Positions 1-64,000 of a stretch of DNA of 64,000 nt are shown one piece after another. Location of the stretch: contig NZ_JAFCLN010000018.1 of NCBI RefSeq assembly GCF_018129385.1, positions 1 through 64,000 of the forward strand, given 5' to 3'. The position numbers and the translations under genes are program-made. Position 1 is the first letter of the stretch; each line of letters begins with the position of its first letter. A model generated the notes under the pieces. That model ran no database searches, was not told the origin of the DNA, and saw nothing but the letters and a program-made list of their open reading frames with translations. The DNA is from Bradyrhizobium lablabi (GTDB lineage Bacteria > Pseudomonadota > Alphaproteobacteria > Rhizobiales > Xanthobacteraceae).

Positions 1-412
1 CCTGCGCAATGGTGTTACGGCTTACTTCGTGATCTTCCCGGTGGGGCGAGCTCGTTGTCACCGTCGCCGGCAGCTCACGCAAGAGCCAGCCGACTTGACG
101 CCAGCATCGCGGCGTCAGAACCACACGACTTGACCGTACGCAGCCCGGCTTGGCCAAGAGGCTTCGCCGGGCACGGCCCGTGCGTCCTCTCTTGAAGCGC
201 AACGCCACTCGCCTGTGGCGCCACTGCGTCCATCGCATCCCGCGCCCAACGTGTCGTGACGATGGCGATACGCCCCTCATGGTGGGCACGAGACGGCAAC
301 GTTTATAATTCTGATTTTCCGAATTGTAAAGCGAAATATTTTGCGCGGCGGGCCGGATGATCCGAATCGGCTTGAGATTGCTCAGGAAAATAGATTTCAG
401 GCGCAATGGATT
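1..412 (+). repeat. Long dispersed repeat, copy A (cut by window edge)
   Basis: The first 145 bases match 48287-48431 almost base for base. After a divergent stretch of roughly 80 bases, similarity resumes at about 227 (GTCGTGACGATGGCGATACG) and runs to about 412. The window starts inside the element, because copy B extends further upstream to about 48130. No convincing gene lies in 1-631; the short open frames here are repeat-derived. Bases 440-475 carry a further short piece, CCCGGGCTTGTCCCGG, of the kind seen in other repeats. From memory this resembles a widespread Bradyrhizobium intergenic repeat; function unknown. Confidence 0.8.
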
Positions 413-631
413 TTGCGGGCTTTCGCGCGCGGAAGCGATCGTCATGCCCGGGCTTGTCCCGGCCATGACGAGAAAAGTGACCGGTTCCCGGACACAACGA
501 ACCTTCTTTGCGGCGTGCGGGTTTGGGAATGATTTTCTTTTTGGCCACGCAACTTGCGACGGCTAGAATTCAGCCATGATTCAAAATGCCAATACGACTT
601 CGCCGCCAGATCGGCGAACGGGGGTGATCGC

Positions 632-2020
632 ATGAATGCTTCGGCAAGTCGGCACGCGATCATCATCGGCGGCGGCGCCAGCGGCGTTCTGCTCGCTTAT
701 CAGTTGCTGCACCGCTCGACCCCGGAGCTTCGCGTCACGCTGATCGAGCGACGCCCGGATATCGGACGCGGACTTGCGTACCACACCGGCAATCCCGAAC
801 ACGTCCTCAATGTGCGCGTCGCCAATATGAGCGCGCTGCCGGATGAACCGGATCATTTCTGGCGCTGGCTGAATTCCCGTGACGGCGTACCGCCGCCCTG
901 CCCCGACGCATTTTGCTTCGTGCCGCGGCGCATCTATGGCGATTATATTGCAAGCCTGCTGACGACATCCACGGGGCGCTCATCGCACCGGCTAACGGTC
1001 GTGCAGGGCAATTGCATCGACGTCTGCGAAGATGCCGGCGAAATATCGGTCAGCCTGGAAGACGGCAGGCGCTATGCCGGCCATGTCGCGATCCTCGCCA
1101 CCGGCAACGACGTCACATCCAGCTCCCCCTACCATGTCGATCCATGGAGCGCACAGCCGAGTTCCGACATCGATCCCGACGCACCGGTTCTGCTGCTCGG
1201 AACGGGACTCACCATGGTGGATCGCGTCCAGTCGCTGATCCAGGACGGGCATCGTGGACCGATCATTGCCATGTCGCGGCGGGGATTGCTGGCAAAATCC
1301 CATCGCCGCGTCTCCCCCTTTCCGATCGAGGAAGCCGAAGTGCCGTTCGGCGCCGACATCAGCCGCTTGCTCCAATGGCTGCGCGGCAAGATCGATGCGC
1401 ATATGGCGCAAGGCGGGGACTGGCGCAGCGTGATCGACGGTCTGCGTCCCCACACGCAGCGGCTTTGGCGCGAGCTTCCGCAGGCGTCCCGTCGCCGCTT
1501 CCTCGAGCATGCACGCGCCTGGTGGGATGTGCATCGTCATCGCATGGCGCCTGAGGTGGAAGCGCGGATCACGGACGCGCTGTACACCGGCCGGTTGACG
1601 CTGATGGCCGCAAAAATGATCGGGACGGAGCCGGCTCCATCGGGTGCTGTCGTGCGCTATCGCCGGCGCGGCCAGCGCGAGGTCCGCAGCATGGAGGTGG
1701 GCGCGATCATCGATTGCACCGGGATCGTCAAGGATCCCATGGCCTCCGCCAACCCTGCGGTGCGCAGCCTGTTCGAGCGCGGCCTTGCGAGAGTTGACCC
1801 CTTGCGTATCGGCATCGAGACCAGCCCGGAAGGTGCGATCGTCAATCGCGAAGGCGTTCCATCAGAACGGCTGTTCGCCGTGGGACCGCTTACCAGAGCG
1901 GCTTTCTGGGAGATCATCGCCATCCCGGACATACGCAATCAATGCGCCGAGCTTGCCGCCAGACTCGCCCGTATCGACGGGACGAGCCCGGCGGAATTCG
2001 TTGCCGCGTCACAGGCCTAG
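632..2020 (+). CDS. FAD/NAD(P)-binding protein
   Basis: 462-residue flavoprotein-like protein. The N-terminus has a dinucleotide-binding fold, AIIIGGGASGVLLAYQLL, followed by an acidic end of the second strand (LIERRPDIGRG). A second glycine-rich segment, VLLLGTGLTMVD, near residue 190 suggests an NAD(P) site. This arrangement fits the NAD_binding_9 (Pfam 13454) family of FAD/NAD(P)-binding proteins, many of uncharacterised function. I chose ATG 632 over the longer frame from 554 because it is preceded by GGGGGTGATCGC and begins directly before the first strand. It stands alone on this strand and converges on the CoA-transferase gene with a 10-base gap. Substrate unknown. Confidence 0.85.
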   Translation: MNASASRHAIIIGGGASGVLLAYQLLHRSTPELRVTLIERRPDIGRGLAYHTGNPEHVLNVRVANMSALPDEPDHFWRWLNSRDGVPPPCPDAFCFVPRRIYGDYIASLLTTSTGRSSHRLTVVQGNCIDVCEDAGEISVSLEDGRRYAGHVAILATGNDVTSSSPYHVDPWSAQPSSDIDPDAPVLLLGTGLTMVDRVQSLIQDGHRGPIIAMSRRGLLAKSHRRVSPFPIEEAEVPFGADISRLLQWLRGKIDAHMAQGGDWRSVIDGLRPHTQRLWRELPQASRRRFLEHARAWWDVHRHRMAPEVEARITDALYTGRLTLMAAKMIGTEPAPSGAVVRYRRRGQREVRSMEVGAIIDCTGIVKDPMASANPAVRSLFERGLARVDPLRIGIETSPEGAIVNREGVPSERLFAVGPLTRAAFWEIIAIPDIRNQCAELAARLARIDGTSPAEFVAASQA

Positions 2021-2030
2021 CTGTTGCCGG

Positions 2031-3596
2031 CTACTGCACGAACAATGCTTCATCCATCAACACGGGCCGGTCGCTGACGGCGACCGGAAACTCCATCTGT
2101 TCGAGGATGTCCTTTCTGATATCGACACCCTTTGCGACTTCGGTCAGCGCCAGTCCCTCGGCGGTCACCTCGAAGACGGCGCGCTCGGTGATGATCCGGG
2201 CGCGCTGCCCGCGGTTCACCACGCCCTCGCGCACGGGATAGGTGATCTGCTCCGCGGCATTGACGAACTTGCGGACCTTGCCCTCCCTCGCGATGCTCAG
2301 GCCCTGCTTGCCGGCTTCGATCTGTAGCCCTGCCGTGGTGAAGGTCCCCGTGAACACCAGTTCGCGGGCATTATGGGCGATGTCGATAAATCCCCCGGCG
2401 CCCGGATTGAAGCTGCCGAACTTGCTGACGTTGACGTTGCCGGCCGCATCGAACTGCGCAAACGCCAGCGCCGCGAACTTGCAATTGCCGCCGTCGATGA
2501 AATCGAATTGCGCAAGTCCGTCGAGCAGCGCTTCCGGATGGCGGTTTGCGGAAAACTGCCAGTTGCTCATGACGAGGCCGCCGAACGGGCCATGCTCGGT
2601 GGTGAAGGCGTAATCCCTGATCCTGCCGTTGTCGAAGGCGCCCTGCTCCGCCATCACCAGAGGCGTGTCGGAAGCCGCGCCGAAACCGAAGATGCTGACC
2701 ACGCCCGGCTTGACCTCCTGTGCCGTACGGCGCGCGATGATCTTGTCCGCTCCGAACGGCACGCCGGGAATTTTGGAGGAGTCGTAAGGCTGTCCGCCGA
2801 AATAGGCGGCATCATGCTGGACTTCCGTGGTCATCATCTGCTGCGGATCGAGCACGACGTGGTCGACCAGCGCCCCGGGAATCTTCACGGATTGGGCCCG
2901 GCGCGTTCCGCGCTCGACACGCTGCGAGACCTGCGCGATCACGAGGCCGCCACAGGCCTTGGCCGCCAGCGCCAGCGCCAGCGAAGACGACATCAGCGCT
3001 TCGTTCTCGAATGACAAATTGCCGGCGTCGTCGGCCTCGCCGGCACGAATGATCGCGACATCGATGTTCCAGGCTGGATAGAACAGATATGGCTTGCCGC
3101 GAAACTGGATCTTCTCGACCAGACTATCGGTCGAGCGCGATGTCAGACGGCCGCCGGTCTGATCGGGGTCGATGTAGCAGCCAAGTCCGATCTCGGTCAT
3201 GTAGCCGGGGCTTTTGCGCGCGACTTCCCGCAGCCACTGCATGCTGGCACCGATCGGCCAGCTATAGGCCTCGATGGCATTCTCGCGGATCAGGCGCATC
3301 AGTTCAGGGCGCTTGCCGGTCGCCGGATTCATCGGGTTGATGTAGGAGCCCGAGACGATCCGCTTCATCAGTCCTTCGATGGCAACGTGGTCCATGCCGC
3401 GGATGCCGACGCCGTCGCCGGTGCCGCACGGAAAATAGAATGTGAGGTCGCGCGGCGCGCCTTCGCTGCGATAGCGCGCGGCGAGGCTCTTGAGGACAAG
3501 GTCCGGCGTGATCCAGCCGATGACGCCGACGCTGGCAACGGTCTGGCCGCTCTTGATTGTTGCGACCGCGGCTTCTGCGGAACAGAACTTGTTCAT
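2031..3596 (-). CDS. Acyl-CoA:acetate/3-ketoacid CoA-transferase, fused alpha-beta
   Basis: 521 residues, matching the size of fused family I CoA-transferases such as YdiF and propionate CoA-transferase. The N-terminal half contains GQTVASVGVIGWITPD and GTGDGVGIRGMDH. The C-terminal half has TTEHGPFGG, placing the family's catalytic glutamate at E334 (E333 in YdiF, from memory). The enzyme would move CoA between a carboxylic acid and acetyl- or another acyl-CoA. It is the last gene of the leftward operon that starts near 10971, 17 bases after an enoyl-CoA hydratase, which suggests activation of a carboxylic acid before or during beta-oxidation-like degradation. Substrate not predictable. Confidence 0.9.
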   Translation of the reverse strand: MNKFCSAEAAVATIKSGQTVASVGVIGWITPDLVLKSLAARYRSEGAPRDLTFYFPCGTGDGVGIRGMDHVAIEGLMKRIVSGSYINPMNPATGKRPELMRLIRENAIEAYSWPIGASMQWLREVARKSPGYMTEIGLGCYIDPDQTGGRLTSRSTDSLVEKIQFRGKPYLFYPAWNIDVAIIRAGEADDAGNLSFENEALMSSSLALALAAKACGGLVIAQVSQRVERGTRRAQSVKIPGALVDHVVLDPQQMMTTEVQHDAAYFGGQPYDSSKIPGVPFGADKIIARRTAQEVKPGVVSIFGFGAASDTPLVMAEQGAFDNGRIRDYAFTTEHGPFGGLVMSNWQFSANRHPEALLDGLAQFDFIDGGNCKFAALAFAQFDAAGNVNVSKFGSFNPGAGGFIDIAHNARELVFTGTFTTAGLQIEAGKQGLSIAREGKVRKFVNAAEQITYPVREGVVNRGQRARIITERAVFEVTAEGLALTEVAKGVDIRKDILEQMEFPVAVSDRPVLMDEALFVQ

Positions 3597-3613
3597 CGGG
3601 TATCCCTTAAGAA

Positions 3614-4357
3614 TTAAACCTTCATGCCGAACTTGCGCAGCGTCGCCTTCGAGGCGTCGTCGTTGCAGTTCTCCGCAAAAATTCGGTTGGCGAGCATGTC
3701 GCTGGCCTCAGTGTTGCCATTGATCAGGGGCGCAAAGAACCGCTTGGTGCTGGCGATGGCGACGCGCGGAAGCGCGGCGAGCCGCTCCGCCACCGCAATC
3801 GCTTCGCTCTCGACGTCGGAATGCGGCACCAGATAATCCGCAAGCTTGAGTTCATAGGCTTGCGTTCCCGTGATCGGCTCGCTCGCCCAGACCAGCCGCC
3901 GTGCGGTCACCGGACCAACCCGCGCGGCAAGCGAAGCCAGCGCCCAGGGCGGCAGCCAGCCGTTCGGCACCTCCGGCATATGCCAGCGGCATTCCGGATG
4001 CGTCACGATCAAGTCGCAGCCGACGGCGAGGCCTACGCCGCCGCCGAGCGCAAATCCGCTGACCGCGGCGACCACGGGCTTTTCCAGAAATCCGATCGCG
4101 CGCACGATGCGCGCGGTTTCGGCCTCGTGATGGCACATCTGCGGGATGTTCATCGTCGCCAGCTCCTTCAGATCGCTGCCGGCACAAAAGCCCGGCGCGG
4201 TCGCGGAGACGACGATGGAGGCAACGCCGTCATCGTGCTCGAGCTCGGCGAAGGCGCGATCGAAATCTCGCATCAGCTCGGTGCCGAGCGCGTTGCGCCG
4301 GTTCGACCGGTCGATGGTGAGGATCGCAACCTGGCCCTGCTGCCGCCGCTTCAACAT
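3614..4357 (-). CDS. Enoyl-CoA hydratase/isomerase family protein
   Basis: 247 residues from ATG 4357; the frame stays open upstream to 4654 but that extension overlaps the preceding gene and is low-complexity. Crotonase-fold features are visible: the start VAILTIDRSNRRNALG, the oxyanion-hole loop APGFCAGSDLKEL, and the second loop AVSGFALGGGVGLAVGCDL. The usual second catalytic glutamate region reads WHMPEVPNGWLPPWA. It is closely related to the gene immediately upstream (4383-5123); both share PEVP-GWL-PWA and FCAGSDLK, so they look like a tandem duplication. Likely hydration or isomerisation of an acyl-CoA intermediate in the same pathway. Confidence 0.9.
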   Translation of the reverse strand: MLKRRQQGQVAILTIDRSNRRNALGTELMRDFDRAFAELEHDDGVASIVVSATAPGFCAGSDLKELATMNIPQMCHHEAETARIVRAIGFLEKPVVAAVSGFALGGGVGLAVGCDLIVTHPECRWHMPEVPNGWLPPWALASLAARVGPVTARRLVWASEPITGTQAYELKLADYLVPHSDVESEAIAVAERLAALPRVAIASTKRFFAPLINGNTEASDMLANRIFAENCNDDASKATLRKFGMKV

Positions 4358-4382
4358 GGACAGACCTTTCGTTTCTTGTTGG

Positions 4383-5123
4383 TCATCGGCTGCCGAACCG
4401 CTCGAGCGTTTCGCGCGCAACCGGGTGACGGCAATTACCGGCAAAGACCTCGTTCGCCTCGATATCAAGAACTTCGGAAAGACCGGATATGCCAGGCGTG
4501 AAGAAGCGCTTGGTGGCGGAGACCGATGCCGCCGGCAGATCGGCCAGCCGCTGCGCCAGCGCGATTGCGGTTTCAAGTGCGCGGCCGCTCTCGGCGAGAT
4601 GATCGACAACGCCGAGCCGCATCGCTTCGCGTCCGTCGAACGCTTCGCTCGCAAAGCAAAGTTTTCGCGCCGACACCGCCCCTACCCGCGCAACCAGCGC
4701 ACCAAGCCCCCACGGCGTCAGCCAGCCGATCGGCACTTCCGGCAAATGCCACCGTGCGGAATCGGACGACACCACGAGATCGCAGGAAACGGCCAGGATG
4801 AAGCCGCCGCCGAGCGCAAACCCTTCGACCGCAGCGATCACAGGCTTGCGGACAAAGCCGATCAGCCGGGCCATGTCGCCGGTCTCGGCTTCGAACCGGC
4901 ACATCTCTTCGAGCGAGAGACGGCCGATGAATTTCAGATCGCTGCCGGCGCAAAAGCCGGGCGACTCTCCGGTCAGCACGATGGCGGCGATGTCCGGATC
5001 CGCGTCAAAGCGCCGGAACGCCCCGACCAACGCCGCGACCAGATCGCGGTCCATCGCATTGCGCCGCTGCGGCCTGTTGATGGAGAGGATACCGATCCGG
5101 CCCTGCGTCGTGACGTCAAGCAT
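4383..5123 (-). CDS. Enoyl-CoA hydratase/isomerase family protein
   Basis: 246 residues. Crotonase motifs: IGILSINRPQRRNAMD at the N-terminus, oxyanion loop SPGFCAGSDLKFIG, and AVEGFALGGGFILAVSCDLV. The shared segment WHLPEVPIGWLTPWGLG makes it a paralogue of the next gene downstream. The start overlaps the stop of the ABC ATPase gene by 8 bases, so both are read from one mRNA. Retention of two similar crotonases side by side suggests successive steps or different stereochemistry or chain substrates; the sequence does not tell which. Confidence 0.9.
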   Translation of the reverse strand: MLDVTTQGRIGILSINRPQRRNAMDRDLVAALVGAFRRFDADPDIAAIVLTGESPGFCAGSDLKFIGRLSLEEMCRFEAETGDMARLIGFVRKPVIAAVEGFALGGGFILAVSCDLVVSSDSARWHLPEVPIGWLTPWGLGALVARVGAVSARKLCFASEAFDGREAMRLGVVDHLAESGRALETAIALAQRLADLPAASVSATKRFFTPGISGLSEVLDIEANEVFAGNCRHPVARETLERFGSR

Positions 5124-5835
5124 CGGCCGCCTCCGCGCCGAAGTAGAGTTGTGCGACGACGGGCGATTCCTTCAACTGCTCCGGTGTGCCCTGCGCCGAA
5201 ATGGCGCCTGCGGCAAGCACGTAGGCGCGGCTTGCGACTTCCAGCGCCATCGCCGCATTCTGTTCGGCGAGCAGGATGGTCATGCCGTCTCGCGCCAGCT
5301 TCATCACGGTCGCCGAGATTTCATCGACGATGACGGGTGCGAGCCCGAGCGTCGGCTCGTCGAGCAGCAGACATTTCGGCCTGGCCATCAATCCGCGCGC
5401 GATCGCCACCATTTGCTGTTCGCCGCCGGACATCGAGCCGGCGCGCTGGTTGCGACGCTCGCCGAGCCTCGGAAACATCGCGAACATGGCGTCGATGTCG
5501 GGCTGGATGTGGTTGCGATCGGCGCGGTGGTAGGCGCCCATGATCAGGTTCTCGAGCACGGTGGACTGCGCAAAGACCTGACGGCCCTCGGGCACCAGCG
5601 CGATGCCGAGGCCGACGCGCTTCGGCGTCGACAGGGACTCGATCTCGGTGCCATCAAGCTTGATGGAGCCGGAGGTCGCACGCTTCAAGCCCGCGATCAG
5701 GCGCATGGTCGTCGACTTGCCGGCGGCGTTCGCGCCGATCAGAGCGACTACTTCGCCGGCCTCGACCTTGAGATCGATCGAGCGCAAGACCTGGTTCTTG
5801 CCGTAATGGGCGGAGATCGCGGAAAGCTCAAGCAT
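5116..5835 (-). CDS. Branched-chain amino acid-type ABC transporter ATPase (LivF-like)
   Basis: 239 residues, the usual LivF length. Walker A is GANAAGKST (a variant with alanine in place of glycine at the fourth position), the signature is SGGEQQM, and Walker B is CLLLDEPTLGLAP. It is part of the contiguous leftward set of binding protein, LivH, LivM, LivG and LivF (8392-9561, 7529-8389, 6585-7532, 5828-6595, 5116-5835), overlapping LivG by 8 bases. HAAT-family transporters carry branched-chain amino acids but also amides, short carboxylates and aromatic acids. The catabolic genes downstream suggest the imported compound is degraded by this operon. Confidence 0.92.
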   Translation of the reverse strand: MLELSAISAHYGKNQVLRSIDLKVEAGEVVALIGANAAGKSTTMRLIAGLKRATSGSIKLDGTEIESLSTPKRVGLGIALVPEGRQVFAQSTVLENLIMGAYHRADRNHIQPDIDAMFAMFPRLGERRNQRAGSMSGGEQQMVAIARGLMARPKCLLLDEPTLGLAPVIVDEISATVMKLARDGMTILLAEQNAAMALEVASRAYVLAAGAISAQGTPEQLKESPVVAQLYFGAEAADA

Positions 5836-6595
5836 GGTGGCTGCGTCCGAGGTAAGCCTTCACCACGGCGGGATCGGCGAGCACGTCGTTCGGACGGCCC
5901 TGCGCGATCTTGCAGCCCTGCTGAAGCGCAATCGCCTGATCGGCGAACTTGGCGAGAAACGCCACCTTGTGGTCGATGATGCAGAGCGTGGTGCCGTGCG
6001 CGCGCAAATCGCGAAGCACGTTCTCCAGATTATGGATTTCGTCGTTGCCGAGGCCCGATGCCGGCTCGTCCAGCAAGAGCAGCTCCGGTTCGCACATCAT
6101 GGCCATGGCGACGCCGAGCATTTTCTCCTCGCCATAGGACAGCTCGGCCGCGGATTTTTCCGACGCGCCCTGGAGGCGGCACAGCGTCAGCGCCTTCTCC
6201 GCACGGGCGCGCAACACGGCTTCGCCCCTGCCGGGCGCGAGAAAACTGCTCAGGCGGCTGTGATCCTTGATGCGGGTGAATGCGAGGAAGCTTGCGATCA
6301 TGACGTGCTCGAATACCGAAAGCTCGGAAAACAGTTGCGGGTTCTGGAACGTCTTGATCACGCCGCGCGAGGCGATGACGTTCGGGCGCGCGCCGGCGAT
6401 ATCCTCGCCCTTCCAGAACACGCGGCCCGCGGTCGGCGGCAACAGTCCCGCCAGCAGGCTGAGCAGCGTGGTCTTTCCGGAGCCGTTCGGCCCGAATATG
6501 CCGATGATCTCGCCCTTCTCGATGCCGAACGAGACGTCCGACACCGCGACGAGGCCGCCGAAGCGCTTGGTGAGATTTTCGACCTTAAGAAGCAT
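5828..6595 (-). CDS. Branched-chain amino acid-type ABC transporter ATPase (LivG-like)
   Basis: 255 residues from ATG 6595, preceded by AAAAGGCGG. The frame is open to 6634 but that would overlap the LivM gene by 50 bases. Motifs: Walker A GPNGSGKTT, signature LSYGEEKML (a variant of LSGGQ), Walker B LLLLDEPASGLG, and the C-terminal BCA_ABC_TP_C-type tail ending AYLGRS that typifies LivG. Cytoplasmic partner of LivF in the five-part importer. Start overlaps the LivM stop by 11 bases. Confidence 0.92.
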   Translation of the reverse strand: MLLKVENLTKRFGGLVAVSDVSFGIEKGEIIGIFGPNGSGKTTLLSLLAGLLPPTAGRVFWKGEDIAGARPNVIASRGVIKTFQNPQLFSELSVFEHVMIASFLAFTRIKDHSRLSSFLAPGRGEAVLRARAEKALTLCRLQGASEKSAAELSYGEEKMLGVAMAMMCEPELLLLDEPASGLGNDEIHNLENVLRDLRAHGTTLCIIDHKVAFLAKFADQAIALQQGCKIAQGRPNDVLADPAVVKAYLGRSHHA

Positions 6596-7532
6596 GGGCC
6601 CGCCTTTTGAAAAAGCCGGCAGCGAGCCCGACAATTCCGCGCGGCATCACCAGGATCACCAGGATCAGGATCATGCCGTAGACCGCGACCCGCAGCTCCG
6701 CGGGCAGTTCGATCAGATGCGGCAGCGACGTCAGCACGAGCGAGCCGACCACCGGCCCGAGGATGGTGGAAACGCCGCCGAGCAGCGCCATGGCTATGGC
6801 GTCGAGCGATTGCGTGACGGAAAGGTAGGACGGCTCGATGAAGCCGGTGTAGAAGCCGTAGAGCGCGCCGGCAAAGGAAGCGATCACGTTGGAAATCGTG
6901 AACGCCAGCAGCTTGTAGCGAAACGTATCGATGCCGAGCGTCTGGGCGAGATCTTCGTTGAGCCGGATCGCGGAAAAATTCCGTCCGATCCACGAGCGCA
7001 TCAGCAGCGCGGAAAACGCCAGCACGACCGTCAACGAGACCAGGGTGAGGAAGTACCAGGGAGTCGTTTGCTCGATCTTGACGATGCCGCTGCCGGGCAG
7101 CCAGAGCGTCGGCTTTTCCAGCACCAGCATCCCCAGCGTTCCGTTGGTCACGCTGGTCCAGTTCAGCGCGATCAGCCGGCAGAGTTCGGCAAAGGCCATC
7201 GTCACGACCGCGAAGTAGAACTCCTTCAGCCGGAACTTGAAACAGATCCAGCCGATGACGATCGAAACCAGCACGACGACCACCACCGCAACGAGATAGC
7301 CGAGCCAGAATGGCAGGCTGAATCGCAGCATCGACAGGAACGTGACGTAGCTGCCGATGCCGAAAGCCGCGGCATGAAACATCGTCAATTGCCCGGCACC
7401 GCCGAACACGATGTTGAATCCAACCGCCAGAATGCTCAACAGGAACGAGAATATGAGAACCGTCAGAACCGTGTCGCTCGTCACGACCAGCGGCAGCAGG
7501 TAGAGTGGGATCAGTAACCAAAGCGCTTTCAC
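6585..7532 (-). CDS. Branched-chain amino acid-type ABC transporter permease (LivM-like)
   Basis: 315 residues with several hydrophobic helices, including one beginning near residue 25 (LTVLIFSFLLSILAVGFN). The family signature GQLTMFHAAAFGIGSY (GQ-S-G-AAFMGIGAY-type) follows, with the LivM loop MRSWIGRNFSAIRLNEDLAQTLG split across the usual EAA-like region. Inner-membrane permease subunit that pairs with the LivH gene upstream; their reading frames overlap by 4 bases (7529-7532). Confidence 0.92.
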   Translation of the reverse strand: MKALWLLIPLYLLPLVVTSDTVLTVLIFSFLLSILAVGFNIVFGGAGQLTMFHAAAFGIGSYVTFLSMLRFSLPFWLGYLVAVVVVVLVSIVIGWICFKFRLKEFYFAVVTMAFAELCRLIALNWTSVTNGTLGMLVLEKPTLWLPGSGIVKIEQTTPWYFLTLVSLTVVLAFSALLMRSWIGRNFSAIRLNEDLAQTLGIDTFRYKLLAFTISNVIASFAGALYGFYTGFIEPSYLSVTQSLDAIAMALLGGVSTILGPVVGSLVLTSLPHLIELPAELRVAVYGMILILVILVMPRGIVGLAAGFFKRRAHAS

Positions 7533-8389
7533 TTCTGGCCTCCGAACAAGCCGGCGGGCCGGAACAGCAGGATCGCGACGAGGAAGACAAGGCCATAGGC
7601 GTCGCGGAAAGCGGATGGCAGATAGAGCGAGCCGACGGACTCAGTGACGCCAAGGATCACACCGCCGGCGAGCGCGCCCAAGAGATTGCCGACGCCGGCG
7701 AGGATCGCGGACTCCACCCCCTTCAGGATGAACAGACCGCCCAGCGAAGGCTCCAGCGAGAACAAGCAGGCGTAGAGCGCGCCGCCAAAACCCGCGATGG
7801 CGCAGGAATAAACCACCACCCCGGTCTGGAGCAGCTTGGTGGGAACGCCCATCAGCATGGCCGCCTCCGGGTTCTGCGCATAGGCGCGCGTCGCCCGGCC
7901 AAGCCATGCCCGCGACAGCCCGAGCCAGGTCAGACCGATCACGGCCGCCAGCAACAGGAAAGCCACCACCTTCATGCGCGGCAGCGTGATCGCACCGAGA
8001 GTCCATGATCCCGCAATGACGGGATCCATGTTCTTGGGCGTCGTCGTAAACAAGAGCAGAGCCACGCTTTCCGTCACCGAAATCAGGCCGATCGAAACCA
8101 GCAGCCCGTTGACCAGATTGTTGCGCGTGAAGCGAAACAACGCTTGGTCGGCCAAAAGACCGGCCACGGCGGAAATCACCACCGCGAGCGCCACGGCGAC
8201 CGGAAAGGGAAACCTCGCCAGATCGGTGAAGTACCAGGTCGCGTAGGCCCCGATCATCATGAACTGCCCGAGGGCGAAGTTCACGATGCCGGTGATGCCG
8301 AACGTCATCGTCACGCCGAGCGCGATGATTCCGTACAACGAGCCGAGTATGATCCCGTTGAGGATCTGGCCGACAACAACTTGCGTCAT
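7529..8389 (-). CDS. Branched-chain amino acid-type ABC transporter permease (LivH-like)
   Basis: 286 residues from ATG 8389, just 2 bases after the binding-protein stop. The frame continues upstream to 8614 but only as a shadow of the binding-protein gene. The start QVVVGQILNGIILGSLYG and the following GVTMTFGITGIVNFALGQ are typical of LivH permeases. The conserved loop is WLGRATRAYAQNPEAAMLMG. Inner-membrane subunit of the importer encoded at 5116-9561. Confidence 0.92.
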   Translation of the reverse strand: MTQVVVGQILNGIILGSLYGIIALGVTMTFGITGIVNFALGQFMMIGAYATWYFTDLARFPFPVAVALAVVISAVAGLLADQALFRFTRNNLVNGLLVSIGLISVTESVALLLFTTTPKNMDPVIAGSWTLGAITLPRMKVVAFLLLAAVIGLTWLGLSRAWLGRATRAYAQNPEAAMLMGVPTKLLQTGVVVYSCAIAGFGGALYACLFSLEPSLGGLFILKGVESAILAGVGNLLGALAGGVILGVTESVGSLYLPSAFRDAYGLVFLVAILLFRPAGLFGGQK

Positions 8390-8391
8390 GC

Positions 8392-9561
8392 TTACGGCTC
8401 GACGTGCACCACTTCCTTGGTGCCGCCTTTCCTCAAGTGAACGATATCGAAGTCGAAGATCTGCTCGCTGGTGGCGTCGAAGCTGATCTTCCACATGCCC
8501 TGGTAGGTCATCGACAGCAGGGCCTTGCGGATCTTTTCGACATCGTCGACCGTGCCGGCCTTCTTCATCGCCTCGACCAGCATGTAGACATGGTCGTAGC
8601 AGGAAGACGAACACAGCGGCGCCTGGTCGTACGGGAAGTCACGCTTGTAGAATGCCTTGTAGGCGTCGACGAAGTGCTTGACCTTCGGCTCCTTCTTTTC
8701 GGCCTCTTCGAAATCCTTCGGCACGTAGACGATGTAATCTTCCAGGCCGTCCTTGTTCTTCAGCCCCGGCCCGGTCGAGCCGCGCACCAGGAAGAATTTC
8801 TTGGAGTAGTTGCCCTCGATCGACTGACGCACGATGTCGTAGAGCGCCGCATCGGAATAGCCGGGGAAGAGATAGTCCGGCTTGAACCCGGCGATCTTGG
8901 CGAGAACGGGCGAGAAATCCTTGGTGCCCGGCTCGAAATATTCGGTCATGGTTTCGATGCCGCGGGCCTTGAAGATCGGCTCGTAGATATCGCCGAGAAT
9001 CTTGCCGCCGGAGTCGTTCTGGAACAGCATCGCCACCTTTTTCGGATTGGCGGTCTTGACCAGATAGTCGACCATCTTCTCGCCAAAGCCCTTCGGCCCC
9101 GCGTCCCAATTCCAGGTGCGGATGACGAATTCGTTGCCGGGCTGGCCGACGAATTCATGGATGCGCGTGCCGCCGCCCATCATCAGGAACTTGCCGTTGA
9201 ACTGCTTGGCGTAGGGGAAGACCGTCACGAACACGTTCGAGAGGAACGGGCCGAACACGAACTTCACCTTGTCCTGCTCCAGCAGCTTCTTGAGCTGGAT
9301 GGTGGCCTCTTTCGGATCGCCGCGCGTGTCGAGCGCGATCAGTTCGAGCTTGTAGGTGGTCTCGCCGACCTTGAAGCCGCCGGCCTTGTTGATTTCGTCG
9401 ACTGCGATCGGAACGCCCTGCGACGACATATAGCCGTAGATCGCATTCGGCCCGGTCTGGGCCTCGATCTGACCGATCTTCACCGTCTGCGCGCTGGCAA
9501 AATGCGGAACGGCGGCCGCAAGCAGCGCCGCGGCGAAGCATCCTTTGACCATACTTTTCAT
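8392..9561 (-). CDS. ABC transporter substrate-binding protein (Leu/Ile/Val-binding type)
   Basis: 389 residues with a clear Sec signal peptide: MKSMVKGCFAAALLAAAV followed by a likely cleavage after FASA|Q near residue 24. The mature part begins TVKIGQIEAQTGPNAIYG, a peripla_BP_6 start, and contains LIALDTRGDPKEA and the central VAMLFQNDSGG. It is a periplasmic receptor that defines the specificity of the adjacent LivHMGF set. First transporter gene after the FAD oxidoreductase, separated from it by 75 bases. Ligand unknown; the operon suggests an organic acid rather than an amino acid. Confidence 0.9.
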   Translation of the reverse strand: MKSMVKGCFAAALLAAAVPHFASAQTVKIGQIEAQTGPNAIYGYMSSQGVPIAVDEINKAGGFKVGETTYKLELIALDTRGDPKEATIQLKKLLEQDKVKFVFGPFLSNVFVTVFPYAKQFNGKFLMMGGGTRIHEFVGQPGNEFVIRTWNWDAGPKGFGEKMVDYLVKTANPKKVAMLFQNDSGGKILGDIYEPIFKARGIETMTEYFEPGTKDFSPVLAKIAGFKPDYLFPGYSDAALYDIVRQSIEGNYSKKFFLVRGSTGPGLKNKDGLEDYIVYVPKDFEEAEKKEPKVKHFVDAYKAFYKRDFPYDQAPLCSSSCYDHVYMLVEAMKKAGTVDDVEKIRKALLSMTYQGMWKISFDATSEQIFDFDIVHLRKGGTKEVVHVEP

Positions 9562-9636
9562 TTCCTCACCCCTCTTGTCTTGTTTCTGTCGTTGATACCG
9601 CCCCTGCTCCCGGGCGGGCCTTGCCTATCGAGGACC

Positions 9637-10971
9637 TCAAATCATCGCACCGTCCTTGCGCAGCGCGTCGCGAAGATCGGAAACCGGAAGCTGCCGCGGC
9701 GAGATTCCATCACGCAGCGACATCGCGGCCGCCATGCCGATGGCCTGACCATAGGAGAAGCACTGCGCCGTCACGCGCGCGGAGGCCATCGCCTCATGCT
9801 CGGCCGAGAGACAGCGCCCGGCCGCCAGAAAGCCCTCGCCGGCAGTGGGAACGAAGCTCTCATAGGAGATGTCGTAGTAGTCATCGAGCAGCCACTTGAG
9901 CTGCGGCTTTTCGCCGGAATGCAGCTCGATCGGCCACGCCGAGCGGGCGATCGAGCTCTTGCTCTTGGCGCCGGCGACCACGTCCTCATTGGTAAGCGTC
10001 GCAACGCCCCTGATCTGCCGCGTCTGGCGAATGCCGACCTGCACGCCGGTATCGTTCACGAACGACTCCTCGCAGCCGACCAGCCTGTCCTTGAAGAAGT
10101 TGGCGTATTCGCGAACCTGCTTGCGGCCCTGGATTTCCGCCTCGGTGATATCCTCGACCAGCACCGGATTGAGCTCGCGGCCGTCGCGACCGATGATGCG
10201 CGTGCAGTTGCAGAGCAACTCGTTGGGCCGCGGCGTTGAGAACAAAAATATCTTCGAGCGCGGCAGGTCGTATTCCCTGCTGTTGTGCAGATTACGGATC
10301 ATTTGCGACACTTCTTCGCCCATGATGGTGTCTTCGCCGTAGTGCGCGCGCAGGCGCTTTACGTCGACGCCCATCAGGCGAAATATCATGGTCGGATTCT
10401 GGACCTTGCCATCCTGGCCCATGAAGGTCTCGAAGCCGCCGAGCGCGGCCACATCAGCATCGCCGCTGGCGTCGATCGTCAGCCGGGCGCGGATTTCCGC
10501 ACGGCCCTGCTTGGTCCATGCCAGCACGCCCCGAACCTGATCGCCCTCGGTCAGCACATCGATGACGCTGGTGTGAAAGAGAACCTGCACGCCGGCTTCG
10601 TCGAGGAAATGATCGCCGGCCTCCCGCCAGACCAGCGGATCATGCGTCAGGGTGTAGGTGTTGCCGTAGCGTTGCGGCTCGGTGATGCCGCCCTTGCTTT
10701 GCATCACCTTGATGAAGCGATCGGCGAAGCCGAACACCACCTGTTCGGGCGGCTTGGCGGCGCCCTCGGTGGCCGCATAGAGGCCGCATACCGTACCGGA
10801 GAGTCCGGCGACGGCGGCGCCGCCGCAGAAACCGTATTTCTCCAGAAGAAGGACACGCGCGCGCGCCCGGGCGGCCGTGAATGCGGCCGCAACGCCGGCC
10901 GCGCCGCCGCCGACCACGAGGACATCCGTATCGAAAGTCAGCTGTCCGCGCCGGTCCCGCAACTCAGCCAT
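9637..10971 (-). CDS. FAD-dependent oxidoreductase (FAD_oxidored family)
   Basis: 444 residues. The N-terminus has the FAD ADP-binding fold DVLVVGGGAAGVAAAFTAA with the strand-end acidic residue in LLLEKYGFCGG. Further family features are RLTIDASGDADVAALGG in the middle and the C-terminal YISP-free but glycine-rich FLAAGRCLSAEHEAMASAR. This matches the Pfam 12831 FAD-dependent oxidoreductases, which act on varied carboxylates or sugars. It is the first gene of the leftward operon, directly behind the palindrome at 10993-11006. The reaction is not predictable. Confidence 0.85.
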   Translation of the reverse strand: MAELRDRRGQLTFDTDVLVVGGGAAGVAAAFTAARARARVLLLEKYGFCGGAAVAGLSGTVCGLYAATEGAAKPPEQVVFGFADRFIKVMQSKGGITEPQRYGNTYTLTHDPLVWREAGDHFLDEAGVQVLFHTSVIDVLTEGDQVRGVLAWTKQGRAEIRARLTIDASGDADVAALGGFETFMGQDGKVQNPTMIFRLMGVDVKRLRAHYGEDTIMGEEVSQMIRNLHNSREYDLPRSKIFLFSTPRPNELLCNCTRIIGRDGRELNPVLVEDITEAEIQGRKQVREYANFFKDRLVGCEESFVNDTGVQVGIRQTRQIRGVATLTNEDVVAGAKSKSSIARSAWPIELHSGEKPQLKWLLDDYYDISYESFVPTAGEGFLAAGRCLSAEHEAMASARVTAQCFSYGQAIGMAAAMSLRDGISPRQLPVSDLRDALRKDGAMI

Positions 10972-10992
10972 TTCCGCTCCCCAAACTTTTCT

Positions 10993-11006
10993 TGTAATAT
11001 ATTACA
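10993..11006. promoter_or_regulatory. Perfect palindrome, candidate GntR operator 1
   Basis: TGTAATATATTACA is a perfect 14-base palindrome starting 22 bases before the ATG of the leftward FAD oxidoreductase (10971), in a 183-base AT-rich divergent gap. Its core TAATATATTA resembles 11113-11122 and 20215-20224. The GntR/FCD gene at 12315 is the obvious candidate ligand. Inference only. Confidence 0.6.
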
Positions 11007-11112
11007 GATACTTCTTTTGGCCTGTCAACACCTCTGCATTTCCCAATAGAAATAGCGATATTTCAGCAAGCCCCGCTTGTTACGTTCGCTTTTTTGATGC
11101 ATTTAGCGGTGC

Positions 11113-11122
11113 TAACATATTA
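11113..11122. promoter_or_regulatory. Candidate GntR operator 2
   Basis: TAACATATTA differs from the core of the first palindrome by one base, and the next bases are alike in both (AGATAC, then TC). It lies 33 bases before the acyl-CoA dehydrogenase ATG at 11155, so the two sites would each serve one arm of the divergent promoter region. Confidence 0.45.
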
Positions 11123-11154
11123 TAAAGATACATCAGGAAACGCCGGGACCGGAA

Positions 11155-12300
11155 ATGCCGATCGAACTGACCGAAGATGAATCCTCGATGCTGGCGGCGA
11201 CCGACCGCTTCATCGAGCGAGAAATGAAGCCCGTGATCGGCAACTATGTCCGCGAGCACCAGTTTCCGACGCCTGTCGTTGAGGCGTTCGCCAAAGCCGG
11301 GTTCATGGGCGTCGCCTACGATCCGGCGTTCGACGGCGGCGGACTGGGCGCGCGCGGCGCCGCATTGCTGGCGGCACGACTGGCTGAAACGGAGCCCGGC
11401 TTTGCCGCCATCTTTCTCTGCAACAGCGCACCAATGACCGTGCTCGCGCGCTTCGGCTCAGACCGGATCAAGCAGGAATGGCTGGCGCCGTTGTGCCGGG
11501 GCGAGACGCTTGCATCCTTTGGGGTCACGGAGCCGCATGGCGGCTCGGACGTGGCGCAGATCAAGACCCGCGCGCGCGAAGATGGAAACGATTTCGTGCT
11601 GGATGGATCCAAGGTGTTCTCCACCAATGCCGGCACGCCTCCCCACGGCGTGACGACGGTCGTCGCGGTCACCGATCCGGACAAGGGGCCCAAGGGATTG
11701 TCCACCTTCGCGGTGCCGGTCGGCACGCCGGGCTTTTCGATCGGCAAGCCCGGCCGCAAGATCGGCTGGCGAATCGCGCCTTCCTGCGAACTGTTCTTCG
11801 ACGGATGCCGGATACCAAAAACAGCCATGATCGGTAACCGCGGCGACGGCCTGAAACAGATCCTGACGACGCTTGCGATCGGCCGCGTTCTTGTCGCGGC
11901 CACCGCGCTGGGCCTGACGCGCAAGGCAACCAGGCTGGCAGTCGGCTATGGTTCCGGAAGGAAGCTGTTCGGACACAACATCCTTCAAAACCAGGGCCTG
12001 TCCTTCCCGCTCGCTGATATCCTGACCAAATGTTATGCTGCCGAACTCATGATTCAGGACGCGGCGCAGCTTGTCGATCAGGAGCGACCGTTCAAAAGCC
12101 AGACCTCGATGGTCAAGCTGTTCGCGACCGAGATGGCCGTTGAGGCGGCAACCCTCGCGATTCAGGTTCACGGCGGTTATGGCGTCTTCGAGGAGTATGA
12201 TGTTTCCGGCTTGCTGGGAGAAGCCAAGGTTCTGACCCTCGTCGAGGGGACCAGCGAAATACAGCGCCTTGTTATTGCGCGAGACCTTGTGGAATTCTGA
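11155..12300 (+). CDS. Acyl-CoA dehydrogenase family protein
   Basis: 381 residues, the standard length of medium or short chain acyl-CoA dehydrogenases. The FAD-binding and substrate segments are visible: SFGVTEPHGGSDVAQIKT, the RIAPSCELFFDGCRIPK loop, and the C-terminal QVHGGYGVFEEYDVSG. The catalytic-base region LVEGTSEIQRLVIARDLV contains the expected glutamate. It would introduce a double bond alpha-beta to a CoA thioester, supplying substrates for the two crotonases encoded by the divergent operon. The GntR gene follows 14 bases later. Confidence 0.92.
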   Translation: MPIELTEDESSMLAATDRFIEREMKPVIGNYVREHQFPTPVVEAFAKAGFMGVAYDPAFDGGGLGARGAALLAARLAETEPGFAAIFLCNSAPMTVLARFGSDRIKQEWLAPLCRGETLASFGVTEPHGGSDVAQIKTRAREDGNDFVLDGSKVFSTNAGTPPHGVTTVVAVTDPDKGPKGLSTFAVPVGTPGFSIGKPGRKIGWRIAPSCELFFDGCRIPKTAMIGNRGDGLKQILTTLAIGRVLVAATALGLTRKATRLAVGYGSGRKLFGHNILQNQGLSFPLADILTKCYAAELMIQDAAQLVDQERPFKSQTSMVKLFATEMAVEAATLAIQVHGGYGVFEEYDVSGLLGEAKVLTLVEGTSEIQRLVIARDLVEF

Positions 12301-12314
12301 GGACGAGCACCTTC

Positions 12315-13076
12315 ATGCGCAATGCCAGCAATCGCGGAACGGCCAAAGGCAGCCCGGCAATTTCCTCGCCATGGCCGGCGGACGCCCTGCCGCAAAAGGC
12401 CTCGCGTGGCGCCAAGCCGCGGCCCGACAGGCTCGCCGACATCGCGCACAGCAAGCTCGAGGAACTCATCGTCACGCTGGAACTGGCGCCCGGCAGCCTC
12501 TGGTCCGAGGCCATGCTTAGCGAGCGTATCGGAATTGGCCGGACACCCGTCAGAGAGGCCGTGCAACGGCTGGCATGGGAAAAACTGGTCACGATCATCC
12601 GCCGCCATGGCGTGCAGATTTCCGACATCGATCCGCACGAACAAATGCTGGTTCTCGAGCTGCGGCGGGAATTCGAGCCGCTGGTTGCATCACGCGCTGC
12701 GCGCCGCGCCACCGTCGACGAAAGACGCTATCTGTCGAAGATCGCCGATTCGTTCATGGAAGCCGGCGCCACCGTCGACGTTATGAAATTTCTTCGCGTG
12801 CACTTCGAATCCAAGCGCTTCGTGATCGCCTGCGCGCGCAATCCCTTTGTCGCTAATGCCTTTGCCCCGATCAATGCGCTGACGCGGCGCTTCTACTTTG
12901 TCTACCAGCGCGAGACAAAGGACGTGGCGAGGGCCGCCGCCCTGCACGCCGCCGTGCTGAAAGCGATCGCCTCGGGTGACGAGGTCGCGGCCGCCGAGGC
13001 TGCGACGGCAATGGTCGACTACGCCGAGTACTATACGCGGTCGGTCATTGTCGGGCGAACCACAATCGATCCGTGA
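12315..13076 (+). CDS. GntR family transcriptional regulator (FCD domain)
   Basis: 253 residues. An N-terminal winged helix spans about residues 40-110, with APGSLWSEAMLSERIGIGRT and PVREAVQRLAWEKLV as the helix-turn-helix. It is followed by a helical FCD-type effector domain carrying LELRREFEPLVASRAARR and, near the end, the usual HAAVLKAIASGDEVAAAEA. FadR/FCD regulators bind organic-acid or acyl-CoA effectors and usually repress neighbouring genes. It is cotranscribed with the acyl-CoA dehydrogenase and probably binds the palindromes in 10993-11122. The first 35 residues are low-complexity, so the true start may be further in. Confidence 0.9.
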   Translation: MRNASNRGTAKGSPAISSPWPADALPQKASRGAKPRPDRLADIAHSKLEELIVTLELAPGSLWSEAMLSERIGIGRTPVREAVQRLAWEKLVTIIRRHGVQISDIDPHEQMLVLELRREFEPLVASRAARRATVDERRYLSKIADSFMEAGATVDVMKFLRVHFESKRFVIACARNPFVANAFAPINALTRRFYFVYQRETKDVARAAALHAAVLKAIASGDEVAAAEAATAMVDYAEYYTRSVIVGRTTIDP

Positions 13077-13077
13077 T

Positions 13078-13093
13078 GCGAGCGGCCGCTCGC
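13078..13093. terminator. Palindrome between convergent genes, possible terminator
   Basis: GCGAGCGGCCGCTCGC is a perfect 16-base palindrome beginning two bases after the GntR stop codon, in the 74-base gap before the converging IclR gene. No T-run follows, so intrinsic termination is uncertain. Confidence 0.3.
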
Positions 13094-13150
13094 GTTCAAA
13101 CGGATGGCCCCGGCAGCATGCCGTTCGTGTCTCCACGACGGACGACGCCC

Positions 13151-13939
13151 CTACAATACGCGCCCCAGGCCGTCGGCGTGCCGCCGCAGCACCGGTACAA
13201 AGCCCCTGATCATCTGCTGGATGGTGATCCGCGCCGATGATGCGCTCGCGCTCATCGCCGCGACCACCGATCCACGCGAGTCCACCACCGGCACCGCGAT
13301 CGATCGCAGCCCGATTTCCAGCTCTTCATCGGTGACCGCGTAGCCAAGACGTTTGGCTTTTTGCACGGCATCGCGAATGGCCGATGCCTTGATGAGGCTG
13401 TGCTTGGTCCTTGCCACGAATCTGGTGCGGCCGAGATAGGCCGCGAGTTGCTCGTCGTTCCAGGCGGAAAGCAGGACCCGCCCCGTTGCCGAGCAATAGA
13501 GATCGATGCGCGTGCCCAGCGCAATGCCGGTCGTCACCAATCGTTCCGCCTCGGCGCGGGCCACGAACAGAGCGGCATCCCGGTCCAGCATCGCAAGCGA
13601 AATCGACTCATGAAGCTCGTTGCGCGCCGCGGCGAGGAACGGTTGCGCGACGACGGGAAGAGACCGCGTTTCCGAATACGCGTTGCCAAGTGCAAGCAGG
13701 CGCGGCTGTGGCCGGAAGTACTTGCCGTCGAACTCGAGATAACCGAGTTCGACCAGCGTGAGCAGGCATCGCCGCGCCGAGGCGCGTGACGTGCCGGCCG
13801 ACAACGCCGCGTCGGAAACCGTCATGCGGGTCCGGTCGGGCGTGAACGCCTCGATGATCGCAAGACCCTTGGCGAGGCCACCCATGCCTTCCGGCAGCCG
13901 CTGGCTTGCCTGAACGGATTTGGACGTCTTGCCGGTCAT
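13151..13939 (-). CDS. IclR family transcriptional regulator
   Basis: 262 residues from ATG 13939; upstream in-frame codons to 14035 run across the operator palindrome and are unlikely to be translated. The N-terminal HTH reads LAIIEAFTPDRTRMTVSDAA followed by GTSRASARRCLLTLVELGYL. The C-terminal effector domain contains LGTRIDLYCSATGRVLLSAW and YAVTDEELEIGLRSIAVPV, typical of IclR proteins of the PcaR/PobR/TphR group. It is divergent from the Rieske oxygenase operon, the same arrangement as tphR. Likely an activator or repressor responding to an aromatic acid. Confidence 0.92.
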   Translation of the reverse strand: MTGKTSKSVQASQRLPEGMGGLAKGLAIIEAFTPDRTRMTVSDAALSAGTSRASARRCLLTLVELGYLEFDGKYFRPQPRLLALGNAYSETRSLPVVAQPFLAAARNELHESISLAMLDRDAALFVARAEAERLVTTGIALGTRIDLYCSATGRVLLSAWNDEQLAAYLGRTRFVARTKHSLIKASAIRDAVQKAKRLGYAVTDEELEIGLRSIAVPVVDSRGSVVAAMSASASSARITIQQMIRGFVPVLRRHADGLGRVL

Positions 13940-13980
13940 ATTGACAATCGCCTTTTTCCGGTTGATCCTGACTTGGACAC

Positions 13981-13999
13981 TTGTTCGATATTCGAACAA
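13981..13999. promoter_or_regulatory. Inverted repeat, likely IclR operator
   Basis: TTGTTCGATATTCGAACAA is an 8-base perfect inverted repeat (TTGTTCGA/TCGAACAA) around a 3-base centre. It lies 41 bases upstream of the IclR start and 38 bases upstream of the oxygenase start, the position expected for an IclR regulator controlling both. Confidence 0.65.
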
Positions 14000-14037
14000 A
14001 GTCGGCAAGCCGTCAAATGCGGGCCAGGAGGCCATCC

Positions 14038-15294
14038 ATGCTGGATCAGATCATCCACAGCAAAAGCGAACCCGGACATGTCTGGCCGAGCGAAAGCCTG
14101 ACCCGTGTGCCGTACTGGATCTTCCAGGACCCGGACACCTACGCGGCGGAACAGAAGCTGATCTTCCAGGGTGCGTCATGGAATTACCTGTGTCTCTCGG
14201 TCGAGCTGAAGAACACCGGCGACTTCATCACGACCTTTGTCGGCGACACCCCGGTGATCGTCGCCCGCGATTCAGACGGCGAGCTGTACGCCTTCGAGAA
14301 CCGCTGCGCGCATCGCGGCGCCCTGATCGCGCTGGAGCCGCGCGGCAACACCAAGGATTTCAGTTGCGTCTATCACGCCTGGACCTACGACCGGCAAGGC
14401 AACCTCAAGGGCGTCGCGTTCAAGGACGGCATCAAAGGCAAGGGCGGGATGCCCGCCTCGTTCTGCATGGAGCAGCATAATCCGCGCAAGCTGCGTCTGG
14501 CGGAAGCATTCGGCATCGTGTTCGGAAGCTTTTCCAACGACGTTCCGCCGCTCGAAGAGCATCTGGGCGAAGAGATCTATTCGCGGATAGGCCGGGTCAT
14601 GAACGGACGCACGCCGGTGGTGCTCGGCCGCTTTACGCAGGCGCTTCCGAACAACTGGAAACTGTACATGGAGAACGTCAAGGACTCCTATCACGCCAGC
14701 ATCCTGCACCTGTTCTTCACCACGTTCGAGCTCAATCGCCTGTCTCAGACCGGCGGCATCATCGTCGACGCTTCCGGCGGCCACCACATCAGCTTCTCGG
14801 CAATCGAGCCCGACGCTGCAAGGGACAATGAATACGCCGAGCAGGACATCCGCTCGGACAGCGAGTTCAAGCTGGCCGATCCTTCCCTGCTACAGAGCTT
14901 CAAGGAATTTCCCGACAACGTGACGCTACAGATCCTGTCGGTGTTTCCGACATTCGTCTTACAGCAGATCCAGAACGCGATTGCGGTGCGCCAGGTCGTG
15001 CCGCGCGGAACGGGCCGGACCGACCTGCACTGGACGCTGCTGGGCTTTGCCGAAGATACGCCGGAGCAGCGGCTCGTGCGCCTCAAGCAGGCCAACCTCG
15101 TCGGCCCGGCCGGGTACATTTCGATGGAGGACGGCTGCGTCGGCGGCTTCGTGCAGCGCGGCATCGCCGGCGCCGGCGGCGAGCAGGCGGTCATCGAGAT
15201 GGGCGGTGCAGGCGCCGACAGCAGCGAAAGCCGCGTCACCGAGGCGTCGGTACGAGGGTTCTGGAAAGCCTATCGCGCCGGGATGGGCATGTAG
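14038..15294 (+). CDS. Rieske ring-hydroxylating dioxygenase, alpha subunit (TphA2-like)
   Basis: 418 residues from ATG 14038, which follows AGGAGG at a good distance. The Rieske [2Fe-2S] ligands are seen as CAHRGAL and, 18 residues further, CVYHAW (CxH...CxxH) near residues 90-113. The mononuclear iron ligands are in [12 protein letters not shown], and a C-terminal aspartate in SMEDG. Bacterial enzymes of this type hydroxylate aromatic acids to cis-dihydrodiols. The operon order alpha, beta, PdxA-like dehydrogenase, reductase, with a divergent IclR gene, equals the terephthalate tphR/A2A3BA1 arrangement, and the sizes agree. Other phthalate-isomer or benzoate-type substrates are possible. 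Confidence 0.88.
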
Positions 15295-15304
15295 GGGCCG
15301 AAGC

Positions 15305-15775
15305 GTGAGTCAAGACGTCGTCAACCTGATCAATCACGTGCAAGGCGCCTATGCGCGCTGCATCGACAACGGCCAGCTCGAAGCCTGGCCCGACTTCTTC
15401 GAGGAGAACTGCACCTACAAGATCACGACGGCGGACAATTACGCGCAAGGACTGGAAGCCGGCGTGATCTTCGCCAACTCGCGCGGTATGCTGCGCGACC
15501 GGGTGGCCTCGCTGCGCGAAGCCAACATCTATGAGCGGCACGTCTACCGGCATTTCCTTGGCCAGCCATGGATCCTGGCGGAAGACGCCGCGGAAGTTTC
15601 CAGCGAAACCTCGTTCTTCGTCGCCCGCATCATGCGCGACGGCACCACCGACGTCTATGCCACCGGCCGTTACCTCGATGTCTATCGCCTGAACGGCGGC
15701 GCGCCGAAGCTTCGCGAGCGGATCGTCGTCTGTGACAGCTCACGCTTCGACACGTTGCTGGCGTTGCCGCTGTGA
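15305..15775 (+). CDS. Ring-hydroxylating dioxygenase, beta subunit (TphA3-like)
   Basis: 156 residues beginning at GTG 15305, 10 bases after the alpha-subunit stop; the longer frame upstream is a shadow of the alpha gene. It has the NTF2-like beta-subunit start VVNLINHVQGAYARCIDNGQ, then WPDFFEENCTYKIT and the characteristic RVASLREANIYERH-H-like stretch leading to YRHFLGQP. The subunit is structural in most alpha3beta3 dioxygenases. Its stop overlaps the next gene's GTG start (GTGA). Confidence 0.88.
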   Translation: MSQDVVNLINHVQGAYARCIDNGQLEAWPDFFEENCTYKITTADNYAQGLEAGVIFANSRGMLRDRVASLREANIYERHVYRHFLGQPWILAEDAAEVSSETSFFVARIMRDGTTDVYATGRYLDVYRLNGGAPKLRERIVVCDSSRFDTLLALPL

Positions 15776-16782
15776 GCGGCGGCAAGACGATAGCGCTGAC
15801 GATCGGCGATCCGAACGGCATCGGCCCCGAGATCGCCGTGAAGGCAGCGGTCGAAATGGCCGGCAGGGACGATATCCGGGTGATCCTGATCGGCGACGAG
15901 CATGTGATCCGACATTATGGCGAGCGCCACGCCGGCGATGCACAGCTTCGGCAAGCCGGGGCTTCGTCGGCCGCGGCGGCTGGCGGCATTCTGTTTCATG
16001 CGGTCGATGCGTTGCCGTCCGCCAGTTTTCGGCCCGGACAGATCAACGCCGCGGCCGGCCGCGCGACAGTCGCTTATGTGGAAGCCGCCATCGGCCTGGT
16101 TCGCAGCGGCGCAGCCGACGCGATCGTCGGATGCCCGCACAACGAAACCGCGGTCAACGCCGCCGGCATCCCGTTTTCGGGATACCCCGGCCTGATCGCA
16201 CAGCTCACGCATACGCCGGAAGACAAGGTATTCATGATGCTGGTCGGCGGCGGCCTGCGCATCCTTCACGCCACGCTGCATGAGCGCATCCATCACGCGC
16301 TGGCTCGCCTCACCCCCGATCTGATCGAACAGGCGGGCTTGGCCTGTGCCGCCACCTTGCAACGGCTTGGCGTCGCACATCCGCGCATCGGCATTTTCGG
16401 CATCAACCCGCATGCCGGGGAGAACGGCCTGTTCGGCGATGACGACGATCGCATCACCGCCCCGGCCGTGATGCGGCTGCGCAAGGCCGGCATTCTCGCC
16501 GAGGGACCTGTCGGCGCCGATATCATGCTTGGCCGCAAGGACATCGACGGCTTTGTCGCGATCTATCACGACCAGGGCCATATTCCCGTCAAGCTGCTCG
16601 CCGGCCGCAACGCGTCCGCGCTATCGGTCGGTGCCGGCGTGCTGTTCTCGAGCGTCGGCCATGGCAGTGCGTTCGATATTGCCGGGCAGGACAAGGCCGA
16701 TCCATCGGCCGTGCTGCGCACCCTTCGGCTGCTCGGCAACATTCCGGCGCCGCCAAAGCTCGCTTCGGAAAGCGCGGCATGA
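15772..16782 (+). CDS. PdxA family dehydrogenase, probably aromatic cis-dihydrodiol dehydrogenase (TphB-like)
   Basis: 336 residues from GTG 15772. PdxA motifs are plain: the start ALTIGDPNGIGPEIAVKA, substrate and metal residues in YHDQGHIPVKLLA, and INPHAGENGLFGDDD. True PdxA acts on 4-hydroxythreonine phosphate in pyridoxine synthesis. However, TphB and related dihydrodiol dehydrogenases belong to the same family, and the position between oxygenase and reductase genes with 4-base overlaps on both sides argues for oxidative decarboxylation of a ring dihydrodiol. A role in vitamin B6 synthesis is less likely here. Confidence 0.82.
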   Translation: MSGGKTIALTIGDPNGIGPEIAVKAAVEMAGRDDIRVILIGDEHVIRHYGERHAGDAQLRQAGASSAAAAGGILFHAVDALPSASFRPGQINAAAGRATVAYVEAAIGLVRSGAADAIVGCPHNETAVNAAGIPFSGYPGLIAQLTHTPEDKVFMMLVGGGLRILHATLHERIHHALARLTPDLIEQAGLACAATLQRLGVAHPRIGIFGINPHAGENGLFGDDDDRITAPAVMRLRKAGILAEGPVGADIMLGRKDIDGFVAIYHDQGHIPVKLLAGRNASALSVGAGVLFSSVGHGSAFDIAGQDKADPSAVLRTLRLLGNIPAPPKLASESAA

Positions 16783-17798
16783 CCTTTACCGTCCACGTTG
16801 CCGGGAGCGAATTGTCCTTTCCATGCGAACCGCGTGAGTTCGTGCTCGATGCCGCCGAGCGGGCCGGCTATTCGATGCCCTCCTCCTGCCGCAAGGGCGT
16901 CTGCAACACCTGCGAGACCGCGCTGCTTTCCGGCGAGGTCGAGCAGCGCGGCAAGGGCCGGCGAACGGCGCGGGACGGCTCGGCATTGGTATGCCGCGCC
17001 CAGCCGCGTGCCGACCTGACCATCCGCCCCAAGCGTTTCGAACGGATCGACATCTTTCGCCGCAAGACCATCACGGCGACCGTATACCGGCTCGCCCGGC
17101 CTGCGCCTGACGTCACCATCCTGACGTTGCGCTTTCCGATCGGGCTGCGCGCGCCGTTCAAGGCCGGTCAGTATCTGCAAGTCATCATGGAAGACGGCGA
17201 CCGCCGGAATTTCTCGATGGCGAATGCGGCGCGCCACAATGACGGCGCGGAATTGCATATCCGGCACGTTCCGAACGGAAAATTCTCGGAGAAAGCCCTT
17301 TCCAGATTAGCGGTCGGCGATCGGTTGCAGGTCGAAATCCCCCATGGCGATTTTCACCTGCGCGTGTCGCCGCGGCCCGTCATCCTGCTCGCCAGCGGCA
17401 CCGGCTTCGCGCCGATCAAGTCGATCGTCGAGACGGCGATCCACGCGGGCAATGATCGCCCGATGCACCTCTATTGGGGCGGGCACAGGCGCGAACACAT
17501 CTATCTGTTCGATCTTGCCGCCAACTGGCAACGGCGGCTGCCCTGGTTCACGTCCACGCCGGTGCTTTCAGACGCGCCAGCGTCCTGGGCGGGCCGCACC
17601 GGGCTCGTCCACCATGCGGTCCGCGAAGACCACAGGGATTTGTCGGGGGCGCAGGTCTATGCCTGTGGCAATCCAAAAATGGTCGAGGCCGCGCAGCGCG
17701 ATTTTACGGCAGATCATGGCTTGCCCGAAGCCGAGTTTTTCGCCGATGCCTTCGTCGATTCCGGGCCATCCGCTTCGGGTGATTCCCAACGAGCCTAA
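16779..17798 (+). CDS. Oxygenase reductase: [2Fe-2S] ferredoxin plus FAD/NAD(P)H domains (TphA1-like)
   Basis: 339 residues. The N-terminal plant-type ferredoxin domain has the four cysteines in SSCRKGVCNTC and, 30 residues on, LVCRAQP. Then come a FAD-binding barrel with DRRNFSMANAA and an NAD-binding domain with PVILLASGTGFAPIKSIVE and YACGNPKMVEAA. Such single-chain reductases feed electrons from NAD(P)H to the oxygenase encoded first in the operon. Start overlaps the previous stop (ATGA). The stop overlaps the converging cyclase gene by 4 bases. Confidence 0.9.
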   Translation: MTFTVHVAGSELSFPCEPREFVLDAAERAGYSMPSSCRKGVCNTCETALLSGEVEQRGKGRRTARDGSALVCRAQPRADLTIRPKRFERIDIFRRKTITATVYRLARPAPDVTILTLRFPIGLRAPFKAGQYLQVIMEDGDRRNFSMANAARHNDGAELHIRHVPNGKFSEKALSRLAVGDRLQVEIPHGDFHLRVSPRPVILLASGTGFAPIKSIVETAIHAGNDRPMHLYWGGHRREHIYLFDLAANWQRRLPWFTSTPVLSDAPASWAGRTGLVHHAVREDHRDLSGAQVYACGNPKMVEAAQRDFTADHGLPEAEFFADAFVDSGPSASGDSQRA

Positions 17799-18619
17799 GC
17801 GATCGCAACCGGCCTTATGGGGGAGCCGGTGCTTCCCGAAAGGCGCAGCGGCAGCGCGATGAACATGGCCCTTGGAAACCGCTGTGGCGCGATCTCCTCG
17901 AGATTCAGGTTTTCCATGATGTGGATGCCGTGATCGACCAGCATGATGGCGTGGACCGAAACGCCGGGTGTCGGCAGGCACTCGAAGCCGGGCGTATCCG
18001 AGCCCACCAGCGTCGCGCCGCGCGCAACCAGCCATCGCGCCGCCTCCTCACCCGGACCGGGCATCCCGCCACGGCGGCCGATGAAGGTCTCCGCATCCGT
18101 CCAGTATTTCGACCAGCCGGTGCGGATCAGCACCGCGTCGCCGGGCCGGAGCTCTGCGTTGGAGAAGGCGAGAGCGCGTTCGAGATCGCCAACGGAAATC
18201 TCTTCGGCCGGTTTCAGGCATTCGACGCCCTGGGCCGCCGCGACGTCGAGGATGACGGCGTGCTGGAGAATCGGCGGAATGTCGGCCGCGTTGTGCTCCC
18301 GGTAGCCATCGCGCGTCTCGACCTCGGAGACCTTGATGCCGCCGTGCAGGCAGCCATTGCGCGAGAAATGCCCGAGCGCATCGATGTGGGTGCCGGAATG
18401 ACCCGAGGTGACGATCACCTCGTTGGCAAAGCTCGAACCGTCCTCGCGCGGCTTTGGATGCGGGTCGCCGTGCCGGCGATGCAATGCGAGACTGAAGGGG
18501 ATGTGCTGATGGTAGACCGGCATCGACGGCGCCATCGCATGCGACAGCTCGTAAATTCTTGCGTCCGGCCGGATCGCGGCGAGCAACGCGGGATCGAAAC
18601 CCGGCAAACGACTATCCAT
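17795..18619 (-). CDS. Cyclase/kynurenine formamidase-like hydrolase
   Basis: 274 residues from ATG 18619; the open frame to 18859 overlaps the aldehyde dehydrogenase and is arginine-rich noise. Cyclase-family (Pfam 04199) motifs: ELSHAMAPSMPVY at the start, the metal-binding SGHSGTHIDALGHFSRNG (HxGTHxDxxxH), and a C-terminal LVDHGIHIMENLNLEEI. Members are metal-dependent amidases or hydrolases, including kynurenine formamidase. It is the second gene of a pair with the aldehyde dehydrogenase (14-base gap). An amide or lactone in the amino-aromatic pathway of the neighbourhood is a plausible but unproven substrate. Confidence 0.85.
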   Translation of the reverse strand: MDSRLPGFDPALLAAIRPDARIYELSHAMAPSMPVYHQHIPFSLALHRRHGDPHPKPREDGSSFANEVIVTSGHSGTHIDALGHFSRNGCLHGGIKVSEVETRDGYREHNAADIPPILQHAVILDVAAAQGVECLKPAEEISVGDLERALAFSNAELRPGDAVLIRTGWSKYWTDAETFIGRRGGMPGPGEEAARWLVARGATLVGSDTPGFECLPTPGVSVHAIMLVDHGIHIMENLNLEEIAPQRFPRAMFIALPLRLSGSTGSPIRPVAIA

Positions 18620-18633
18620 CCCTACCCCCGAGA

Positions 18634-20172
18634 TCAGACGCCAATCTTCGGCACGCGATGCCTGTCGAGGCCGATCGCGATATTCTTCTGCTCCATGTAG
18701 ATCTCGAAGGCATAGTCGCCGCCGTCGCGGCCGATGCCGCTGGCCTTCACGCCGCCGAACGGCGTCGGCAGATGCCGGACGTTCTCCGAGTTGACCCAGA
18801 CCATGCCGGCGTCTACGCCCTGGGCAATTCGGTGGGCGCGGCCGACATCGCCCGTCCACAGATAGGCGGCCAGCCCGTACCGGACGTCGTTGGCGATGCG
18901 CAATGCATCGGCTTCATCGTCGAACGGGATCGCGGTCAGCACGGGGCCGAAAATCTCTTCCTGTGCGATGCGCATCGACGTGGCAGCGCCGGTGAACAGT
19001 GTCGGGCAAACGAAATTGCCCTTGCCGTCGAGAGCACGATTGCCACCGGTTGCGACTTCGGCGCCGTCGGCTTTCGCATGAGCGGTGTAGCTCAGCACCT
19101 TTTCAACATGCCGCTTGTGAATCAGCGGGCCAAGCTCGGTCGCGGGATCCAGCGGATGTCCGACGGCGATCTTCTCCACCCTCGCCTTCAGCTTCGCGGT
19201 GAACTCGGCGTAGATCGACCGTTGCACGAGGGCGCGGCTCGATGAGGTACAGCGCTGGCCGTTGAGGCTGTAGATCATGAACAATACGGCATCGAGCGCG
19301 CGGTCGAGATCGGCATCGTCGAACACGATGACGGGGTTCTTGCCGCCAAGCTCGAAATGCACGCGCTTGAGGGTCATCGCGCCCTGCGCCATGATGTGGC
19401 TGCCGGTGATCGACTCGCCAACAAAGGCGATGGCCTTGATGGCGGGATGTTCGGTCAGCGCCTTGCCGGCGGTTTCGCCCAGACCATGCACGAGGTTGAC
19501 GATGCCCTTGGGAAGGCCGGCGCCCTCGAACACCTCGCTCATGATTTCCGAGAGGATCACGGCGGTCAGCGGACTCCACTCTGCCGGCTTGTGCACGATC
19601 GTGCAGCCGGCCGCCAGCGCAGGCGCGATCTTCCAGGTCGACAGCATGAACGGCGTGTTCCAGGGCGTAATGACGCCGACCGGACCGATCGGTTGCCGGA
19701 TCGTGTAGTTGAGGTGTGTTTCGGTCGGCAGCGACAGGCCGTCGCGCGCCTCGGGCGCCTTGTCGGCATAGAAGCGGAAATTCTCCGCGCCGCGCAGCGC
19801 GGCCTTGGCCATGTAGCGTATCGGCTGGCCGCTATCGGTGCTTTCAATGAGGGCAATCTCGTCCGCCCTCGCCTCGATCCTGTCCGCGATCTGGTGCAGC
19901 AATGCGCGACGGCGCTCGCCCGGCACGTCCTTCCAGATCCTGAACGCATCCTCGGCGGCGCGGGCGGCAAGATCGATCTCATGCGCGCCGCCCGAAGATA
20001 TCTGGCACAGCACGGTGTTGTCGCTCGGATCGAAATTCTCAAAGCTCGCATGGCCCACGACGTTCTCGCCCGCGATCCGGTGCGGCACGGCGGCGTTCTT
20101 GAAGCGCGCCAGATAATTCTGCGCCTTACGGAGATTCTCGGTCAGTGCGTTGCTGGCGAGAGGCTTGTTCAT
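18634..20172 (-). CDS. Aldehyde dehydrogenase (hydroxymuconic-semialdehyde type)
   Basis: 512 residues. The NAD(P)-dependent aldehyde dehydrogenase core is complete: GVITPWNTPFMLSTWKIAPA, general base E274 in HFELGGKNP, and catalytic cysteine C308 in NGQRCTSSSR. Overall it resembles HpaE/XylG-type semialdehyde dehydrogenases, which oxidise the product of extradiol ring cleavage. The extradiol enzyme at 27056 would make such a substrate. Promoter region 20173-20260 holds a TTAACATGTTAA palindrome, so this pair is probably transcribed separately from the upstream amidohydrolase operon. Confidence 0.9.
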   Translation of the reverse strand: MNKPLASNALTENLRKAQNYLARFKNAAVPHRIAGENVVGHASFENFDPSDNTVLCQISSGGAHEIDLAARAAEDAFRIWKDVPGERRRALLHQIADRIEARADEIALIESTDSGQPIRYMAKAALRGAENFRFYADKAPEARDGLSLPTETHLNYTIRQPIGPVGVITPWNTPFMLSTWKIAPALAAGCTIVHKPAEWSPLTAVILSEIMSEVFEGAGLPKGIVNLVHGLGETAGKALTEHPAIKAIAFVGESITGSHIMAQGAMTLKRVHFELGGKNPVIVFDDADLDRALDAVLFMIYSLNGQRCTSSSRALVQRSIYAEFTAKLKARVEKIAVGHPLDPATELGPLIHKRHVEKVLSYTAHAKADGAEVATGGNRALDGKGNFVCPTLFTGAATSMRIAQEEIFGPVLTAIPFDDEADALRIANDVRYGLAAYLWTGDVGRAHRIAQGVDAGMVWVNSENVRHLPTPFGGVKASGIGRDGGDYAFEIYMEQKNIAIGLDRHRVPKIGV

Positions 20173-20213
20173 GGGGTTCCTCCTGGCAATTGGCGTTTCT
20201 CAGGCCCATTCAT

Positions 20214-20225
20214 TTAACATGTTAA
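20214..20225. promoter_or_regulatory. Perfect palindrome upstream of aldehyde dehydrogenase
   Basis: TTAACATGTTAA is a perfect 12-base palindrome 42 bases upstream of the aldehyde dehydrogenase start, in an AT-rich stretch (ATTATAT follows). Its core TAACATGTTA is one base away from 11113-11122 and two from 10995-11004, suggesting one regulator for all three. Confidence 0.5.
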
Positions 20226-20260
20226 TTATATCTTGGAAGCCTCTTTTTGTATAGGTGCCA

Positions 20261-21925
20261 TTACGCCGCCAGCGTTCCGTCGGAATAGGCGATTTTGCCT
20301 CCGACCACGGTCAGCCGGCTTCGGGTTTCAGCGAGTTCGGCGGGATCGACCATGAGAATGTCGCGATCGAGCACGGCAATATCCGCGAGCATGCCTGCCT
20401 GCAATTGGCCGCGCCGCAGTTCGTGCCCCATCGCAAACGCCCCGCCCTGCGTATAGGCTGCGAGCGCCTCGCGCACCGGCAGGCCTTCCTCCGGATTGAG
20501 CACAAGCCCGGCCGACGTGGTCCGATTGATCGCTGCCGCAATCGCCGGATAGGGCGACAGAGGCCCGATCGGATGATCGGAACTGCCGGCGATGGTCACG
20601 CCGGCCCGCTTCACGCTGCGGCCGGGATAAAGCCGCTGCGCGCGATCGGGACCGATGGCTGAGGCGAACGAGTTTCCAAGCCGGTGCAGGAAGCCGTATT
20701 GCGGAACGACAATGGCGCCGAGGCGGTGTACCCGCGCGAGTGCATCGCGGCCGGGCACCGCAAAATGTTCGAGGCGATGGCGCTCGGGCGATGGAGCTGC
20801 CTCGGCAGCCGCCTCCAGGCAATCCAGCCAGTGTGCGATGGCGCGATCGCCGATCACATGCGCGGCAAGTTGCCAGCCGAGCACATGGGCCTCGACCGCC
20901 TTGGCGCGCAAATCAGCCGCCTCCTCCATCAGGAAACCCTTGGTGTCGCGGTCGGCATAAGGTTCGCTGAACGCCGCCGTGCGCGCACCGATGATGCCGT
21001 CGACGAAGAATTTCAGCGTGCGCACCTGCCAATGATCGTCATGGCCGGTCGGGCGAAGGTTCAGCCGGCGCGCCTCGGCGGGATCGATGCGCAGCATGAA
21101 TCCCATGCGCAGCGGCAGGCCGCCCGCATCCTTCAGCGCCTGCCAGATATTCCACTCGACGCCAAAACCGTTGTTGAAGCCGACGGCCGCTTCGACCGCC
21201 GCAACAATGCCGAGGCTCAGACACTCGGCGGCGACCTTGCGAATGGCCTCGATGGTTTGCGCCGGCGACGGCGGCGGGATCAGGGCCGCGACGATGTCGG
21301 CAGCGTTCTCGGTGAGAACGCCGGTCAGCTCGCCATGCGCCCGCTCGATCGTGCCGCCGGGTGGATCCGGCGTATTGATATCGAACCCGGCCAGCGCAAG
21401 CGCTGCGGAATTGGCGACGGACAGATGGCCGCCCGTGCGCCGCAGCAGCACGGGATTCCCCTGCGAGACAGCATCGAGTTCGGTGCGCGTCGGATGCCGC
21501 CGTTCAGCGAGGAACTGTTCGCTGTAATCGGCGGACATCACCCATTGGCCGGGCGCTGTGGCCGCACACGCGGATCGCACGCATTCCAGCAGCGCAGGAA
21601 TCGATGCCGTCGCCGGACCGAGCCCGAGGTTGAGCAGCTCCTGCGCGCGCATAAAGAGATGAAGATGCGCGTCTGTCAGTCCGGCAACGGTCCGGCTGCC
21701 GTGCAGGTCGATCGCTTTGCCGGCGCGCGGCGCATCGCGCGCCTCGCCGATCCAGGCGATGCGATCGCCCTCGATCAGGATGCTGTCGCGCGGCGCGCCG
21801 TCCAGGGCAGGATCGATCTTCCCGCCCCGCAACAACAGCGTTGCCGTGCTGGCGCCTTTTTGTTTTGACGCGTTTTCTTCACGCGAACCGGTACCCACTT
21901 CGCTCGAAAACGCTTTAGACGCCAT
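20261..21925 (-). CDS. Amidohydrolase, YtcJ-like
   Basis: 554 residues from ATG 21925. Family features: TVAGLTDAHLHLFMRAQELL with the HxH metal pair, the ADYSEQFLAERRHPTR block, FFVDGIIGARTAAFSEPY, and the C-terminal GSSDHPIGPLSPYPAI. YtcJ-type metal-dependent hydrolases have mostly unknown substrates, amides or cyclic compounds. The first 23 residues are encoded by a dispersed repeat (see 21857-21915), so the ancestral start may be a CTG or TTG codon in LLLRGG around 21834. Start overlaps the RidA stop by 11 bases. Last gene of the long leftward catabolic unit. Confidence 0.85.
   Translation of the reverse strand: MASKAFSSEVGTGSREENASKQKGASTATLLLRGGKIDPALDGAPRDSILIEGDRIAWIGEARDAPRAGKAIDLHGSRTVAGLTDAHLHLFMRAQELLNLGLGPATASIPALLECVRSACAATAPGQWVMSADYSEQFLAERRHPTRTELDAVSQGNPVLLRRTGGHLSVANSAALALAGFDINTPDPPGGTIERAHGELTGVLTENAADIVAALIPPPSPAQTIEAIRKVAAECLSLGIVAAVEAAVGFNNGFGVEWNIWQALKDAGGLPLRMGFMLRIDPAEARRLNLRPTGHDDHWQVRTLKFFVDGIIGARTAAFSEPYADRDTKGFLMEEAADLRAKAVEAHVLGWQLAAHVIGDRAIAHWLDCLEAAAEAAPSPERHRLEHFAVPGRDALARVHRLGAIVVPQYGFLHRLGNSFASAIGPDRAQRLYPGRSVKRAGVTIAGSSDHPIGPLSPYPAIAAAINRTTSAGLVLNPEEGLPVREALAAYTQGGAFAMGHELRRGQLQAGMLADIAVLDRDILMVDPAELAETRSRLTVVGGKIAYSDGTLAA
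21857..21915 (-). repeat. Short palindromic dispersed repeat inside a coding start
   Basis: GCGTTTTC at 21870-21877 and GAAAACGC at 21906-21913 form an inverted repeat around GTACCGG-containing sequence. From memory this is a frequent intergenic element in Bradyrhizobium. Here it provides codons 4-23 of the amidohydrolase frame (read as FSSEVGTGSREENASKQK). Confidence 0.7.
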
Positions 21926-22310
21926 CCTTCACCACGGCGATCATGTCGATCTCGATCTTCAGGCCGGTGCGCGCCAGATGCGCCACGCCGACGGTGGTGC
22001 GCGACGGCGGGTCCTTCGGGAAGAACTCGCGGAACACTTCGTTCATCGCGCCGAATTCGTTGAGCATGTCGGTCATATGGATGGTCATCTTCAGCGCCGT
22101 GTCCATCGATGCGCCGCCGGCCTCCGCCAGCGCCTTGACGTTCTCCAGCGCAATGCGGGTCTGCGCCTTGATGTCCGGCGGAAATTCGCGCGTCACCGGA
22201 TCGGAGCCGGTCTGACCCGAGATGAACAGCAGCTTGTCCCAGCGGATCGCCGGCGAATAGGGAATGCCGGGGCGCAGGCCCGTGGGCGGAACGACGACGG
22301 TACGTGCCAT
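21915..22310 (-). CDS. RidA family protein (YjgF/YER057c)
   Basis: 131 residues, the standard RidA length. It contains FISGQTGSDPVTREFPPDI, NVKALAEAGGAS, and the active-site strand PPSRTTVGVAHLARTG with the arginine that binds the carboxylate of imine substrates in true RidA (R105 in E. coli). The end KIEIDMIAVVKDG is also canonical. It could deaminate enamine/imine intermediates. 2-Aminomuconate deaminases of amino-aromatic meta pathways also belong to this family, fitting the extradiol enzyme upstream. Located 26 bases after the LivF-like gene in the same unit. Confidence 0.9.
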   Translation of the reverse strand: MARTVVVPPTGLRPGIPYSPAIRWDKLLFISGQTGSDPVTREFPPDIKAQTRIALENVKALAEAGGASMDTALKMTIHMTDMLNEFGAMNEVFREFFPKDPPSRTTVGVAHLARTGLKIEIDMIAVVKDGV

Positions 22311-22336
22311 GATGGTTTCCTTCCGTTTGGCGTGAA

Positions 22337-23060
22337 TTATGCGTCGCGATAGCGGTCCCCGGCGCCGAGATAAGCGGCAAGCACCCGCGGATCCTGGCGC
22401 AATTCGTCGGCCGCGCCGGAGGCGACGACGTTGCCGACTTCCAGCACAAAGCCGCGATCGGCGACCGAGAAGGCGAGATGCGCGTTCTGCTCCACGATGA
22501 TTGCCGTCATGCCGTCGGCTTTGAGCCGGGCAATCGCTTCGAAAATCTCTTCGGTGATCCGCGGCGCAAGCCCGGTCGAGGGCTCGTCGAGCATCAGCAG
22601 TTGCGGCTCCGCCATCAGCGCGCGGCCGACCGCCACCATCTGCTGCTCGCCGCCGGACAGCGTGCCGGCCAACTGCCGCCGCCGTTCCTTCAATTTCGGC
22701 AGCAGCGCGTAAATGCGTTCGAGCCCGGCGTCGAGTATTGCCCGTCCTTCCCTGCGGCGCAGGAAGGCGCCAAGCCGCAGATGGTCTTCGACCGACAATT
22801 GCGGAAACAGCTCGCGCCGTTCCGGAACGATGACGATGCCGCGCGCTACACGCGTCTCCGGCTTCAGTGTTCCCAGGTCTTCCCCCTTGAAGGACACCGT
22901 GCCCGACTTCTGGCGCAGCACACCCATCAGGCTGTTGAGCAGCGTGGTCTTGCCGGCCCCGTTGGGACCGATGAAGGTGATGAACTCGCCGCGCGCGACA
23001 TCGAAGGAGATCGCATCGAGCGCCACGGCCTCGCCGTAGCCGACGGTCAGGGCGGATACC

Positions 23061-23077
<17 letters not shown>
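22337..23077 (-). CDS. Branched-chain amino acid-type ABC transporter ATPase (LivF-like), second system
   Basis: 246 residues. Walker A GPNGAGKTT, signature LSGGEQQMV, Walker B LLMLDEPSTGLAP, and the switch histidine region EQNAHLAFSVADR in which the usual LivF asparagine-alanine pair is present. It overlaps the fused permease-ATPase gene upstream by 17 bases. Together with 23061-27037 it makes a complete importer with only four genes because LivM and LivG are fused. Confidence 0.92.
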
Positions 23078-24824
<1,747 letters not shown>

Positions 24825-24826
24825 GG

Positions 24827-25849
24827 CTACCTCGTTTCCACGCGTTGCCGGGCATTGCGCCAGAGCAGGATCGGGATAAGCAGGCTGAACACCAGCACGT
24901 CGCGGTAAGCACTCGCGAGGTAGGCGGAGGTCGATTCGAGACCGCCGACGATCATCACGCCGGCGAGCGACAACGGATAATCGGCAAGCCCGCCCATGGC
25001 GGCGCCGACAAATCCCTTCAGGCCGACCATGAAGCCCATTTCGTAGTTGGCGGTGATCAGCGGCGCGAGCAGCATGCCGCTGAGCGCGCTGAAGGCGGCC
25101 GCGAGCAGGAAGGCCAATCCGCCGGCAAGGTTGACCGGAATGCCGCAGAACTGCGCGCCAAGCCGGTTCATGGCGGAGGCCTGCAGCGCCTTGCCGATCA
25201 GCGTGTGCTCCGAGAAGAGATAGAGCCCGCCCATCGACAGCAGCGCGACAACCATGATGGCAATGGCCTGGTAGGGAATGAACACGGGACCGGCCATCAG
25301 GCCACCGGCGGCGATCGGCTCGACCGGATAGGGACTGGCGCCCCAGATCAGCAGGCCAAGCCCCTGCACCGCCATCGACACGCCGACGGAGATGATGACG
25401 AAGACGATGGTGCTGGCGTCGGGAATGGGATGCACGGTGAAACGATAGATCAGGACGCCAAGGGGGGCGACCAACAACAGCGCGACCGCCATCATGGCGA
25501 TCACCGGGAAGTGCAACGAAAGCGCCATACGGGTGATCAGGGCAGCCGCGATCGCAACCGCGATCAGGCCCGTCGCGAACAAAAGCGCGCCGCGCCAGTC
25601 GCGCCGCCAGCGGCCGGCGTCAAGCAGAATGCAGAGCGCAAGTCCGCCGATCAGGAGATACAGCGTGCCCGGCATCCGTCCCTGCAGGAGGTCGGCAAGA
25701 GTCAGCGCGCCCAGCATGACGTACTCGCCTTGTGCGATGTTCACCACCCGCGTGACGGTGAACACCAGCACAAGGCTGAGCGCCAGCAGTGCATAGATCA
25801 GGCCGTTGGTCAGACCATCGACCAGCAGAAAGAGAGCGGTATCGATCAT
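24827..25849 (-). CDS. Branched-chain amino acid-type ABC transporter permease (LivH-like), second system
   Basis: 340 residues, slightly longer than average. Begins LFLLVDGLTNGLIYALLALS and VFTVTRVVNIAQGEYVMLG, both LivH hallmarks. It has an extra basic insert (GRWRRDWRG) and added hydrophobic helices near residues 60-115 before the conserved block resumes. The loop GKALQASAMNRLGAQFCG is also conserved. Inner-membrane partner of the LivM-LivG fusion; 3 bases separate its start from the binding-protein stop. Confidence 0.9.
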   Translation of the reverse strand: MIDTALFLLVDGLTNGLIYALLALSLVLVFTVTRVVNIAQGEYVMLGALTLADLLQGRMPGTLYLLIGGLALCILLDAGRWRRDWRGALLFATGLIAVAIAAALITRMALSLHFPVIAMMAVALLLVAPLGVLIYRFTVHPIPDASTIVFVIISVGVSMAVQGLGLLIWGASPYPVEPIAAGGLMAGPVFIPYQAIAIMVVALLSMGGLYLFSEHTLIGKALQASAMNRLGAQFCGIPVNLAGGLAFLLAAAFSALSGMLLAPLITANYEMGFMVGLKGFVGAAMGGLADYPLSLAGVMIVGGLESTSAYLASAYRDVLVFSLLIPILLWRNARQRVETR

Positions 25850-25852
25850 GCC

Positions 25853-27037
25853 CTATTTGGCATTGTAGAGGCGGAATTCGCCGTTCTTGACCACTGAGAT
25901 GAAGGTCGAGCGCTGGTCAAGACCAAGATGGTCGGTCGGCGAATAATTGAAGATGCCGCCCACCGCCACGAACTCCTTGACCCCTTCCAGCTTGTCGCGC
26001 AGCGCGGCGCGAAAAGCTTCGAGATTGTCGGGCTTGGCACCCGCCTTGACGGCGTTCGATGCGGCCAGGATCGCGATATTGCCGGCGTCCCATGACTGGC
26101 CCGGGAAGATATCGACCTTCGGCACGTTGAACCGCTTTTCATAGAGCGCGGCGAATTTGGTGATGACGGGCTTCAATGGATTGCTGTCGGGCAATTCGCC
26201 GTAGACCAGCACCGGCGTCGTGCCGAGCAGCGCGCCTTCGACGTCGGCCTTGCCGATCGAGATGAACGCATTGTTGGCGGACCCGCCGGAGTGATAGATC
26301 GGACCGGTATAGCCGACGCGCTTCAGCGCCTGGTGAACCAGCGCCGAGGACGGCGGGATGGCGTGGATGTAGACGGCGCCTGGGCTGGCCTGCCGTACCT
26401 TGAGCGCCTGCGGGGTGAAATTGGTGTCGGTGCGCGAGAAGCGTTCGGCGGCGACGATCTCAACGCCCTTGGCCTTGGCGACGGCCTGTAGCGCGACCCA
26501 GCCGCCCTCGCCAAACGAGTCTTCAAGTCCGAGGAACGCGATCTTCTTGAGGCCGCGCTTGACCATGTCGTCAACGAGCACCTGTATCTGAAGCTGGTCC
26601 GTGCTCGGCGTCTTGAAGATCCAGTAGCGGTCCTTGACCGGTTCGATCACGCTCTGTCCGAGCGCAAGCGAGATGTTCGGCACCTTGGCCTGGGTCACGG
26701 TTTCAAGAATGGCCATGGAGGTCGGCGTCGTCGTGCAGCAGATCACGACATGGACGTTGTCCTCGGTGATCAGCTTGCGGACATTGTTGACCGCTTTGGT
26801 CGGATCCGAAGCGTCGTCATAGGTGATGAATTTCACCGTGAAGGGCAGGCTCGTATCGGAGGCGATTTGCTCCTGTAGCAACTCCAGCGCGTTCTTCTCG
26901 GGCAAACCGAGCGCCGATGCAGGCCCGGTCATGGCGACGACCGAGCCGATGCGCAGCTCCGGCTTGTCGGCGGCGCCGGCAGCGAGCGCCGACATCAGCC
27001 ATGCGGCGCAAGCGGCCGCGACGGAGATTTTCTTCAT
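25853..27037 (-). CDS. ABC transporter substrate-binding protein, second system
   Basis: 394 residues with an N-terminal signal (MKKISVAAACAAWLMSALAA, cleavage near AAGA|AD around residue 23). The mature start ELRIGSVVAMTGPASALG is the peripla_BP_6 pattern. It also contains IICC-like CCTTTPTSMAILETV and VVAAERFSRTDTNFTPQ-type segments. The gene sits 18 bases after the extradiol dioxygenase, so the imported ligand is probably an aromatic compound or its precursor. Ligand not inferable from sequence. Confidence 0.9.
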   Translation of the reverse strand: MKKISVAAACAAWLMSALAAGAADKPELRIGSVVAMTGPASALGLPEKNALELLQEQIASDTSLPFTVKFITYDDASDPTKAVNNVRKLITEDNVHVVICCTTTPTSMAILETVTQAKVPNISLALGQSVIEPVKDRYWIFKTPSTDQLQIQVLVDDMVKRGLKKIAFLGLEDSFGEGGWVALQAVAKAKGVEIVAAERFSRTDTNFTPQALKVRQASPGAVYIHAIPPSSALVHQALKRVGYTGPIYHSGGSANNAFISIGKADVEGALLGTTPVLVYGELPDSNPLKPVITKFAALYEKRFNVPKVDIFPGQSWDAGNIAILAASNAVKAGAKPDNLEAFRAALRDKLEGVKEFVAVGGIFNYSPTDHLGLDQRSTFISVVKNGEFRLYNAK

Positions 27038-27055
27038 GATCCCTTCCCCTTCTGT

Positions 27056-28063
27056 TTAATCGACTACGTAGCTCGGCACCGGCGCCAGCAGCGGCGGCTT
27101 GGTCGCCTGCATCGCCGCGCCGTCGAAAGTTTCCACCGCCATCGATTCTTCGAACCAGCGGCGCGGCGGCGGCGCACCCCAGAAGGTCTGGCGTACCGGA
27201 TTATTCAGGCTCCAGCGGATCGGCTCCGCCGACATGTCGCCGGTCAGGTAATCGCCGGTGTAAAGCTCGAAGCGGTTGCCATCGGGATCGCGGACATAGA
27301 CGAACAGCGCGTTGGAGATGCCGTGGCGCGCCGGTCCGCGCTCGATGCTGTCGGCGTAACCGGCGCCGGCGAGCATGTCGCAGGCGCGGATGATGCCCAT
27401 TGGCTCCGGCAGCGAGATGCCCAGGTGATGGGCGGCCGGTCCCGCGCCGGTCATCACGGCGATGTCGTGCACGGTTGCCTTGCGATAGAGCCAGCTTGCC
27501 CAAATGCGCGTATCCGGCGGCTCGGACTCGGTATATTCGGCGCAGCCGAAGCCGAGCTCGCCGGTGTACCATTCGTAGCCGGCCTGGGCGTCGGGAGTCA
27601 GCACGTTGGCGTGGTCGATGCGCGTTGGCGAGGCGCCCTTGTGCAAATGGTAGCTCTGCACCATCCAGGGAACGCTGGCCATCTCGGCGTAGTAGTCGAT
27701 GACAAAGCCGAGCGGATCCTGCATGCGCAGGGTGCGTCCCTGCCCCAACACGTCATTGCCGGCCCAGCGCACGGGAAGGCCGAGCTCCTCGAAACGGGCC
27801 TTCATGCGGTCGAGATCGGCATCGCTGGAAACACGAAAGCCGATGGTGCCGACCCCGGCGCTGTCGGCCTTGCGCAGCACGAAAGTGTGGTGCTGCCGGT
27901 CCTCGGTGCAGCGCAAATAGACCCGGTTCTCGTCCCGAGCGGTCTCGTGCATGCCGATCAGGTTGACGTAGAAGTCCCGCGCCCTCTCGAGGTCGGTGGT
28001 CCGGAACTCGACGTGTCCGAGCTTCTGGATATTGGCAATGTCCTTGATCCGACCGCCGCTCAT
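27056..28063 (-). CDS. Extradiol ring-cleavage dioxygenase, homoprotocatechuate 2,3-dioxygenase-like
   Basis: 335 residues from ATG 28063. Two vicinal-oxygen-chelate modules: the first begins LGHVEFRTTDLERARDFYV, the second carries the metal ligands H151 (RIDHANV), H212 or H213 (AAHHLGI) and E266 (RFELYTGDY). H199 in ATVHDIAV matches the second-sphere acid/base histidine of HPCD (known ligands there H155, H214, E267; H200). It should therefore be an active Fe(II) or Mn(II) meta-cleavage enzyme for a catechol. It is the first gene of the transporter/RidA/amidohydrolase unit. Confidence 0.88.
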   Translation of the reverse strand: MSGGRIKDIANIQKLGHVEFRTTDLERARDFYVNLIGMHETARDENRVYLRCTEDRQHHTFVLRKADSAGVGTIGFRVSSDADLDRMKARFEELGLPVRWAGNDVLGQGRTLRMQDPLGFVIDYYAEMASVPWMVQSYHLHKGASPTRIDHANVLTPDAQAGYEWYTGELGFGCAEYTESEPPDTRIWASWLYRKATVHDIAVMTGAGPAAHHLGISLPEPMGIIRACDMLAGAGYADSIERGPARHGISNALFVYVRDPDGNRFELYTGDYLTGDMSAEPIRWSLNNPVRQTFWGAPPPRRWFEESMAVETFDGAAMQATKPPLLAPVPSYVVD

Positions 28064-28119
28064 GGCCGTCTCCCTGTTTCCTGAAGTTCCCGGGAGGTTA
28101 CCCGCCCTGCGGACGGCGT

Positions 28120-28130
28120 CTGTATCGCCC
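28120..28130 (-). promoter_or_regulatory. CTGTATCGCC motif, copy 1
   Basis: CTGTATCGCCCGCTAC lies 57 bases upstream of the extradiol dioxygenase start. The first 11 bases are identical to 29877-29887, and the first 10 to 31158-31167, which stand at similar distances before two other genes of the pathway. A candidate activator site for one of the two nearby Crp/Fnr proteins. Confidence 0.55.
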
Positions 28131-28167
28131 GCTACCAAGAGCGCCAGATTCCCGGGGCAGGCCCCCG

Positions 28168-28587
28168 TCAGCGGGGTGCATAGAGAACCGCCTTGATCTC
28201 GATCACGAGACCGGGGCGGGCCAGTCCGGCGATCTCCAGGATGGTCCAGGTCGGAAAGGGCTCGCGGATGTAGCCACTCTTGATTTCGACGAAGCGCGCG
28301 AGGTGACGCTGCAAGCCGACGTGATAGCTGACCAGCTCGACGATGTCGTCGAGCGAGGCGCCCGCCTCCTCGATCACGATCTTCAGACGGTCGAAGGCGT
28401 TGACGATCTGCCCCTCGTCATCCTCCGGCATCGAGCCGTCCGGGTTCAATCCGATCTGGCCGGCGACATAGATGAAGTCACCGGCGCGCACCGCGGGCGA
28501 ATAGCCGAACTTCTTGAAGATGGTTGATCCGTCCTTGGTCGCGAAGATCGGATTGGCGGACTGGATGGCTTGTTTTTTCATTTTCAT
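28168..28587 (-). CDS. RidA family protein lacking the canonical arginine
   Basis: 139 residues. The fold is recognisable from FIYVAGQIGLNPDG, NAFDRLKIVIEEAGASLDDI and the end LVIEIKAVLYAPR. The active-site strand, however, reads FPTWTILEIAGLARPG, with tryptophan where enamine-deaminating RidA proteins have arginine. It therefore probably belongs to a divergent Rid subgroup with another activity. It is transcribed with the flavin monooxygenase gene 11 bases upstream. A second, canonical RidA lies at 21915-22310 in the same catabolic region. Confidence 0.87.
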   Translation of the reverse strand: MKMKKQAIQSANPIFATKDGSTIFKKFGYSPAVRAGDFIYVAGQIGLNPDGSMPEDDEGQIVNAFDRLKIVIEEAGASLDDIVELVSYHVGLQRHLARFVEIKSGYIREPFPTWTILEIAGLARPGLVIEIKAVLYAPR

Positions 28588-28598
28588 TGTTCCTGTGG

Positions 28599-29819
28599 TT
28601 AGACGCGCGCCGCCGGCGGCAGCGGAAGATCAAGCAGCAGCTTGCCGTAGATTTCGCCGATGGCTTCCGGCTGTAGCAGCATATGCGTGCTCATGGCATG
28701 AACGTCGCGGAACAGCCGCTCGATGCGGGTGCCGGTCGGCAGCACGGAGCTGCCGAGCCCGGCGAACAGCCGCTGCGCGGTCTGTAGCGCAAGGCGTGAA
28801 GCGATCGCAATGCGGGTGCGCATCGCCGCGCGTTCGAGCAGGCTGACGCTGCCGCTGCGTTCGGCCTCACGCACGATGAGGTCGGCATCGTCGAGCAAGG
28901 CGCGGCGCAGGATCGCGAGCGTGGCCTCTCCCGTCGCCGCCTCGATCTGCGCAACGCGATCGTCGACCAGCACCCTTTGTGCCGCAGGGCTGACCTTCTT
29001 CTTCACGATCGCACGAAACTCCTCGGCGACGGCGGAGGCCACGCCCAGGGTCGGAGCGAGCGTCGACATCGCATTGATGGCGTTGAGCGGCGCGTCGCTG
29101 ATCGGGCCATGATGCGGACAGGTCGGATCGCGGCCACCCTCCTGCAACACCTGCCAGTTCATCCAGCGATGCGCGGGCACGAAGGTCTTGGTCAGCGAGA
29201 TATCCTTGCTGCCGGTGCCGCGCATCCCGAGCACGTTCCAGCTCTGATGATCGACGGCGAATTCCTTCGTCGGCACCAGTACGACATGCATCACGGCATG
29301 GCCATCGACCGGCACCGGCACCAGCAGCCCCGCCCAGGTGGCGGCATCGATCCCGGATGCGTAGCGCCAGCGTCCGCTCAGCAGCATGCCATCAGCGACA
29401 TGCTCGACCTCGATGTCCGAGCCGACGCCGCCGGTCAGCAAGGACACGATGGTCGGCTTTCCGGAAAGGAAGACGTCGCGCTGCGCCTCGTCCGAGAATT
29501 TTCCGATCATCACCACGTTTGCGCTCGACAGGCCGAGGATCCAGGCGGTCGACGAGCAGCCGCGGGCGATGGCATAAGTCGCTTCCCAGGCCGCGCGCGG
29601 CTCGAGGCCGAGCCCGCCATAGCGGCTCGGCTGCGTGATGCGGAACAGTCCTTCATCGACCAGCCGCCCGGTGACGTCGGGCGGCAGGGAGCGCCGCTGC
29701 TCGATCTCGGCGGCCTTGCCGCGCAGCCATTCCCCGGTGCGTTCGGCGCGCGCGAGGACCGCGGCAACCGGATCGGCAGCCTCTTCACGCTCGGCCTGAA
29801 CCGGCGCCATTGACGACAT
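28599..29819 (-). CDS. Flavin-dependent monooxygenase, acyl-CoA dehydrogenase fold (HsaA/HpaB C2-like)
   Basis: 406 residues. The acyl-CoA dehydrogenase-like fold is seen in RLVDEGLFRITQPSRYGGLG, ARGCSSTAWILGLSSANVVM, NVLGMRGTGSKDISL and the C-terminal LFAGLGSSVLPTGTRIERLF followed by RDVHAMSTHM. These are the marks of group D flavin monooxygenases (HsaA, p-hydroxyphenylacetate C2), which use reduced flavin to hydroxylate a phenol ortho to its hydroxyl. There is no CoA dehydrogenase catalytic glutamate loop. The reductase at 30618 would supply the flavin, and the catechol formed would be cut by the enzyme at 27056. Confidence 0.85.
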   Translation of the reverse strand: MSSMAPVQAEREEAADPVAAVLARAERTGEWLRGKAAEIEQRRSLPPDVTGRLVDEGLFRITQPSRYGGLGLEPRAAWEATYAIARGCSSTAWILGLSSANVVMIGKFSDEAQRDVFLSGKPTIVSLLTGGVGSDIEVEHVADGMLLSGRWRYASGIDAATWAGLLVPVPVDGHAVMHVVLVPTKEFAVDHQSWNVLGMRGTGSKDISLTKTFVPAHRWMNWQVLQEGGRDPTCPHHGPISDAPLNAINAMSTLAPTLGVASAVAEEFRAIVKKKVSPAAQRVLVDDRVAQIEAATGEATLAILRRALLDDADLIVREAERSGSVSLLERAAMRTRIAIASRLALQTAQRLFAGLGSSVLPTGTRIERLFRDVHAMSTHMLLQPEAIGEIYGKLLLDLPLPPAARV

Positions 29820-29876
29820 GGGGACCTCCGGGGGAAGTTGATGAAAATGACGCTAGATCACCGTCCTGTCGCAGCG

Positions 29877-29892
29877 CTGTATCGCCCTATAC
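29877..29892 (-). promoter_or_regulatory. CTGTATCGCC motif, copy 2
   Basis: CTGTATCGCCCTATAC, with GTAT/ATAC as inverted ends, is 58 bases upstream of the flavin monooxygenase start and 34 bases upstream of the divergent Crp/Fnr gene at 29926. It could therefore serve both activation and autoregulation. Confidence 0.6.
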
Positions 29893-29925
29893 GAGTTTGA
29901 CGGACTTTTCGCGTTACAGAGCCGG

Positions 29926-30603
29926 ATGCTCATGAGCCGCACGTCGAAGAGAAAGCTCGGTACATGGCGGATCGACCGCGAGCTGGTCGAGATGCTCACC
30001 GGCCATGCCGCCTATGGGCGGCGCCGGAAGTTCAGGAAGAACGCGGTGCTGTACGAGCAGGGCGAGATCTCGAGCTGCTTCTATTTCGTGCTGAAGGGCC
30101 TGGTGCAGATCTCGATCTTCCGCGTCGACGGCGCGGAGGTCGTGCTCGAGCTGATGGGCCCCAACACGATCTGCGGCGAAGGCGCGGCGTTCGATGGTCT
30201 GCCGCGGTTTTCGAGCGCGGTTGCGGTCGAGGACACCGAAACCATCGAGTTCGATTCGACGCGGCTCGGCGCTGCCTTCCGCGATCATCCCGAATTTGCC
30301 AGCTCGCTGCTGCGCATTACCAGCCTCAAGCAGCGCGTGCTTGCGATACGCCTGAAGCACCTGACGTCGCGCGAGCCGCAGGAGCGCATCATGGAATTGC
30401 TGACGCGGCTGGAAGAAATGTTCGCGATCGAGCATCCCAAGGGACGCCTGCTGGTGACCCAGCTCACCCACGAGCAGATCGCGGCCATGACGGGAACCTC
30501 GCGCGTGACCGTGACGCGGACGCTCCAGCGGCTCCGCGAGCAGGGCCGGATCGCGATCCTGGAAGGACACATCCTGCTGCTGGGGAAACGCCCGGCGCGT
30601 TAG
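29926..30603 (+). CDS. Crp/Fnr family transcriptional regulator (paralogue 1)
   Basis: 225 residues. An N-terminal cyclic-nucleotide-binding-type barrel includes NAVLYEQGEISSCFYFVLKG and GEGAAFDGLPRFSSAVAVED; the C-terminal winged helix is VTQLTHEQIAAMTGTSRVTV followed by TRTLQRL. No FNR-type N-terminal cysteine cluster is present. In the recognition helix (SRVTVTR) valine replaces the glutamate of CRP (SRETVGR). It shares GEGAAFDGLPRFSSA exactly with the regulator at 31206, so the two are paralogues. It sits divergent to the monooxygenase gene and probably controls the pathway. ATG 29932 is an alternative start. Confidence 0.88.
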   Translation: MLMSRTSKRKLGTWRIDRELVEMLTGHAAYGRRRKFRKNAVLYEQGEISSCFYFVLKGLVQISIFRVDGAEVVLELMGPNTICGEGAAFDGLPRFSSAVAVEDTETIEFDSTRLGAAFRDHPEFASSLLRITSLKQRVLAIRLKHLTSREPQERIMELLTRLEEMFAIEHPKGRLLVTQLTHEQIAAMTGTSRVTVTRTLQRLREQGRIAILEGHILLLGKRPAR

Positions 30604-30617
30604 ACCCGCGGGAGCAG

Positions 30618-31106
30618 TCAGGCCAGCCGGCTGTAGCGGCCCTCATGATAGACCAGCGGCCGCTCGGCGGCTTCCGGCGCCAGGATATCCCTGACGCGGC
30701 CGACGATGATGCGGTGATCGCCGCCGGGGTAGACGCTATCCACCTCGCAGAACAAGGCGCCGTTGCTGTCGGGAATGGCAAGCCAGCCGCCGTGGCGGCG
30801 GCAGCGCGCGGCATCCCAGCCCTCGCCCTTGTTCGTGTCCTTGCCTGCGAAATGACCCGACACATCCTGTTGCGCGGCGGTGAGGATATTGACGGAGAAC
30901 AGGCCCTGCTCGATCACGCAAGCGCCGGTGCGGCTGCTGTTGCCGGCGCAGAACAGCAGCAGCGGCGGCTCGAGGCTGAGCGACGTCAGTGAATTGACGG
31001 TGGCGCCGACCGGACCCTCGCGCGCTGCCGTGAGGATCACGGCAACGCCGGTCGTGAAGCGGCCCATCATCTGCCGAAACGATGGAGCTGTGTGTGCTGC
31101 ATTCAT
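30618..31106 (-). CDS. Flavin reductase (HpaC/HsaB-like)
   Basis: 162 residues from ATG 31106, following GGAGGCG. Flavin-reductase-like split barrel: FRQMMGRFTTGVAVILTAA, GATVNSLTSLSLEPPLLLFC and a SSRTGACVIEQGLFSVNIL block, ending HRIIVGRVRDI. These small NAD(P)H:FMN/FAD oxidoreductases supply reduced flavin to a partner oxygenase. The obvious partner is the monooxygenase at 28599, although a Crp/Fnr gene lies between them on the other strand. The CTGTATCGCC motif at 31158 precedes it at the same distance as for its partner. Confidence 0.9.
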   Translation of the reverse strand: MNAAHTAPSFRQMMGRFTTGVAVILTAAREGPVGATVNSLTSLSLEPPLLLFCAGNSSRTGACVIEQGLFSVNILTAAQQDVSGHFAGKDTNKGEGWDAARCRRHGGWLAIPDSNGALFCEVDSVYPGGDHRIIVGRVRDILAPEAAERPLVYHEGRYSRLA

Positions 31107-31157
31107 GGTCGCCTCCTCCCATGCTGGAGACAGGCTACGGCAGGCGGCGACATGAGG

Positions 31158-31172
31158 CTGTATCGCCATACA
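31158..31172 (-). promoter_or_regulatory. CTGTATCGCC motif, copy 3
   Basis: CTGTATCGCCATACA contains the perfect inverted repeat TGTAT-CGCC-ATACA, the best symmetric of the three copies. It is 52 bases upstream of the flavin reductase start and just 34 bases from the end of the second Crp/Fnr gene. Confidence 0.6.
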
Positions 31173-31205
31173 CAGGCAATATGAGAATCCGTGGGGCGCG
31201 CTACT

Positions 31206-31892
31206 CTAGTTCGTGAGCGACCCGGCTTGCGGACGCACCAGCTCGTAGCGGCCGCGCTCGCAGCGCACAGCGCCCTCGCGCCGCAATTTCTGCATCGCGC
31301 GCGTGACCGTGATCCGCGAGGCGCCGATCAGGCTTGCGATCTGCTGATGGGTCAACACGATCGCCGACGAATCCGGAAAGCTGATCTGCGAGAGCAGCTC
31401 GGTGATCCGCACCTCCGGCGAGGCCTGCGCCACCTGCACCAGGCGGCTTGCCAGGGTGCGCTGCTTCAGCGCGATGGTCTGGGCAATCGATGCGGCCAGT
31501 TCGACATCGGCGGACATCAGCTTGCAGAACTCGCCGACGGGAACGACCAGCACCTCGCTCGGCTCGAGCGCGCTCGCACTCGAGAAGCGCGGCAGGCCGT
31601 CGAAGGCGGCGCCTTCGCCGCAAAGCGCGCCCGTCCCGACGATATCGATCATCAATTCCTGGCCGCCGACACCCAGCATCGTGATCCCGATGCGGCCGGA
31701 AACGACGACGTAAACGTTGGTCCCGGTCTCGCCTTGTCGATACAGCGATCCGCCTTTCGGAAACTTGCGACGCGCGAGCGTTGGCGCGACCTCGAACAGA
31801 CGAACCAGCATCGACGCGGGAACCCGCAGCGTTTCACTCGCCTCTGCCCGCCTGCCCGCTGCCAATGGCGAAGACACGGTGCCGTCAGACAT
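31206..31892 (-). CDS. Crp/Fnr family transcriptional regulator (paralogue 2)
   Basis: 228 residues from ATG 31892, which follows AGGAGGG; the open frame to 32078 is not supported by a ribosome site. Sensor barrel segments FPKGGSLYRQGETGTNVYVV and GEGAAFDGLPRFSSASALEP; HTH IVLTHQQIASLIGASRITV with TRAMQKL. The CRP glutamate of the recognition helix is isoleucine here (SRITVTR), as it is valine in paralogue 1, so both should read an operator unlike the TTGA half-site. It is leftward, upstream of the flavin reductase, with motif copy 3 between them. Confidence 0.88.
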   Translation of the reverse strand: MSDGTVSSPLAAGRRAEASETLRVPASMLVRLFEVAPTLARRKFPKGGSLYRQGETGTNVYVVVSGRIGITMLGVGGQELMIDIVGTGALCGEGAAFDGLPRFSSASALEPSEVLVVPVGEFCKLMSADVELAASIAQTIALKQRTLASRLVQVAQASPEVRITELLSQISFPDSSAIVLTHQQIASLIGASRITVTRAMQKLRREGAVRCERGRYELVRPQAGSLTN

Positions 31893-32166
31893 GTTGACCC
31901 TCCTGTTGCCTTCAACAAGGTACCCACCGGCGTCCCGTTCGGCTACAGGCATCGCATACCATCGTTGCCGAAGGTGCAAGCGGCGCAGTGCCGATAACGG
32001 AGACGCCGCCGGCAATCTCTGCGGGTGTGCCATACATTGTCCGCCCCAGAAATGGCAAAAGGGCCGGATAGCACGCAAAGGGCCATCGGAGAGCGTTCAG
32101 CGAACTGGCGTGAAAGTGTCCGTGGTATCACGGCCGCAAGCGGCGCTGCCCATCGTGAGCGATGAG

Positions 32167-32180
32167 TTGCGCAGGATCAA
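32167..32180 (+). promoter_or_regulatory. FNR/FixK-type box before alcohol dehydrogenase
   Basis: TTGCGCAGGATCAA matches TTGAT-N4-ATCAA at 8 of 10 positions. Its centre is 64 bases upstream of the ATG at 32238, compatible with a class II activator position near -41. The rest of the 345-base gap 31893-32237 shows no gene. Confidence 0.5.
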
Positions 32181-32237
32181 ACGCACTTTGCGATTTCGCG
32201 CGAAAATGCTCATGCTTTCGCATCGGGAGAGTTCCGC

Positions 32238-33221
32238 ATGTATGCAATGGTTCTCGCCGCCCCCGGTGCGGCCCTTACGATGCAGGAGCGGCCGGAGCCC
32301 GCGCCAGGCGCCGGCGAGGTGCGCGTCAGGGTGAGTGCCTGCGGCGTCTGCCGCACCGATCTGCATGTCGTCGATGGTGAACTGCCCGATATCCGCTATC
32401 CGATCGTGCCCGGACACGAAGTCGTCGGCCGGATCGATGCGGTCGGCGCCGGCGTGACCGAGCTAACGCCGGACATGCGGGTCGGTGTGCCCTGGCTGGG
32501 CTGGACCTGCGGCCATTGCACGTACTGCGATAGCGGGCAGGAAAATCTCTGCGACCGTCCGCAATTCACCGGCTATACCCGCGACGGCGGCTTTGCCACC
32601 CATCTGGTGGCCGACGCCCGCTACTGCTTTCCGCTCGGCGAGGACGGCGATGACGTTTCGCTGGCGCCCCTGCTCTGCGCCGGACTGATCGGCTGGCGCT
32701 CGCTGGTGATGGCAGGCGGCGGCAAGCATATCGGCATCTATGGCTTTGGCGCGGCGGGCCACATCGTGGCGCAGGTCGCCCATTGGCAGGGCCGTTCGGT
32801 CTACGCCTTCACGCGCAACGGCGACGAAGAGGCGCAGCAGCTTGCGCGCTCGCTCGGCGCAGTCTGGGCCGGCGCATCGGAGGATGCACCGCCGGCCGCG
32901 CTCGACGCCGCGATCATCTACGCGCCGGTCGGCGCGCTGGTGCCGTTCGCCTTGCGCGCAGTGCGCAAGGGCGGGCGCGTGATCTGCGCGGGCATTCATA
33001 TGTCCGACATCCCTGCCTTTCCCTACAGCATTCTCTGGCAGGAGCGGCAGCTTGTCTCGGTCGCCAATCTGACCCGGCAGGATGGTATCGACTTTCTCAA
33101 GGTCGCCGCGCAGGCGAACATCACGACACACACCACCGCCTTTCCACTCGAGCGCGCCAATGAGGCACTGGCGCGGTTGCGCGAAGGAAAGCTGGTTGGC
33201 GCCGCGGTCCTGCGGCCGTGA
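32238..33221 (+). CDS. Zinc-dependent alcohol dehydrogenase (AdhA-like)
   Basis: 327 residues. Catalytic zinc ligands lie in [15 protein letters not shown] (Cys) and [13 protein letters not shown] (His-Glu). The structural zinc site is [17 protein letters not shown]. The NAD domain has [19 protein letters not shown]. It reduces aldehydes or oxidises alcohols, often ethanol, and such enzymes are commonly induced under low oxygen. A FixK-type box lies upstream. The stop overlaps the GTG start of the next gene (GTGA), so the two are translationally coupled. Confidence 0.9.
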
Positions 33222-34756
33222 CGGATCCGGCGAAATCGCCCGCTGCCTCGGCTGCGTCCGGCCAGGACGAGGTCCTGGCGTTTCTCGCGCGAAGCACGGA
33301 GCGCATCGATACCCACGCCTCGATCGTGTTTCTCGGCGCCGACCACGCGCTGAAGGTGAAGCGCGCCGTCAAACTGCCGTTCCTCGACTATTCGACGCTG
33401 GAGAAGCGCAAGCACGCCTGCGAGGAGGAACTGGCGGTCAATGCTCGCAATGCGCCCAAAATCTATCGCCGCGTCGTAGCCGTCACGCGCGAGGCCAGCG
33501 GCCTAGCGCTGGATGGCAAGGGGCCGGTGGTTGAATGGGCGGTGGAAATGGCGCGGTTCGACGAGCGGCGCGCGCTCGACCATCTCGCTGCGGCCCATGC
33601 GCTTCCACCCGATGCCGCCGAGGCATTGGCCGAAACAATGCACGCCTCGCATGCCCGCGCACCCGTCGCCGACGGTTCGGCATGGCTGGCCTCGATCGCT
33701 GGCATCATCGACCGCAATACCGCGAATTTTCGCAAGCAAGGCGAATTGCCGGCCGGTGACGTCGATCGGCTGCATGAACTCAATCACCGGCACCTGCACG
33801 ACCTTTTCCCGCTGCTGCAACAGCGCGCCGCGGCTGGCCTGGTCCGCCGCTGTCACGGCGACGCGCATCTTGCCAACATCGTCATGATCGACGACGAGCC
33901 CGTTCTCTTCGACGCCATCGAATTCGATCCGGTGATTGCGACGACCGACGTGCTCTATGACCTCGCCTTCCCGATCATGGACTTCCTGCACTTCGGCGAA
34001 GAGGGCCCGGCAAACCGCCTGTTCAACGGCTATCTGGAGTCCGGCTGGCGCGAACACGGCGATGCGCTGGCGGTGCTGCCCTTGTTCCTTTCCATCCGCG
34101 CCGCGATCCGCGCGCTGGTGGCGTTTACCAAACGCGACCTGTATCCTGAGGATGCCACGTGCCTCGCCGATGCAAAGTCCTACTTCGCTCTGGCGCTGCG
34201 TCTTGCGACGCCGGCCAGGCCATCCCTGATCGCGATCGGCGGCCGCTCCGGCACCGGCAAGAGCGTGCTCGCGCGTGCCGTCGCGGCAGGCATCGCGCCG
34301 CCGCCCGGCGCGGTGCTGCTGCGCTCCGACCTCATTCGCAAGGAACTTGCCGGCGTCGATCCGCTGACGCGGCTACCAGCGTCCACCTACACGCGCGAGA
34401 GCTCGGAGAAAGTCTATGACGAGATGTTCGCGCGCGCCCGCAAGGTGCTGGCGCAGGGATATTCGGCGATCGTGGACGCCGCTTTTCTGATGGAGGCGGA
34501 GCGATGTGCGGCGGCCGAGATCGCGAAGGCGGCCGAAGCAGGCTTCTGCGGCCTGTTCCTGACGGCTGCCGCTGACGTCCGCGCGCGGCGCATTGGCTTG
34601 CGTCGCAACGATGCATCCGATGCCACCGAGCATGTGGCGCGGCTCCAGGAGGATATCGATACGGGGACGATCGAATGGCCGCTCATCGACGCAGCGGGGA
34701 CGCCTGAACAGACCCGCTCTCGCGCCACGGCGTTTCTGCCGCGATCCGGCACCTGA
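33218..34756 (+). CDS. Fused aminoglycoside phosphotransferase-like and AAA/kinase-like ATPase protein
   Basis: 512 residues from GTG 33218. The N-terminal half is an APH/kinase-like fold with the catalytic loop RRCHGDAHLANIVMIDD at about 211-227 and FDAIEFDPVIATTDVLYDLA as the following metal loop. The C-terminal half is a small P-loop kinase domain with Walker A GGRSGTGKS at 341-349 and a downstream LLRSDLIRKELAG typical of zeta-toxin/gluconate-kinase-like folds. Proteins of this two-domain type are widespread and of unknown role; aminoglycoside resistance is unlikely. Coupled to the alcohol dehydrogenase under the same FixK-type box. Confidence 0.85.
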   Translation: MTDPAKSPAASAASGQDEVLAFLARSTERIDTHASIVFLGADHALKVKRAVKLPFLDYSTLEKRKHACEEELAVNARNAPKIYRRVVAVTREASGLALDGKGPVVEWAVEMARFDERRALDHLAAAHALPPDAAEALAETMHASHARAPVADGSAWLASIAGIIDRNTANFRKQGELPAGDVDRLHELNHRHLHDLFPLLQQRAAAGLVRRCHGDAHLANIVMIDDEPVLFDAIEFDPVIATTDVLYDLAFPIMDFLHFGEEGPANRLFNGYLESGWREHGDALAVLPLFLSIRAAIRALVAFTKRDLYPEDATCLADAKSYFALALRLATPARPSLIAIGGRSGTGKSVLARAVAAGIAPPPGAVLLRSDLIRKELAGVDPLTRLPASTYTRESSEKVYDEMFARARKVLAQGYSAIVDAAFLMEAERCAAAEIAKAAEAGFCGLFLTAAADVRARRIGLRRNDASDATEHVARLQEDIDTGTIEWPLIDAAGTPEQTRSRATAFLPRSGT

Positions 34757-34779
34757 CGTTCGAGCATCCCGTTCAAAAT

Positions 34780-35244
34780 TCACTCAATGCTGTGGAACAT
34801 AGAGGCGGGGTGCATCGCCGAGCTGTCCTTGCGCCCCAGCCCCTCCTGCTTCAGCGCGTACAGCGTGCAGGTGTTCGGACAGTACTCGTCGCGCCGAGTC
34901 TCCTCGCACACGGTGAAATCGTGAGCGCAGCGCGATGCCGCCCTGCATGTGCCACACACCCGCTGTAGATCGTGCAGCACGTCGGGGTGCTTCCTCGCCA
35001 GCGATTCCTCCGTGAGCCCGAACTGCGCCAGGCGACGCTTCAGCAGATCGCCGCTCTCCTTGTTGTTGCAGATCGCAAAGAGCTCCAAGCGCGAAAGACC
35101 CAGACCATGCGCGATCTCGTCGACCTGATGGTCGTCCATACGGCGCAGCTCAAACGTCTCGGCGTTAACGGCAGCAAGCCGCTTTACGCGCGCGATCAGG
35201 CGGCCAATGACGGAAGTGTTCTGAAGGTTTGACGATACAGCCAT
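34780..35244 (-). CDS. Cysteine-rich DUF6455-like protein
   Basis: 154 residues. The first half is helical and charged (LRRMDDHQVDEIAHGLGLSR). The second half carries six of the seven cysteines, C97, C100, C106, C113, C122 and C126, in VCGTCRAASRCAHDF and the later EYCPNTCTLY; C59 is apart. This resembles the DUF6455 family of small proteobacterial proteins; the cysteine spacing could hold a metal or Fe-S cluster, which is inference. It begins 10 bases after a 47-residue membrane protein and behind a strong FNR-type box, so it is probably produced at low oxygen. Function unknown. Confidence 0.8.
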   Translation of the reverse strand: MAVSSNLQNTSVIGRLIARVKRLAAVNAETFELRRMDDHQVDEIAHGLGLSRLELFAICNNKESGDLLKRRLAQFGLTEESLARKHPDVLHDLQRVCGTCRAASRCAHDFTVCEETRRDEYCPNTCTLYALKQEGLGRKDSSAMHPASMFHSIE

Positions 35245-35254
35245 GTTGCCCCCA

Positions 35255-35398
35255 TCAGAACCCGCGACGTTTTACTTTTGCAGTTTCGCCGGCAGGAGAC
35301 ACCGTCCGGGTCCGGCGCTCCCCCCAGTACAAAACCGAACCGAAAATCACGAACACGCTGACGATGGCGGCGGAAACAAGCAGGGAATCTACGGGCAT
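35255..35398 (-). CDS. Small single-span membrane protein, 47 residues
   Basis: Short gene not usually called. ATG 35398 is preceded by AAAGGAGGACCGCG, a near-perfect Shine-Dalgarno sequence. The product starts MPVDSLLVSAAIVSVFVIFG, one transmembrane helix continuing through SVLYW, followed by a basic cytoplasmic tail (GERRTRT...KVKRRGF). It ends 10 bases before the Cys-rich protein gene, so the two form one unit behind the box at 35453. The topology (N-out, basic C-in) and size recall small subunits or regulators of membrane complexes such as cytochrome oxidases. No family recognised. Confidence 0.75.
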   Translation of the reverse strand: MPVDSLLVSAAIVSVFVIFGSVLYWGERRTRTVSPAGETAKVKRRGF

Positions 35399-35452
35399 CG
35401 CGGTCCTCCTTTGAGCTTGGGACCAGCGTGGCATGGAAACCCGCTTCCGTAT

Positions 35453-35466
35453 TTGAGCTGCATCAA
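35453..35466 (-). promoter_or_regulatory. FNR/FixK-type box before the small membrane protein
   Basis: TTGAGCTGCATCAA matches the TTGAT-N4-ATCAA consensus at 9 of 10. Its centre is 61 bases upstream of the ATG at 35398. It is the only recognisable element in the 147-base gap to the Mce operon, apart from a possible cytochrome-like coding remnant on the + strand. Confidence 0.65.
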
Positions 35467-35545
35467 GCTCCCACGTTCAGGCTCGAGACCGACCAGATCA
35501 ACGATGTGCTGCCTTATCTGAAAAGTCTGGAGTAGCGCCCCGCGC

Positions 35546-36649
35546 TCAAAGCTTTTGCACTGTCCAGGCGATCAGTTCCCGCGCAACATCAGCGAAAGCC
35601 GTATCGAAGGCAGCGATGACGCCTGACGGATCGACCCTGTCGACCGTCTGGCTTGCGCTGAACACGCGGGCGGCAACGACCTTGCCTTGCCTGGTCAGGA
35701 GCCGCGCCGAGAAGGCGATCTTTGCCGTCGGCGCCGAGCCCGCCTCTACCCGAAATTCACGGATATCGAGCAGGAGCTGGTAGTCCATCTCGACGCCATC
35801 GGCGCTTCGCAGCGGCGCATGCGCGATGTCGTAATTCTCAAAGCTCTGGATCAACTTTGCCTGCAACAGCCGCGGGATCGTGTCGGCCCATTGCGCGTTG
35901 GCGAACTCCGCCGAGTCATTGGCTGGCGAGAACAGGATGCGCTGCGTGTCGAGCATCACGACCGTCGAGGGCTCCGGGATCACGAGCTGCCCCTGCAACG
36001 GCTTACCGGGACTTGCGGGCGCGGGCGCGGCCTGCAAGTTGTAGACGGTCTTCGGCGGCGGCGTGCTGGCGCCGGTCATGCGCTCGAGGCCGCTGACGAT
36101 GCTGTCGAGCTTGCCGGTGTTGCGCGCCAGCCCGTCCGAGAAGGTCCGGAAGTTCGCGATCATGCCCTGCAACGGCTCGGCGTTTTCGGAGAGGATCGAA
36201 TCGACGCGGCGCAACGCATCGCGCGCGGCCTGCGTCATGCTCTGACCTGCGCCGGGCTCGGCAATCAGCGTCGGCACGTTGCCGGAAGCAGCAATCTCCT
36301 TGCCGCCTTCCAGCGCCACGACCGGCACACCGGTCAGGCCCTGGAAATCGAGCCCGACTTTGGTGTCGGAGCGCACCGGCGTGTCGGCGGCAACCGCGAT
36401 CGTCGCATTGACGCGGCGCGGATTGTCGGTGGCGAGCTTGAGTCCGGTGACCTCGCCGACGCGGATGCCGTTGAACAGCACGCTGGCGCCGACCAACAGG
36501 CCAGGCACCGACCCGTCGAATTGCACATGGTAGGTGCTCCGCGCGCCGATGCCGGTGGAATTGTGCAGCCAGTACACGAAGCCGAACACGGCCGCGATTG
36601 CCGCCAGGACGAAGGCGCCGACAACGATGAAGGGGGCTCTGGTTTCCAT
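35546..36649 (-). CDS. MlaD/Mce family protein with fused transport auxiliary domain
   Basis: 367 residues from ATG 36649; a TTG at 36658 overlapping the ATPase stop is an alternative. An N-terminal membrane anchor (FIVVGAFVLAAIAAVFGFVY) is followed by the MCE domain: HVQFDGSVPGLLVGASVLFN and GIRVGEVTGLKL at about 45-75. A helical middle includes AQSMTQAARDALRRVDS-like residues. From about 190 comes an ABC_trans_aux-like region (RILFSPANDSAEFANAQWAD), normally a separate lipoprotein (PqiC/MlaC-like partner). Periplasmic lipid shuttle component anchored in the inner membrane, working with the ATPase and permease upstream. Confidence 0.87.
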   Translation of the reverse strand: METRAPFIVVGAFVLAAIAAVFGFVYWLHNSTGIGARSTYHVQFDGSVPGLLVGASVLFNGIRVGEVTGLKLATDNPRRVNATIAVAADTPVRSDTKVGLDFQGLTGVPVVALEGGKEIAASGNVPTLIAEPGAGQSMTQAARDALRRVDSILSENAEPLQGMIANFRTFSDGLARNTGKLDSIVSGLERMTGASTPPPKTVYNLQAAPAPASPGKPLQGQLVIPEPSTVVMLDTQRILFSPANDSAEFANAQWADTIPRLLQAKLIQSFENYDIAHAPLRSADGVEMDYQLLLDIREFRVEAGSAPTAKIAFSARLLTRQGKVVAARVFSASQTVDRVDPSGVIAAFDTAFADVARELIAWTVQKL

Positions 36650-36654
36650 GTCGA

Positions 36655-37434
36655 TCAATCCGGTTTCTTTTGCAGCATCAGCGAGCGCTTGCCGTGGAAA
36701 TAGGCCTTCACCCAGGGATGTTCGGAATGCAGCAGGTCGTCCATCGATCCGATGGCCACGATCTTGCCGTCGGCGAGCGCCGCAACGCGGTCGCAGACGG
36801 TCTTGAGGCTTGCGAGGTCATGCGTCACCATGAAGACGGTGAGACCGAGCGTCTTCTGGAGCGTCTTGATCAGCACGTCGAAATCGCCGGCCGCGATCGG
36901 ATCGAGGCCGCTGGTCGGCTCGTCGAGAAAGACGATCGCCGGATCGAGCGCAAGCGCACGCGCCAGCGCAACGCGCTTGACCATGCCGCCCGAGAGTTCG
37001 TATGGCAGCTTGTCGCCGTCCTCTGCCGTGAGCCCCACCATTTCGAGCTTGGCGTCGGCGATCTCGTCCATCAGCGATTGCGACAGCGAGAGATTCTCGC
37101 GCAGGGGAAACTGCACGTTCTGCCGGGCCGTGAGCGAGGAGAACAGCGCGCCCTGCTGAAACAGGATGCCCCATTTCGGCGCACCGAAATGGCCGTTCAA
37201 TCCGCCGGCGGCATCCGCATCCCAGCCCATCACCTCGATGCGGCCGCCCATCTTCGGAATCAGCCCGATGATGGTGCGCATCAGCACCGACTTTCCGCCG
37301 CCGGAAGCGCCGACCAGACCGAGGATCTCGCCCCGGCGCACATCGAGCGAGAGATGATCGATCACGACCCGGCGGCCGAAGCCGACCACGAGGTCGCTGA
37401 CACGAATCGCATATTGATCGGTCGGGGCGTCCAC
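36655..37434 (-). CDS. ABC transporter ATPase, MlaF-like
   Basis: 259 residues. Walker A GASGGGKSV, signature LSGGMVKRVALARAL and Walker B IVFLDEPTSGLDP, followed by FMVTHDLASLKTVCDRVAAL. The LSGGMxKR signature marks the Mla/Mce branch of ABC ATPases, which moves phospholipids or other hydrophobic molecules between membranes. Located between the permease (3-base gap) and the MCE protein. Confidence 0.92.
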   Translation of the reverse strand: MDAPTDQYAIRVSDLVVGFGRRVVIDHLSLDVRRGEILGLVGASGGGKSVLMRTIIGLIPKMGGRIEVMGWDADAAGGLNGHFGAPKWGILFQQGALFSSLTARQNVQFPLRENLSLSQSLMDEIADAKLEMVGLTAEDGDKLPYELSGGMVKRVALARALALDPAIVFLDEPTSGLDPIAAGDFDVLIKTLQKTLGLTVFMVTHDLASLKTVCDRVAALADGKIVAIGSMDDLLHSEHPWVKAYFHGKRSLMLQKKPD

Positions 37435-37437
37435 GGC

Positions 37438-38646
37438 TCACATTCCGATCGAGGCGAAGAACACGGCAAACAGGCCGTCGAGCACGATGACGAGGAAGAT
37501 CGACTTCACCACCGAGGTCGTGGTCTGGCGGCCCAGCGATTCCGCGCTGCCCTTTACTTTAAGCCCTTCGCTACAGGCGATAATGCCGATCACCAGCGCC
37601 ATGAACGGCGCCTTGATCATGCCGACCTCGAAATGGGTGACCGACACCGCCTCGTGCAGGCGGGCGATGAAGATCGCGGGCGACATACCGCCATAAAGCC
37701 AGGCGATCAGACCGCCGCCATAGAGCGCAGCCATCGAACCCAAGAAGGCCAGGATCGGCAAGGCAATCACTAGCGCGACGATGCGCGGAAGAATGAGCAC
37801 CTCGACCGGATCGAGGCCCATGGTGGAGAGTGCATCGATCTCCTCCCGCATTTTCATCGAGCCGAGTTCCGCCGTGCACGCGCTGCCCGAGCGGCCGGCC
37901 ACCATGATCGCGACAATCAACACGCCGATCTCGCGCAGCACGAGAATGCCGACCATATCGACGACATAGGATTCGGCACCGAACCTGCGGAAGTGGAAGA
38001 TGCCCTGCTGGGCTATGATCGCACCGATCAGGAAAGTGATCAGCACCACGATCGGGATGGCCTGCCAGCCGAACCGCCAGGTCTGGTAGACCAGCGAGGT
38101 CAGCCGCAGCGAACGCGGGCGGCGCAGCACGCCGAACAGCGCCCAGCTGACAGCGCCCAACATCTGGAGGAGGATGGCGGCTTCGCCGACGGCGCCGAAC
38201 GCCGATCGCCCTGTCCGTTCCAAAAGTGCGAGCGCGGCGTTGGGTCGAGGCTGCACTCTCCGCTTGCCGCGGTTGACCTTGCGGACATCCTCGATCAGCT
38301 CTGCATGGCGCTCATCGACACCTGTGACAACGACCGGCCGGCCCGCCTGCTCCGCTCCGCGCGAAATCTTTTCCAGCAGCCATGCGCCGAGCGTATCGAT
38401 TTCGCGAACCCCGGCGAGATCGACGCGCAGGCGCTTCGCGCTCGCCAGTTGCGGAGTCACGGCGTTGAACAGGTTTTCCAGCAAATTGGCGTTGACCACC
38501 GTCCACGATCCGGTGGGACGGAGTTCAAGCGAGTCGCCGGTTGTGACGGCGTTGAGAAGCGGCGCGGAATTCACTGCCAGGTTCCGGAACGGTTGAAGTT
38601 CGATCTTTCTAAAGGCCCACTGCGGTTCCAGCTTGAGCCAAATCAA
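37438..38646 (-). CDS. ABC transporter permease, MlaE-like with N-terminal STAS domain
   Basis: 402 residues. Residues about 25-125 form a STAS-like domain (LRVDLAGVREIDTLGAWLLE) that in most Mla systems is a separate protein, MlaB. The remainder is the MlaE permease: YQTWRFGWQAIPIVVLITFL, the long conserved stretch GRSGSACTAELGSMKMREEI and DALSTMGLDPVEVLILPR. First gene of the three-gene leftward lipid-transport operon. A GTG at about residue 25 is an alternative start. Confidence 0.9.
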   Translation of the reverse strand: MIWLKLEPQWAFRKIELQPFRNLAVNSAPLLNAVTTGDSLELRPTGSWTVVNANLLENLFNAVTPQLASAKRLRVDLAGVREIDTLGAWLLEKISRGAEQAGRPVVVTGVDERHAELIEDVRKVNRGKRRVQPRPNAALALLERTGRSAFGAVGEAAILLQMLGAVSWALFGVLRRPRSLRLTSLVYQTWRFGWQAIPIVVLITFLIGAIIAQQGIFHFRRFGAESYVVDMVGILVLREIGVLIVAIMVAGRSGSACTAELGSMKMREEIDALSTMGLDPVEVLILPRIVALVIALPILAFLGSMAALYGGGLIAWLYGGMSPAIFIARLHEAVSVTHFEVGMIKAPFMALVIGIIACSEGLKVKGSAESLGRQTTTSVVKSIFLVIVLDGLFAVFFASIGM

Positions 38647-38700
38647 CGCCGCTTCCCGCCGCGCTCATAGAATGTTTGCACCCATCAAGGAGATGAATCG

Positions 38701-38973
38701 GTGAAATCGACTGAATTCCGCGACGAGCTTTTGGCGCTCAGGGCCGATGCCGCTCGCCTGCTGGGCACCGCCGGCGACGAGATGCTGAAGGCTTCCCGCG
38801 AGCGCGCCGATGCCGTTGCCGGGCAGTTGAAATCCGCGCTGGACGAACTCGGGCAAACCCTGAGCCAGGAAGAAAAACAGATCGAACGGCTTGTCGTCGA
38901 GCGCCCGGTCATGGCGCTTGCCTGCGCCCTCGCGGTCGGCATCGTCATCGGCGTTGCCTTGAGGAGAATTTGA
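38701..38973 (+). CDS. Small ElaB/YqjD-like membrane-anchored protein
   Basis: 90 residues from GTG 38701, behind AAGGAG at 38687. An amphipathic helical N-terminal region rich in A/E/R (ARLLGTAGDEMLKASRERAD) is followed by a C-terminal hydrophobic helix VMALACALAVGIVIGVALRR, the plan of ElaB/YqjD/DUF883 proteins that anchor in the inner membrane and are linked to stress and stationary phase. The next gene starts after one base, so it is part of a three-gene operon divergent from the Mce operon. Confidence 0.75.
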   Translation: MKSTEFRDELLALRADAARLLGTAGDEMLKASRERADAVAGQLKSALDELGQTLSQEEKQIERLVVERPVMALACALAVGIVIGVALRRI

Positions 38974-38974
38974 G

Positions 38975-39439
38975 ATGAACACCGAAAACATCGTAAGAAA
39001 TCTGCGGCTGCTATGGCGCGCGGACAAGATCATCGCCGAGATGCGGCTGCGGCACATGCTCGTCGGCTTCGGCTTGCTGGCCTTCGCCGCGCTGCTCGCG
39101 GCCTTTGCGCTTCTGATGTTCCAGCTTGCCGCCTATTTCGCGCTGGTTGGGGTAGTGAGCGCGATCACCGCAGCCGCCATCCTCGGCGCCGTCAATCTCG
39201 CCATCAGCCTCATCCTTGTTCTGGCGGCATCCCGCCGCGCCAGTACCAATCAGGAACTGGGGTTTGCAAACGAGATCCACGACGCCGCAATCGAAGCGCT
39301 ACAGATCGATGCCAAAGCCGTGCAGGCGCAAGTCGACCGCCTGCTTCACCACCCGCTCGAGGGCGCGCTGCCGCTGATCGTGCCCTTGATCACAGCCGCC
39401 ATCAGCCATTTGCGCAAGCCGGCAGCGGCCGCCGAATAG
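38975..39439 (+). CDS. Phage holin family / YqjE-like membrane protein
   Basis: 154 residues. Two adjacent hydrophobic helices: LVGFGLLAFAALLAAFALLM and AAYFALVGVVSAITAAAILG, with a further one around VNLAISLILVLAA. A soluble helical tail follows, ending HPLEGALPLIVPLITAAISH. This is the layout of YqjE/holin-X type proteins that accompany YqjD. A lytic function is unlikely; membrane stress or organisation is more plausible. Confidence 0.72.
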   Translation: MNTENIVRNLRLLWRADKIIAEMRLRHMLVGFGLLAFAALLAAFALLMFQLAAYFALVGVVSAITAAAILGAVNLAISLILVLAASRRASTNQELGFANEIHDAAIEALQIDAKAVQAQVDRLLHHPLEGALPLIVPLITAAISHLRKPAAAAE

Positions 39440-39468
39440 ATTCGCTTCACCAAAACCAGGGATCTTCC

Positions 39469-39873
39469 ATGCCGAATTCATCGCCAGCCCCTATCTTGAA
39501 CACGTCGCTGCCGCCGAGCTTTCGCCAGATCCGGATCGAACTGGCGCGCGAGCGGGGACATCCTGAGGGCGCGCACAACATCGCCTATGTCCTGGTCGCA
39601 CCGCTGGACGATGATGGCCATATCGATCCCGAAACGTGGCGGCAGCATCGCGAGGCCTGCCGCGTGGCGCGGCTGCGGCCCAACGAGGGAACCGTGCACG
39701 GCCATCTCGTACATCGCCGCGGCGGCTCGTGGGCCTTCCAGTACGACGCCAACATTCCCGACGAGCCCGGCTATCACTTCAACGAGGAGCGCTTCGTACC
39801 CGGGGAATATGTCTCGGTGAACGAGGAAGGGCGGACACACCCGTTCCGCGTGGTAGCGGTCGCCCGGCTCTAG
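39469..39873 (+). CDS. Conserved hypothetical protein
   Basis: 134 residues from ATG 39469; the longer frame to 39013 is a shadow of the previous gene. Notable parts are SFRQIRIELARERGHPEGAH, DDDGHIDPETWRQHREACR, HGHLVHRRGGSWAFQYDANI and EERFVPGEYVSVNEEGRTHP. Soluble, beta-rich, no signal peptide, histidine- and arginine-rich. I do not recognise a family with known function. It follows the holin-like gene by 29 bases and is probably the last gene of that operon. Confidence 0.75.
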   Translation: MPNSSPAPILNTSLPPSFRQIRIELARERGHPEGAHNIAYVLVAPLDDDGHIDPETWRQHREACRVARLRPNEGTVHGHLVHRRGGSWAFQYDANIPDEPGYHFNEERFVPGEYVSVNEEGRTHPFRVVAVARL

Positions 39874-39904
39874 CGATCGAGAAGTGACCGCAGCGAAGGT
39901 CCAG

Positions 39905-39936
39905 CGCGAATGACAACTTTCGTCATTCCCGCGATT
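39905..39936 (+). terminator. Hairpin after the hypothetical gene
   Basis: GAATGAC at 39908-39914 and GTCATTC at 39922-39928 pair around a 7-base loop, extended by CGC/GCG outside with one bulge. ATTTTG follows. It lies 32 bases after a stop codon in the 211-base gap 39874-40084, which shows nothing else. Confidence 0.4.
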
Positions 39937-40084
39937 TTGCCATAACGCGGACCGGCGATGCCGAGCTTGCCGGCAAATCCGCCGCAAATATTTTCAAAGA
40001 CCACCGCGCCGCGCGAGCCCTGTCATGGGCCCGCTCCGGCCACCGCCACAAAGCGTTGGCCTCACACGACTGAAATTGGTGACC

Positions 40085-40915
40085 CTAATGCGCCAGCATG
40101 ACCCAGCAAGGCGGGTCGTTGATAATGGTGTTCGTCATGCCGCCCCAGAACCATTCATTCACGGGCGAATGCCGGTAGCCACCCATGACGAGCAGGTCGA
40201 TGACGTTCTGATCCACATAGGTCGCGAAAACCCTGCCGACGGAGCTACCTTTGATCTCAAGGACATCGAGCTGAGCCTCGATGCCGTGCTCCGCCAGATG
40301 CCTTCGCAGAGCCGCGCTGGAACCACGTTGCGCGTCGCTCGCGCGATCTGTCGCCGTGACAATCCGGACCCGCGTCGCTCGCTTGAGTAAAGGAATGGCG
40401 TCGCCGACGGCGCGGGCAGCCGGCGCCGTATGGTCCCAGGCAATCGCAATGTCGTCGAAAGTCGCGCTGAGCGTGTCGGCCGTGGTCTCCGGGCACATCA
40501 GAATCGGCCGCCCTGTTTCAAACAAAAGCCGTTCGACAAGCTTTTCCGAGAACGAGTCGTTGGACCTGATCGGCACGACCGATAGGTCTTTCAATCGCGC
40601 CTCCTCGGCGACCGCGCCGATCATCCCGGCAATGGTCGAACGCTCGAGTCGCTGCTCGTTGCGGACCCCACACTTGGTTGCCGCGGCCTGGAACGCGGTG
40701 AGCAAGGTCCGAGCAGTCGGCGCAGTCTGCACGAGCTGGGTTTCGCCCAATACGTCGGCCACGGTTGGCGGCAAGGCGTCTTGCTCGGTCTCCAATGCCA
40801 AAGCCGTGATACGGGCGTCCAGCCGGGCCGCCATAGCCACGCTCTTCTCGATCGCGTCCATTGTCGTTCTGGTGGCATCGCCAATCAGCGGCAGTAACAA
40901 GTCCCTGATCGCCAT
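40085..40915 (-). CDS. Universal stress protein, tandem Usp domains
   Basis: 276 residues from ATG 40915. Two Usp-like halves; the second ends with the family nucleotide-binding pattern VIDLLVMGGYRHSPVNEWFW followed by GG(M)TN, and contains IAIAWDHTAPAARAVGDAIP. Tandem Usp proteins are common in low-oxygen regulons. Its first 31 bases overlap the end of the CBS-domain gene upstream, so the two are cotranscribed from the region holding the FixK-type box at 41448. Confidence 0.87.
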   Translation of the reverse strand: MAIRDLLLPLIGDATRTTMDAIEKSVAMAARLDARITALALETEQDALPPTVADVLGETQLVQTAPTARTLLTAFQAAATKCGVRNEQRLERSTIAGMIGAVAEEARLKDLSVVPIRSNDSFSEKLVERLLFETGRPILMCPETTADTLSATFDDIAIAWDHTAPAARAVGDAIPLLKRATRVRIVTATDRASDAQRGSSAALRRHLAEHGIEAQLDVLEIKGSSVGRVFATYVDQNVIDLLVMGGYRHSPVNEWFWGGMTNTIINDPPCWVMLAH

Positions 40916-41367
40916 GGCTGTGCTCCTCGGGTTTCGGTTTGTGCGCAAGACTCGAGCGCGCCGATAATGTCCTCACGCGCGATCACGCCAATCAGGCGCG
41001 CGTCGGCGTCCAGGATCGGCAGGCTCCTGAGGCGATGCTCGATCATCAGTTGAAGAACGCGCGTCAGTTTCGTTTCTCGGCCCACGTAGATGAAATCACG
41101 GGTCATGACGCCGGCGACCGTCCGCTGCATCAGATCATCATAGTGTGGCACCATGGATGCGGGGGTGAACTCGAAGCAGGCGAGATAATCGAATTTCGAG
41201 ACTATGCCGACGACCTGCCCATGATCGACGACCGGAAAGCTGTTGAAGTCGGTTTCCTTGAAGCGCTGACCGAGTTCGCGGATCGACATGGCTGGCGATA
41301 CCGTGACGATGTCGCAGGTCATGTAATCGGAAACGATCTGTTCGAGAAATTTGTACAAACCAGCCAC
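40885..41367 (-). CDS. CBS-domain pair protein
   Basis: 160 residues from GTG 41367 (the ATG at residue 16 is an alternative). First CBS motif: SIRELGQRFKETDFNSFPVV plus VVGIVSKFDYLACFE; second: KLTRVLQLMIEHRLRSLPIL with LIGVIAREDIIGALE. Stand-alone CBS pairs bind adenine nucleotides or sense energy and redox state. Cotranscribed with a universal stress protein behind a 9/10 FixK-type box, so probably induced by oxygen limitation. Confidence 0.88.
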   Translation of the reverse strand: MAGLYKFLEQIVSDYMTCDIVTVSPAMSIRELGQRFKETDFNSFPVVDHGQVVGIVSKFDYLACFEFTPASMVPHYDDLMQRTVAGVMTRDFIYVGRETKLTRVLQLMIEHRLRSLPILDADARLIGVIAREDIIGALESCAQTETRGAQPWRSGTCYCR

Positions 41368-41447
41368 CAGTCGGATGTCGGGTTGAAAATGCGCCCCGGA
41401 TGATTTTCCGGACCGCCAGCATTAGACGCCTTGCCGTGCAGCGGCAC

Positions 41448-41461
41448 TTGATCGAGGTCAA
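41448..41461. promoter_or_regulatory. FNR/FixK-type box between CBS protein and small membrane protein
   Basis: TTGATCGAGGTCAA matches TTGAT-N4-ATCAA at 9 of 10. Centre is 87 bases from the leftward CBS start and 108 bases from the rightward start at 41563, so either or both may use it. Confidence 0.6.
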
Positions 41462-41562
41462 CAATGGGCGGGACTACGTAATGAACCCTAGGGAGCCGAT
41501 CGGAATGTCGCGCCGCCATGCGCGACGATAATATTCGGCCACCATTCAGGGGAGAAAAAGCA

Positions 41563-41805
41563 ATGTTGCAAAGGCTAGTCTATGTCGCGGTGGTCGCTAC
41601 GGCTGTGCTGGTCGGCATTACCGTTGTACTCGGCTACTTCTCCGACATGCAACCGGTCGCCTTTCCCGAGCCGCAATCGGTCTGGCGATTCGAGGCCGCC
41701 TTCCTGCTAACCGCCGCGCAATGGATCGCGCTTGCGGTGGTGGGAATTGCTCTCTTCGCGATCGTGGTGCTGCTATGTAGATCGGCCCGTCCTCGTATGC
41801 CGTGA
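41563..41805 (+). CDS. Small two-helix membrane protein, 80 residues
   Basis: From ATG 41563, preceded by GGGGAGAAAAAGCA. Two transmembrane segments: VYVAVVATAVLVGITVVLGY near the N-terminus and IALAVVGIALFAIVVLLCRS near the C-terminus, joined by a loop containing FSDMQPVAFPEPQSVWRF. No known family. It lies divergent to the CBS/Usp pair across a FixK-type box, so it may be another oxygen-controlled small membrane protein. Confidence 0.7.
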   Translation: MLQRLVYVAVVATAVLVGITVVLGYFSDMQPVAFPEPQSVWRFEAAFLLTAAQWIALAVVGIALFAIVVLLCRSARPRMP

Positions 41806-41890
41806 CGGGGCCCCCACCTGCCAAGGCGTCCCGGGTGGCAATACGCCGCGCCTGCGATGATCGCAACGCGGCGGGTTGCCACGCAGGGCA

Positions 41891-42253
41891 CTACTGCTTC
41901 CGGGTGTTGGTAAACAGCTGCGAAGTCGCTTCGACCAGACGCTGGTTGCGCCGGAGGAAGTTCCGGCCTTCCCGGCTGAACACGTCCATTTGGTGCTGGC
42001 CGCACTCCTTCAGCGCCGTCCGGATGTTCTCCACGGAATGGGCCTCATTGATCTTGGCGGCAAACTCGGCCGCAAGATGCATCTCGGCGCGAACATCTTC
42101 GAGTATCTCGTCGCCGGCGGTGACCATTTCGGTCAGCATGACGCGCTGCACATCGAACAGGAAATGCAGCGCCCGCTTGTTGAGCTCGACGAACATGCCC
42201 GGGGTGTCGCTGGCGGGACGATTCGTGCTGGCCTGGATCGAGATGTCTGACAT
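41891..42253 (-). CDS. Phasin-like protein
   Basis: 120 residues, almost wholly helical and charged, with phasin-family features: MFVELNKRALHFLFDVQRVM, the repeated glutamate-rich helix TAGDEILEDVRAEMHLAAEF, and the end FSREGRNFLRRNQRLVEATS. Phasins coat polyhydroxyalkanoate granules, but related proteins also act as helical chaperone or regulator proteins. An 8/10 FixK-type box lies 57 bases upstream of the start. PHA accumulation fits oxygen limitation. Confidence 0.75.
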   Translation of the reverse strand: MSDISIQASTNRPASDTPGMFVELNKRALHFLFDVQRVMLTEMVTAGDEILEDVRAEMHLAAEFAAKINEAHSVENIRTALKECGQHQMDVFSREGRNFLRRNQRLVEATSQLFTNTRKQ

Positions 42254-42303
42254 GGCAAACCTCCATTTGCCTCGAAAAGCTAACGCTGGAGCTACCGATG
42301 TCC

Positions 42304-42317
42304 TTGCGCTGCATCAA
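42304..42317 (-). promoter_or_regulatory. FNR/FixK-type box before the phasin-like gene
   Basis: TTGCGCTGCATCAA matches the consensus at 8 of 10, with a perfect ATCAA half-site. Centre is 57 bases upstream of the ATG at 42253. Confidence 0.45.
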
Positions 42318-42325
42318 AAGACGGC

Positions 42326-43153
42326 TCATCGCGACAGCAACGCACACCGGGCCGCTTGCCCGACGAGATGCTGGGTGACGCCGCCCAGCACCCATTCGCG
42401 GAACCGCGAGTGGCCATAGGCACCGGCCACCACGACGCCGGCGCCGGTATCCGCAGCAATGCGGTTGAGCTGTATCACCGCATTGCCAATTCGCTCCGGC
42501 ACGTGCGCACGCGCCACGATGCCGTGGCGGGAGAGCCAGCCGACGACATCGTCCGCTTGGCGGCGCACCGTCGCCTGGCCGCCCTCTTCCTCGGCAATGC
42601 CCGCAACGGTCACTTCCTTTGCCTTGGCGAGGAGTGGCAATGCATCGGCGACCGCGCGCCGCGCTTCCGGACAATCCTTCCAGGCCACCAGCACGCTGCG
42701 CAGATCCAGCCATTTCACGGCCGCCGGCACGACCAGTAGCGGCCGTCCCGCCTGTAGCACCAGATCGCTGGGCCCTGCGATCGCAAACGGATCGAGAATC
42801 GCGTTACCGTCGCCGCCGACGATGACGAGATCGGCCGCGCGGGCTTCGCGCGCGACATAGCGCGCCGGCAACTCCAGGGCGGAGCGCCATTCGACATCTC
42901 TGGCGCGACCGTGCATCGCTGCGCGAAATTGCCCCTCCAGTTCGACCATGCGCCTGTTGATGGCGCCCTCGCCCTCCTCGATCAGCCGCTGGCTGGCGAC
43001 GCCGTCGAGGAAATACATCGGCGGGCTGAACATGGCCGCTGCAATGCCGATCATCTTCGCGGAAAACTGTCCGGCGAATTGCCCGGCTACCTCGAGCAGC
43101 GCGTCGTTCGGCTGCTCCACCGCCAGGCTGATCATTGCTGTCGCATATGTCAT
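42326..43153 (-). CDS. Universal stress protein, tandem Usp domains
   Basis: 275 residues from ATG 43153. The second Usp domain ends TGAGVVVAGAYGHSRFREWV and LGGVTQHLVGQAARCALLSR, matching the G-2x-G-9x-G(S/T) nucleotide-binding motif of ATP-binding Usp proteins; the first half includes ADLVIVGGDGNAILDPFA. It resembles the protein at 40085 in plan. A weak FixK-type box lies 64 bases upstream, and a better one at 43255 serves the divergent CBS-BON gene. Confidence 0.88.
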   Translation of the reverse strand: MTYATAMISLAVEQPNDALLEVAGQFAGQFSAKMIGIAAAMFSPPMYFLDGVASQRLIEEGEGAINRRMVELEGQFRAAMHGRARDVEWRSALELPARYVAREARAADLVIVGGDGNAILDPFAIAGPSDLVLQAGRPLLVVPAAVKWLDLRSVLVAWKDCPEARRAVADALPLLAKAKEVTVAGIAEEEGGQATVRRQADDVVGWLSRHGIVARAHVPERIGNAVIQLNRIAADTGAGVVVAGAYGHSRFREWVLGGVTQHLVGQAARCALLSR

Positions 43154-43210
43154 CGTCTTCTCCCGCTTCTGATTCTGAAATGCGGGTAGCGGAGAGAAGG
43201 CAATCGCGGG

Positions 43211-43224
43211 ATGAGCTAGATCAA
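43211..43224 (-). promoter_or_regulatory. Weak FNR/FixK-type box before universal stress protein
   Basis: ATGAGCTAGATCAA matches at 8 of 10, one half-site perfect. Its centre is 64 bases upstream of the start at 43153, the same spacing as other boxes in this cluster. Confidence 0.4.
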
Positions 43225-43254
43225 AACGAATGCGCTCCGCCGCCTGCACCGTTC

Positions 43255-43268
43255 TTGACCTGTATCAA
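43255..43268 (+). promoter_or_regulatory. FNR/FixK-type box before CBS-BON protein
   Basis: TTGACCTGTATCAA matches TTGAT-N4-ATCAA at 9 of 10. Centre is 68 bases upstream of ATG 43330. Confidence 0.65.
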
Positions 43269-43329
43269 TCGCCGGCGACGTGGGTGATCTAGAGTTGCGC
43301 CGGATTTTAGCTCGGCTGGAGAATTCAAC

Positions 43330-44064
43330 ATGCGGGCCCATCAGATCATGACCCGACAGGTCATCACCACGACAGTCGATACTCCGATCGTACAGGCGGC
43401 GCGCACGCTGCTGTTACAGCACATCAGCGGGATGCCCGTGCTCGATGAAGCCGGCAAACTGGTGGGCGTCGTCTCACAAGGCGACTTCATGCGCCGCGCG
43501 GAGATCGGTACGCAACGCCGCCGGCCGCGGTGGCTGAAACTGCTGGTCGGGCCCGGGCGCGCGGCGGTCGATTTCGTTCGCGAACGCGGCCGCAAGGTCG
43601 GTGATGTTATGAACGCGCAGCCGATCACGGTCTCGGAGGACGCCACCCTGGAGGAGGTGACCGAGACAATGGAGAAAAATGACATCAAGCGCGTGCCGGT
43701 CATGCGAGGCGACGAGCTTGTCGGCATCATCACGCGCACCAACCTGGTGCAGGCCGTGCTTGATCTCGCCCGGGATGTCCCCGATCCGACCGCCGACGAC
43801 GATCATGTCCGGAACCGGATTTTTGCGGCCATCGAACAGAACGATTGGACGCCGTTCGGCCTCGGCGTAACAGTGCGCGGCGGTATCGTGCATCTCAGCG
43901 GCGTCATCACCGACGAGCGGTCGCGCAAGGCAGCGATTGTCGCGGCAGAGAACGTCACCGGCGTTCGCAAGGTGCATGACCATCTGGTTTGGCTCGAACC
44001 GATGTCAGGAGTCTACGTGAACTCCCCGGAGGATGAGCAGGATTCGACGGCCGCGGCAGGCTAA
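43330..44064 (+). CDS. CBS-pair and BON domain protein
   Basis: 244 residues. CBS 1: TPIVQAARTLLLQHISGMPV and LVGVVSQGDFMRRAE (about 18-60). CBS 2: TLEEVTETMEKNDIKRVPVM and LVGIITRTNLVQAVLDLA (about 100-155). BON domain: FGLGVTVRGGIVHLSGVITD and ENVTGVRKVHDHL (about 175-230). Very similar architectures occur in oxygen- and stress-controlled proteins such as mycobacterial hypoxic response proteins. It is followed by fixL after 118 bases and preceded by a strong FixK-type box. Confidence 0.9.
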   Translation: MRAHQIMTRQVITTTVDTPIVQAARTLLLQHISGMPVLDEAGKLVGVVSQGDFMRRAEIGTQRRRPRWLKLLVGPGRAAVDFVRERGRKVGDVMNAQPITVSEDATLEEVTETMEKNDIKRVPVMRGDELVGIITRTNLVQAVLDLARDVPDPTADDDHVRNRIFAAIEQNDWTPFGLGVTVRGGIVHLSGVITDERSRKAAIVAAENVTGVRKVHDHLVWLEPMSGVYVNSPEDEQDSTAAAG

Positions 44065-44182
44065 ACCCCTCTGCACCGAACAAGTCTTGAGCTTTACCTG
44101 GTCTTGGGACAAAAAGGCTTGTTCGATCCGTGGCCGCGCCCCCAGCGCCGTGATCCGCGGAGGGCTGACCTGAAGGCAAGGC

Positions 44183-45718
44183 GTGACCAACGTCGTCAAA
44201 CCACACCCGGATGATGCCGAGCGAGACCTGCGCTTCCGCCTCGGAATCGAGCGTTCCGGGGTCGGGATGTGGGATCTCGATCTGCTGACCCGGGAAGTGA
44301 CGTGGTCGGCAAATGCCGGCGAACTATTCGGCATATCCGGCAAGCAGGAGATCGCCTACGAAATTTTCCTTTCGCTGCTCGATCCACTCGACCGTGAACG
44401 CGTGAGAGAAGCAATCGCCCGCACGGCGGAAACGGGCGCCGGGCTTGACACCACTTTCTTCATCGCCGCGCGGCCCAACTCGCGGCACTGGATTCGCCTG
44501 CGCGCGGGCCTGGTGCGGACCGACGACGGCCGGCCGCACCATCTCACCGGCATTGCCTTCGATATCGACGAGGAAAAGCAGGTCGAGGAGGCATTGCGCA
44601 TCCGCGAAACGCATCTGCGATCGATCCTGGAGACGATCCCCGATGCGATGATCGTCATCGACCGCCGCGGCGTCATGCAGTTTTTCAGCAACGCGGCTGA
44701 GCGGCAGTTCGGCTATGCGGCGGAAGAAGCGATCGGCCAGAACGTCAGCATCCTGATGCCCGAGCCGGATCGGACCCTTCACGATTCCTATCTTGAACGC
44801 TATCTCCTGAGCGGCGAACGGCGCATCATCGGCATCGGCCGCATCGTTACCGGCAAGCGCAAGGATGGCACCACTTTCCCGATGCATCTCTCGGTCGGCG
44901 AAATGCGCTCCGGTGGCGAACCCTATTTCACCGGTTTCGTGCGCGATCTGACGGAACAGCAGCAAACCCAGCACCGCCTCCAGGAACTGCAATCCGAGCT
45001 CGTGCACATATCCCGGCTCTCGGCAATGGGCGAGATGGCTTCGGCGCTGGCACACGAGTTGAATCAGCCCCTGGCGGCGATCAGCAACTACATGAAGGGT
45101 TCGCGCCGGTTGCTCTCGGCGAGCAATGACCCCAACCGCGAAAGAATCGAAAGCGCGATGGATCGCGCCGCAGAGCAGGCCCAGCGCGCCGGCCAGATCA
45201 TCCGCCGCCTGCGCGATTTCGTCGCGCGGGGGGAGTCGGAAAAGCGGATTGAAAGTATTGCCAAGCTGATCGAGGAATCCGGCGCACTTGGGCTCACCGG
45301 CGCGCGCGAACAGGGAGTCAACTTGCAGTTCGAACTCGACCGCAAACACGATCTGGTGCTTGTTGACCGCGTCCAGATTCAGCAGGTGCTGGTAAACTTG
45401 TTCCGTAACGCGCTGGAAGCCATGGCGAGTTCGCCGCAGCGCCGCCTCGTGGCTTCGACAAGAGTGGTCGCTGACGACATGGTCGAGATCTCGGTTGCCG
45501 ACACCGGTTCGGGCTTCGCCGAGGGCGTCGAGTCCAACCTGTTCCAGACCTTCTTCACCACCAAGGAAGCCGGCATGGGTGTCGGGCTTTCGATCAGCCG
45601 CTCCATCGTCGAGGCGCATGGCGGCAAGATGTGGGCTGAGAGCAATTCTTCCGGCGGCGCGACCTTCCGCTTTACGCTTCCCGGTGCACCCCATGAGAGC
45701 CTGACCGATGCCGACTAG
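44183..45718 (+). CDS. fixL: Oxygen sensor histidine kinase FixL
   Basis: 511 residues from GTG 44183. Two PAS domains (about 15-130 and 140-258). The second is the haem PAS with the ligand H200 in LHDSYLERY and R220 in [10 protein letters not shown], the same numbers as B. japonicum FixL. The kinase core has the phosphoacceptor H291 in [17 protein letters not shown] box [10 protein letters not shown] and G boxes [11 protein letters not shown] and [18 protein letters not shown]. There are no transmembrane segments, so it is a soluble FixL. Deoxy-haem activates autophosphorylation and transfer to FixJ, whose start overlaps the FixL stop by 11 bases. Confidence 0.97.
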
Positions 45719-46325
45719 AGGAAAAGTCTACGTTGTCGATGATGACGAGGCGATGCGTCACTCGCTGGAATTCTTGCTCGGCTCTGCCGATTTCGAGGTG
45801 ATGCTGTTCGATTCGGCCCAGGCTTTCCTCGGCGCGCTTTCCGGCCTCGAATTCGGCTGCGTGGTCTCGGACGTACGCATGCCCGGAATCGGCGGCATTG
45901 AAATGCTGCGCCGCTTGCAGGCGCAGCATTGCCGCTTCCCCGTCATCATCATGACCGGTCACGGCGACGTGCCGCTGGCGGTGGAAGCGATGAAACTTGG
46001 CGCTGTCGACTTCCTCGAAAAGCCGTTCGACGATGGTCTGTTGGTGTCCATGCTCGAAGGCGGCCTCAGGCGCGCCGAGACCGAGGCGAAGAATGAGGCA
46101 GTGACACACGAAATCGCGGGCCGCGTCGCCAGCCTGAGCCAACGCGAACGCCAGGTGATGGACGGGCTGGTGGCAGGCTTGTCGAACAAGGCCATTGCCC
46201 GCGAGTATGACATCAGCCCCCGCACCATCGAGGTCTATCGCGCCAATGTGATGACCAAGATGCAGGCGGGCAGCCTTTCCGAGCTGGTGCGGCTCGCCAT
46301 GCGGGCGGGCGCGCTGAAAGATTGA
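45708..46325 (+). CDS. fixJ: Response regulator FixJ
   Basis: 205 residues, the FixJ length. Receiver domain with the acidic pair in [10 protein letters not shown], phosphoacceptor D55 in [11 protein letters not shown] in [15 protein letters not shown] and K in FLEKPFDD. Then a linker and a LuxR-type HTH: LSQREREQVMDGL-type segment and [20 protein letters not shown]. Phosphorylated by FixL under low oxygen, it activates fixK. The fixK promoter here has a candidate FixJ site at 47243. Confidence 0.97.
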
Positions 46326-46335
46326 GGCAGATCAA
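46322..46335 (+). promoter_or_regulatory. FNR/FixK-type box overlapping the fixJ stop
   Basis: TTGAGGCAGATCAA matches at 9 of 10. It includes the fixJ TGA codon and lies with its centre 81 bases upstream of the receiver gene at 46410, suggesting FixK feedback on that gene. Confidence 0.6.
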
Positions 46336-46409
46336 GCCGCAATTCGCGAACTCTGTCATACAATCCGGATGCTTCGCGCCAATGAAACGCCATCTTGTGG
46401 GGGTCGGTG

Positions 46410-46799
46410 ATGCCCGCTTCGCCGGCCAAAGCCATGATTTATATTGTCGATGACGATCCCGACGTGCTCGGCTCGCTGCAATTCCTGCTCGAGACGGAAG
46501 GATTCGACGTGCGGACGTTCAGGAGTGGCGCAGCGCTTCTCAAGGAGGACGCCGAAAATGCCGATTGCCTGGTGATCGACTACAAGATGCCGAACATGAA
46601 TGGAATCGACCTGGCTGCGCGGCTGAGAAGCCGTGAGGTCCGGGTGCCCATCATCCTGATCACCGGCCAGATCGATCAAAATCTGCCGGACCGCGCCAGC
46701 GTCGCCGGCATCCGGCATGTGCTGCGCAAGCCTCACCTCGAGGAGAGCCTGCCCGGCCATATCAGAGGCGTGCTGGGGAATGTAAGCGCCGGCCTATAG
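46410..46799 (+). CDS. Receiver-only response regulator, FixJ-type
   Basis: 129 residues from ATG 46410 (TTG 46395 also possible). Complete receiver: IYIVDDDPDV, phosphoacceptor D57 in CLVIDYKMPNMNG, T in ILITGQIDQN and K in VLRKPHLEE. No output domain. It is closest in look to the FixJ receiver and sits between fixJ and fixK, where B. japonicum also has a receiver-only gene. It may be a phosphate sink or an anti-regulator that limits FixLJ signalling, analogous to FixT-type feedback; this is inference. Confidence 0.9.
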   Translation: MPASPAKAMIYIVDDDPDVLGSLQFLLETEGFDVRTFRSGAALLKEDAENADCLVIDYKMPNMNGIDLAARLRSREVRVPIILITGQIDQNLPDRASVAGIRHVLRKPHLEESLPGHIRGVLGNVSAGL

Positions 46800-46828
46800 C
46801 CTCCTCCAATACGATCAGCGGCTTCCGC

Positions 46829-46857
46829 CAAGGGCATCAGACCAAATCTCGGGGCCC
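46829..46857. repeat. Mini-repeat copy 1 (pair with 47262-47290)
   Basis: GGCATCAGACCAAATCTCGGG here and GGCATCGGACCAAATTTCGGG at 47265 are near identical (about 24 of 29 bases over the full stretch). Both lie in the intergenic sequences flanking the 70-residue gene. Function unknown. Confidence 0.5.
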
Positions 46858-46871
46858 ATTGGCCACAATCG

Positions 46872-47084
46872 CTATGACGGGAATTCCGTCTCGACGATCT
46901 GCACGCGGTCGGCGTGAAGCAGCCACTGCGCGACCTTCTCCCCTTCACAGAATCTGGCCTTGGCAAGTTCGGCCGCGTCTTCGCTGGATGGGGCGTCAAC
47001 CTCGATCGCGCTCTGGCAGATCTCAGCTTCATGGCCGTTTTCGCCCAACACTTTTTTCATGAATCGAGCAATGTAACGCGTCAT
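46872..47084 (-). CDS. Small conserved hypothetical protein, 70 residues
   Basis: From ATG 47084, preceded by GGAG at 7-8 bases; the longer start at 47126 lacks support. Sequence begins TRYIARFMKKVLGENGHEAE and continues with an acidic region (CQSAIEVDAPSSEDAAELA) and ends QWLLHADRVQIVETEFPS. The pattern of an N-terminal strand, a helix rich in Ala/Glu/Lys and a final strand is like small alpha-beta stress proteins, but I do not recognise a family. A FixK-type box lies 76 bases upstream. Confidence 0.65.
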   Translation of the reverse strand: MTRYIARFMKKVLGENGHEAEICQSAIEVDAPSSEDAAELAKARFCEGEKVAQWLLHADRVQIVETEFPS

Positions 47085-47153
47085 GTTTCGACTCCACGTC
47101 TGACAACTCAAGGAGGTTGGGATCAAGCTACCACGCGGAATCCCAACTCCGCC

Positions 47154-47167
47154 TTGATCGAGCTCAA
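47154..47167. promoter_or_regulatory. FNR/FixK-type box upstream of the 70-residue gene
   Basis: TTGATCGAGCTCAA matches at 9 of 10. Its centre is 76 bases from the start at 47084. It is 177 bases from fixK, too far for direct activation there but possibly used for autoregulation. Confidence 0.55.
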
Positions 47168-47242
47168 ACGGCTGCGGAATGCACCCGAGTATCAGAGAAT
47201 CTTTGGGAAATGCAGTGTCCCGGCCGCTGACAACTCCGGAAA

Positions 47243-47261
47243 GCTACGTAGGGGATTCCCC
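47243..47261 (+). promoter_or_regulatory. Candidate FixJ target in the fixK promoter
   Basis: CTACGTAGGGGATTCCCC contains the palindrome CTACGTAG and, overlapping, GGGGATTCCCC. It is 76-94 bases before the fixK start. Rhizobial FixJ sites are described as containing GTAMGTA-type cores, which TACGTAG approximates; this identification is from memory and tentative. Confidence 0.4.
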
Positions 47262-47290
47262 TTAAGGCATCGGACCAAATTTCGGGCTCC
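47262..47290. repeat. Mini-repeat copy 2
   Basis: GGCATCGGACCAAATTTCGGG at 47265-47285 pairs with the copy at 46829-46857. It lies between the candidate FixJ site and the fixK start. Confidence 0.5.
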
Positions 47291-47337
47291 CCGGTTCCGG
47301 ATTACAGCTTGGTCAACCCGGAACGTGGAGATGCCCA

Positions 47338-48030
47338 ATGCTCAGCCAGTCAATCAGCACTTCTGCCCCCGGCGGCCGCAAGGTTGCCCCCGCGCCCGCT
47401 GCAACCACCGACCACTTCGACGTGTTGACCGGTCATGCTGGCCTCGTCGCGTCCGAATTCATCTACCGCAAGGACGAAGAGATCTACGGCGAGGACGAGA
47501 CGGCCGAATATGTCTACCAGGTGGTCCGGGGCGCGGTGCGCACCTACAAGCTTCTTTCCGACGGCCGGCGCCAGATCGGCGCCTTCCATCTGGCAGGCGA
47601 CGTATTCGGCCTCGAAACCGGCATGAAGCATCGCCTCGCCGCTGAAGCCATCCTCGACACGACGGTCCGTCTGGTCAATCGCCGCAGCCTGGAGCAGGCC
47701 GCGCACAGCGATGTTCGCGTCGCCCGCGATCTCTGGTCCATCACGTCGGGCGAGCTGCGGCACGCTGAAAACCACATGCTGCTGCTCGGCCGCAAGACCG
47801 CGATGGAGCGCGTTGCGACGTTCTTGCTCGAAATGGACCGCCGTCTGGCAAGAGCGGGCATGATCGCCCTGCCGATGTGCCGTCGCGACATCGGCGACTA
47901 TCTCGGGCTCACATTGGAAACCGTGTCACGTTCGCTCTCCGAATTGCAGGCCAAGGGCGTGCTCGGGCTTTCCAGCGCACGGCAGATCCTGCTGCGCGAC
48001 CGGCACCAACTGGCGGTTCTCAACTGTTGA
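47338..48030 (+). CDS. fixK: Crp/Fnr-type regulator FixK (FixK2-like)
   Basis: 230 residues; B. japonicum FixK2 has 232. Sensor barrel IYGEDETAEYVYQVVRGAVR and GAFHLAGDVFGLETGMKHRL, without the FNR N-terminal cysteines. C-terminal HTH: ALPMCRRDIGDYLGLTLETV and SRSLSELQAKG, with the FNR-type recognition E and SR residues, which predicts a TTGAT half-site. C181 corresponds to the redox-sensitive C183 of FixK2. The C-terminus ends HQLAVLNC. It should be activated by FixJ and in turn activate the boxes found at 32167-47167. Confidence 0.95.
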   Translation: MLSQSISTSAPGGRKVAPAPAATTDHFDVLTGHAGLVASEFIYRKDEEIYGEDETAEYVYQVVRGAVRTYKLLSDGRRQIGAFHLAGDVFGLETGMKHRLAAEAILDTTVRLVNRRSLEQAAHSDVRVARDLWSITSGELRHAENHMLLLGRKTAMERVATFLLEMDRRLARAGMIALPMCRRDIGDYLGLTLETVSRSLSELQAKGVLGLSSARQILLRDRHQLAVLNC

Positions 48031-48129
48031 CTCCCACGTCGAAGCAAGCGGGACGATCCCCGCAGTGACCGGCGGCGACGCACGGCCTTTCACCGAACCA
48101 CACACGCGCCTTCGCCTTCCCGCGGCGCG

Positions 48130-48645
48130 GAGGCGCCCGGGCTTTGCAAATCTCGTTGACCCTCTTGTGATGAGAGGGCGCAGGGGTGCCGGGTGCGCGC
48201 TGCACCCGCGGTCTCGTGCGCCTGATGCGCAAGCACAAAAAGGTGCACACGAGCATACAGGTGAAGCGGAGAACACTCCGGCATCCCCTGCGCAATGGTG
48301 TTACGGCTTACTTCGTGATCTTCCCGGTGGGGCGAGCTCGTTGTCACCGTCGCCGGCAGCTCATTCAAGAGTCAGCCGACTTGACGCCAGCCTACGCGGC
48401 GTCGGAACCACACGACTTGACCGTACGCGAACTGATCTCATTCGCCGGTGAGACCGTCGCGTCCATCGCAACCCCGCGCCCCACGTGTCGTGACGATGGC
48501 GATACGCCCCTCAAGCGGGCACGGGATGGGAGGGGTTATACTTCTGATTTTCAGAATTGTCAAGAGGGGCATTCCCGTGAATCGATCTGACGACCCAAAT
48601 CGACTTGAGATTGCTGGGAAAATTAGTTTCAGGCGCAACGAATTG
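48130..48645 (+). repeat. Long dispersed repeat, copy B
   Basis: Fills most of the 629-base gap between fixK and the helicase gene. Bases from 48287 match the start of the window (1-145), and 48477-48645 match about 227-412 with many substitutions. The unshared 48130-48286 holds TGCACCCGCGGTCTCGTGCG and the run AAAAAGGTGCACACGAGCAT. From memory it is a common Bradyrhizobium element of mosaic, partly palindromic structure. No gene is supported here. Confidence 0.8.
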
Positions 48646-48659
48646 GGTGATGTTTCGGC

Positions 48660-50735
48660 TTAAGTTGCCTCTGCTTTGAAATCGGCGAAGTATTCCGAGG
48701 TCGGCGCAACCCCCGTCAGCAGCAGATGCTCGCGCGCCCTCGTGCAGGCAACATAGAGCAGTCGCCGCTCCGTCTCGTAGATTTCGTCCAGCTCCGCTTC
48801 ATCCGCTGCATCCGAGACGCGTTCATCCAGCGGCAAGATGCCCTCATCGCAGGCCATGATGACAACTGCACGAAATTCCAGCCCCTTGGCGAGGCTCATT
48901 GGCGCGATCACCATTTCGGCTGCTCCCGCCAATCCATCGATGGCGGTTCGTGCGCGAGCGACAAGCTCAGGCATTCGCACAAACAGGCCTATCTCGTGAG
49001 GGGCGATGCCATCACCAAGCCAGACGTCAACCGCCTTCCGGACAGCTTCCGCCTCGGCCGTGACGTTCGGGAACGACTCCACTTCGGGCGGAGGTCCATC
49101 GAATACCGAGACAATGCCACGGCGTTCATCGTCCAACCCGTCGCTATCGCGCAAGACAGTCGGCAACAGCCGATCCGCGGCGCGGCGGATTTGTTGCGAG
49201 GTGCGATAGCAGACTTTCAGGGTATGAGATCGCCCGCGAACTTCGACACCGAGACTTGCCCATGAATAGGGATGCTGGAAAATGCGCTGGCCGATGTCGC
49301 CGGACAGGAACAGTCCGTTCACCTTGGCCGGTGCCAGCGCTGCGAAAAAACGCAACTCGGCCGGCGCCAGGTCTTGTGCTTCGTCGATGACCACATGGTC
49401 GAATGGCTTTGAAGGCTTCCCCTCAAGAGCCTTCGCAAGGTCGCTGAAAACACTGGCCCACGTCGTGTAGCGCTCCGCCATCAGCGCGGCGCGAACTGCC
49501 TCGAATACCGGCCACAGGCGCCCACGTTGATTAGGACCAAGCCGGCTCTTGCGACCCATCCGCTCGACGGTGGAATAGGCATCGAGCGACGAGATGCCCC
49601 AGGCATCAACGACGTTGGTCCACTCGGACAACAGAAAGCGTTCCGAAAAACCCTTAAGGCTGGCCGCCGCAGCGGCAGCGCGCAGCCGCTCGCGCAGAAC
49701 AGTGTCCGATGCAATGCGGGGGCGTACGCCGTGTTCGAGTTGGTACATCTGTTCGGCGATTCCTCGGAACGACGCGGTCGTTATCCGGGGAACGACGCCA
49801 CCCGTCTCGGGCGCGAGGACAAGGAGTTTTTTCGCCAAGGCATCAGCCAACGGCTGCGAAAAGCTTGCGAGCAATACTTTCGCGGCAGGATTTTCGCGAG
49901 CGAGTCGCACGGCGCGGTGCAGGGCGACAATGGTCTTGCCGGTTCCAGCCGATCCCGCCACGCGGGCCGGACCTGCGAAGGAACGCTCGACCAGCGCGCG
50001 TTGCGAGGGATGCAGGAAGACGCCCCACTTTTCCCACGGAAAGGCCAGCGCCTGCTCCAGTTCTTCCTGATCGGCGATCGGACGGATTCGGCGCAGTGCA
50101 TCGGGATGGGTGAAGGGCGTTGAAGCCGCAGGCACGGGAGCCGGCGCCGGCAGCTTGCCGGTTGCGGCAAACTCGAGCAGCGCTTCGGAAGCCTCAGCTG
50201 GAAGGTGAGCCGCCAGTGCAAAGAAGCCGTCTTCCGTTGCGGCGCGAACATCGGCCAGCCAGTCGGCGGGCACACCGATCGACAGCAGCGCATTATCATC
50301 GAGTGATGAAAACAACAGCGTCGACGCTTCTGTTTCCTTCGCCTCCTCCTTCCCGGGTTCGGGGAACACAAAGTCGAATGTCGCCGGCGGTGCGACCTCC
50401 TCCACGCGCTCGCGGATTTCGACAATCTGGACCGCGCCGGTTCGGGGATGCGCCTCGATCCGCCGCCGTTCCGCCCAGGCATAAGCCGCGTCGTGGTGGT
50501 CGACATAGGCGACGAGAAGACTTTCCTTCGTCTTGTGTACGATCAGGCGGATGTCGCGATTGACCCTCGCCGACCAGAAGTTCGGATCCTTGCTATTATC
50601 GATCCGATGCAACTGGAGACCGGGACCGCTGCGATCCATCTGCAGGTCAAACACACTCGCCTTCACGGCCTTCTGGTCAACGCCGGAGAGGCGGTTGAAC
50701 GATGCGGTGAAGGTTTCGGCGATCAGGAAGTTCAT
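48660..50735 (-). CDS. Superfamily 1 (UvrD-like) helicase with RelE/ParE-like N-terminal domain
   Basis: 691 residues. Residues 1-95 look like a RelE/ParE-type toxin fold: TASFNRLSGVDQKAVKASVF, LQLHRIDNSKDPNFWSARVN, DIRLIVHKTKESLLVAYVDH and HDAAYAWAE. A linker to about 240 follows, then an SF1 helicase: Walker A GSAGTGKT 261-268, DEAQD 451-455, and the C-terminal UvrD block LLYVACTRAREHLLLTG 659-675. It is the last gene of the type III restriction operon. Start overlaps the previous stop (ATGA). Likely a DNA processing partner of the restriction system. The toxin-like domain may bind nucleic acid rather than cleave mRNA, as no antitoxin gene is adjacent. Confidence 0.87.
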   Translation of the reverse strand: MNFLIAETFTASFNRLSGVDQKAVKASVFDLQMDRSGPGLQLHRIDNSKDPNFWSARVNRDIRLIVHKTKESLLVAYVDHHDAAYAWAERRRIEAHPRTGAVQIVEIRERVEEVAPPATFDFVFPEPGKEEAKETEASTLLFSSLDDNALLSIGVPADWLADVRAATEDGFFALAAHLPAEASEALLEFAATGKLPAPAPVPAASTPFTHPDALRRIRPIADQEELEQALAFPWEKWGVFLHPSQRALVERSFAGPARVAGSAGTGKTIVALHRAVRLARENPAAKVLLASFSQPLADALAKKLLVLAPETGGVVPRITTASFRGIAEQMYQLEHGVRPRIASDTVLRERLRAAAAAASLKGFSERFLLSEWTNVVDAWGISSLDAYSTVERMGRKSRLGPNQRGRLWPVFEAVRAALMAERYTTWASVFSDLAKALEGKPSKPFDHVVIDEAQDLAPAELRFFAALAPAKVNGLFLSGDIGQRIFQHPYSWASLGVEVRGRSHTLKVCYRTSQQIRRAADRLLPTVLRDSDGLDDERRGIVSVFDGPPPEVESFPNVTAEAEAVRKAVDVWLGDGIAPHEIGLFVRMPELVARARTAIDGLAGAAEMVIAPMSLAKGLEFRAVVIMACDEGILPLDERVSDAADEAELDEIYETERRLLYVACTRAREHLLLTGVAPTSEYFADFKAEAT

Positions 50736-51505
50736 GATCGGCCAAGCGCGAATCTTACGCCCGCTTGTGCCAATAGCCCCAAACGACCCCGTTCGTGGCC
50801 CTCACCGCTCAACCAATTTGGTAGAAGCGCCCCCTGCGAGGCGAAGTGCTCAGTATGGACGACCACCACTTTGTCGTCGGTATAGGTAACCTCATTGAGG
50901 GGTCGCCACGATCCCGGGCGCGCCTTGGCAAAAGCTTGACGGCATGCGGTGACATAATTCCCCGCCGTGCCGAGCCCAAGCATGACAATCAATTTTGTCG
51001 GGTTCGGCAAGTCGCCAAGAAATTGAGTGGAGCAGTTTGTGAGAACTTTCCTGCCAAAATCACGCGCGATGAACTTGTCCAGCATGCCGCCGCCCGTGCC
51101 CTTCCACTGCTTGTCCGGCACCGTTTCCTTCGCATCCCGCCGCTCGACAGTGCATCGGATTAGGGACCCGAAGTGAAACCGACCATCGCGATCAGCTATC
51201 GCCTGATCCACGAGACGACTGTCAGGAGCCGTCAATAATCCAACGTGATGAAGGATTTTCGCCAGGTTCGTGCGGCCACCCCTGAAGGCAATCTGATCAT
51301 GCGGCTGGCTGGACAGTGCACCGGCCTGGGTTGGTCCCTTGGAAAAGCCCATCACAACGAATTCTGGCCTAGGATTTCCCCAAGCCAGCGGATTGTTGGT
51401 TATCCGCCAGCCATCTTCCTCGGTTCGTGTTCGATCAAACGCATAGGCTTGGCCTCGGTGACAAAGAGCGCATTGAACGCGGCCATGCGCAGGAAGGTCA
51501 GTCAT
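50732..51505 (-). CDS. Restriction-operon protein of unknown function, possibly uracil-DNA-glycosylase-like
   Basis: 257 residues. A CxxC motif near the N-terminus (VQCALCHRGQAYAF) could bind zinc. Then come PEFVVMGFSKGPTQAGALSS, FGSLIRCTVERR, KLIVMLGLGTAGNYV and VVVVHTEHFASQGALLPNWL. The order of a glycine-rich first loop, a central strand and a late histidine resembles the uracil-DNA glycosylase superfamily, but the match is weak and I would not assign activity. It is tightly coupled within the operon: 3 bases after the methyltransferase start region's stop and overlapping the helicase by 4 bases. Confidence 0.6.
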   Translation of the reverse strand: MTDLPAHGRVQCALCHRGQAYAFDRTRTEEDGWRITNNPLAWGNPRPEFVVMGFSKGPTQAGALSSQPHDQIAFRGGRTNLAKILHHVGLLTAPDSRLVDQAIADRDGRFHFGSLIRCTVERRDAKETVPDKQWKGTGGGMLDKFIARDFGRKVLTNCSTQFLGDLPNPTKLIVMLGLGTAGNYVTACRQAFAKARPGSWRPLNEVTYTDDKVVVVHTEHFASQGALLPNWLSGEGHERGRLGLLAQAGVRFALGRS

Positions 51506-51508
51506 GCA

Positions 51509-54466
51509 TCACACCCCAAATACCTTCATCACCTCGTCGCCGAAGTGGTTGATCACCTTCACCGCGATGCGGCGGTTCGCTGGCCGCGGGAACGGGCGCG
51601 AGGTGTCGGAATAGAGCGTCGCCCAAGCGTCCTCGTCGATCTCGGCCTGCAGCGCGGTCTTCAGGCTCTTGTAGGGATCGTTGGCGCCGAGGAAATAGGC
51701 GTGACGGACGAAAAAACTTTCCTCGTTATAGTCGGTGTCGATGAACCAAGCGGCGATGCCCTTGGTGTCATTGGAGCGGATATCGCCGGTGTTGGGATCG
51801 AACACGTCGACGCCGTTGACCTTGACCCTGATCTCGGGACCGCCCTCGTCGAGCACTTCCACGTCGGGCTCGCCGAACACGACGAACATGTTGCCGCGAC
51901 CGGTGTTCTTCAACTCCTTCGACATATGCATGTCGGGGTTAATGCGCGCCTTCAGGATTTTGAGGCTACCCAAACTGTCTAGCTCCGAGGAATGGGCGTC
52001 AAAATTGAAGGCGCAGGCGATCAGCACGTCGAAGCGGCAATCGGCGGCCTCGCGCGCCGCAGCAACAATATCCTGCCGTCCGACGGTACCGTACTCGGGA
52101 CCGATCAGGATCGCGGCTCGGCGTTCCGGGCCGCTCTCGCCTTCGATGAACGTCCCACTGGCACCAATGAACTTTTTGCCTGGCCACGGCGTAAGGCTTT
52201 CGAAGGTAATGCGGCCTCCCTTCTCTTGCTGCTTGACACCTTCGGACTTGAGATAGTCTATCACGATAGCCGCAAAGTCCTGCCCAGCCAGATCCGCATC
52301 GGCTGCAGAGCGCTTGCCCTCCGCGGCGTCGAGGAGGTCGATCAGTTCCTCTTCGCTTGCGGGCAATGCACGGTGTGGCGAGAGGCTCTCCACCGTGAAA
52401 GGACCCGCAACACGGACGCGGGCATTGTCAGTGTAGGGCTTGTCGTAGAGGTATTCGACATCGGCGCGCGCGGCGATGCTGGCGTCGATCTCGCGTTGGC
52501 GGGTGATTCGTGCTTCCCACCATTTGGCGTGCGGCTCGGCAGCCGAGGCCGGCGTACCGGTGGGAAGGTCGCGCGGGACCTGCCACTCTTCCCAATTACT
52601 CTTGGTCGCCTTATTGATCGCTGCGCGCAGCGGCTCGAGTACCGCCTGCCACTTCTCCCAGATGTCGTCGATTAGTGGGTTGTTGGCGATCGATTTTAGC
52701 GTGATATGCGGCACTCGCTCGTAGACGAAACCCTGCCGGATATCGTTGTGTGTCGGTGTATCTGCCGGCGCCCGCAGAGCAAGTGCTCCTTCCTTCTCAC
52801 GACCCTCGCGACTATCTGCAAGCAGATACCATGGATAACGAGCTGCAATAACGCGCGTACGCGCTAATGTCAGCGCAACACGACTCGTATCAACGGTAAT
52901 CCAGCGTCGACCCCATTGCTCAGCCACATAAGCGGTAGTGCCTGACCCGCAAGTGGGATCAAGCACGAGGTCTCCAGGATCGGTAGCCATTAGGACGCAG
53001 CGTTCAATGATCTTGGGCGACGTCTCCACTACGTATCGCTTCTGATCAAGATAGCCAGCACGCGTAGTGTCAGCCCAGATATTGTTGATGGGTTCAATTG
53101 AAAAATCAGAAAGGTATCTCACGTACCGAATACTGTTCGTGGATGCATCAATTCGCTCAGCGAGTGCCAGCCTATGCATGCCCTGCAAATGAGTCTTCCA
53201 ATGTGAGTTTCGCGGTGGCTGGTACTGTCGACCTTGAAACGTAAACGGTAGCGACCCGTCTGGCGTCGCACCTTGAGAAGAGATATTGTCCTGATAGTAC
53301 GGATCGATAGGTTCTCCAGCGGCAAGGCGGCGCGCAACTTCGTCTTTGCCCAAATCGACCTTTTGTCCGTCTTGCAAGCGCGCCCTTGAATGTGACCAGC
53401 CTCCGCCCCCCCGTAGTTCGCGCATTACGTAGGGTTGTCGATATTTCACCCTTTCGGCTGACTTTGCATACCAAAGTACTAGATCAAAAACGCGCCCGAG
53501 GCCGATGGTAGACTGACCGCCGGTTGTGACGAAGGGCACCATGTTTAGGAAGTTCGTGTCCCCAAACACCTCGTCCATTACCGCCCGCACGCGATGAACG
53601 TTTTCGTCGCCGATCTGAACGAAAATTGACCCGCTATCAGTCAATAGGTCGCGCATAACACTAAAGCGATCATGCAAATAGGAAAGATAGCTGTGGACGC
53701 CATCCTTCCATGTGTCACGAAACGCCCTGACCTGCTCCGGCTCGCGGCTGATATCAAACTGCTTGCCATCCTTGACATCACGCGATTGCGTCGATACCTG
53801 CCAATTCGAATTGAACTTGATGCCATAGGGCGGATCGAAATAGATGCACTGCACCTTGCCGCGCAGGCTTTCACGCTCGGCAAGGCTCGCCATCACCTGC
53901 AGCGAATCGCCCAAGATCATGCGGTTCGACCAGTGCTGGTCGTGCTGGTAGAACTCGGCGCGCTGGTCCGGCTCGATTCCGTTGAAGTCGGCGAACAGGT
54001 CGGGCGCATCGCTCTGCGCCTCACGCTTCTCCGCAGTCCGCCGCTTCAAATCGTCGATGATCGCCTTGGGGTGAATCTTTTCCTGGATGTAGAGCGGCGG
54101 CACGTTGACGACGAGGTCGGACCAGTCCTGCCTGTCTTTGCCGCGCCAGACCAGTTGCGCGTCCGACAGCGTCAAGGTGCCGGTCTCGGCCAGTTTCTTC
54201 ATCTGTTCGTCGGTGATGGTGATCTTCGCGCCGTTCCAGATCAGTTCCGGCGCGCGCGGCTCTTCGGCTGTGCGCTTCGCCCCCTCAGCCAGCGGCCGGC
54301 TGCGCGGATAATGCTTGGGAGGCATCGGTGAGGCATCCTCGTCGCGCCGGAAGAAGCTCTCCATCTCCGCGGTCGGAATATTGCGCCGGCTCGCGGCGTC
54401 ATGCTTGAGCGCGTCGACCTGTTTGGAAGATTTCGGCGACTTGGGTGATTTCGGCGAACGAGCCAT
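51509..54466 (-). CDS. mod: Type III restriction-modification DNA methyltransferase (Mod)
   Basis: 985 residues. Motif IV CIYFDPPYGIKFNSNW (DPPY) lies around residue 228 and motif I LVLDPTCGSGTTAYVAEQWG around 520, the order of beta-class N6-adenine or N4-cytosine methyltransferases. The target-recognition part between them (about 300-490) has lower GC than the rest. The C-terminal 350 residues are longer than in classical Mod proteins (about 650) and include FGEPDVEVLDEGGPEIRVKV and AWFIDTDYNEESFFVRHAYF. The N-terminus carries SPKSPKSPKSSK. Start overlaps the Res stop (TGATG). Provides specificity and self-protection. Confidence 0.92.
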   Translation of the reverse strand: MARSPKSPKSPKSSKQVDALKHDAASRRNIPTAEMESFFRRDEDASPMPPKHYPRSRPLAEGAKRTAEEPRAPELIWNGAKITITDEQMKKLAETGTLTLSDAQLVWRGKDRQDWSDLVVNVPPLYIQEKIHPKAIIDDLKRRTAEKREAQSDAPDLFADFNGIEPDQRAEFYQHDQHWSNRMILGDSLQVMASLAERESLRGKVQCIYFDPPYGIKFNSNWQVSTQSRDVKDGKQFDISREPEQVRAFRDTWKDGVHSYLSYLHDRFSVMRDLLTDSGSIFVQIGDENVHRVRAVMDEVFGDTNFLNMVPFVTTGGQSTIGLGRVFDLVLWYAKSAERVKYRQPYVMRELRGGGGWSHSRARLQDGQKVDLGKDEVARRLAAGEPIDPYYQDNISSQGATPDGSLPFTFQGRQYQPPRNSHWKTHLQGMHRLALAERIDASTNSIRYVRYLSDFSIEPINNIWADTTRAGYLDQKRYVVETSPKIIERCVLMATDPGDLVLDPTCGSGTTAYVAEQWGRRWITVDTSRVALTLARTRVIAARYPWYLLADSREGREKEGALALRAPADTPTHNDIRQGFVYERVPHITLKSIANNPLIDDIWEKWQAVLEPLRAAINKATKSNWEEWQVPRDLPTGTPASAAEPHAKWWEARITRQREIDASIAARADVEYLYDKPYTDNARVRVAGPFTVESLSPHRALPASEEELIDLLDAAEGKRSAADADLAGQDFAAIVIDYLKSEGVKQQEKGGRITFESLTPWPGKKFIGASGTFIEGESGPERRAAILIGPEYGTVGRQDIVAAAREAADCRFDVLIACAFNFDAHSSELDSLGSLKILKARINPDMHMSKELKNTGRGNMFVVFGEPDVEVLDEGGPEIRVKVNGVDVFDPNTGDIRSNDTKGIAAWFIDTDYNEESFFVRHAYFLGANDPYKSLKTALQAEIDEDAWATLYSDTSRPFPRPANRRIAVKVINHFGDEVMKVFGV

Positions 54467-57400
54467 CAGGCGGGGACTTTCTTCATCAAACGATCAACCA
54501 GTTTGGCGAAATCTTCGTCCATCGCCGCCCAGTCACGAAATTCCTCGAATCGCCAGCGCCCAAAGCCACCAAGCGCATTGACGCCCGGCACCCACAGGTC
54601 GCGCGTGGTCTGCGCCTTGGCCTTGTCGCTCTCGTCCCTGTCACCCTTGACTTCGAGGATCAGGTTCAGCGGTTCATCGCCGCCGATATCGAGCCGGACG
54701 AGGAAATCGGGAACGTAGCGGCGCATCACACCGGCGTCGAGGTAGGGGATGTCGAACCCCATCGCCTGGTTCTTGGCATAGGCCAGCACACGCGGATGGT
54801 TTTCGAGGGTCAGGGCAAGCTGCTGTTCCCAACTGCTGTCTAGCACGACATGGCTGATCTGACACTTCGGCGGCTGCGCGCCGGTTTTCCACACCGGCTT
54901 CGAGGTGATGAAATTGACGAAACGCGTCGAGCCCTTCGGATTGTAGGGATCGAGCACTGCCAGCAGTTTCCCCTCGCTGCCGCGCGTCAGCGCGATGTCG
55001 ATCTTCTCCGCAGCGCGCTTGAGCTGGTCCTGATACAAGATGGCGCCGATCGGGACACCCCTCGTGACCAGATAGCCTTCGTCCAGCCATCTCCGAGCGA
55101 TGCGCTGGATCTGCGGAAACAGATGCTGCCTGGGAATATTCTCGTCATCGCGAAAGTTCGCATAGAGCAGATACTTGGCAAGGTTGAAGCTGATCTCGGA
55201 AGGGCGCAACCGCTCCAGCACCTGCGGCGTGATGGTGACGCCGGCGCCGACGATACCTTCCATCACCACCGCAGTCGGGCCGATGTCGAGAGGCGTGATT
55301 TCCAGCCGGCTGTCCGTGGTGAATTTGGCTTCCAGCCTGTCGGACGGCAGGTCGCGGCGATAGCCGCTGACTCGCGGGAAGACGATCTCGAACTCAGCCC
55401 TCTCCCTGATGGCGTGGACGCGGGTGACCGGCTTTGGCGCAACCGGCTTCGTCTTCTGCGGTGAGGATGCGAAGTCGAACGGAATGCCCATGATGTCGGC
55501 ATACTCGACGTCGAACAAGCCGGTGTTCGGGTTGAGGTCGTAGGACTGGCGGCGCAGGCCACGGCCAACCACCTGTTCGCACAACAATTGGGTGCCGAAC
55601 GCGCGAACGCCGAGAATATGGGTCACGGTGTTGGTGTCCCAACCCTCGGTCAGCATCGACACCGAGACGACGCAGCGGATTTGCTCGCCGAGCCGGCCCG
55701 GGCGACCGACGGTGTTCATGACCTCGCGCAGGAGATCGCTCTCGCTGGTTTCACCGTGCACGCTGCCGGCACCCTCGCGCGCCGCAAGCTCACGCTTGAA
55801 CTGCTCGATCTCGGGGCCCGCGGCGTCGCGGAAACCCTTGTCGAGGGCATCGCCGGACTCAAGCTGGCGCGAATCGATCAGCAACGTCCGCGGGCGAGGA
55901 AGGCGCCGTCCCTGGTCGTCATAGTTCCGGAACCGTTCGAGATGTCCGGCATGGAAGGCAGCGCGTTCGCCCTCCTCCGCATCGCCGCGCTCGAAGCCGG
56001 CGATCCATTCGAACACCAGCTTCGAGATCGCCGTGTTCTGGCACACGACGATGAACACCGGTGGCACTCCGATGCCAGCGCGTTCCCAGCGATCGAACTC
56101 GCCTTCATAGTGGCTGTAGAGCGCGTTGAGCGCCGTGCGCAGCATGTTAGGGAGATCGAAGGGACTCAGCTTGTTGGCGGCCGCTGCGGTCTTCGGCAAA
56201 TCCTTACCGATCTGCTTCCACAGATGACGATAGACGACCGTATCGGTCTGCACGAGATTGTCGGTGACTGGGATGCGGGGCAGCTTGACGATGCCGCTCT
56301 CGATCGCGTCCATCAGGCTGAAGTCGGACACCACCCAGGGGAACAGGGTGCCTTCTTCATAACCCGAGCCGCGCAGGAAGAAAGGCGTTGCGGAGAGATC
56401 ATAGACTGCGCGCAAGCCCTTCGACAGTTTGCGGCCAAGCGCCTCGATGCCGTTGATCCAGAGCCGGGCGGCCTCCTCGTTTTCGGCAGCCTCCTTCTTG
56501 TCTTCTCCCGTCAGGGGACCTTCGACATCAGCGCCGACCTTGTGCCGATAGCAATGATGCGCCTCATCGTTGAGGACGTTGACGCGGTCGTAGTTCAGCA
56601 GCTTGCCGCAGGCCCGCGCCAGCATCTCGGCGTCGGTTTCCGTGGTCTTGATCGGCTCGGGCGCGTTGCCTTGCAGGAAACTGCGCGCGACTGCGGGCAA
56701 GGACATGGTCTCGCGGTGCTGAAACGAATGGTAGTTGGTGATCACGATTTCGGCGCGGCGGATTTCCGGCAGCATTTCCGGCGGGACGATTTCGCGGGTC
56801 TCATAATAGTTGTCCGGCTCGCTGGGAAGCAGCACGCGAAGCCGGTCGCGGATGGTGATGCCGGGGGTGACGATCAGGAAAGCGCGCGAAAAGTCCTTCG
56901 AGTCCTTGCGGGCCGCGTTCACCGCCTGCCAGGCGATCAGCATCGCCATCACGGTGGTCTTGCCGCTGCCGGTCGCCATCTTCATGGCGAGGCGGAACAA
57001 CTCGGGGTTGGCTTCCGCGTTGGCTTTTTCGAGTTGATCCAGCAGTCCCTTGGTCGCGGCGCGTTTCGGCGCAACCTCGGTCAGCCAGATGATGGTTTCG
57101 ACCGCCTCGATCTGACAGAAGAAGGGTTGCTGGGCGCTGAATTTGTGGTGCCGCCAATGTTCGAGCAGCCGCTGTGTCGCGCCGGTGACGCCCCAGTCGG
57201 CAGGATTGCGCAAGGCGCGCCAGCTTTCGAGATAGCCGCGAATTTCGTTGATGAGGGCGTGGTCGGTATAGGTCTCAAGATCGAGCGAAGCCTGATTGGC
57301 CGACGCCTTCTTCCTCGAGGCCGGAACAGGCACGATCAGGCGCGACGGGCGACGCCCGCGCCTCGGCTCGCCTTCAATCGGCTGGCCGTTGTCGTCGAGA

Positions 57401-57534
57401 GGATGGTGCAGTTCCGGTGCCCGATAGGGCGAGTTCAAAATCGGCCGTTCGTAAAAGCTGCTCAATTGTGACGTCCGCCCCGTAATTTTCTTCGCATGAA
57501 TTAATGCGATGCAATGCTTCGAGGCAACCGTCAT
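54466..57534 (-). CDS. res: Type III restriction endonuclease subunit (Res)
   Basis: 1022 residues. SF2 helicase core: Walker A MATGSGKTT at 186-194, DEAHH in NDEAHHCYRHKVGAD, SATPFFLRG, and motif VI-like GRGLRRQSYD. The C-terminus has a PD-(D/E)xK nuclease pattern: RRYVPDFLVRLDIGGDEP and LILEVKGDRDESDKAKAQ. With Mod it would cut foreign DNA lacking the modification, tracking by ATP hydrolysis. First gene of the operon and nearest to tRNA-Gln, whose 3' end points at it 73 bases away. The first 15 residues may not be translated; a later start is possible. Confidence 0.93.
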   Translation of the reverse strand: MTVASKHCIALIHAKKITGRTSQLSSFYERPILNSPYRAPELHHPLDDNGQPIEGEPRRGRRPSRLIVPVPASRKKASANQASLDLETYTDHALINEIRGYLESWRALRNPADWGVTGATQRLLEHWRHHKFSAQQPFFCQIEAVETIIWLTEVAPKRAATKGLLDQLEKANAEANPELFRLAMKMATGSGKTTVMAMLIAWQAVNAARKDSKDFSRAFLIVTPGITIRDRLRVLLPSEPDNYYETREIVPPEMLPEIRRAEIVITNYHSFQHRETMSLPAVARSFLQGNAPEPIKTTETDAEMLARACGKLLNYDRVNVLNDEAHHCYRHKVGADVEGPLTGEDKKEAAENEEAARLWINGIEALGRKLSKGLRAVYDLSATPFFLRGSGYEEGTLFPWVVSDFSLMDAIESGIVKLPRIPVTDNLVQTDTVVYRHLWKQIGKDLPKTAAAANKLSPFDLPNMLRTALNALYSHYEGEFDRWERAGIGVPPVFIVVCQNTAISKLVFEWIAGFERGDAEEGERAAFHAGHLERFRNYDDQGRRLPRPRTLLIDSRQLESGDALDKGFRDAAGPEIEQFKRELAAREGAGSVHGETSESDLLREVMNTVGRPGRLGEQIRCVVSVSMLTEGWDTNTVTHILGVRAFGTQLLCEQVVGRGLRRQSYDLNPNTGLFDVEYADIMGIPFDFASSPQKTKPVAPKPVTRVHAIRERAEFEIVFPRVSGYRRDLPSDRLEAKFTTDSRLEITPLDIGPTAVVMEGIVGAGVTITPQVLERLRPSEISFNLAKYLLYANFRDDENIPRQHLFPQIQRIARRWLDEGYLVTRGVPIGAILYQDQLKRAAEKIDIALTRGSEGKLLAVLDPYNPKGSTRFVNFITSKPVWKTGAQPPKCQISHVVLDSSWEQQLALTLENHPRVLAYAKNQAMGFDIPYLDAGVMRRYVPDFLVRLDIGGDEPLNLILEVKGDRDESDKAKAQTTRDLWVPGVNALGGFGRWRFEEFRDWAAMDEDFAKLVDRLMKKVPA

Positions 57535-57606
57535 GTGGACGGCTGCAGACGATACTTTAGGTTGAAGATTTCGGATGAGCCATCGGATAATGGCATCGAA
57601 ATGCCC

Positions 57607-57681
57607 TGGCTGGGGCGGGAGGGATCGAACCTCCGAATGGCGGAATCAAAATCCGCTGCCTTACCGCTTGGCTACGCCCCA
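57607..57681 (-). tRNA. trnQ: tRNA-Gln (anticodon TTG)
   Basis: On the minus strand a 75-nt tRNA begins TGGGGCGTAGCCAAGCGG and ends with a T arm GGTTCGATCC, the pairing CGCCCCA, G discriminator and an encoded CCA. The acceptor stem pairs TGGGGCG with CGCCCCA. The anticodon loop is TTTTGAT, giving anticodon TTG (bases 57647-57649) for CAA glutamine codons. Its 3' end points towards the restriction operon, a common integration position, but no duplicated tRNA end was found on the other side. Confidence 0.95.
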
Positions 57682-57780
57682 ACTGGCGACGGATGCGGCG
57701 GCGAGTTGGCTCGCTGGATGCGCCGGTCCGGCAACGCACGGTCTATAGAGAGCGGTGGGGCATTTCAACCCGCCTTCGCC

Positions 57781-57861
57781 CGAAGGCGGGCTTCGGCGCG
57801 GCAAGCCCGGCTTCGCCAACTGCCATCGTCCGAAAGGCGGGCTTCGGCGAGGCAGGCCCGG
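57781..57861. repeat. Two-copy palindromic repeat (50-base spacing)
   Basis: CGAAGGCGGGCTTCGGCG followed by CGGCAAGCCCGG (57781-57810) and nearly the same at 57831-57861. Each unit can fold through GCCCG/CGGGC. Part of the gene-free 482-base gap between the tRNA and the acyl-CoA dehydrogenase. Confidence 0.6.
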
Positions 57862-57907
57862 TCCGGACGGCTAGCCTTTATATTGGGTGTACCTTGTGGC
57901 CATCCTT

Positions 57908-57984
57908 CGAGACGCCCGCCTTTCGGCGGGCTCCTCAGGATGAGGTCCGAGACGCCCGCCTTCGGCGGGATCCTCAGGATGAGG
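57908..57984. repeat. Two tandem copies of a 38-base GC-rich element
   Basis: CGAGACGCCCGCC, TTCGGCGGG and TCCTCAGGATGAGG occur at 57908-57945 and again at 57948-57984. Each unit contains two hairpins, CCCGCC/GGCGGG and CCTCA/TGAGG. From memory this is a typical rhizobial intergenic repeat. Confidence 0.65.
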
Positions 57985-58163
57985 CCGGCGTGTGTTGCGG
58001 CGGCGTTGCAGGTTCCGGAATGAGGCCTTCCCGGGCCGGCCGCGCGGAAAGCCGGGGCATTTGGCGCCGTCCTCGTCTATGCTGCCGGCAGGCGCCCATT
58101 GAGACGCCTGCGGTTTCGTGATACGGCAGCGTATCACCCCCTTTTCCGAGCCGAGTACCCGCC

Positions 58164-59942
58164 ATGACCTATCGCGCACCGATCAACGACATCCTGCTGG
58201 CGCTCAATCATGGGGCGGGGCTCGGGAAAGCGGTGGCGGCCGGGCATTATGGGGATTTCGACGCCGACATCACGGCGGCGGTGCTGGAGGAAGCCGGCAA
58301 GTTCGCCGGCGAGGTGCTGGCGCCGCTCAATCGGGTCGGGGACGAGCACGGCATCAAGCTCGCGGACAAACAAGTGACGACAGCGCCGGGCTGGCCGGAT
58401 GCCTACAGGCAATGGGCGGCGGCGGGGTGGAACGCGGTGTCGGGGCCGGAAGCGTTCGGCGGGCAAGGCCTGCCGCTGGCGATCAACGCCGCCTGCACCG
58501 AAATCTGGAGCGCGTCGAACATCGCCTTCGGCCTCTGCCCGCTGCTGACGCTCTCGGCGATCGAGGCGCTCGATGCGCATGGCAGCGAGGAGCTGAAGAA
58601 GATCTATCTGGCAAAGCTGGTGTCGGGCGAATGGACCGGCACCATGCAGCTCACCGAGCCCAATGCCGGCTCCGATGTCGGCGCGCTGCGCAGCCGCGCC
58701 GAGCGCGCACCCGACGGGACGTATCGCCTGAAGGGCACAAAAATCTTCATCACCTATGGCGACCACGACATGACCGACAATATCGTGCATTTCGTGCTGG
58801 CCCGCCTGCCCGATGCGCCCGCGGGCACGCGCGGCATCTCGCTGTTCCTGGTGCCGAAATTCCTGGTGAATGGCGACGGCTCGCTCGGCGCGCGCAACGA
58901 CATCTATGCCTCTGGCGTCGAGCACAAGCTCGGCATGCATGCCTCGCCTACCTGCACGATGACGATGGGCGATGCCGGCGGCGCGATCGGCTACCTGATC
59001 GGCGAAGAAAATAAAGGCATGGCCTGCATGTTCACGATGATGAACCAGGCGCGCCTCGCCGTCGGCCTCGAAGGCGTCGGCATCGCCGACCGCGCCTATC
59101 AGCAGGCGCTGGCCTTTGCGCAGGAGCGCAAACAAGGCCGCGCGGTGGGGAAAAAGGGCGACGGGCTCGATCCGATCATCGTGCATCCCGACGTCAAGCG
59201 CATGCTGATGCAGATGCGCAGCATGACGGCGGCGGCGCGCTCGATCTGCTACGCCACCGCGGTGGCGCTGGATGTGGCCGCGCGCGCTGGGGATGCCAAG
59301 GTGCGGGCGGATGCGGCGGCGCGCGGCGCGCTGCTGACGCCGATCGCAAAGGCGTTTTCCACCGATATCGGCAATAAAGTCACCTATCTCGGCGTGCAGG
59401 TGCATGGCGGCATGGGGTTCATCGAGGAGACCGGCGCCGCGCAGCATTATCGCGACGCGCGCATCACCACGATCTATGAGGGCACCAACGGCATCCAGTC
59501 GATCGATCTCGTGACGCGAAAACTCGCGGCGAATGGCGGGGAATCGGTGTGGGCGCTGCTGGAAGAGCTCTCCGCTATCGTCAAGCAGGTGGAGGCCTCG
59601 AACGATCCGGCGTTCGGCACCACCGGCGCCAAGCTGCGCGAGGCGCTGGGTTCGCTCGAGCGGAGCAGCAAATGGCTTTTGGAGCGGATGGCTTCCGCCC
59701 CCAATGACGCGCTCGCGGGAGCAACGCCCTATTTGCGGCTGTTCGGCGCAACGCTCGGCGGCTGCATGCTGGCCGGCGAAGCGCTGGCGGCGAAGAGCCA
59801 TGGCGAAGCCGAGCCGGGACGCTATGTGGCGGTGGCAAGATTCTTTGCGGAGAACGTTTCGGTGCAGGCCGGCTCGCTGGAGAAGACGGTGATGGATAGC
59901 GCCGACGCGGTGAACGGCGCGGATGCCGTGCTGCTGGGTTGA
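58164..59942 (+). CDS. Acyl-CoA dehydrogenase, long form with C-terminal extension
   Basis: 592 residues, the size of FadE-like enzymes with an extra C-terminal domain. It starts with YRAPINDILLALNHGAGLGK, followed by TGTMQLTEPNAGSDVGALRS, GTKIFITYGDHDMTDNIVHF, QVHGGMGFIEETGAAQHYRD and the catalytic region TTIYEGTNGIQSIDLV. The last 150 residues form the additional helical domain found in this subgroup. It is a FAD enzyme of fatty or branched acyl-CoA oxidation. It stands alone on this strand, without an obvious operon. Confidence 0.92.
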   Translation: MTYRAPINDILLALNHGAGLGKAVAAGHYGDFDADITAAVLEEAGKFAGEVLAPLNRVGDEHGIKLADKQVTTAPGWPDAYRQWAAAGWNAVSGPEAFGGQGLPLAINAACTEIWSASNIAFGLCPLLTLSAIEALDAHGSEELKKIYLAKLVSGEWTGTMQLTEPNAGSDVGALRSRAERAPDGTYRLKGTKIFITYGDHDMTDNIVHFVLARLPDAPAGTRGISLFLVPKFLVNGDGSLGARNDIYASGVEHKLGMHASPTCTMTMGDAGGAIGYLIGEENKGMACMFTMMNQARLAVGLEGVGIADRAYQQALAFAQERKQGRAVGKKGDGLDPIIVHPDVKRMLMQMRSMTAAARSICYATAVALDVAARAGDAKVRADAAARGALLTPIAKAFSTDIGNKVTYLGVQVHGGMGFIEETGAAQHYRDARITTIYEGTNGIQSIDLVTRKLAANGGESVWALLEELSAIVKQVEASNDPAFGTTGAKLREALGSLERSSKWLLERMASAPNDALAGATPYLRLFGATLGGCMLAGEALAAKSHGEAEPGRYVAVARFFAENVSVQAGSLEKTVMDSADAVNGADAVLLG

Positions 59943-59948
59943 CCGTAG

Positions 59949-59974
59949 GGTGGGTTAGCGAAGCGTAACCCACC
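59949..59974. repeat. Hairpin repeat after the acyl-CoA dehydrogenase
   Basis: GGTGGGTTA and TAACCCACC pair with an 8-base loop GCGAAGCG, six bases after the stop codon. This is a very common repeat motif in many proteobacteria; it could also stop transcription. Confidence 0.7.
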
Positions 59975-60057
59975 ATCGCGCGTAACACTCCGATGCATGC
60001 GGCGGATTACGCTGCGCTAATCCGCCCTTCGGACTGAGGTAGCGCCACATCTGCGGT

Positions 60058-60163
60058 CGTCATCCCCGCGCATGCGGGGATCCAGTACGCCGCGGCTTCC
60101 CGGCTTGATCACTGCTGCCTCTGGAATACTGGGTCGCCCGGTCAAGCCGGGCGATGACGGGTG
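60058..60163 (+). repeat. Dispersed repeat, pair with 61421-61523
   Basis: Contains the hairpin CCCCGCGCATGCGGGG, then ATCCAGTACGCCGCGGC, a variable middle, and CTCTGGAATACTGG with GCCCGGTCAAGCCGGGCG. The same order recurs at 61421-61523 with about 10-15 differences, mostly in the middle. Confidence 0.8.
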
Positions 60164-60175
60164 AGTGTGTCGCGC

Positions 60176-60294
60176 CGTCATTGCGAGGAGCTCGCGACAA
60201 AATTGCGAAGCAATTTTGCGCTGAAGCGACGAAGCAACCAGCTTTCTTGTTGCAGCGAAGGAAGCTGGATTGCTTCGCTCCGCTCGCAATGACG
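60176..60294. repeat. Dispersed repeat with inverted ends
   Basis: CGTCATTGCGAG (60176-60187) and CTCGCAATGACG (60283-60294) form 12-base perfect inverted ends. Inside, AAATTGC-GAA-GCAATTT forms a short hairpin. No protein-coding content is credible. Together with the previous two repeats it fills the gap 59943-60310. Confidence 0.7.
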
Positions 60295-60313
60295 GGCACC
60301 CGTATAAAAATCA

Positions 60314-60327
60314 TTGACTTATATAAG
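60314..60327 (+). promoter_or_regulatory. Promoter-like TTGACT with CTTATATAAG palindrome
   Basis: CTTATATAAG (60318-60327) is a perfect palindrome overlapping a TTGACT -35-like hexamer, 43 bases before the ATG at 60370. A small palindrome at this position is a plausible operator for the ArsR-type regulator encoded downstream. Confidence 0.4.
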
Positions 60328-60369
60328 CCATGGCTTTTACCTTGCCGCCGGCAGCAAGGGAGTATCGCC

Positions 60370-61032
60370 ATGAATATCGACATCGCCCGCGTGCTGGGCG
60401 CGGTCACGCGTTCGGTTCGCAATTTCGAGAAGGATGGCAAGCCGGCGAGCGCGGTGACGCTGACGCGGCTTTACGACACCGATCCGGAGGATCTGTGGGA
60501 CGCGCTGACCAGCGCCAAGCGCATTCCGCGCTGGTTCCTGCCGGTCGAGGGCGAATTGAAGCTCGGCGGAAAATACCAGTTGAAGGGCAATGCGGGCGGC
60601 ACGATCACGGCCTGCACGCCGCCGGAGCATTTTGCGGCGACCTGGGAATTCGGCGGCGGCGTGAGCTGGATCGATGTCCGGGTCAGCCCGGAGCGCGGCA
60701 AGGCGCGCATGACGCTCGAGCATACGGCTGTCATCGAGGATCACTGGAACCAGTTCGGCCCGGGCGCCGTCGGCATCGGCTGGGACCTCGCCGTGACGGG
60801 ACTGGAGCTGTATCTTTCGACCGGCGCGGCGAACGATCACGAGGCGGCGGAAGCCTGGATGGGCACGGACAACGGCAAGGCGTTCATGAGCGAGAGCGGC
60901 GAGTCCTGGCGGGCGGCGCATGTCGAAAGCGGCGTCGATGCAGCTTCAGCCAAGGAGCGCTCGGACCGCACCATCGCCTTCTATCGCGGCGAGCCGCCTG
61001 CCGGCGTCGCCCATCCCGGCACGGGGAGCTGA
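60370..61032 (+). CDS. SRPBCC/AHSA1 domain protein
   Basis: 220 residues from ATG 60370. The AHSA1-like domain is evident: AVTLTRLYDTDPEDLWDALT, SAKRIPRWFLPVEGELKLGG, YQLKGNAGGTITACTPPEHF and TWEFGGGVSWIDVRV. Such proteins bind hydrophobic ligands; many are paired with ArsR regulators. The stop overlaps the ArsR gene start (TGATG), giving translational coupling. Confidence 0.88.
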   Translation: MNIDIARVLGAVTRSVRNFEKDGKPASAVTLTRLYDTDPEDLWDALTSAKRIPRWFLPVEGELKLGGKYQLKGNAGGTITACTPPEHFAATWEFGGGVSWIDVRVSPERGKARMTLEHTAVIEDHWNQFGPGAVGIGWDLAVTGLELYLSTGAANDHEAAEAWMGTDNGKAFMSESGESWRAAHVESGVDAASAKERSDRTIAFYRGEPPAGVAHPGTGS

Positions 61033-61394
61033 TGCACGCCTTCGACGTCCTCTCCGATCCCGTGCGCCGGCGCGTCCTCGAACTGCTCGGCGGCGGCGAG
61101 ATGGCGTCGGGCGAAATCGTGGAGGCGATCGGCGCCGAGTTCGGCATCACGCAGCCGGCGGTCGCGCAGCATCTGAAGGTGCTGCGCGAAAGCGGATTTG
61201 CAAAAGTGCGCGCCGAGGCGCAGCGGCGGCTCTATTCGGTCGATGTTGCGGGGCTACGGGCGGTCGACGAATGGGTCGGGCGCTTCAGAAGTTTTTGGGA
61301 GCCGAAGCTGGATGCGCTGGCGACCGAGATCGCGCGCGGAAAGCGCGAGCGGCGAACGCGGCCGATCGCGGCGCGGAAGGGAAAGCGGGCGTAG
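61032..61394 (+). CDS. ArsR family transcriptional regulator
   Basis: 120 residues. Winged helix: MHAFDVLSDPVRRRVLELLG, SGEIVEAIGAEFGITQPAVA and QHLKVLRESGFAKVRAEAQR, with a basic C-terminal tail. It lacks the metal-binding cysteine pair (ELCVC) of ArsR/SmtB sensors, so it belongs to the non-metal SdpR-like group that accompanies AHSA1 proteins. Here it follows rather than precedes its partner. Confidence 0.9.
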   Translation: MHAFDVLSDPVRRRVLELLGGGEMASGEIVEAIGAEFGITQPAVAQHLKVLRESGFAKVRAEAQRRLYSVDVAGLRAVDEWVGRFRSFWEPKLDALATEIARGKRERRTRPIAARKGKRA

Positions 61395-61420
61395 CTCAGC
61401 TGTCGCCAAGCACGATTCTG

Positions 61421-61523
61421 TCATTCCCCGCGCATGCGGGGAATCCAGTACGCCGCGGCCTCTCGATTCAATTACAGCCGCCTCTGGAATACTGGATCGC
61501 CCGGTCAAGCCGGGCGACGACGA
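61421..61523 (+). repeat. Dispersed repeat, pair with 60058-60163
   Basis: Contains CCCCGCGCATGCGGGG, ATCCAGTACGCCGCGGCC and GCCCGGTCAAGCCGGGCG in the same order as the first copy. It sits between the ArsR stop and the end of the converging dioxygenase gene, where its final hairpin may help end both transcripts. Confidence 0.8.
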
Positions 61524-61533
61524 GTGGGCTCTA

Positions 61534-62475
61534 CTATCCCAGCGGCTTGAGCCCCGCCTCTATCGCGGCGCGGCGCGGCTCGAGGAATGGCGGCAGCGCG
61601 AGCTTTTCGCCGAGCGTTGCCATCGGCTCGTCGGTGGCAAAGCCGGGGCCGTCGGTGGCGATCTCGAACAGGATGCCGTTGGGCTCGCGGAAATAGAGGC
61701 TGCGGAAATAGAAGCGGTCGATCTCGCCGCTGTTGCGGATGCGCGCCTCGTTCAGCCGCTGCGTCCAGGCGTGATACTGCGCCTCGTCGGGCGTGCGGAA
61801 CGCGACATGGTGCACGCCGCCAGCGCCCTGCCGCGCCGCCGGCTGCTCGCGGTCCTCGATGACGTGAAGCTCGGCGGCGGGACCGCCCTCGCCCATCGCG
61901 AACACGACCATGCGCGCGCCGTGCGCGGCATATTCGCGCGCGCGACGCATGTTCATGACGGATGTCAGCACGTCTTCGGTGCGCGCCAGATCGTGCACGG
62001 TGAGCACGATCGGGCCCAGCCCGCGGATCTGGAATTCCGCCGGCACCGAACTCTTCGCCCACGGCGAAGCCGAACCCGCGCCGCCGTCGTCGATCAGCGT
62101 CAGCCGCTGGCCCTCGCCGTCCTCGAACGGCAGCGACAGCCGCCCGTCGACCTCGACGATGTCACGGACGTTCACGCCGGCCTGCTTCAGCCGGTCGCGC
62201 CAGAAGGAAAGGCTCTGCTCGCCGTTCACGCGCAGGCAGGTGCGCGAGATGCTGTTGGTTCCACGTCGCTCCGGCGGCAGCGGAAAATCGAAAAAGGTCA
62301 GGTCCGTGCCCGGCCGCGCCTCGCCGTCGGCATAGAACAGATGATAGGCGCTGACATCGTCCTGGTTGACCGTCTTCTTGACCAGCCGCATGCCGAGCAG
62401 CCCGGCGTAGAACGACAGGTTCTCCTTCGGCCTCGCCGAGATCGCGGTCAGGTGATGAATCCCGGTTAGCTGCAT
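61534..62475 (-). CDS. Ring-cleaving dioxygenase, VOC family (glyoxalase-like)
   Basis: 313 residues from ATG 62475; upstream codons to 62640 are not likely used. Two VOC modules: [20 protein letters not shown] at the start and [20 protein letters not shown] in the second, with the metal ligands being the histidines of HHLTA and HHVAF and a glutamate in [13 protein letters not shown]. This is the family of LinE/PcpA-type or MhqO-type hydroquinone 1,2-dioxygenases; the family is also linked to quinone stress. Stands alone on this strand. Substrate uncertain. Confidence 0.85.
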
Positions 62476-62603
62476 CACATAATCCTCATACCGGCTTTTC
62501 GGGAAAAACCGGCCCGATGGCTTGGCCTTGGCGGGCTTCATGTAGGATACTGCCAGAGGACTCGCCAGCGGCACCGCCGCCGGCTTTTCCGGGGACGGCC
62601 GCA

Positions 62604-63368
62604 ATGACCGAGCACCTGATAGTCGCCGACGAACAAGCAACGCGCGTGATCACGCTGCGGCGCCCGGAAAAGAAGAACGCGCTCACGCAAGGGATGTACC
62701 GCGCGATGAGCGATGCCATCGACACGGCACAGAACAACCCGGACATTCGCTGCCTGATCATTACCGGCGGCTCCGGCGTGTTCACCGCCGGCAACGATCT
62801 GGATGATTTTCTGACCAGTGGCAGGCCGAGCGTCGATACCGTGATGGCGTCGAACGCGGTCAAATTCCTCCATTCGCTGGCGCACAACGTCAAGCCGATC
62901 ATCGCCGCCGTCGACGGCGTCGCAGTCGGCATGGGCACCACGATGCTGTTCCACTGCGACTATGTGCTGGCGAGCAAGACGGCGACGTTCTCGACGCCGT
63001 TCGTCAGTCTCGGGCTGGTGCCGGAAGGCGCCTCCAGCCTGCTGATGCCGCGCACCATGGGGCATCAGCGCGCCTTCTCGATGCTGGTGATGGGCCGCAC
63101 CATGGACGCCGATGAGGCGCGCGAAGCCGGCTTTGTCAACGTGGTGGTGGCGCCCGGCCATACCGAAGCGGAGGCCCGCAAGGCCGCGCGCGACATCTGC
63201 GCGCTGCCGGCCGAGGGAGTCGCGATCTCGCGAAGACTGTTGAGGTTGCCGCCGGAAGACATGACGCGCCGGATCGACCAGGAGACCCATCTGTTCGCCG
63301 AGCGGATGCGTTCGAAGGAGGCCGTTGCCGCGTTCAAGGCCTTCTTCGCGCGCAAGAAGGAAGAGTGA
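62604..63368 (+). CDS. Enoyl-CoA hydratase family protein
   Basis: 254 residues from ATG 62604 (upstream codons have no ribosome site). Crotonase pattern: [20 protein letters not shown], oxyanion loop [16 protein letters not shown], and [20 protein letters not shown]. The segment [20 protein letters not shown] includes the second conserved glutamate of hydratase-type members. Divergent from the ring-cleaving dioxygenase; a 39-base gap leads to the 5'-nucleotidase gene. Confidence 0.92.
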
Positions 63369-63407
63369 ATTCGTGAAATCGTCGCGGCGATCTCCTAATG
63401 TAGCGTC

Positions 63408-64000
63408 ATGAAAATCCGCAGCCTTACGATCCTCGCCGCGCTCGCGCTGTCATGCGTGCCGGCGTCAGCCCAAACCGCCGCACCCGTCGATCTGCGCATG
63501 CTCGCGATCAACGACTTTCACGGCTATCTGCGCCCCGCCCCGGGCGGCATCCGGATCGCCGATCCCGCCGACAAGGCCAAGAGCATCGTCGTCCCCGCCG
63601 GCGGCGCCGAGCACATGGCGACGCTGGTCAAGCAGCTCCGCGAGGGCCACAAGAACACGATCTTCGTCGCCGCCGGCGACCTGATCGGCGCGAGCCCCTT
63701 CCTGTCGGCGATGTTCCATGACGAGCCGACGATCGAATCGCTCGACCTGATGGGCCTCGATGTCGCCTCCGTCGGCAATCACGAATTCGACGAGGGCAAG
63801 GACGAACTGCTGCGGATGCAGAACGGCGGCTGCCATCCAAAGGACGGCTGCCAGGGCCCGCATCCCTTCCTCGGCGCAAAATTCCGTTACCTCGCCGCGT
63901 CCACGATCGAGAAGAGCACCGGCAAGCCGCTGTTCCCGGCCTACCAGATAAGGGAGTTCGACGGCATTCCGGTCGCCTTCATCGGACTGACGCTGAAGGG
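63408..64000 (+). CDS. Bifunctional metallophosphatase/5'-nucleotidase, N-terminal part
   Basis: Begins at ATG 63408 and runs off the window edge after 197 complete codons. A signal peptide is clear (KIRSLTILAALALSCVPASA, cleavage near ASA|QT, residues 20-22). Metallophosphoesterase motifs follow in order: LAINDFHGYL (D, H ligands), VAAGDLIGASPF and SVGNHEFDEG. The piece VDLRMLAINDF is typical of UshA/5'-nucleotidases, which are exported enzymes hydrolysing nucleotides and UDP-sugars. The C-terminal 5'-nucleotidase domain lies outside the window. Confidence 0.9.
   Translation, partial: MKIRSLTILAALALSCVPASAQTAAPVDLRMLAINDFHGYLRPAPGGIRIADPADKAKSIVVPAGGAEHMATLVKQLREGHKNTIFVAAGDLIGASPFLSAMFHDEPTIESLDLMGLDVASVGNHEFDEGKDELLRMQNGGCHPKDGCQGPHPFLGAKFRYLAASTIEKSTGKPLFPAYQIREFDGIPVAFIGLTLK

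Follow-up and report, generated by a model that had tools for sequence, protein, structure and literature searches.

A type III-like restriction-modification core with a RelE-UvrD helicase and a putatively exchangeable cargo gene in Bradyrhizobium lablabi

Embedded defences are reportedly the subject of a preprint by Payne et al., and restriction glycosylases reportedly that of another paper (PMC10273834). In the available portions of the reports, Brig1 is described as an antiphage DNA glycosylase related to the uracil-DNA glycosylases (UDGs) that is found in defence islands beside other defence genes (PMC11078745), and Brig3 as a UDG-related protein of defence islands whose core is likened to AAG and whose homology to UDGs is weak (PMC13160076). 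According to these sources, both enzymes remove a modified base from phage DNA, and the resulting abasic sites block replication (PMC11078745; PMC13160076). The available text on TgvAB describes a modification-dependent system embedded in a restriction-modification (R-M) operon and reads it as a complementary defence (PMC11411939), while BREX loci, according to the accessible part of another source, carry auxiliary nucleases (PMC12839542).

The window analysed here comprises 64,000 nt of Bradyrhizobium lablabi (GCF_018129385.1, contig NZ_JAFCLN010000018.1, positions 1-64,000). Its ORF list includes four genes, all on the minus strand, that encode a restriction subunit (Res), a methyltransferase (Mod), a protein of 257 aa termed UDGL, and a helicase. 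Res and Mod overlap by 1 base, Mod and UDGL are 3 bases apart, and UDGL and the helicase overlap by 4 bases; the four genes are probably co-transcribed. A first-pass annotation of this DNA had described the same array, and its coordinates, overlaps and gap agree with the ORFs. The identities it gave were also confirmed, Res by NF046055, Mod by PDLC03632, UvrD by Pfam and the RelE fold by structure prediction.

Like Brig1 and Brig3, UDGL is a predicted UDG-related protein near defence genes, but it sits inside an R-M operon, and the likeness is one of description. No entry named Brig occurs among the matches listed by the UDGL fold searches, which is no evidence of absence. In the accessible part of the 2026 DefensePredictor paper, the legend of the figure on predicted systems names UDG, a likeness to UDGL by name alone (PMC13092281). 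As with TgvAB and the BREX nucleases, UDGL is embedded in a host locus; it differs in its predicted glycosylase fold and in that the surrounding core, type III-like and of three genes, has two separate slots. We read the locus, with a probability of roughly 0.55, as a type III-like R-M core, built of Res, Mod and the RelE-UvrD helicase, that carries one exchangeable cargo gene, UDGL, which would act as a Brig-like base-excision defence.

The restriction-modification core and its helicase

Res (54466..57534, minus strand; 1022 aa) is assigned by NF046055 and its motifs to the BPTD_3080 family of restriction endonucleases. It is a full-length member of NCBIfam NF046055 (1234.5 bits, cut-off 800), in which an SF2 helicase motor is followed by a C-terminal PD-(D/E)XK nuclease, and the residues of the GxGKT, DEAH, PD and ExK motifs are conserved in 44-45 of 45 sequences, the window included. 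The Walker A motif MATGSGKT (residues 186-193; 56956..56979, minus strand) retains G-x-G-K-T in all 45, and the nuclease motif VPDFLVRL...LILEVKG (residues 941-964; 54643..54714, minus strand) retains PD and E in 45/45 and K in 44/45. PF04851 scores over its cut-off and RE_endonuc slightly under (22.1 versus 23.4 bits). By its motif residues, Res thus possesses the SF2 helicase and PD-(D/E)XK nuclease of type III enzymes such as EcoP15I, whereas its scores against models of classical type III systems are weak (21-28 bits), and no relatives among solved chains were found at E up to 0.1. The name BPTD_3080 is carried by five annotated plasmid relatives and refers to Res alone, the helicase partnership and the slots forming no part of it; no publication using the name was found in the open-access literature, among the matches listed.

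Mod (51509..54466, minus strand; 985 aa; PF01555, PDLC03632) is a type III-like N6-adenine/N4-cytosine methyltransferase. It matches the PADLOC profile MTase_III PDLC03632 over its whole length with 1194.7 bits, covering positions 5-982 of 983. A length of 985 aa is therefore not unusual for the family; the first-pass annotation had taken the long C-terminus, together with the extra helicase, as a sign of a distinct subtype. The catalytic motif FDPPYG (residues 210-215; 53822..53839, minus strand) has DPPYG in 46/46 sequences, and the SAM-binding motif DPTCGSGTT (residues 503-511; 52934..52960, minus strand) is kept in 44-46 of 46 at each position. Matches of Mod in phmmer include the solved type III-type chains 6k0w, 4zcf (EcoP15I) and 7dsu. 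With both motifs and kinship to type III Mods, the protein belongs to the beta class, and it shares the DPPY methyltransferase core with the related Mod of EcoP15I. In contrast to EcoP15I-like systems, res precedes mod here, Mod is longer (985 aa, where the EcoP15I chain has 644), and the RelE-UvrD helicase is an addition.

The helicase (48660..50735, minus strand; 691 aa) is a UvrD-family SF1 helicase, recognised by Pfam, with a fused RelE-fold domain assigned from the predicted structure. This N-terminal RelE/ParE-fold domain (residues 1-90; 50466..50735, minus strand) is predicted from a structural match to YafQ (Z 10.4, rmsd 2.6 over 85), with a best Foldseek value of 1.6e-4; the model as a whole is weak (pLDDT 67.0, pTM 0.41), but residues 1-90 reach 69-89 per block. 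Among Pfam toxin profiles, HigB-like_toxin gave 20.1 bits with this domain, under the cut-off of 27. Residues H80, H81, D82, A84, Y85 and W87 are conserved in 36/36 sequences.

The conservation of the locus was assessed in neighbourhoods chosen by Mod only. A Mod match was present in 42 distinct genomes other than the window's own, and 39 neighbourhoods were fetched, the short pieces G405, G640, G644 and the second contig of G105 being excluded; core genes were counted by tblastn. The helicase is present in 26 of the 39 and absent from 13, and Res, Mod and helicase occur in the same order and orientation in 23. Eight neighbourhoods contain Res and Mod without the helicase (L063 stops at a contig end, and in L065 Mod is matched over 45% only), four have a distant Mod (35-40%) followed by Res, again without the helicase (L045, L046, L047, L064), and one holds Mod alone at a contig start (L038). 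Distant or incomplete loci were left out of the core trees, which had 37 rows in an earlier version and 35 in the final one. On plasmids, 19 records have the helicase (E up to 1e-60), of which only 10 recur in the 30 that were listed out of 37 records with Mod (E up to 1e-100). The link between helicase and Mod is thus not universal.

In most of the loci sampled for this Mod family, Res, Mod and the RelE-UvrD helicase keep the same order, and these three genes constitute a conserved core; no paper describing such a core with slots was found in the open-access literature, among the matches listed. Because the helicase occurs in 26/39 neighbourhoods and the Res-Mod-helicase order in 23/39, it is reasonable to regard the helicase as a true partner and the locus as a distinct, helicase-bearing subtype, as had been suggested. 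The broader proposal, of a single system comprising all four genes, is not supported for the 257-aa gene, which was found in none of the 39 Mod-selected neighbourhoods and lies elsewhere beside unrelated defence systems; by conservation with Res and Mod, the test named in advance, the helicase holds up and the 257-aa gene does not. Within the core, Mod would methylate host DNA, and Res together with Mod would cut unmethylated invading DNA. After cleavage, the DNA may be unwound or processed by the helicase, whose RelE-fold domain may in addition cleave RNA or serve in regulation.

UDGL, a candidate DNA glycosylase

The gene for UDGL (50732..51505, minus strand) occupies the place between Mod and the helicase, here termed slot B, and its product is proposed to be a DNA glycosylase from its predicted UDG fold. 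The protein of the window has no match in Pfam, NCBIfam or PADLOC and no sequence relatives in the PDB, where two single matches (E 1.2 and 0.41) proved unrelated. Pfam UDG (PF03167) was matched by 1 of 16 UDGL members scanned (E 1.1e-4), the window's protein being among the 15 without a match, and an hhalign comparison with a family-4/UdgX profile made from UDGs of relatives is very weak (probability 0.4%). The fold was settled by the predicted structure. The AlphaFold model (pLDDT 87.5, pTM 0.88) matches UdgX best (Z 10.6, rmsd 3.8 over 180 residues), and the 50 PDB matches listed in each fold search are all UdgX, TDG, family-4-type UDG, MUG, SMUG or UNG, with modest Foldseek TM-scores of 0.3-0.5. 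UDGL is thus predicted to share its fold with UDG families 4/5, UdgX, TDG and MUG. No paper on UDGL was found in the open-access literature, among the matches listed.

At the place of GEAPG/GEQPG in UDGs, as paired by that weak profile alignment, UDGL has GFSKG instead of the GE[AQ]PG of family 4 UDGs and UdgX (motif 1, residues 53-57; 51335..51349, minus strand). Here G53, S55, K56 and G57 are invariant in 14/14 sequences, and where UDGs have the catalytic acid, 13 of the 14 have Phe and L019 has Val, with Ser-Lys next in every sequence. Motif 2, HTEHFAS (residues 217-223; 50837..50857, minus strand), likely stands, as judged by eye, at the HPS/HPA place of UDGs, and HPS itself is found there in the distant members L015 and L019 and in one of two L013 copies. 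The likely position of the uracil-reading Asn, also placed by eye, is Ser in UDGL. Four cysteines (C12, C15, C118, C158) are invariant in 14/14, in a layout that resembles that of Fe-S UDGs.

With GFSKG in place of GEAPG, UDGL lacks the catalytic acid of UDG motif 1 and might therefore bind DNA without cutting it. A UDG-fold reader without glycosylase activity, which would sense a modified base or abasic site in invading DNA and recruit or trigger the helicase or a nuclease, agrees with the Phe or Val followed by Ser-Lys, and the conserved cysteines and fold would suit DNA binding. This reading is nevertheless doubtful, as the Brig enzymes, in the available portions of their reports, are UDG-related defence proteins with altered pockets that are active, the motif mapping in UDGL comes from a weak alignment, and UDGL also occurs without a helicase of the window's type. 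Under the preferred reading of a Brig-like base-excision defence, UDGL would, by analogy, be catalytically active. It would complement restriction by flipping out and excising a modified base of phage DNA that restriction cannot cut, and, as Brig1 and Brig3 are reported to do, it would block phage replication through the abasic sites left behind. Of the roles envisaged for the extra genes by the first-pass annotation, a second layer of defence is the likeliest for UDGL, which joins the few UDG-type defence proteins as a further candidate.

Apparent cargo slots and alternative explanations

The gaps between Res and Mod and between Mod and the helicase look like cargo slots, being near-empty or filled by unrelated genes. 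Slot A, at the junction of Res and Mod (54466..54466, minus strand), is empty here and bears cargo in other cores, and the 257-aa UDGL gene is the cargo of slot B and not part of a fixed four-gene system. In the 23 complete Mod-selected cores, slot A measures at least 300 nt in 18 and slot B in 17, while both are shorter than 300 nt in 4. The slots of 33 complete cores hold 73 ORFs of at least 100 aa, which fall into 45 families, none of them common to slots A and B when counted without regard to the kinship of the loci. Some of these ORFs may be spurious because the slots were scanned mechanically in GC-rich DNA. Forty slot proteins, hand-picked from 78 listed, were scanned. Their matches include GmrSD_N, PDDEXK_4, FRG, HepT-like, REase-ARP and Bro-N, and further NYN, PIN, HNH_2, AAA_15/21 and Peptidase_S8; 18 of the 40 have no Pfam family.

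Seven close cores, including the window, form one clade (100/100) and differ in slot contents; the close cores L025, L027, L066 and L067 have genes other than UDGL in slot B. On the core tree, the presence of UDGL requires at least 3 changes. From this gene content we infer that cargo may have been switched within the slots, and the comparison suggests that additional antiviral genes are exchanged by bacteria within a single operon that otherwise stays fixed. A more far-reaching proposal, possible but tentative, is that the R-M and RelE-UvrD operon is a general two-slot effector platform with its own repertoire for each slot, slot B in this genome providing a new UDG-fold class (GFSKG, four Cys) that would excise a modified phage base. 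If true, base-excision immunity would be matched to restriction within one operon. It also becomes testable whether phages that evade restriction by modifying their bases meet a glycosylase encoded alongside the restriction genes. An apparent four-gene oddity would also become a testable rule, that of two fixed cargo places in this R-M family. The slot contents across many genomes would therefore list candidate antiphage proteins, many of them outside any Pfam family.

The diversity of the slot contents and the existence of near-empty forms agree with the view that the slots are neutral insertion points, where recombination into an operon under expression and selection brought in passengers functionally unlinked to the R-M core. 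This is improbable, since several cargo proteins are nucleases or possess domains known from defence, and since the two slots have no family in common (kinship of loci not considered).

UDGL was found between Mod and the helicase in the window and in three loci recovered by searching with UDGL itself; two of these have the same four-gene order (L005, L006), and the third has it with insertions (L007). The slot-B UDGLs cluster in the tree (support 90/97), so part of this pattern may reflect common descent. UDGL is rare, occurring in 4 of 41 relatives and 3 of 385 class members (the own genome counted in both), and among the 385 genomes the sets with UDGL and with Mod overlap in the window's own genome only. 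No Res or helicase of the window's families was found at 12 other UDGL loci (L010-L021, with wider flanks, some cut by record ends). Among the UDGL relatives, L017 adjoins Zorya genes, L018 follows a DrmD-like/type III/GmrSD cluster and has a distant Mod (23% identity) from another type III system, and L074 is on a viral contig, adjacent to a phage integrase. UDGL thus has the attributes of embedded cargo: it lies in the operon, is missing from most cores, and occurs independently elsewhere, partly beside defence systems.

A fixed four-gene unit was rejected on the absence of UDGL from 39/39 Mod-selected neighbourhoods. The related view of a dedicated four-gene type III subtype, with UDGL and the helicase as obligate subunits that process cut DNA, draws on the tight coupling of the genes and on the repeated order in L005, L006 and, with insertions, L007. 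It is quite improbable given that absence, the other slot-B genes in four close cores, the UDGL loci without the window's Res or helicase, and the distant Mod beside UDGL in L018. Plain uracil repair is unlikely, and an ordinary repair glycosylase for uracil or deaminated bases, placed in a defence locus by chance, is very unlikely despite the predicted UDG fold, because the window's genome already has four other PF03167 matches, UDGL is rare, several of its copies adjoin defence systems or sit on viral contigs, and its motif 1 departs from that of uracil-DNA glycosylases.

A tRNA-Gln gene (57607..57681, minus strand) adjoins the operon, with its 3' end toward it. The window holds no second copy of the first 21 bases of the tRNA 3' end, and no integrase was noticed among its ORFs read by eye, so a tRNA-integrated island at the operon is only suspected. 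Copies of the tRNA 3' end were found downstream in some relatives. The flanking fix-type genes and tRNA-Gln are about 5 Mb apart in G015 and, in the remaining genomes, are on separate contigs or lack a fix match at 1e-100; in G002, G005, G008, G014 and G017 they lie on one contig, about 84-345 kb apart.

The Res-Mod-helicase core

Four ORFs with the spacing claimed by the first-pass annotation are present on the minus strand of the window: Res (57534-54466), Mod (54466-51509), a 257-aa ORF here called UDGL (51505-50732), and the RelE-UvrD helicase (50735-48660). Res is a member of the BPTD_3080 restriction endonuclease family, and Mod matches the PADLOC type III methyltransferase family across its full length. 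Among 45 Res and 46 Mod sequences, the window included, the catalytic motif residues are conserved in 44-45 and 44-46, respectively.

These genes had been read as one four-gene type III system. Counting the window's own genome throughout, a Mod homologue (E up to 1e-100) is present in 3 genomes among 100 relatives, and in 23 each among 385 class members and 398 phylum members. For UDGL, the numbers are 4 genomes among 41 relatives and 3 among those 385 class members; of the 385, only the window's own genome has both. The class and phylum searches gave 42 further genomes with Mod; neighbourhoods from 39 were retrieved, and the four proteins were placed in them by tblastn. Res, Mod and helicase follow one another in that order and in one orientation in 23 of these 39 Mod-selected neighbourhoods. 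The others comprise Res-Mod without the helicase (8), Mod-Res of a distant branch (4), Mod-Res with the helicase on the opposite strand (2), Mod-helicase without Res (1) and Mod alone (1). The UDGL gene is found in none of the 39. Thus, the helicase is a real addition to Res and Mod, as had been proposed, but the single four-gene system is not borne out. UDGL does lie between Mod and the helicase in the window, Gluconobacter aidae (L005), Acetobacter garciniae (L006) and an Arenimonas MAG (L007), the last three being loci picked by the UDGL search itself and hence uninformative on frequency.

The helicase-Mod link is looser on plasmids, where 19 records carry the helicase (E up to 1e-60), 10 of them among the 30 listed of 37 Mod records (E up to 1e-100). 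The helicase is also used outside the core, since two Mod-less loci carry it, one alongside a RecB-like nuclease and a DUF4011 protein on a Qipengyuania plasmid (L070:9001-11052), the other near brxL on a Meiothermus plasmid (L071:9001-10953). The model of its N-terminus is weak overall (pLDDT 67.0) and fair for residues 1-90 (block means 69-89). In a structure search these residues match the RelE fold with Z up to 10.4; YafQ, YoeB, RelE, ParE and HigB make up nearly all rows, and Cami1 and Txp40 also appear. All 36 sequences compared have conserved H80, H81, D82, Y85 and W87. The Pfam toxin profile scores under the cut-off against the helicase N-terminus.

Two slots and their contents

Genes are accommodated at two points of the core, slot A between Res and Mod and slot B between Mod and the helicase. 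Among the 23 complete Mod-selected cores, slot A measures 300 nt or more in 18 and slot B in 17, while both are shorter in 4. In a compact core on a Pseudomonas avellanae plasmid, the first two annotated genes are separated by a single base and the next junction is an overlap of 1 base. All 33 complete cores together contain 73 same-strand slot ORFs of at least 100 aa, which fall into 45 BLAST clusters; slot A accounts for 19 of these and slot B for 26, with none common to both. This is suggestive of separate repertoires, and no stronger, because related loci share contents through descent.

A Pfam scan covered 40 slot proteins from both slots, hand-picked from 78 listed and including some from helicase-less cores. 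Slot A yielded GmrSD_N, PDDEXK_4, FRG, HepT-like, DUF2971, REase-ARP, Bro-N, NYN, PIN, NOV_C and DUF3368. Slot B yielded SNF2/helicase, AAA beside Peptidase_S8, AAA_16, AAA_15/21 and HNH_2, with a LigT-like match just under the cut-off. For 18 of the 40 there is no Pfam family at E 0.01. One slot-B family (L025:6875-7501, minus strand; L007:13319-14032, plus strand) has conserved HG and C motifs and is caspase/CHAT-like by eye; its L025 member matches no Pfam family. Small slot-B proteins starting GKGGYxGGST occur in four cores (L052, L059, L062 and L067).

In the concatenated-core tree (35 rows), the window clusters with L005, L006, L025, L027, L066 and L067 (support 100/100). Within this seven-core clade, slot A either lacks cargo or contains a 307-aa protein, a NOV_C protein or, in L025 and L027, a GmrSD-type protein, so labelled because it falls in one BLAST cluster with an L007 protein that matches Pfam. 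Slot B is occupied by UDGL, by a protein of 209, 314 or 119 aa, or by two proteins of 275 and 122 aa. On this tree, the presence of UDGL requires at least three changes and that of GmrSD at least four. The L066 core, on a Rhizobium leguminosarum plasmid, is flanked by annotated Shedu and DarT-family genes (4013-5170 and 17062-18225) and sits in a defence island.

Fold and possible role of UDGL

Like the core, its conservation and the slots, the predicted UDG fold of UDGL is shown by computation. The AlphaFold2 model (alignment of eight sequences) has a pLDDT of 87.5 and a pTM of 0.88, and 36 PDB matches reach E 0.001 or better in Foldseek, whose 50 listed rows are UdgX, TDG, family-4-type UDG and MUG. 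In the VIA-align listing, every one of the 50 entries belongs to the UDG superfamily, and UdgX aligns with Z 10.6 and rmsd 3.8 over 180 residues. At the sequence level, the Pfam UDG profile matches 1 of the 16 members scanned (E 1.1e-4) and is absent from the other 15, the window protein among them. C12, C15, C118 and C158 are invariant across 14 members in a C-x2-C...C...C layout, which resembles the Fe-S cluster of family-4 UDGs. The family-4 enzyme 4ZBY is reported to have a cluster (PMC11078745).

Whereas motif 1 is GEAPG or GEQPG in the UDGs of relatives, UDGL has G-F-S-K-G at the same place. With positions paired by eye, all 14 members have Phe or Tyr at residue 74, the likely base-stacking aromatic position, and Ser at residue 114, the likely uracil-reading Asn position. 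These changes speak against ordinary uracil repair. The 7.24 Mb genome holds four other UDG-superfamily matches.

In the proposed mechanism, Res and Mod would carry out restriction and modification, the helicase would process DNA and UDGL would excise bases. Given the altered motif 1, the main alternative is that UDGL acts as a non-catalytic reader. The nearest precedents for UDGL in a restriction-modification operon are Brig1, Brig3 and TgvAB. The UDG-related Brig1 and Brig3 are described as excising modified cytosines to leave abasic sites, and Brig2 is reported active on phages with modified thymine (PMC11078745, PMC13160076). TgvAB is a modification-dependent system inside a type I operon, to which it is viewed as complementary (PMC11411939). 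By analogy, the same complementary logic would apply to UDGL and its type III-like operon, but with a glycosylase. The parts are of known kinds; as far as the literature was searched, neither the two-slot arrangement around the core nor the UDG-fold cargo was found.

Other UDGL loci and the flanking region

PADLOC scans of UDGL loci covered the window, L018, L017 and L010. In L018, from the same genus, UDGL comes immediately after a run of genes for a DrmD-like helicase, the Mod and Res of another type III system, and a GmrSD protein. In L017, also from the genus, UDGL and zorA are divergently oriented, zorD comes further on, and downstream there is a GmrSD gene. On a Methylorubrum megaplasmid (L010), UDGL adjoins a PDC-S26 candidate. 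GmrSD genes share a locus with UDGL in L007, L017 and L018, and this family is known for restricting modified DNA (PMC11411939). On Roseomonas plasmids UDGL follows three other genes, and in one of these plasmids (L014) IS21 genes cut into it. UDGL relatives occur on five viral contigs, adjoining a phage integrase in L074 and apparently interrupted in L075; 50,697 phage records gave no match. On a Cereibacter plasmid (L016:9335-10258), the UDGL-matched stretch is unannotated, the gene just before it is annotated as uracil-DNA glycosylase, and the relative looks broken.

The operon adjoins a tRNA-Gln (57607-57681). In three relatives (G002, G005 and G009), 48-50 bp of the tRNA-Gln 3' end is repeated about 7-9 kb off, the kind of trace that integration at a tRNA leaves; a search of the window gave no such repeat. 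The stretch between a fix-type kinase/regulator cluster, named by eye (44183-48030), and the tRNA-Gln/acyl-CoA dehydrogenase block (57607-59942) is a size-variable region. It spans 9.6 kb in the window and about 5 Mb in G015; in G002, G005, G008, G014 and G017, where both blocks are on the same contig, it measures about 84 to 345 kb. A GC-rich element of 50-60 bp (57892-57951), adjoining short direct repeats at 57783-57984, recurs in the same genome in at least nine other copies at 98%, and relatives carry many as well.
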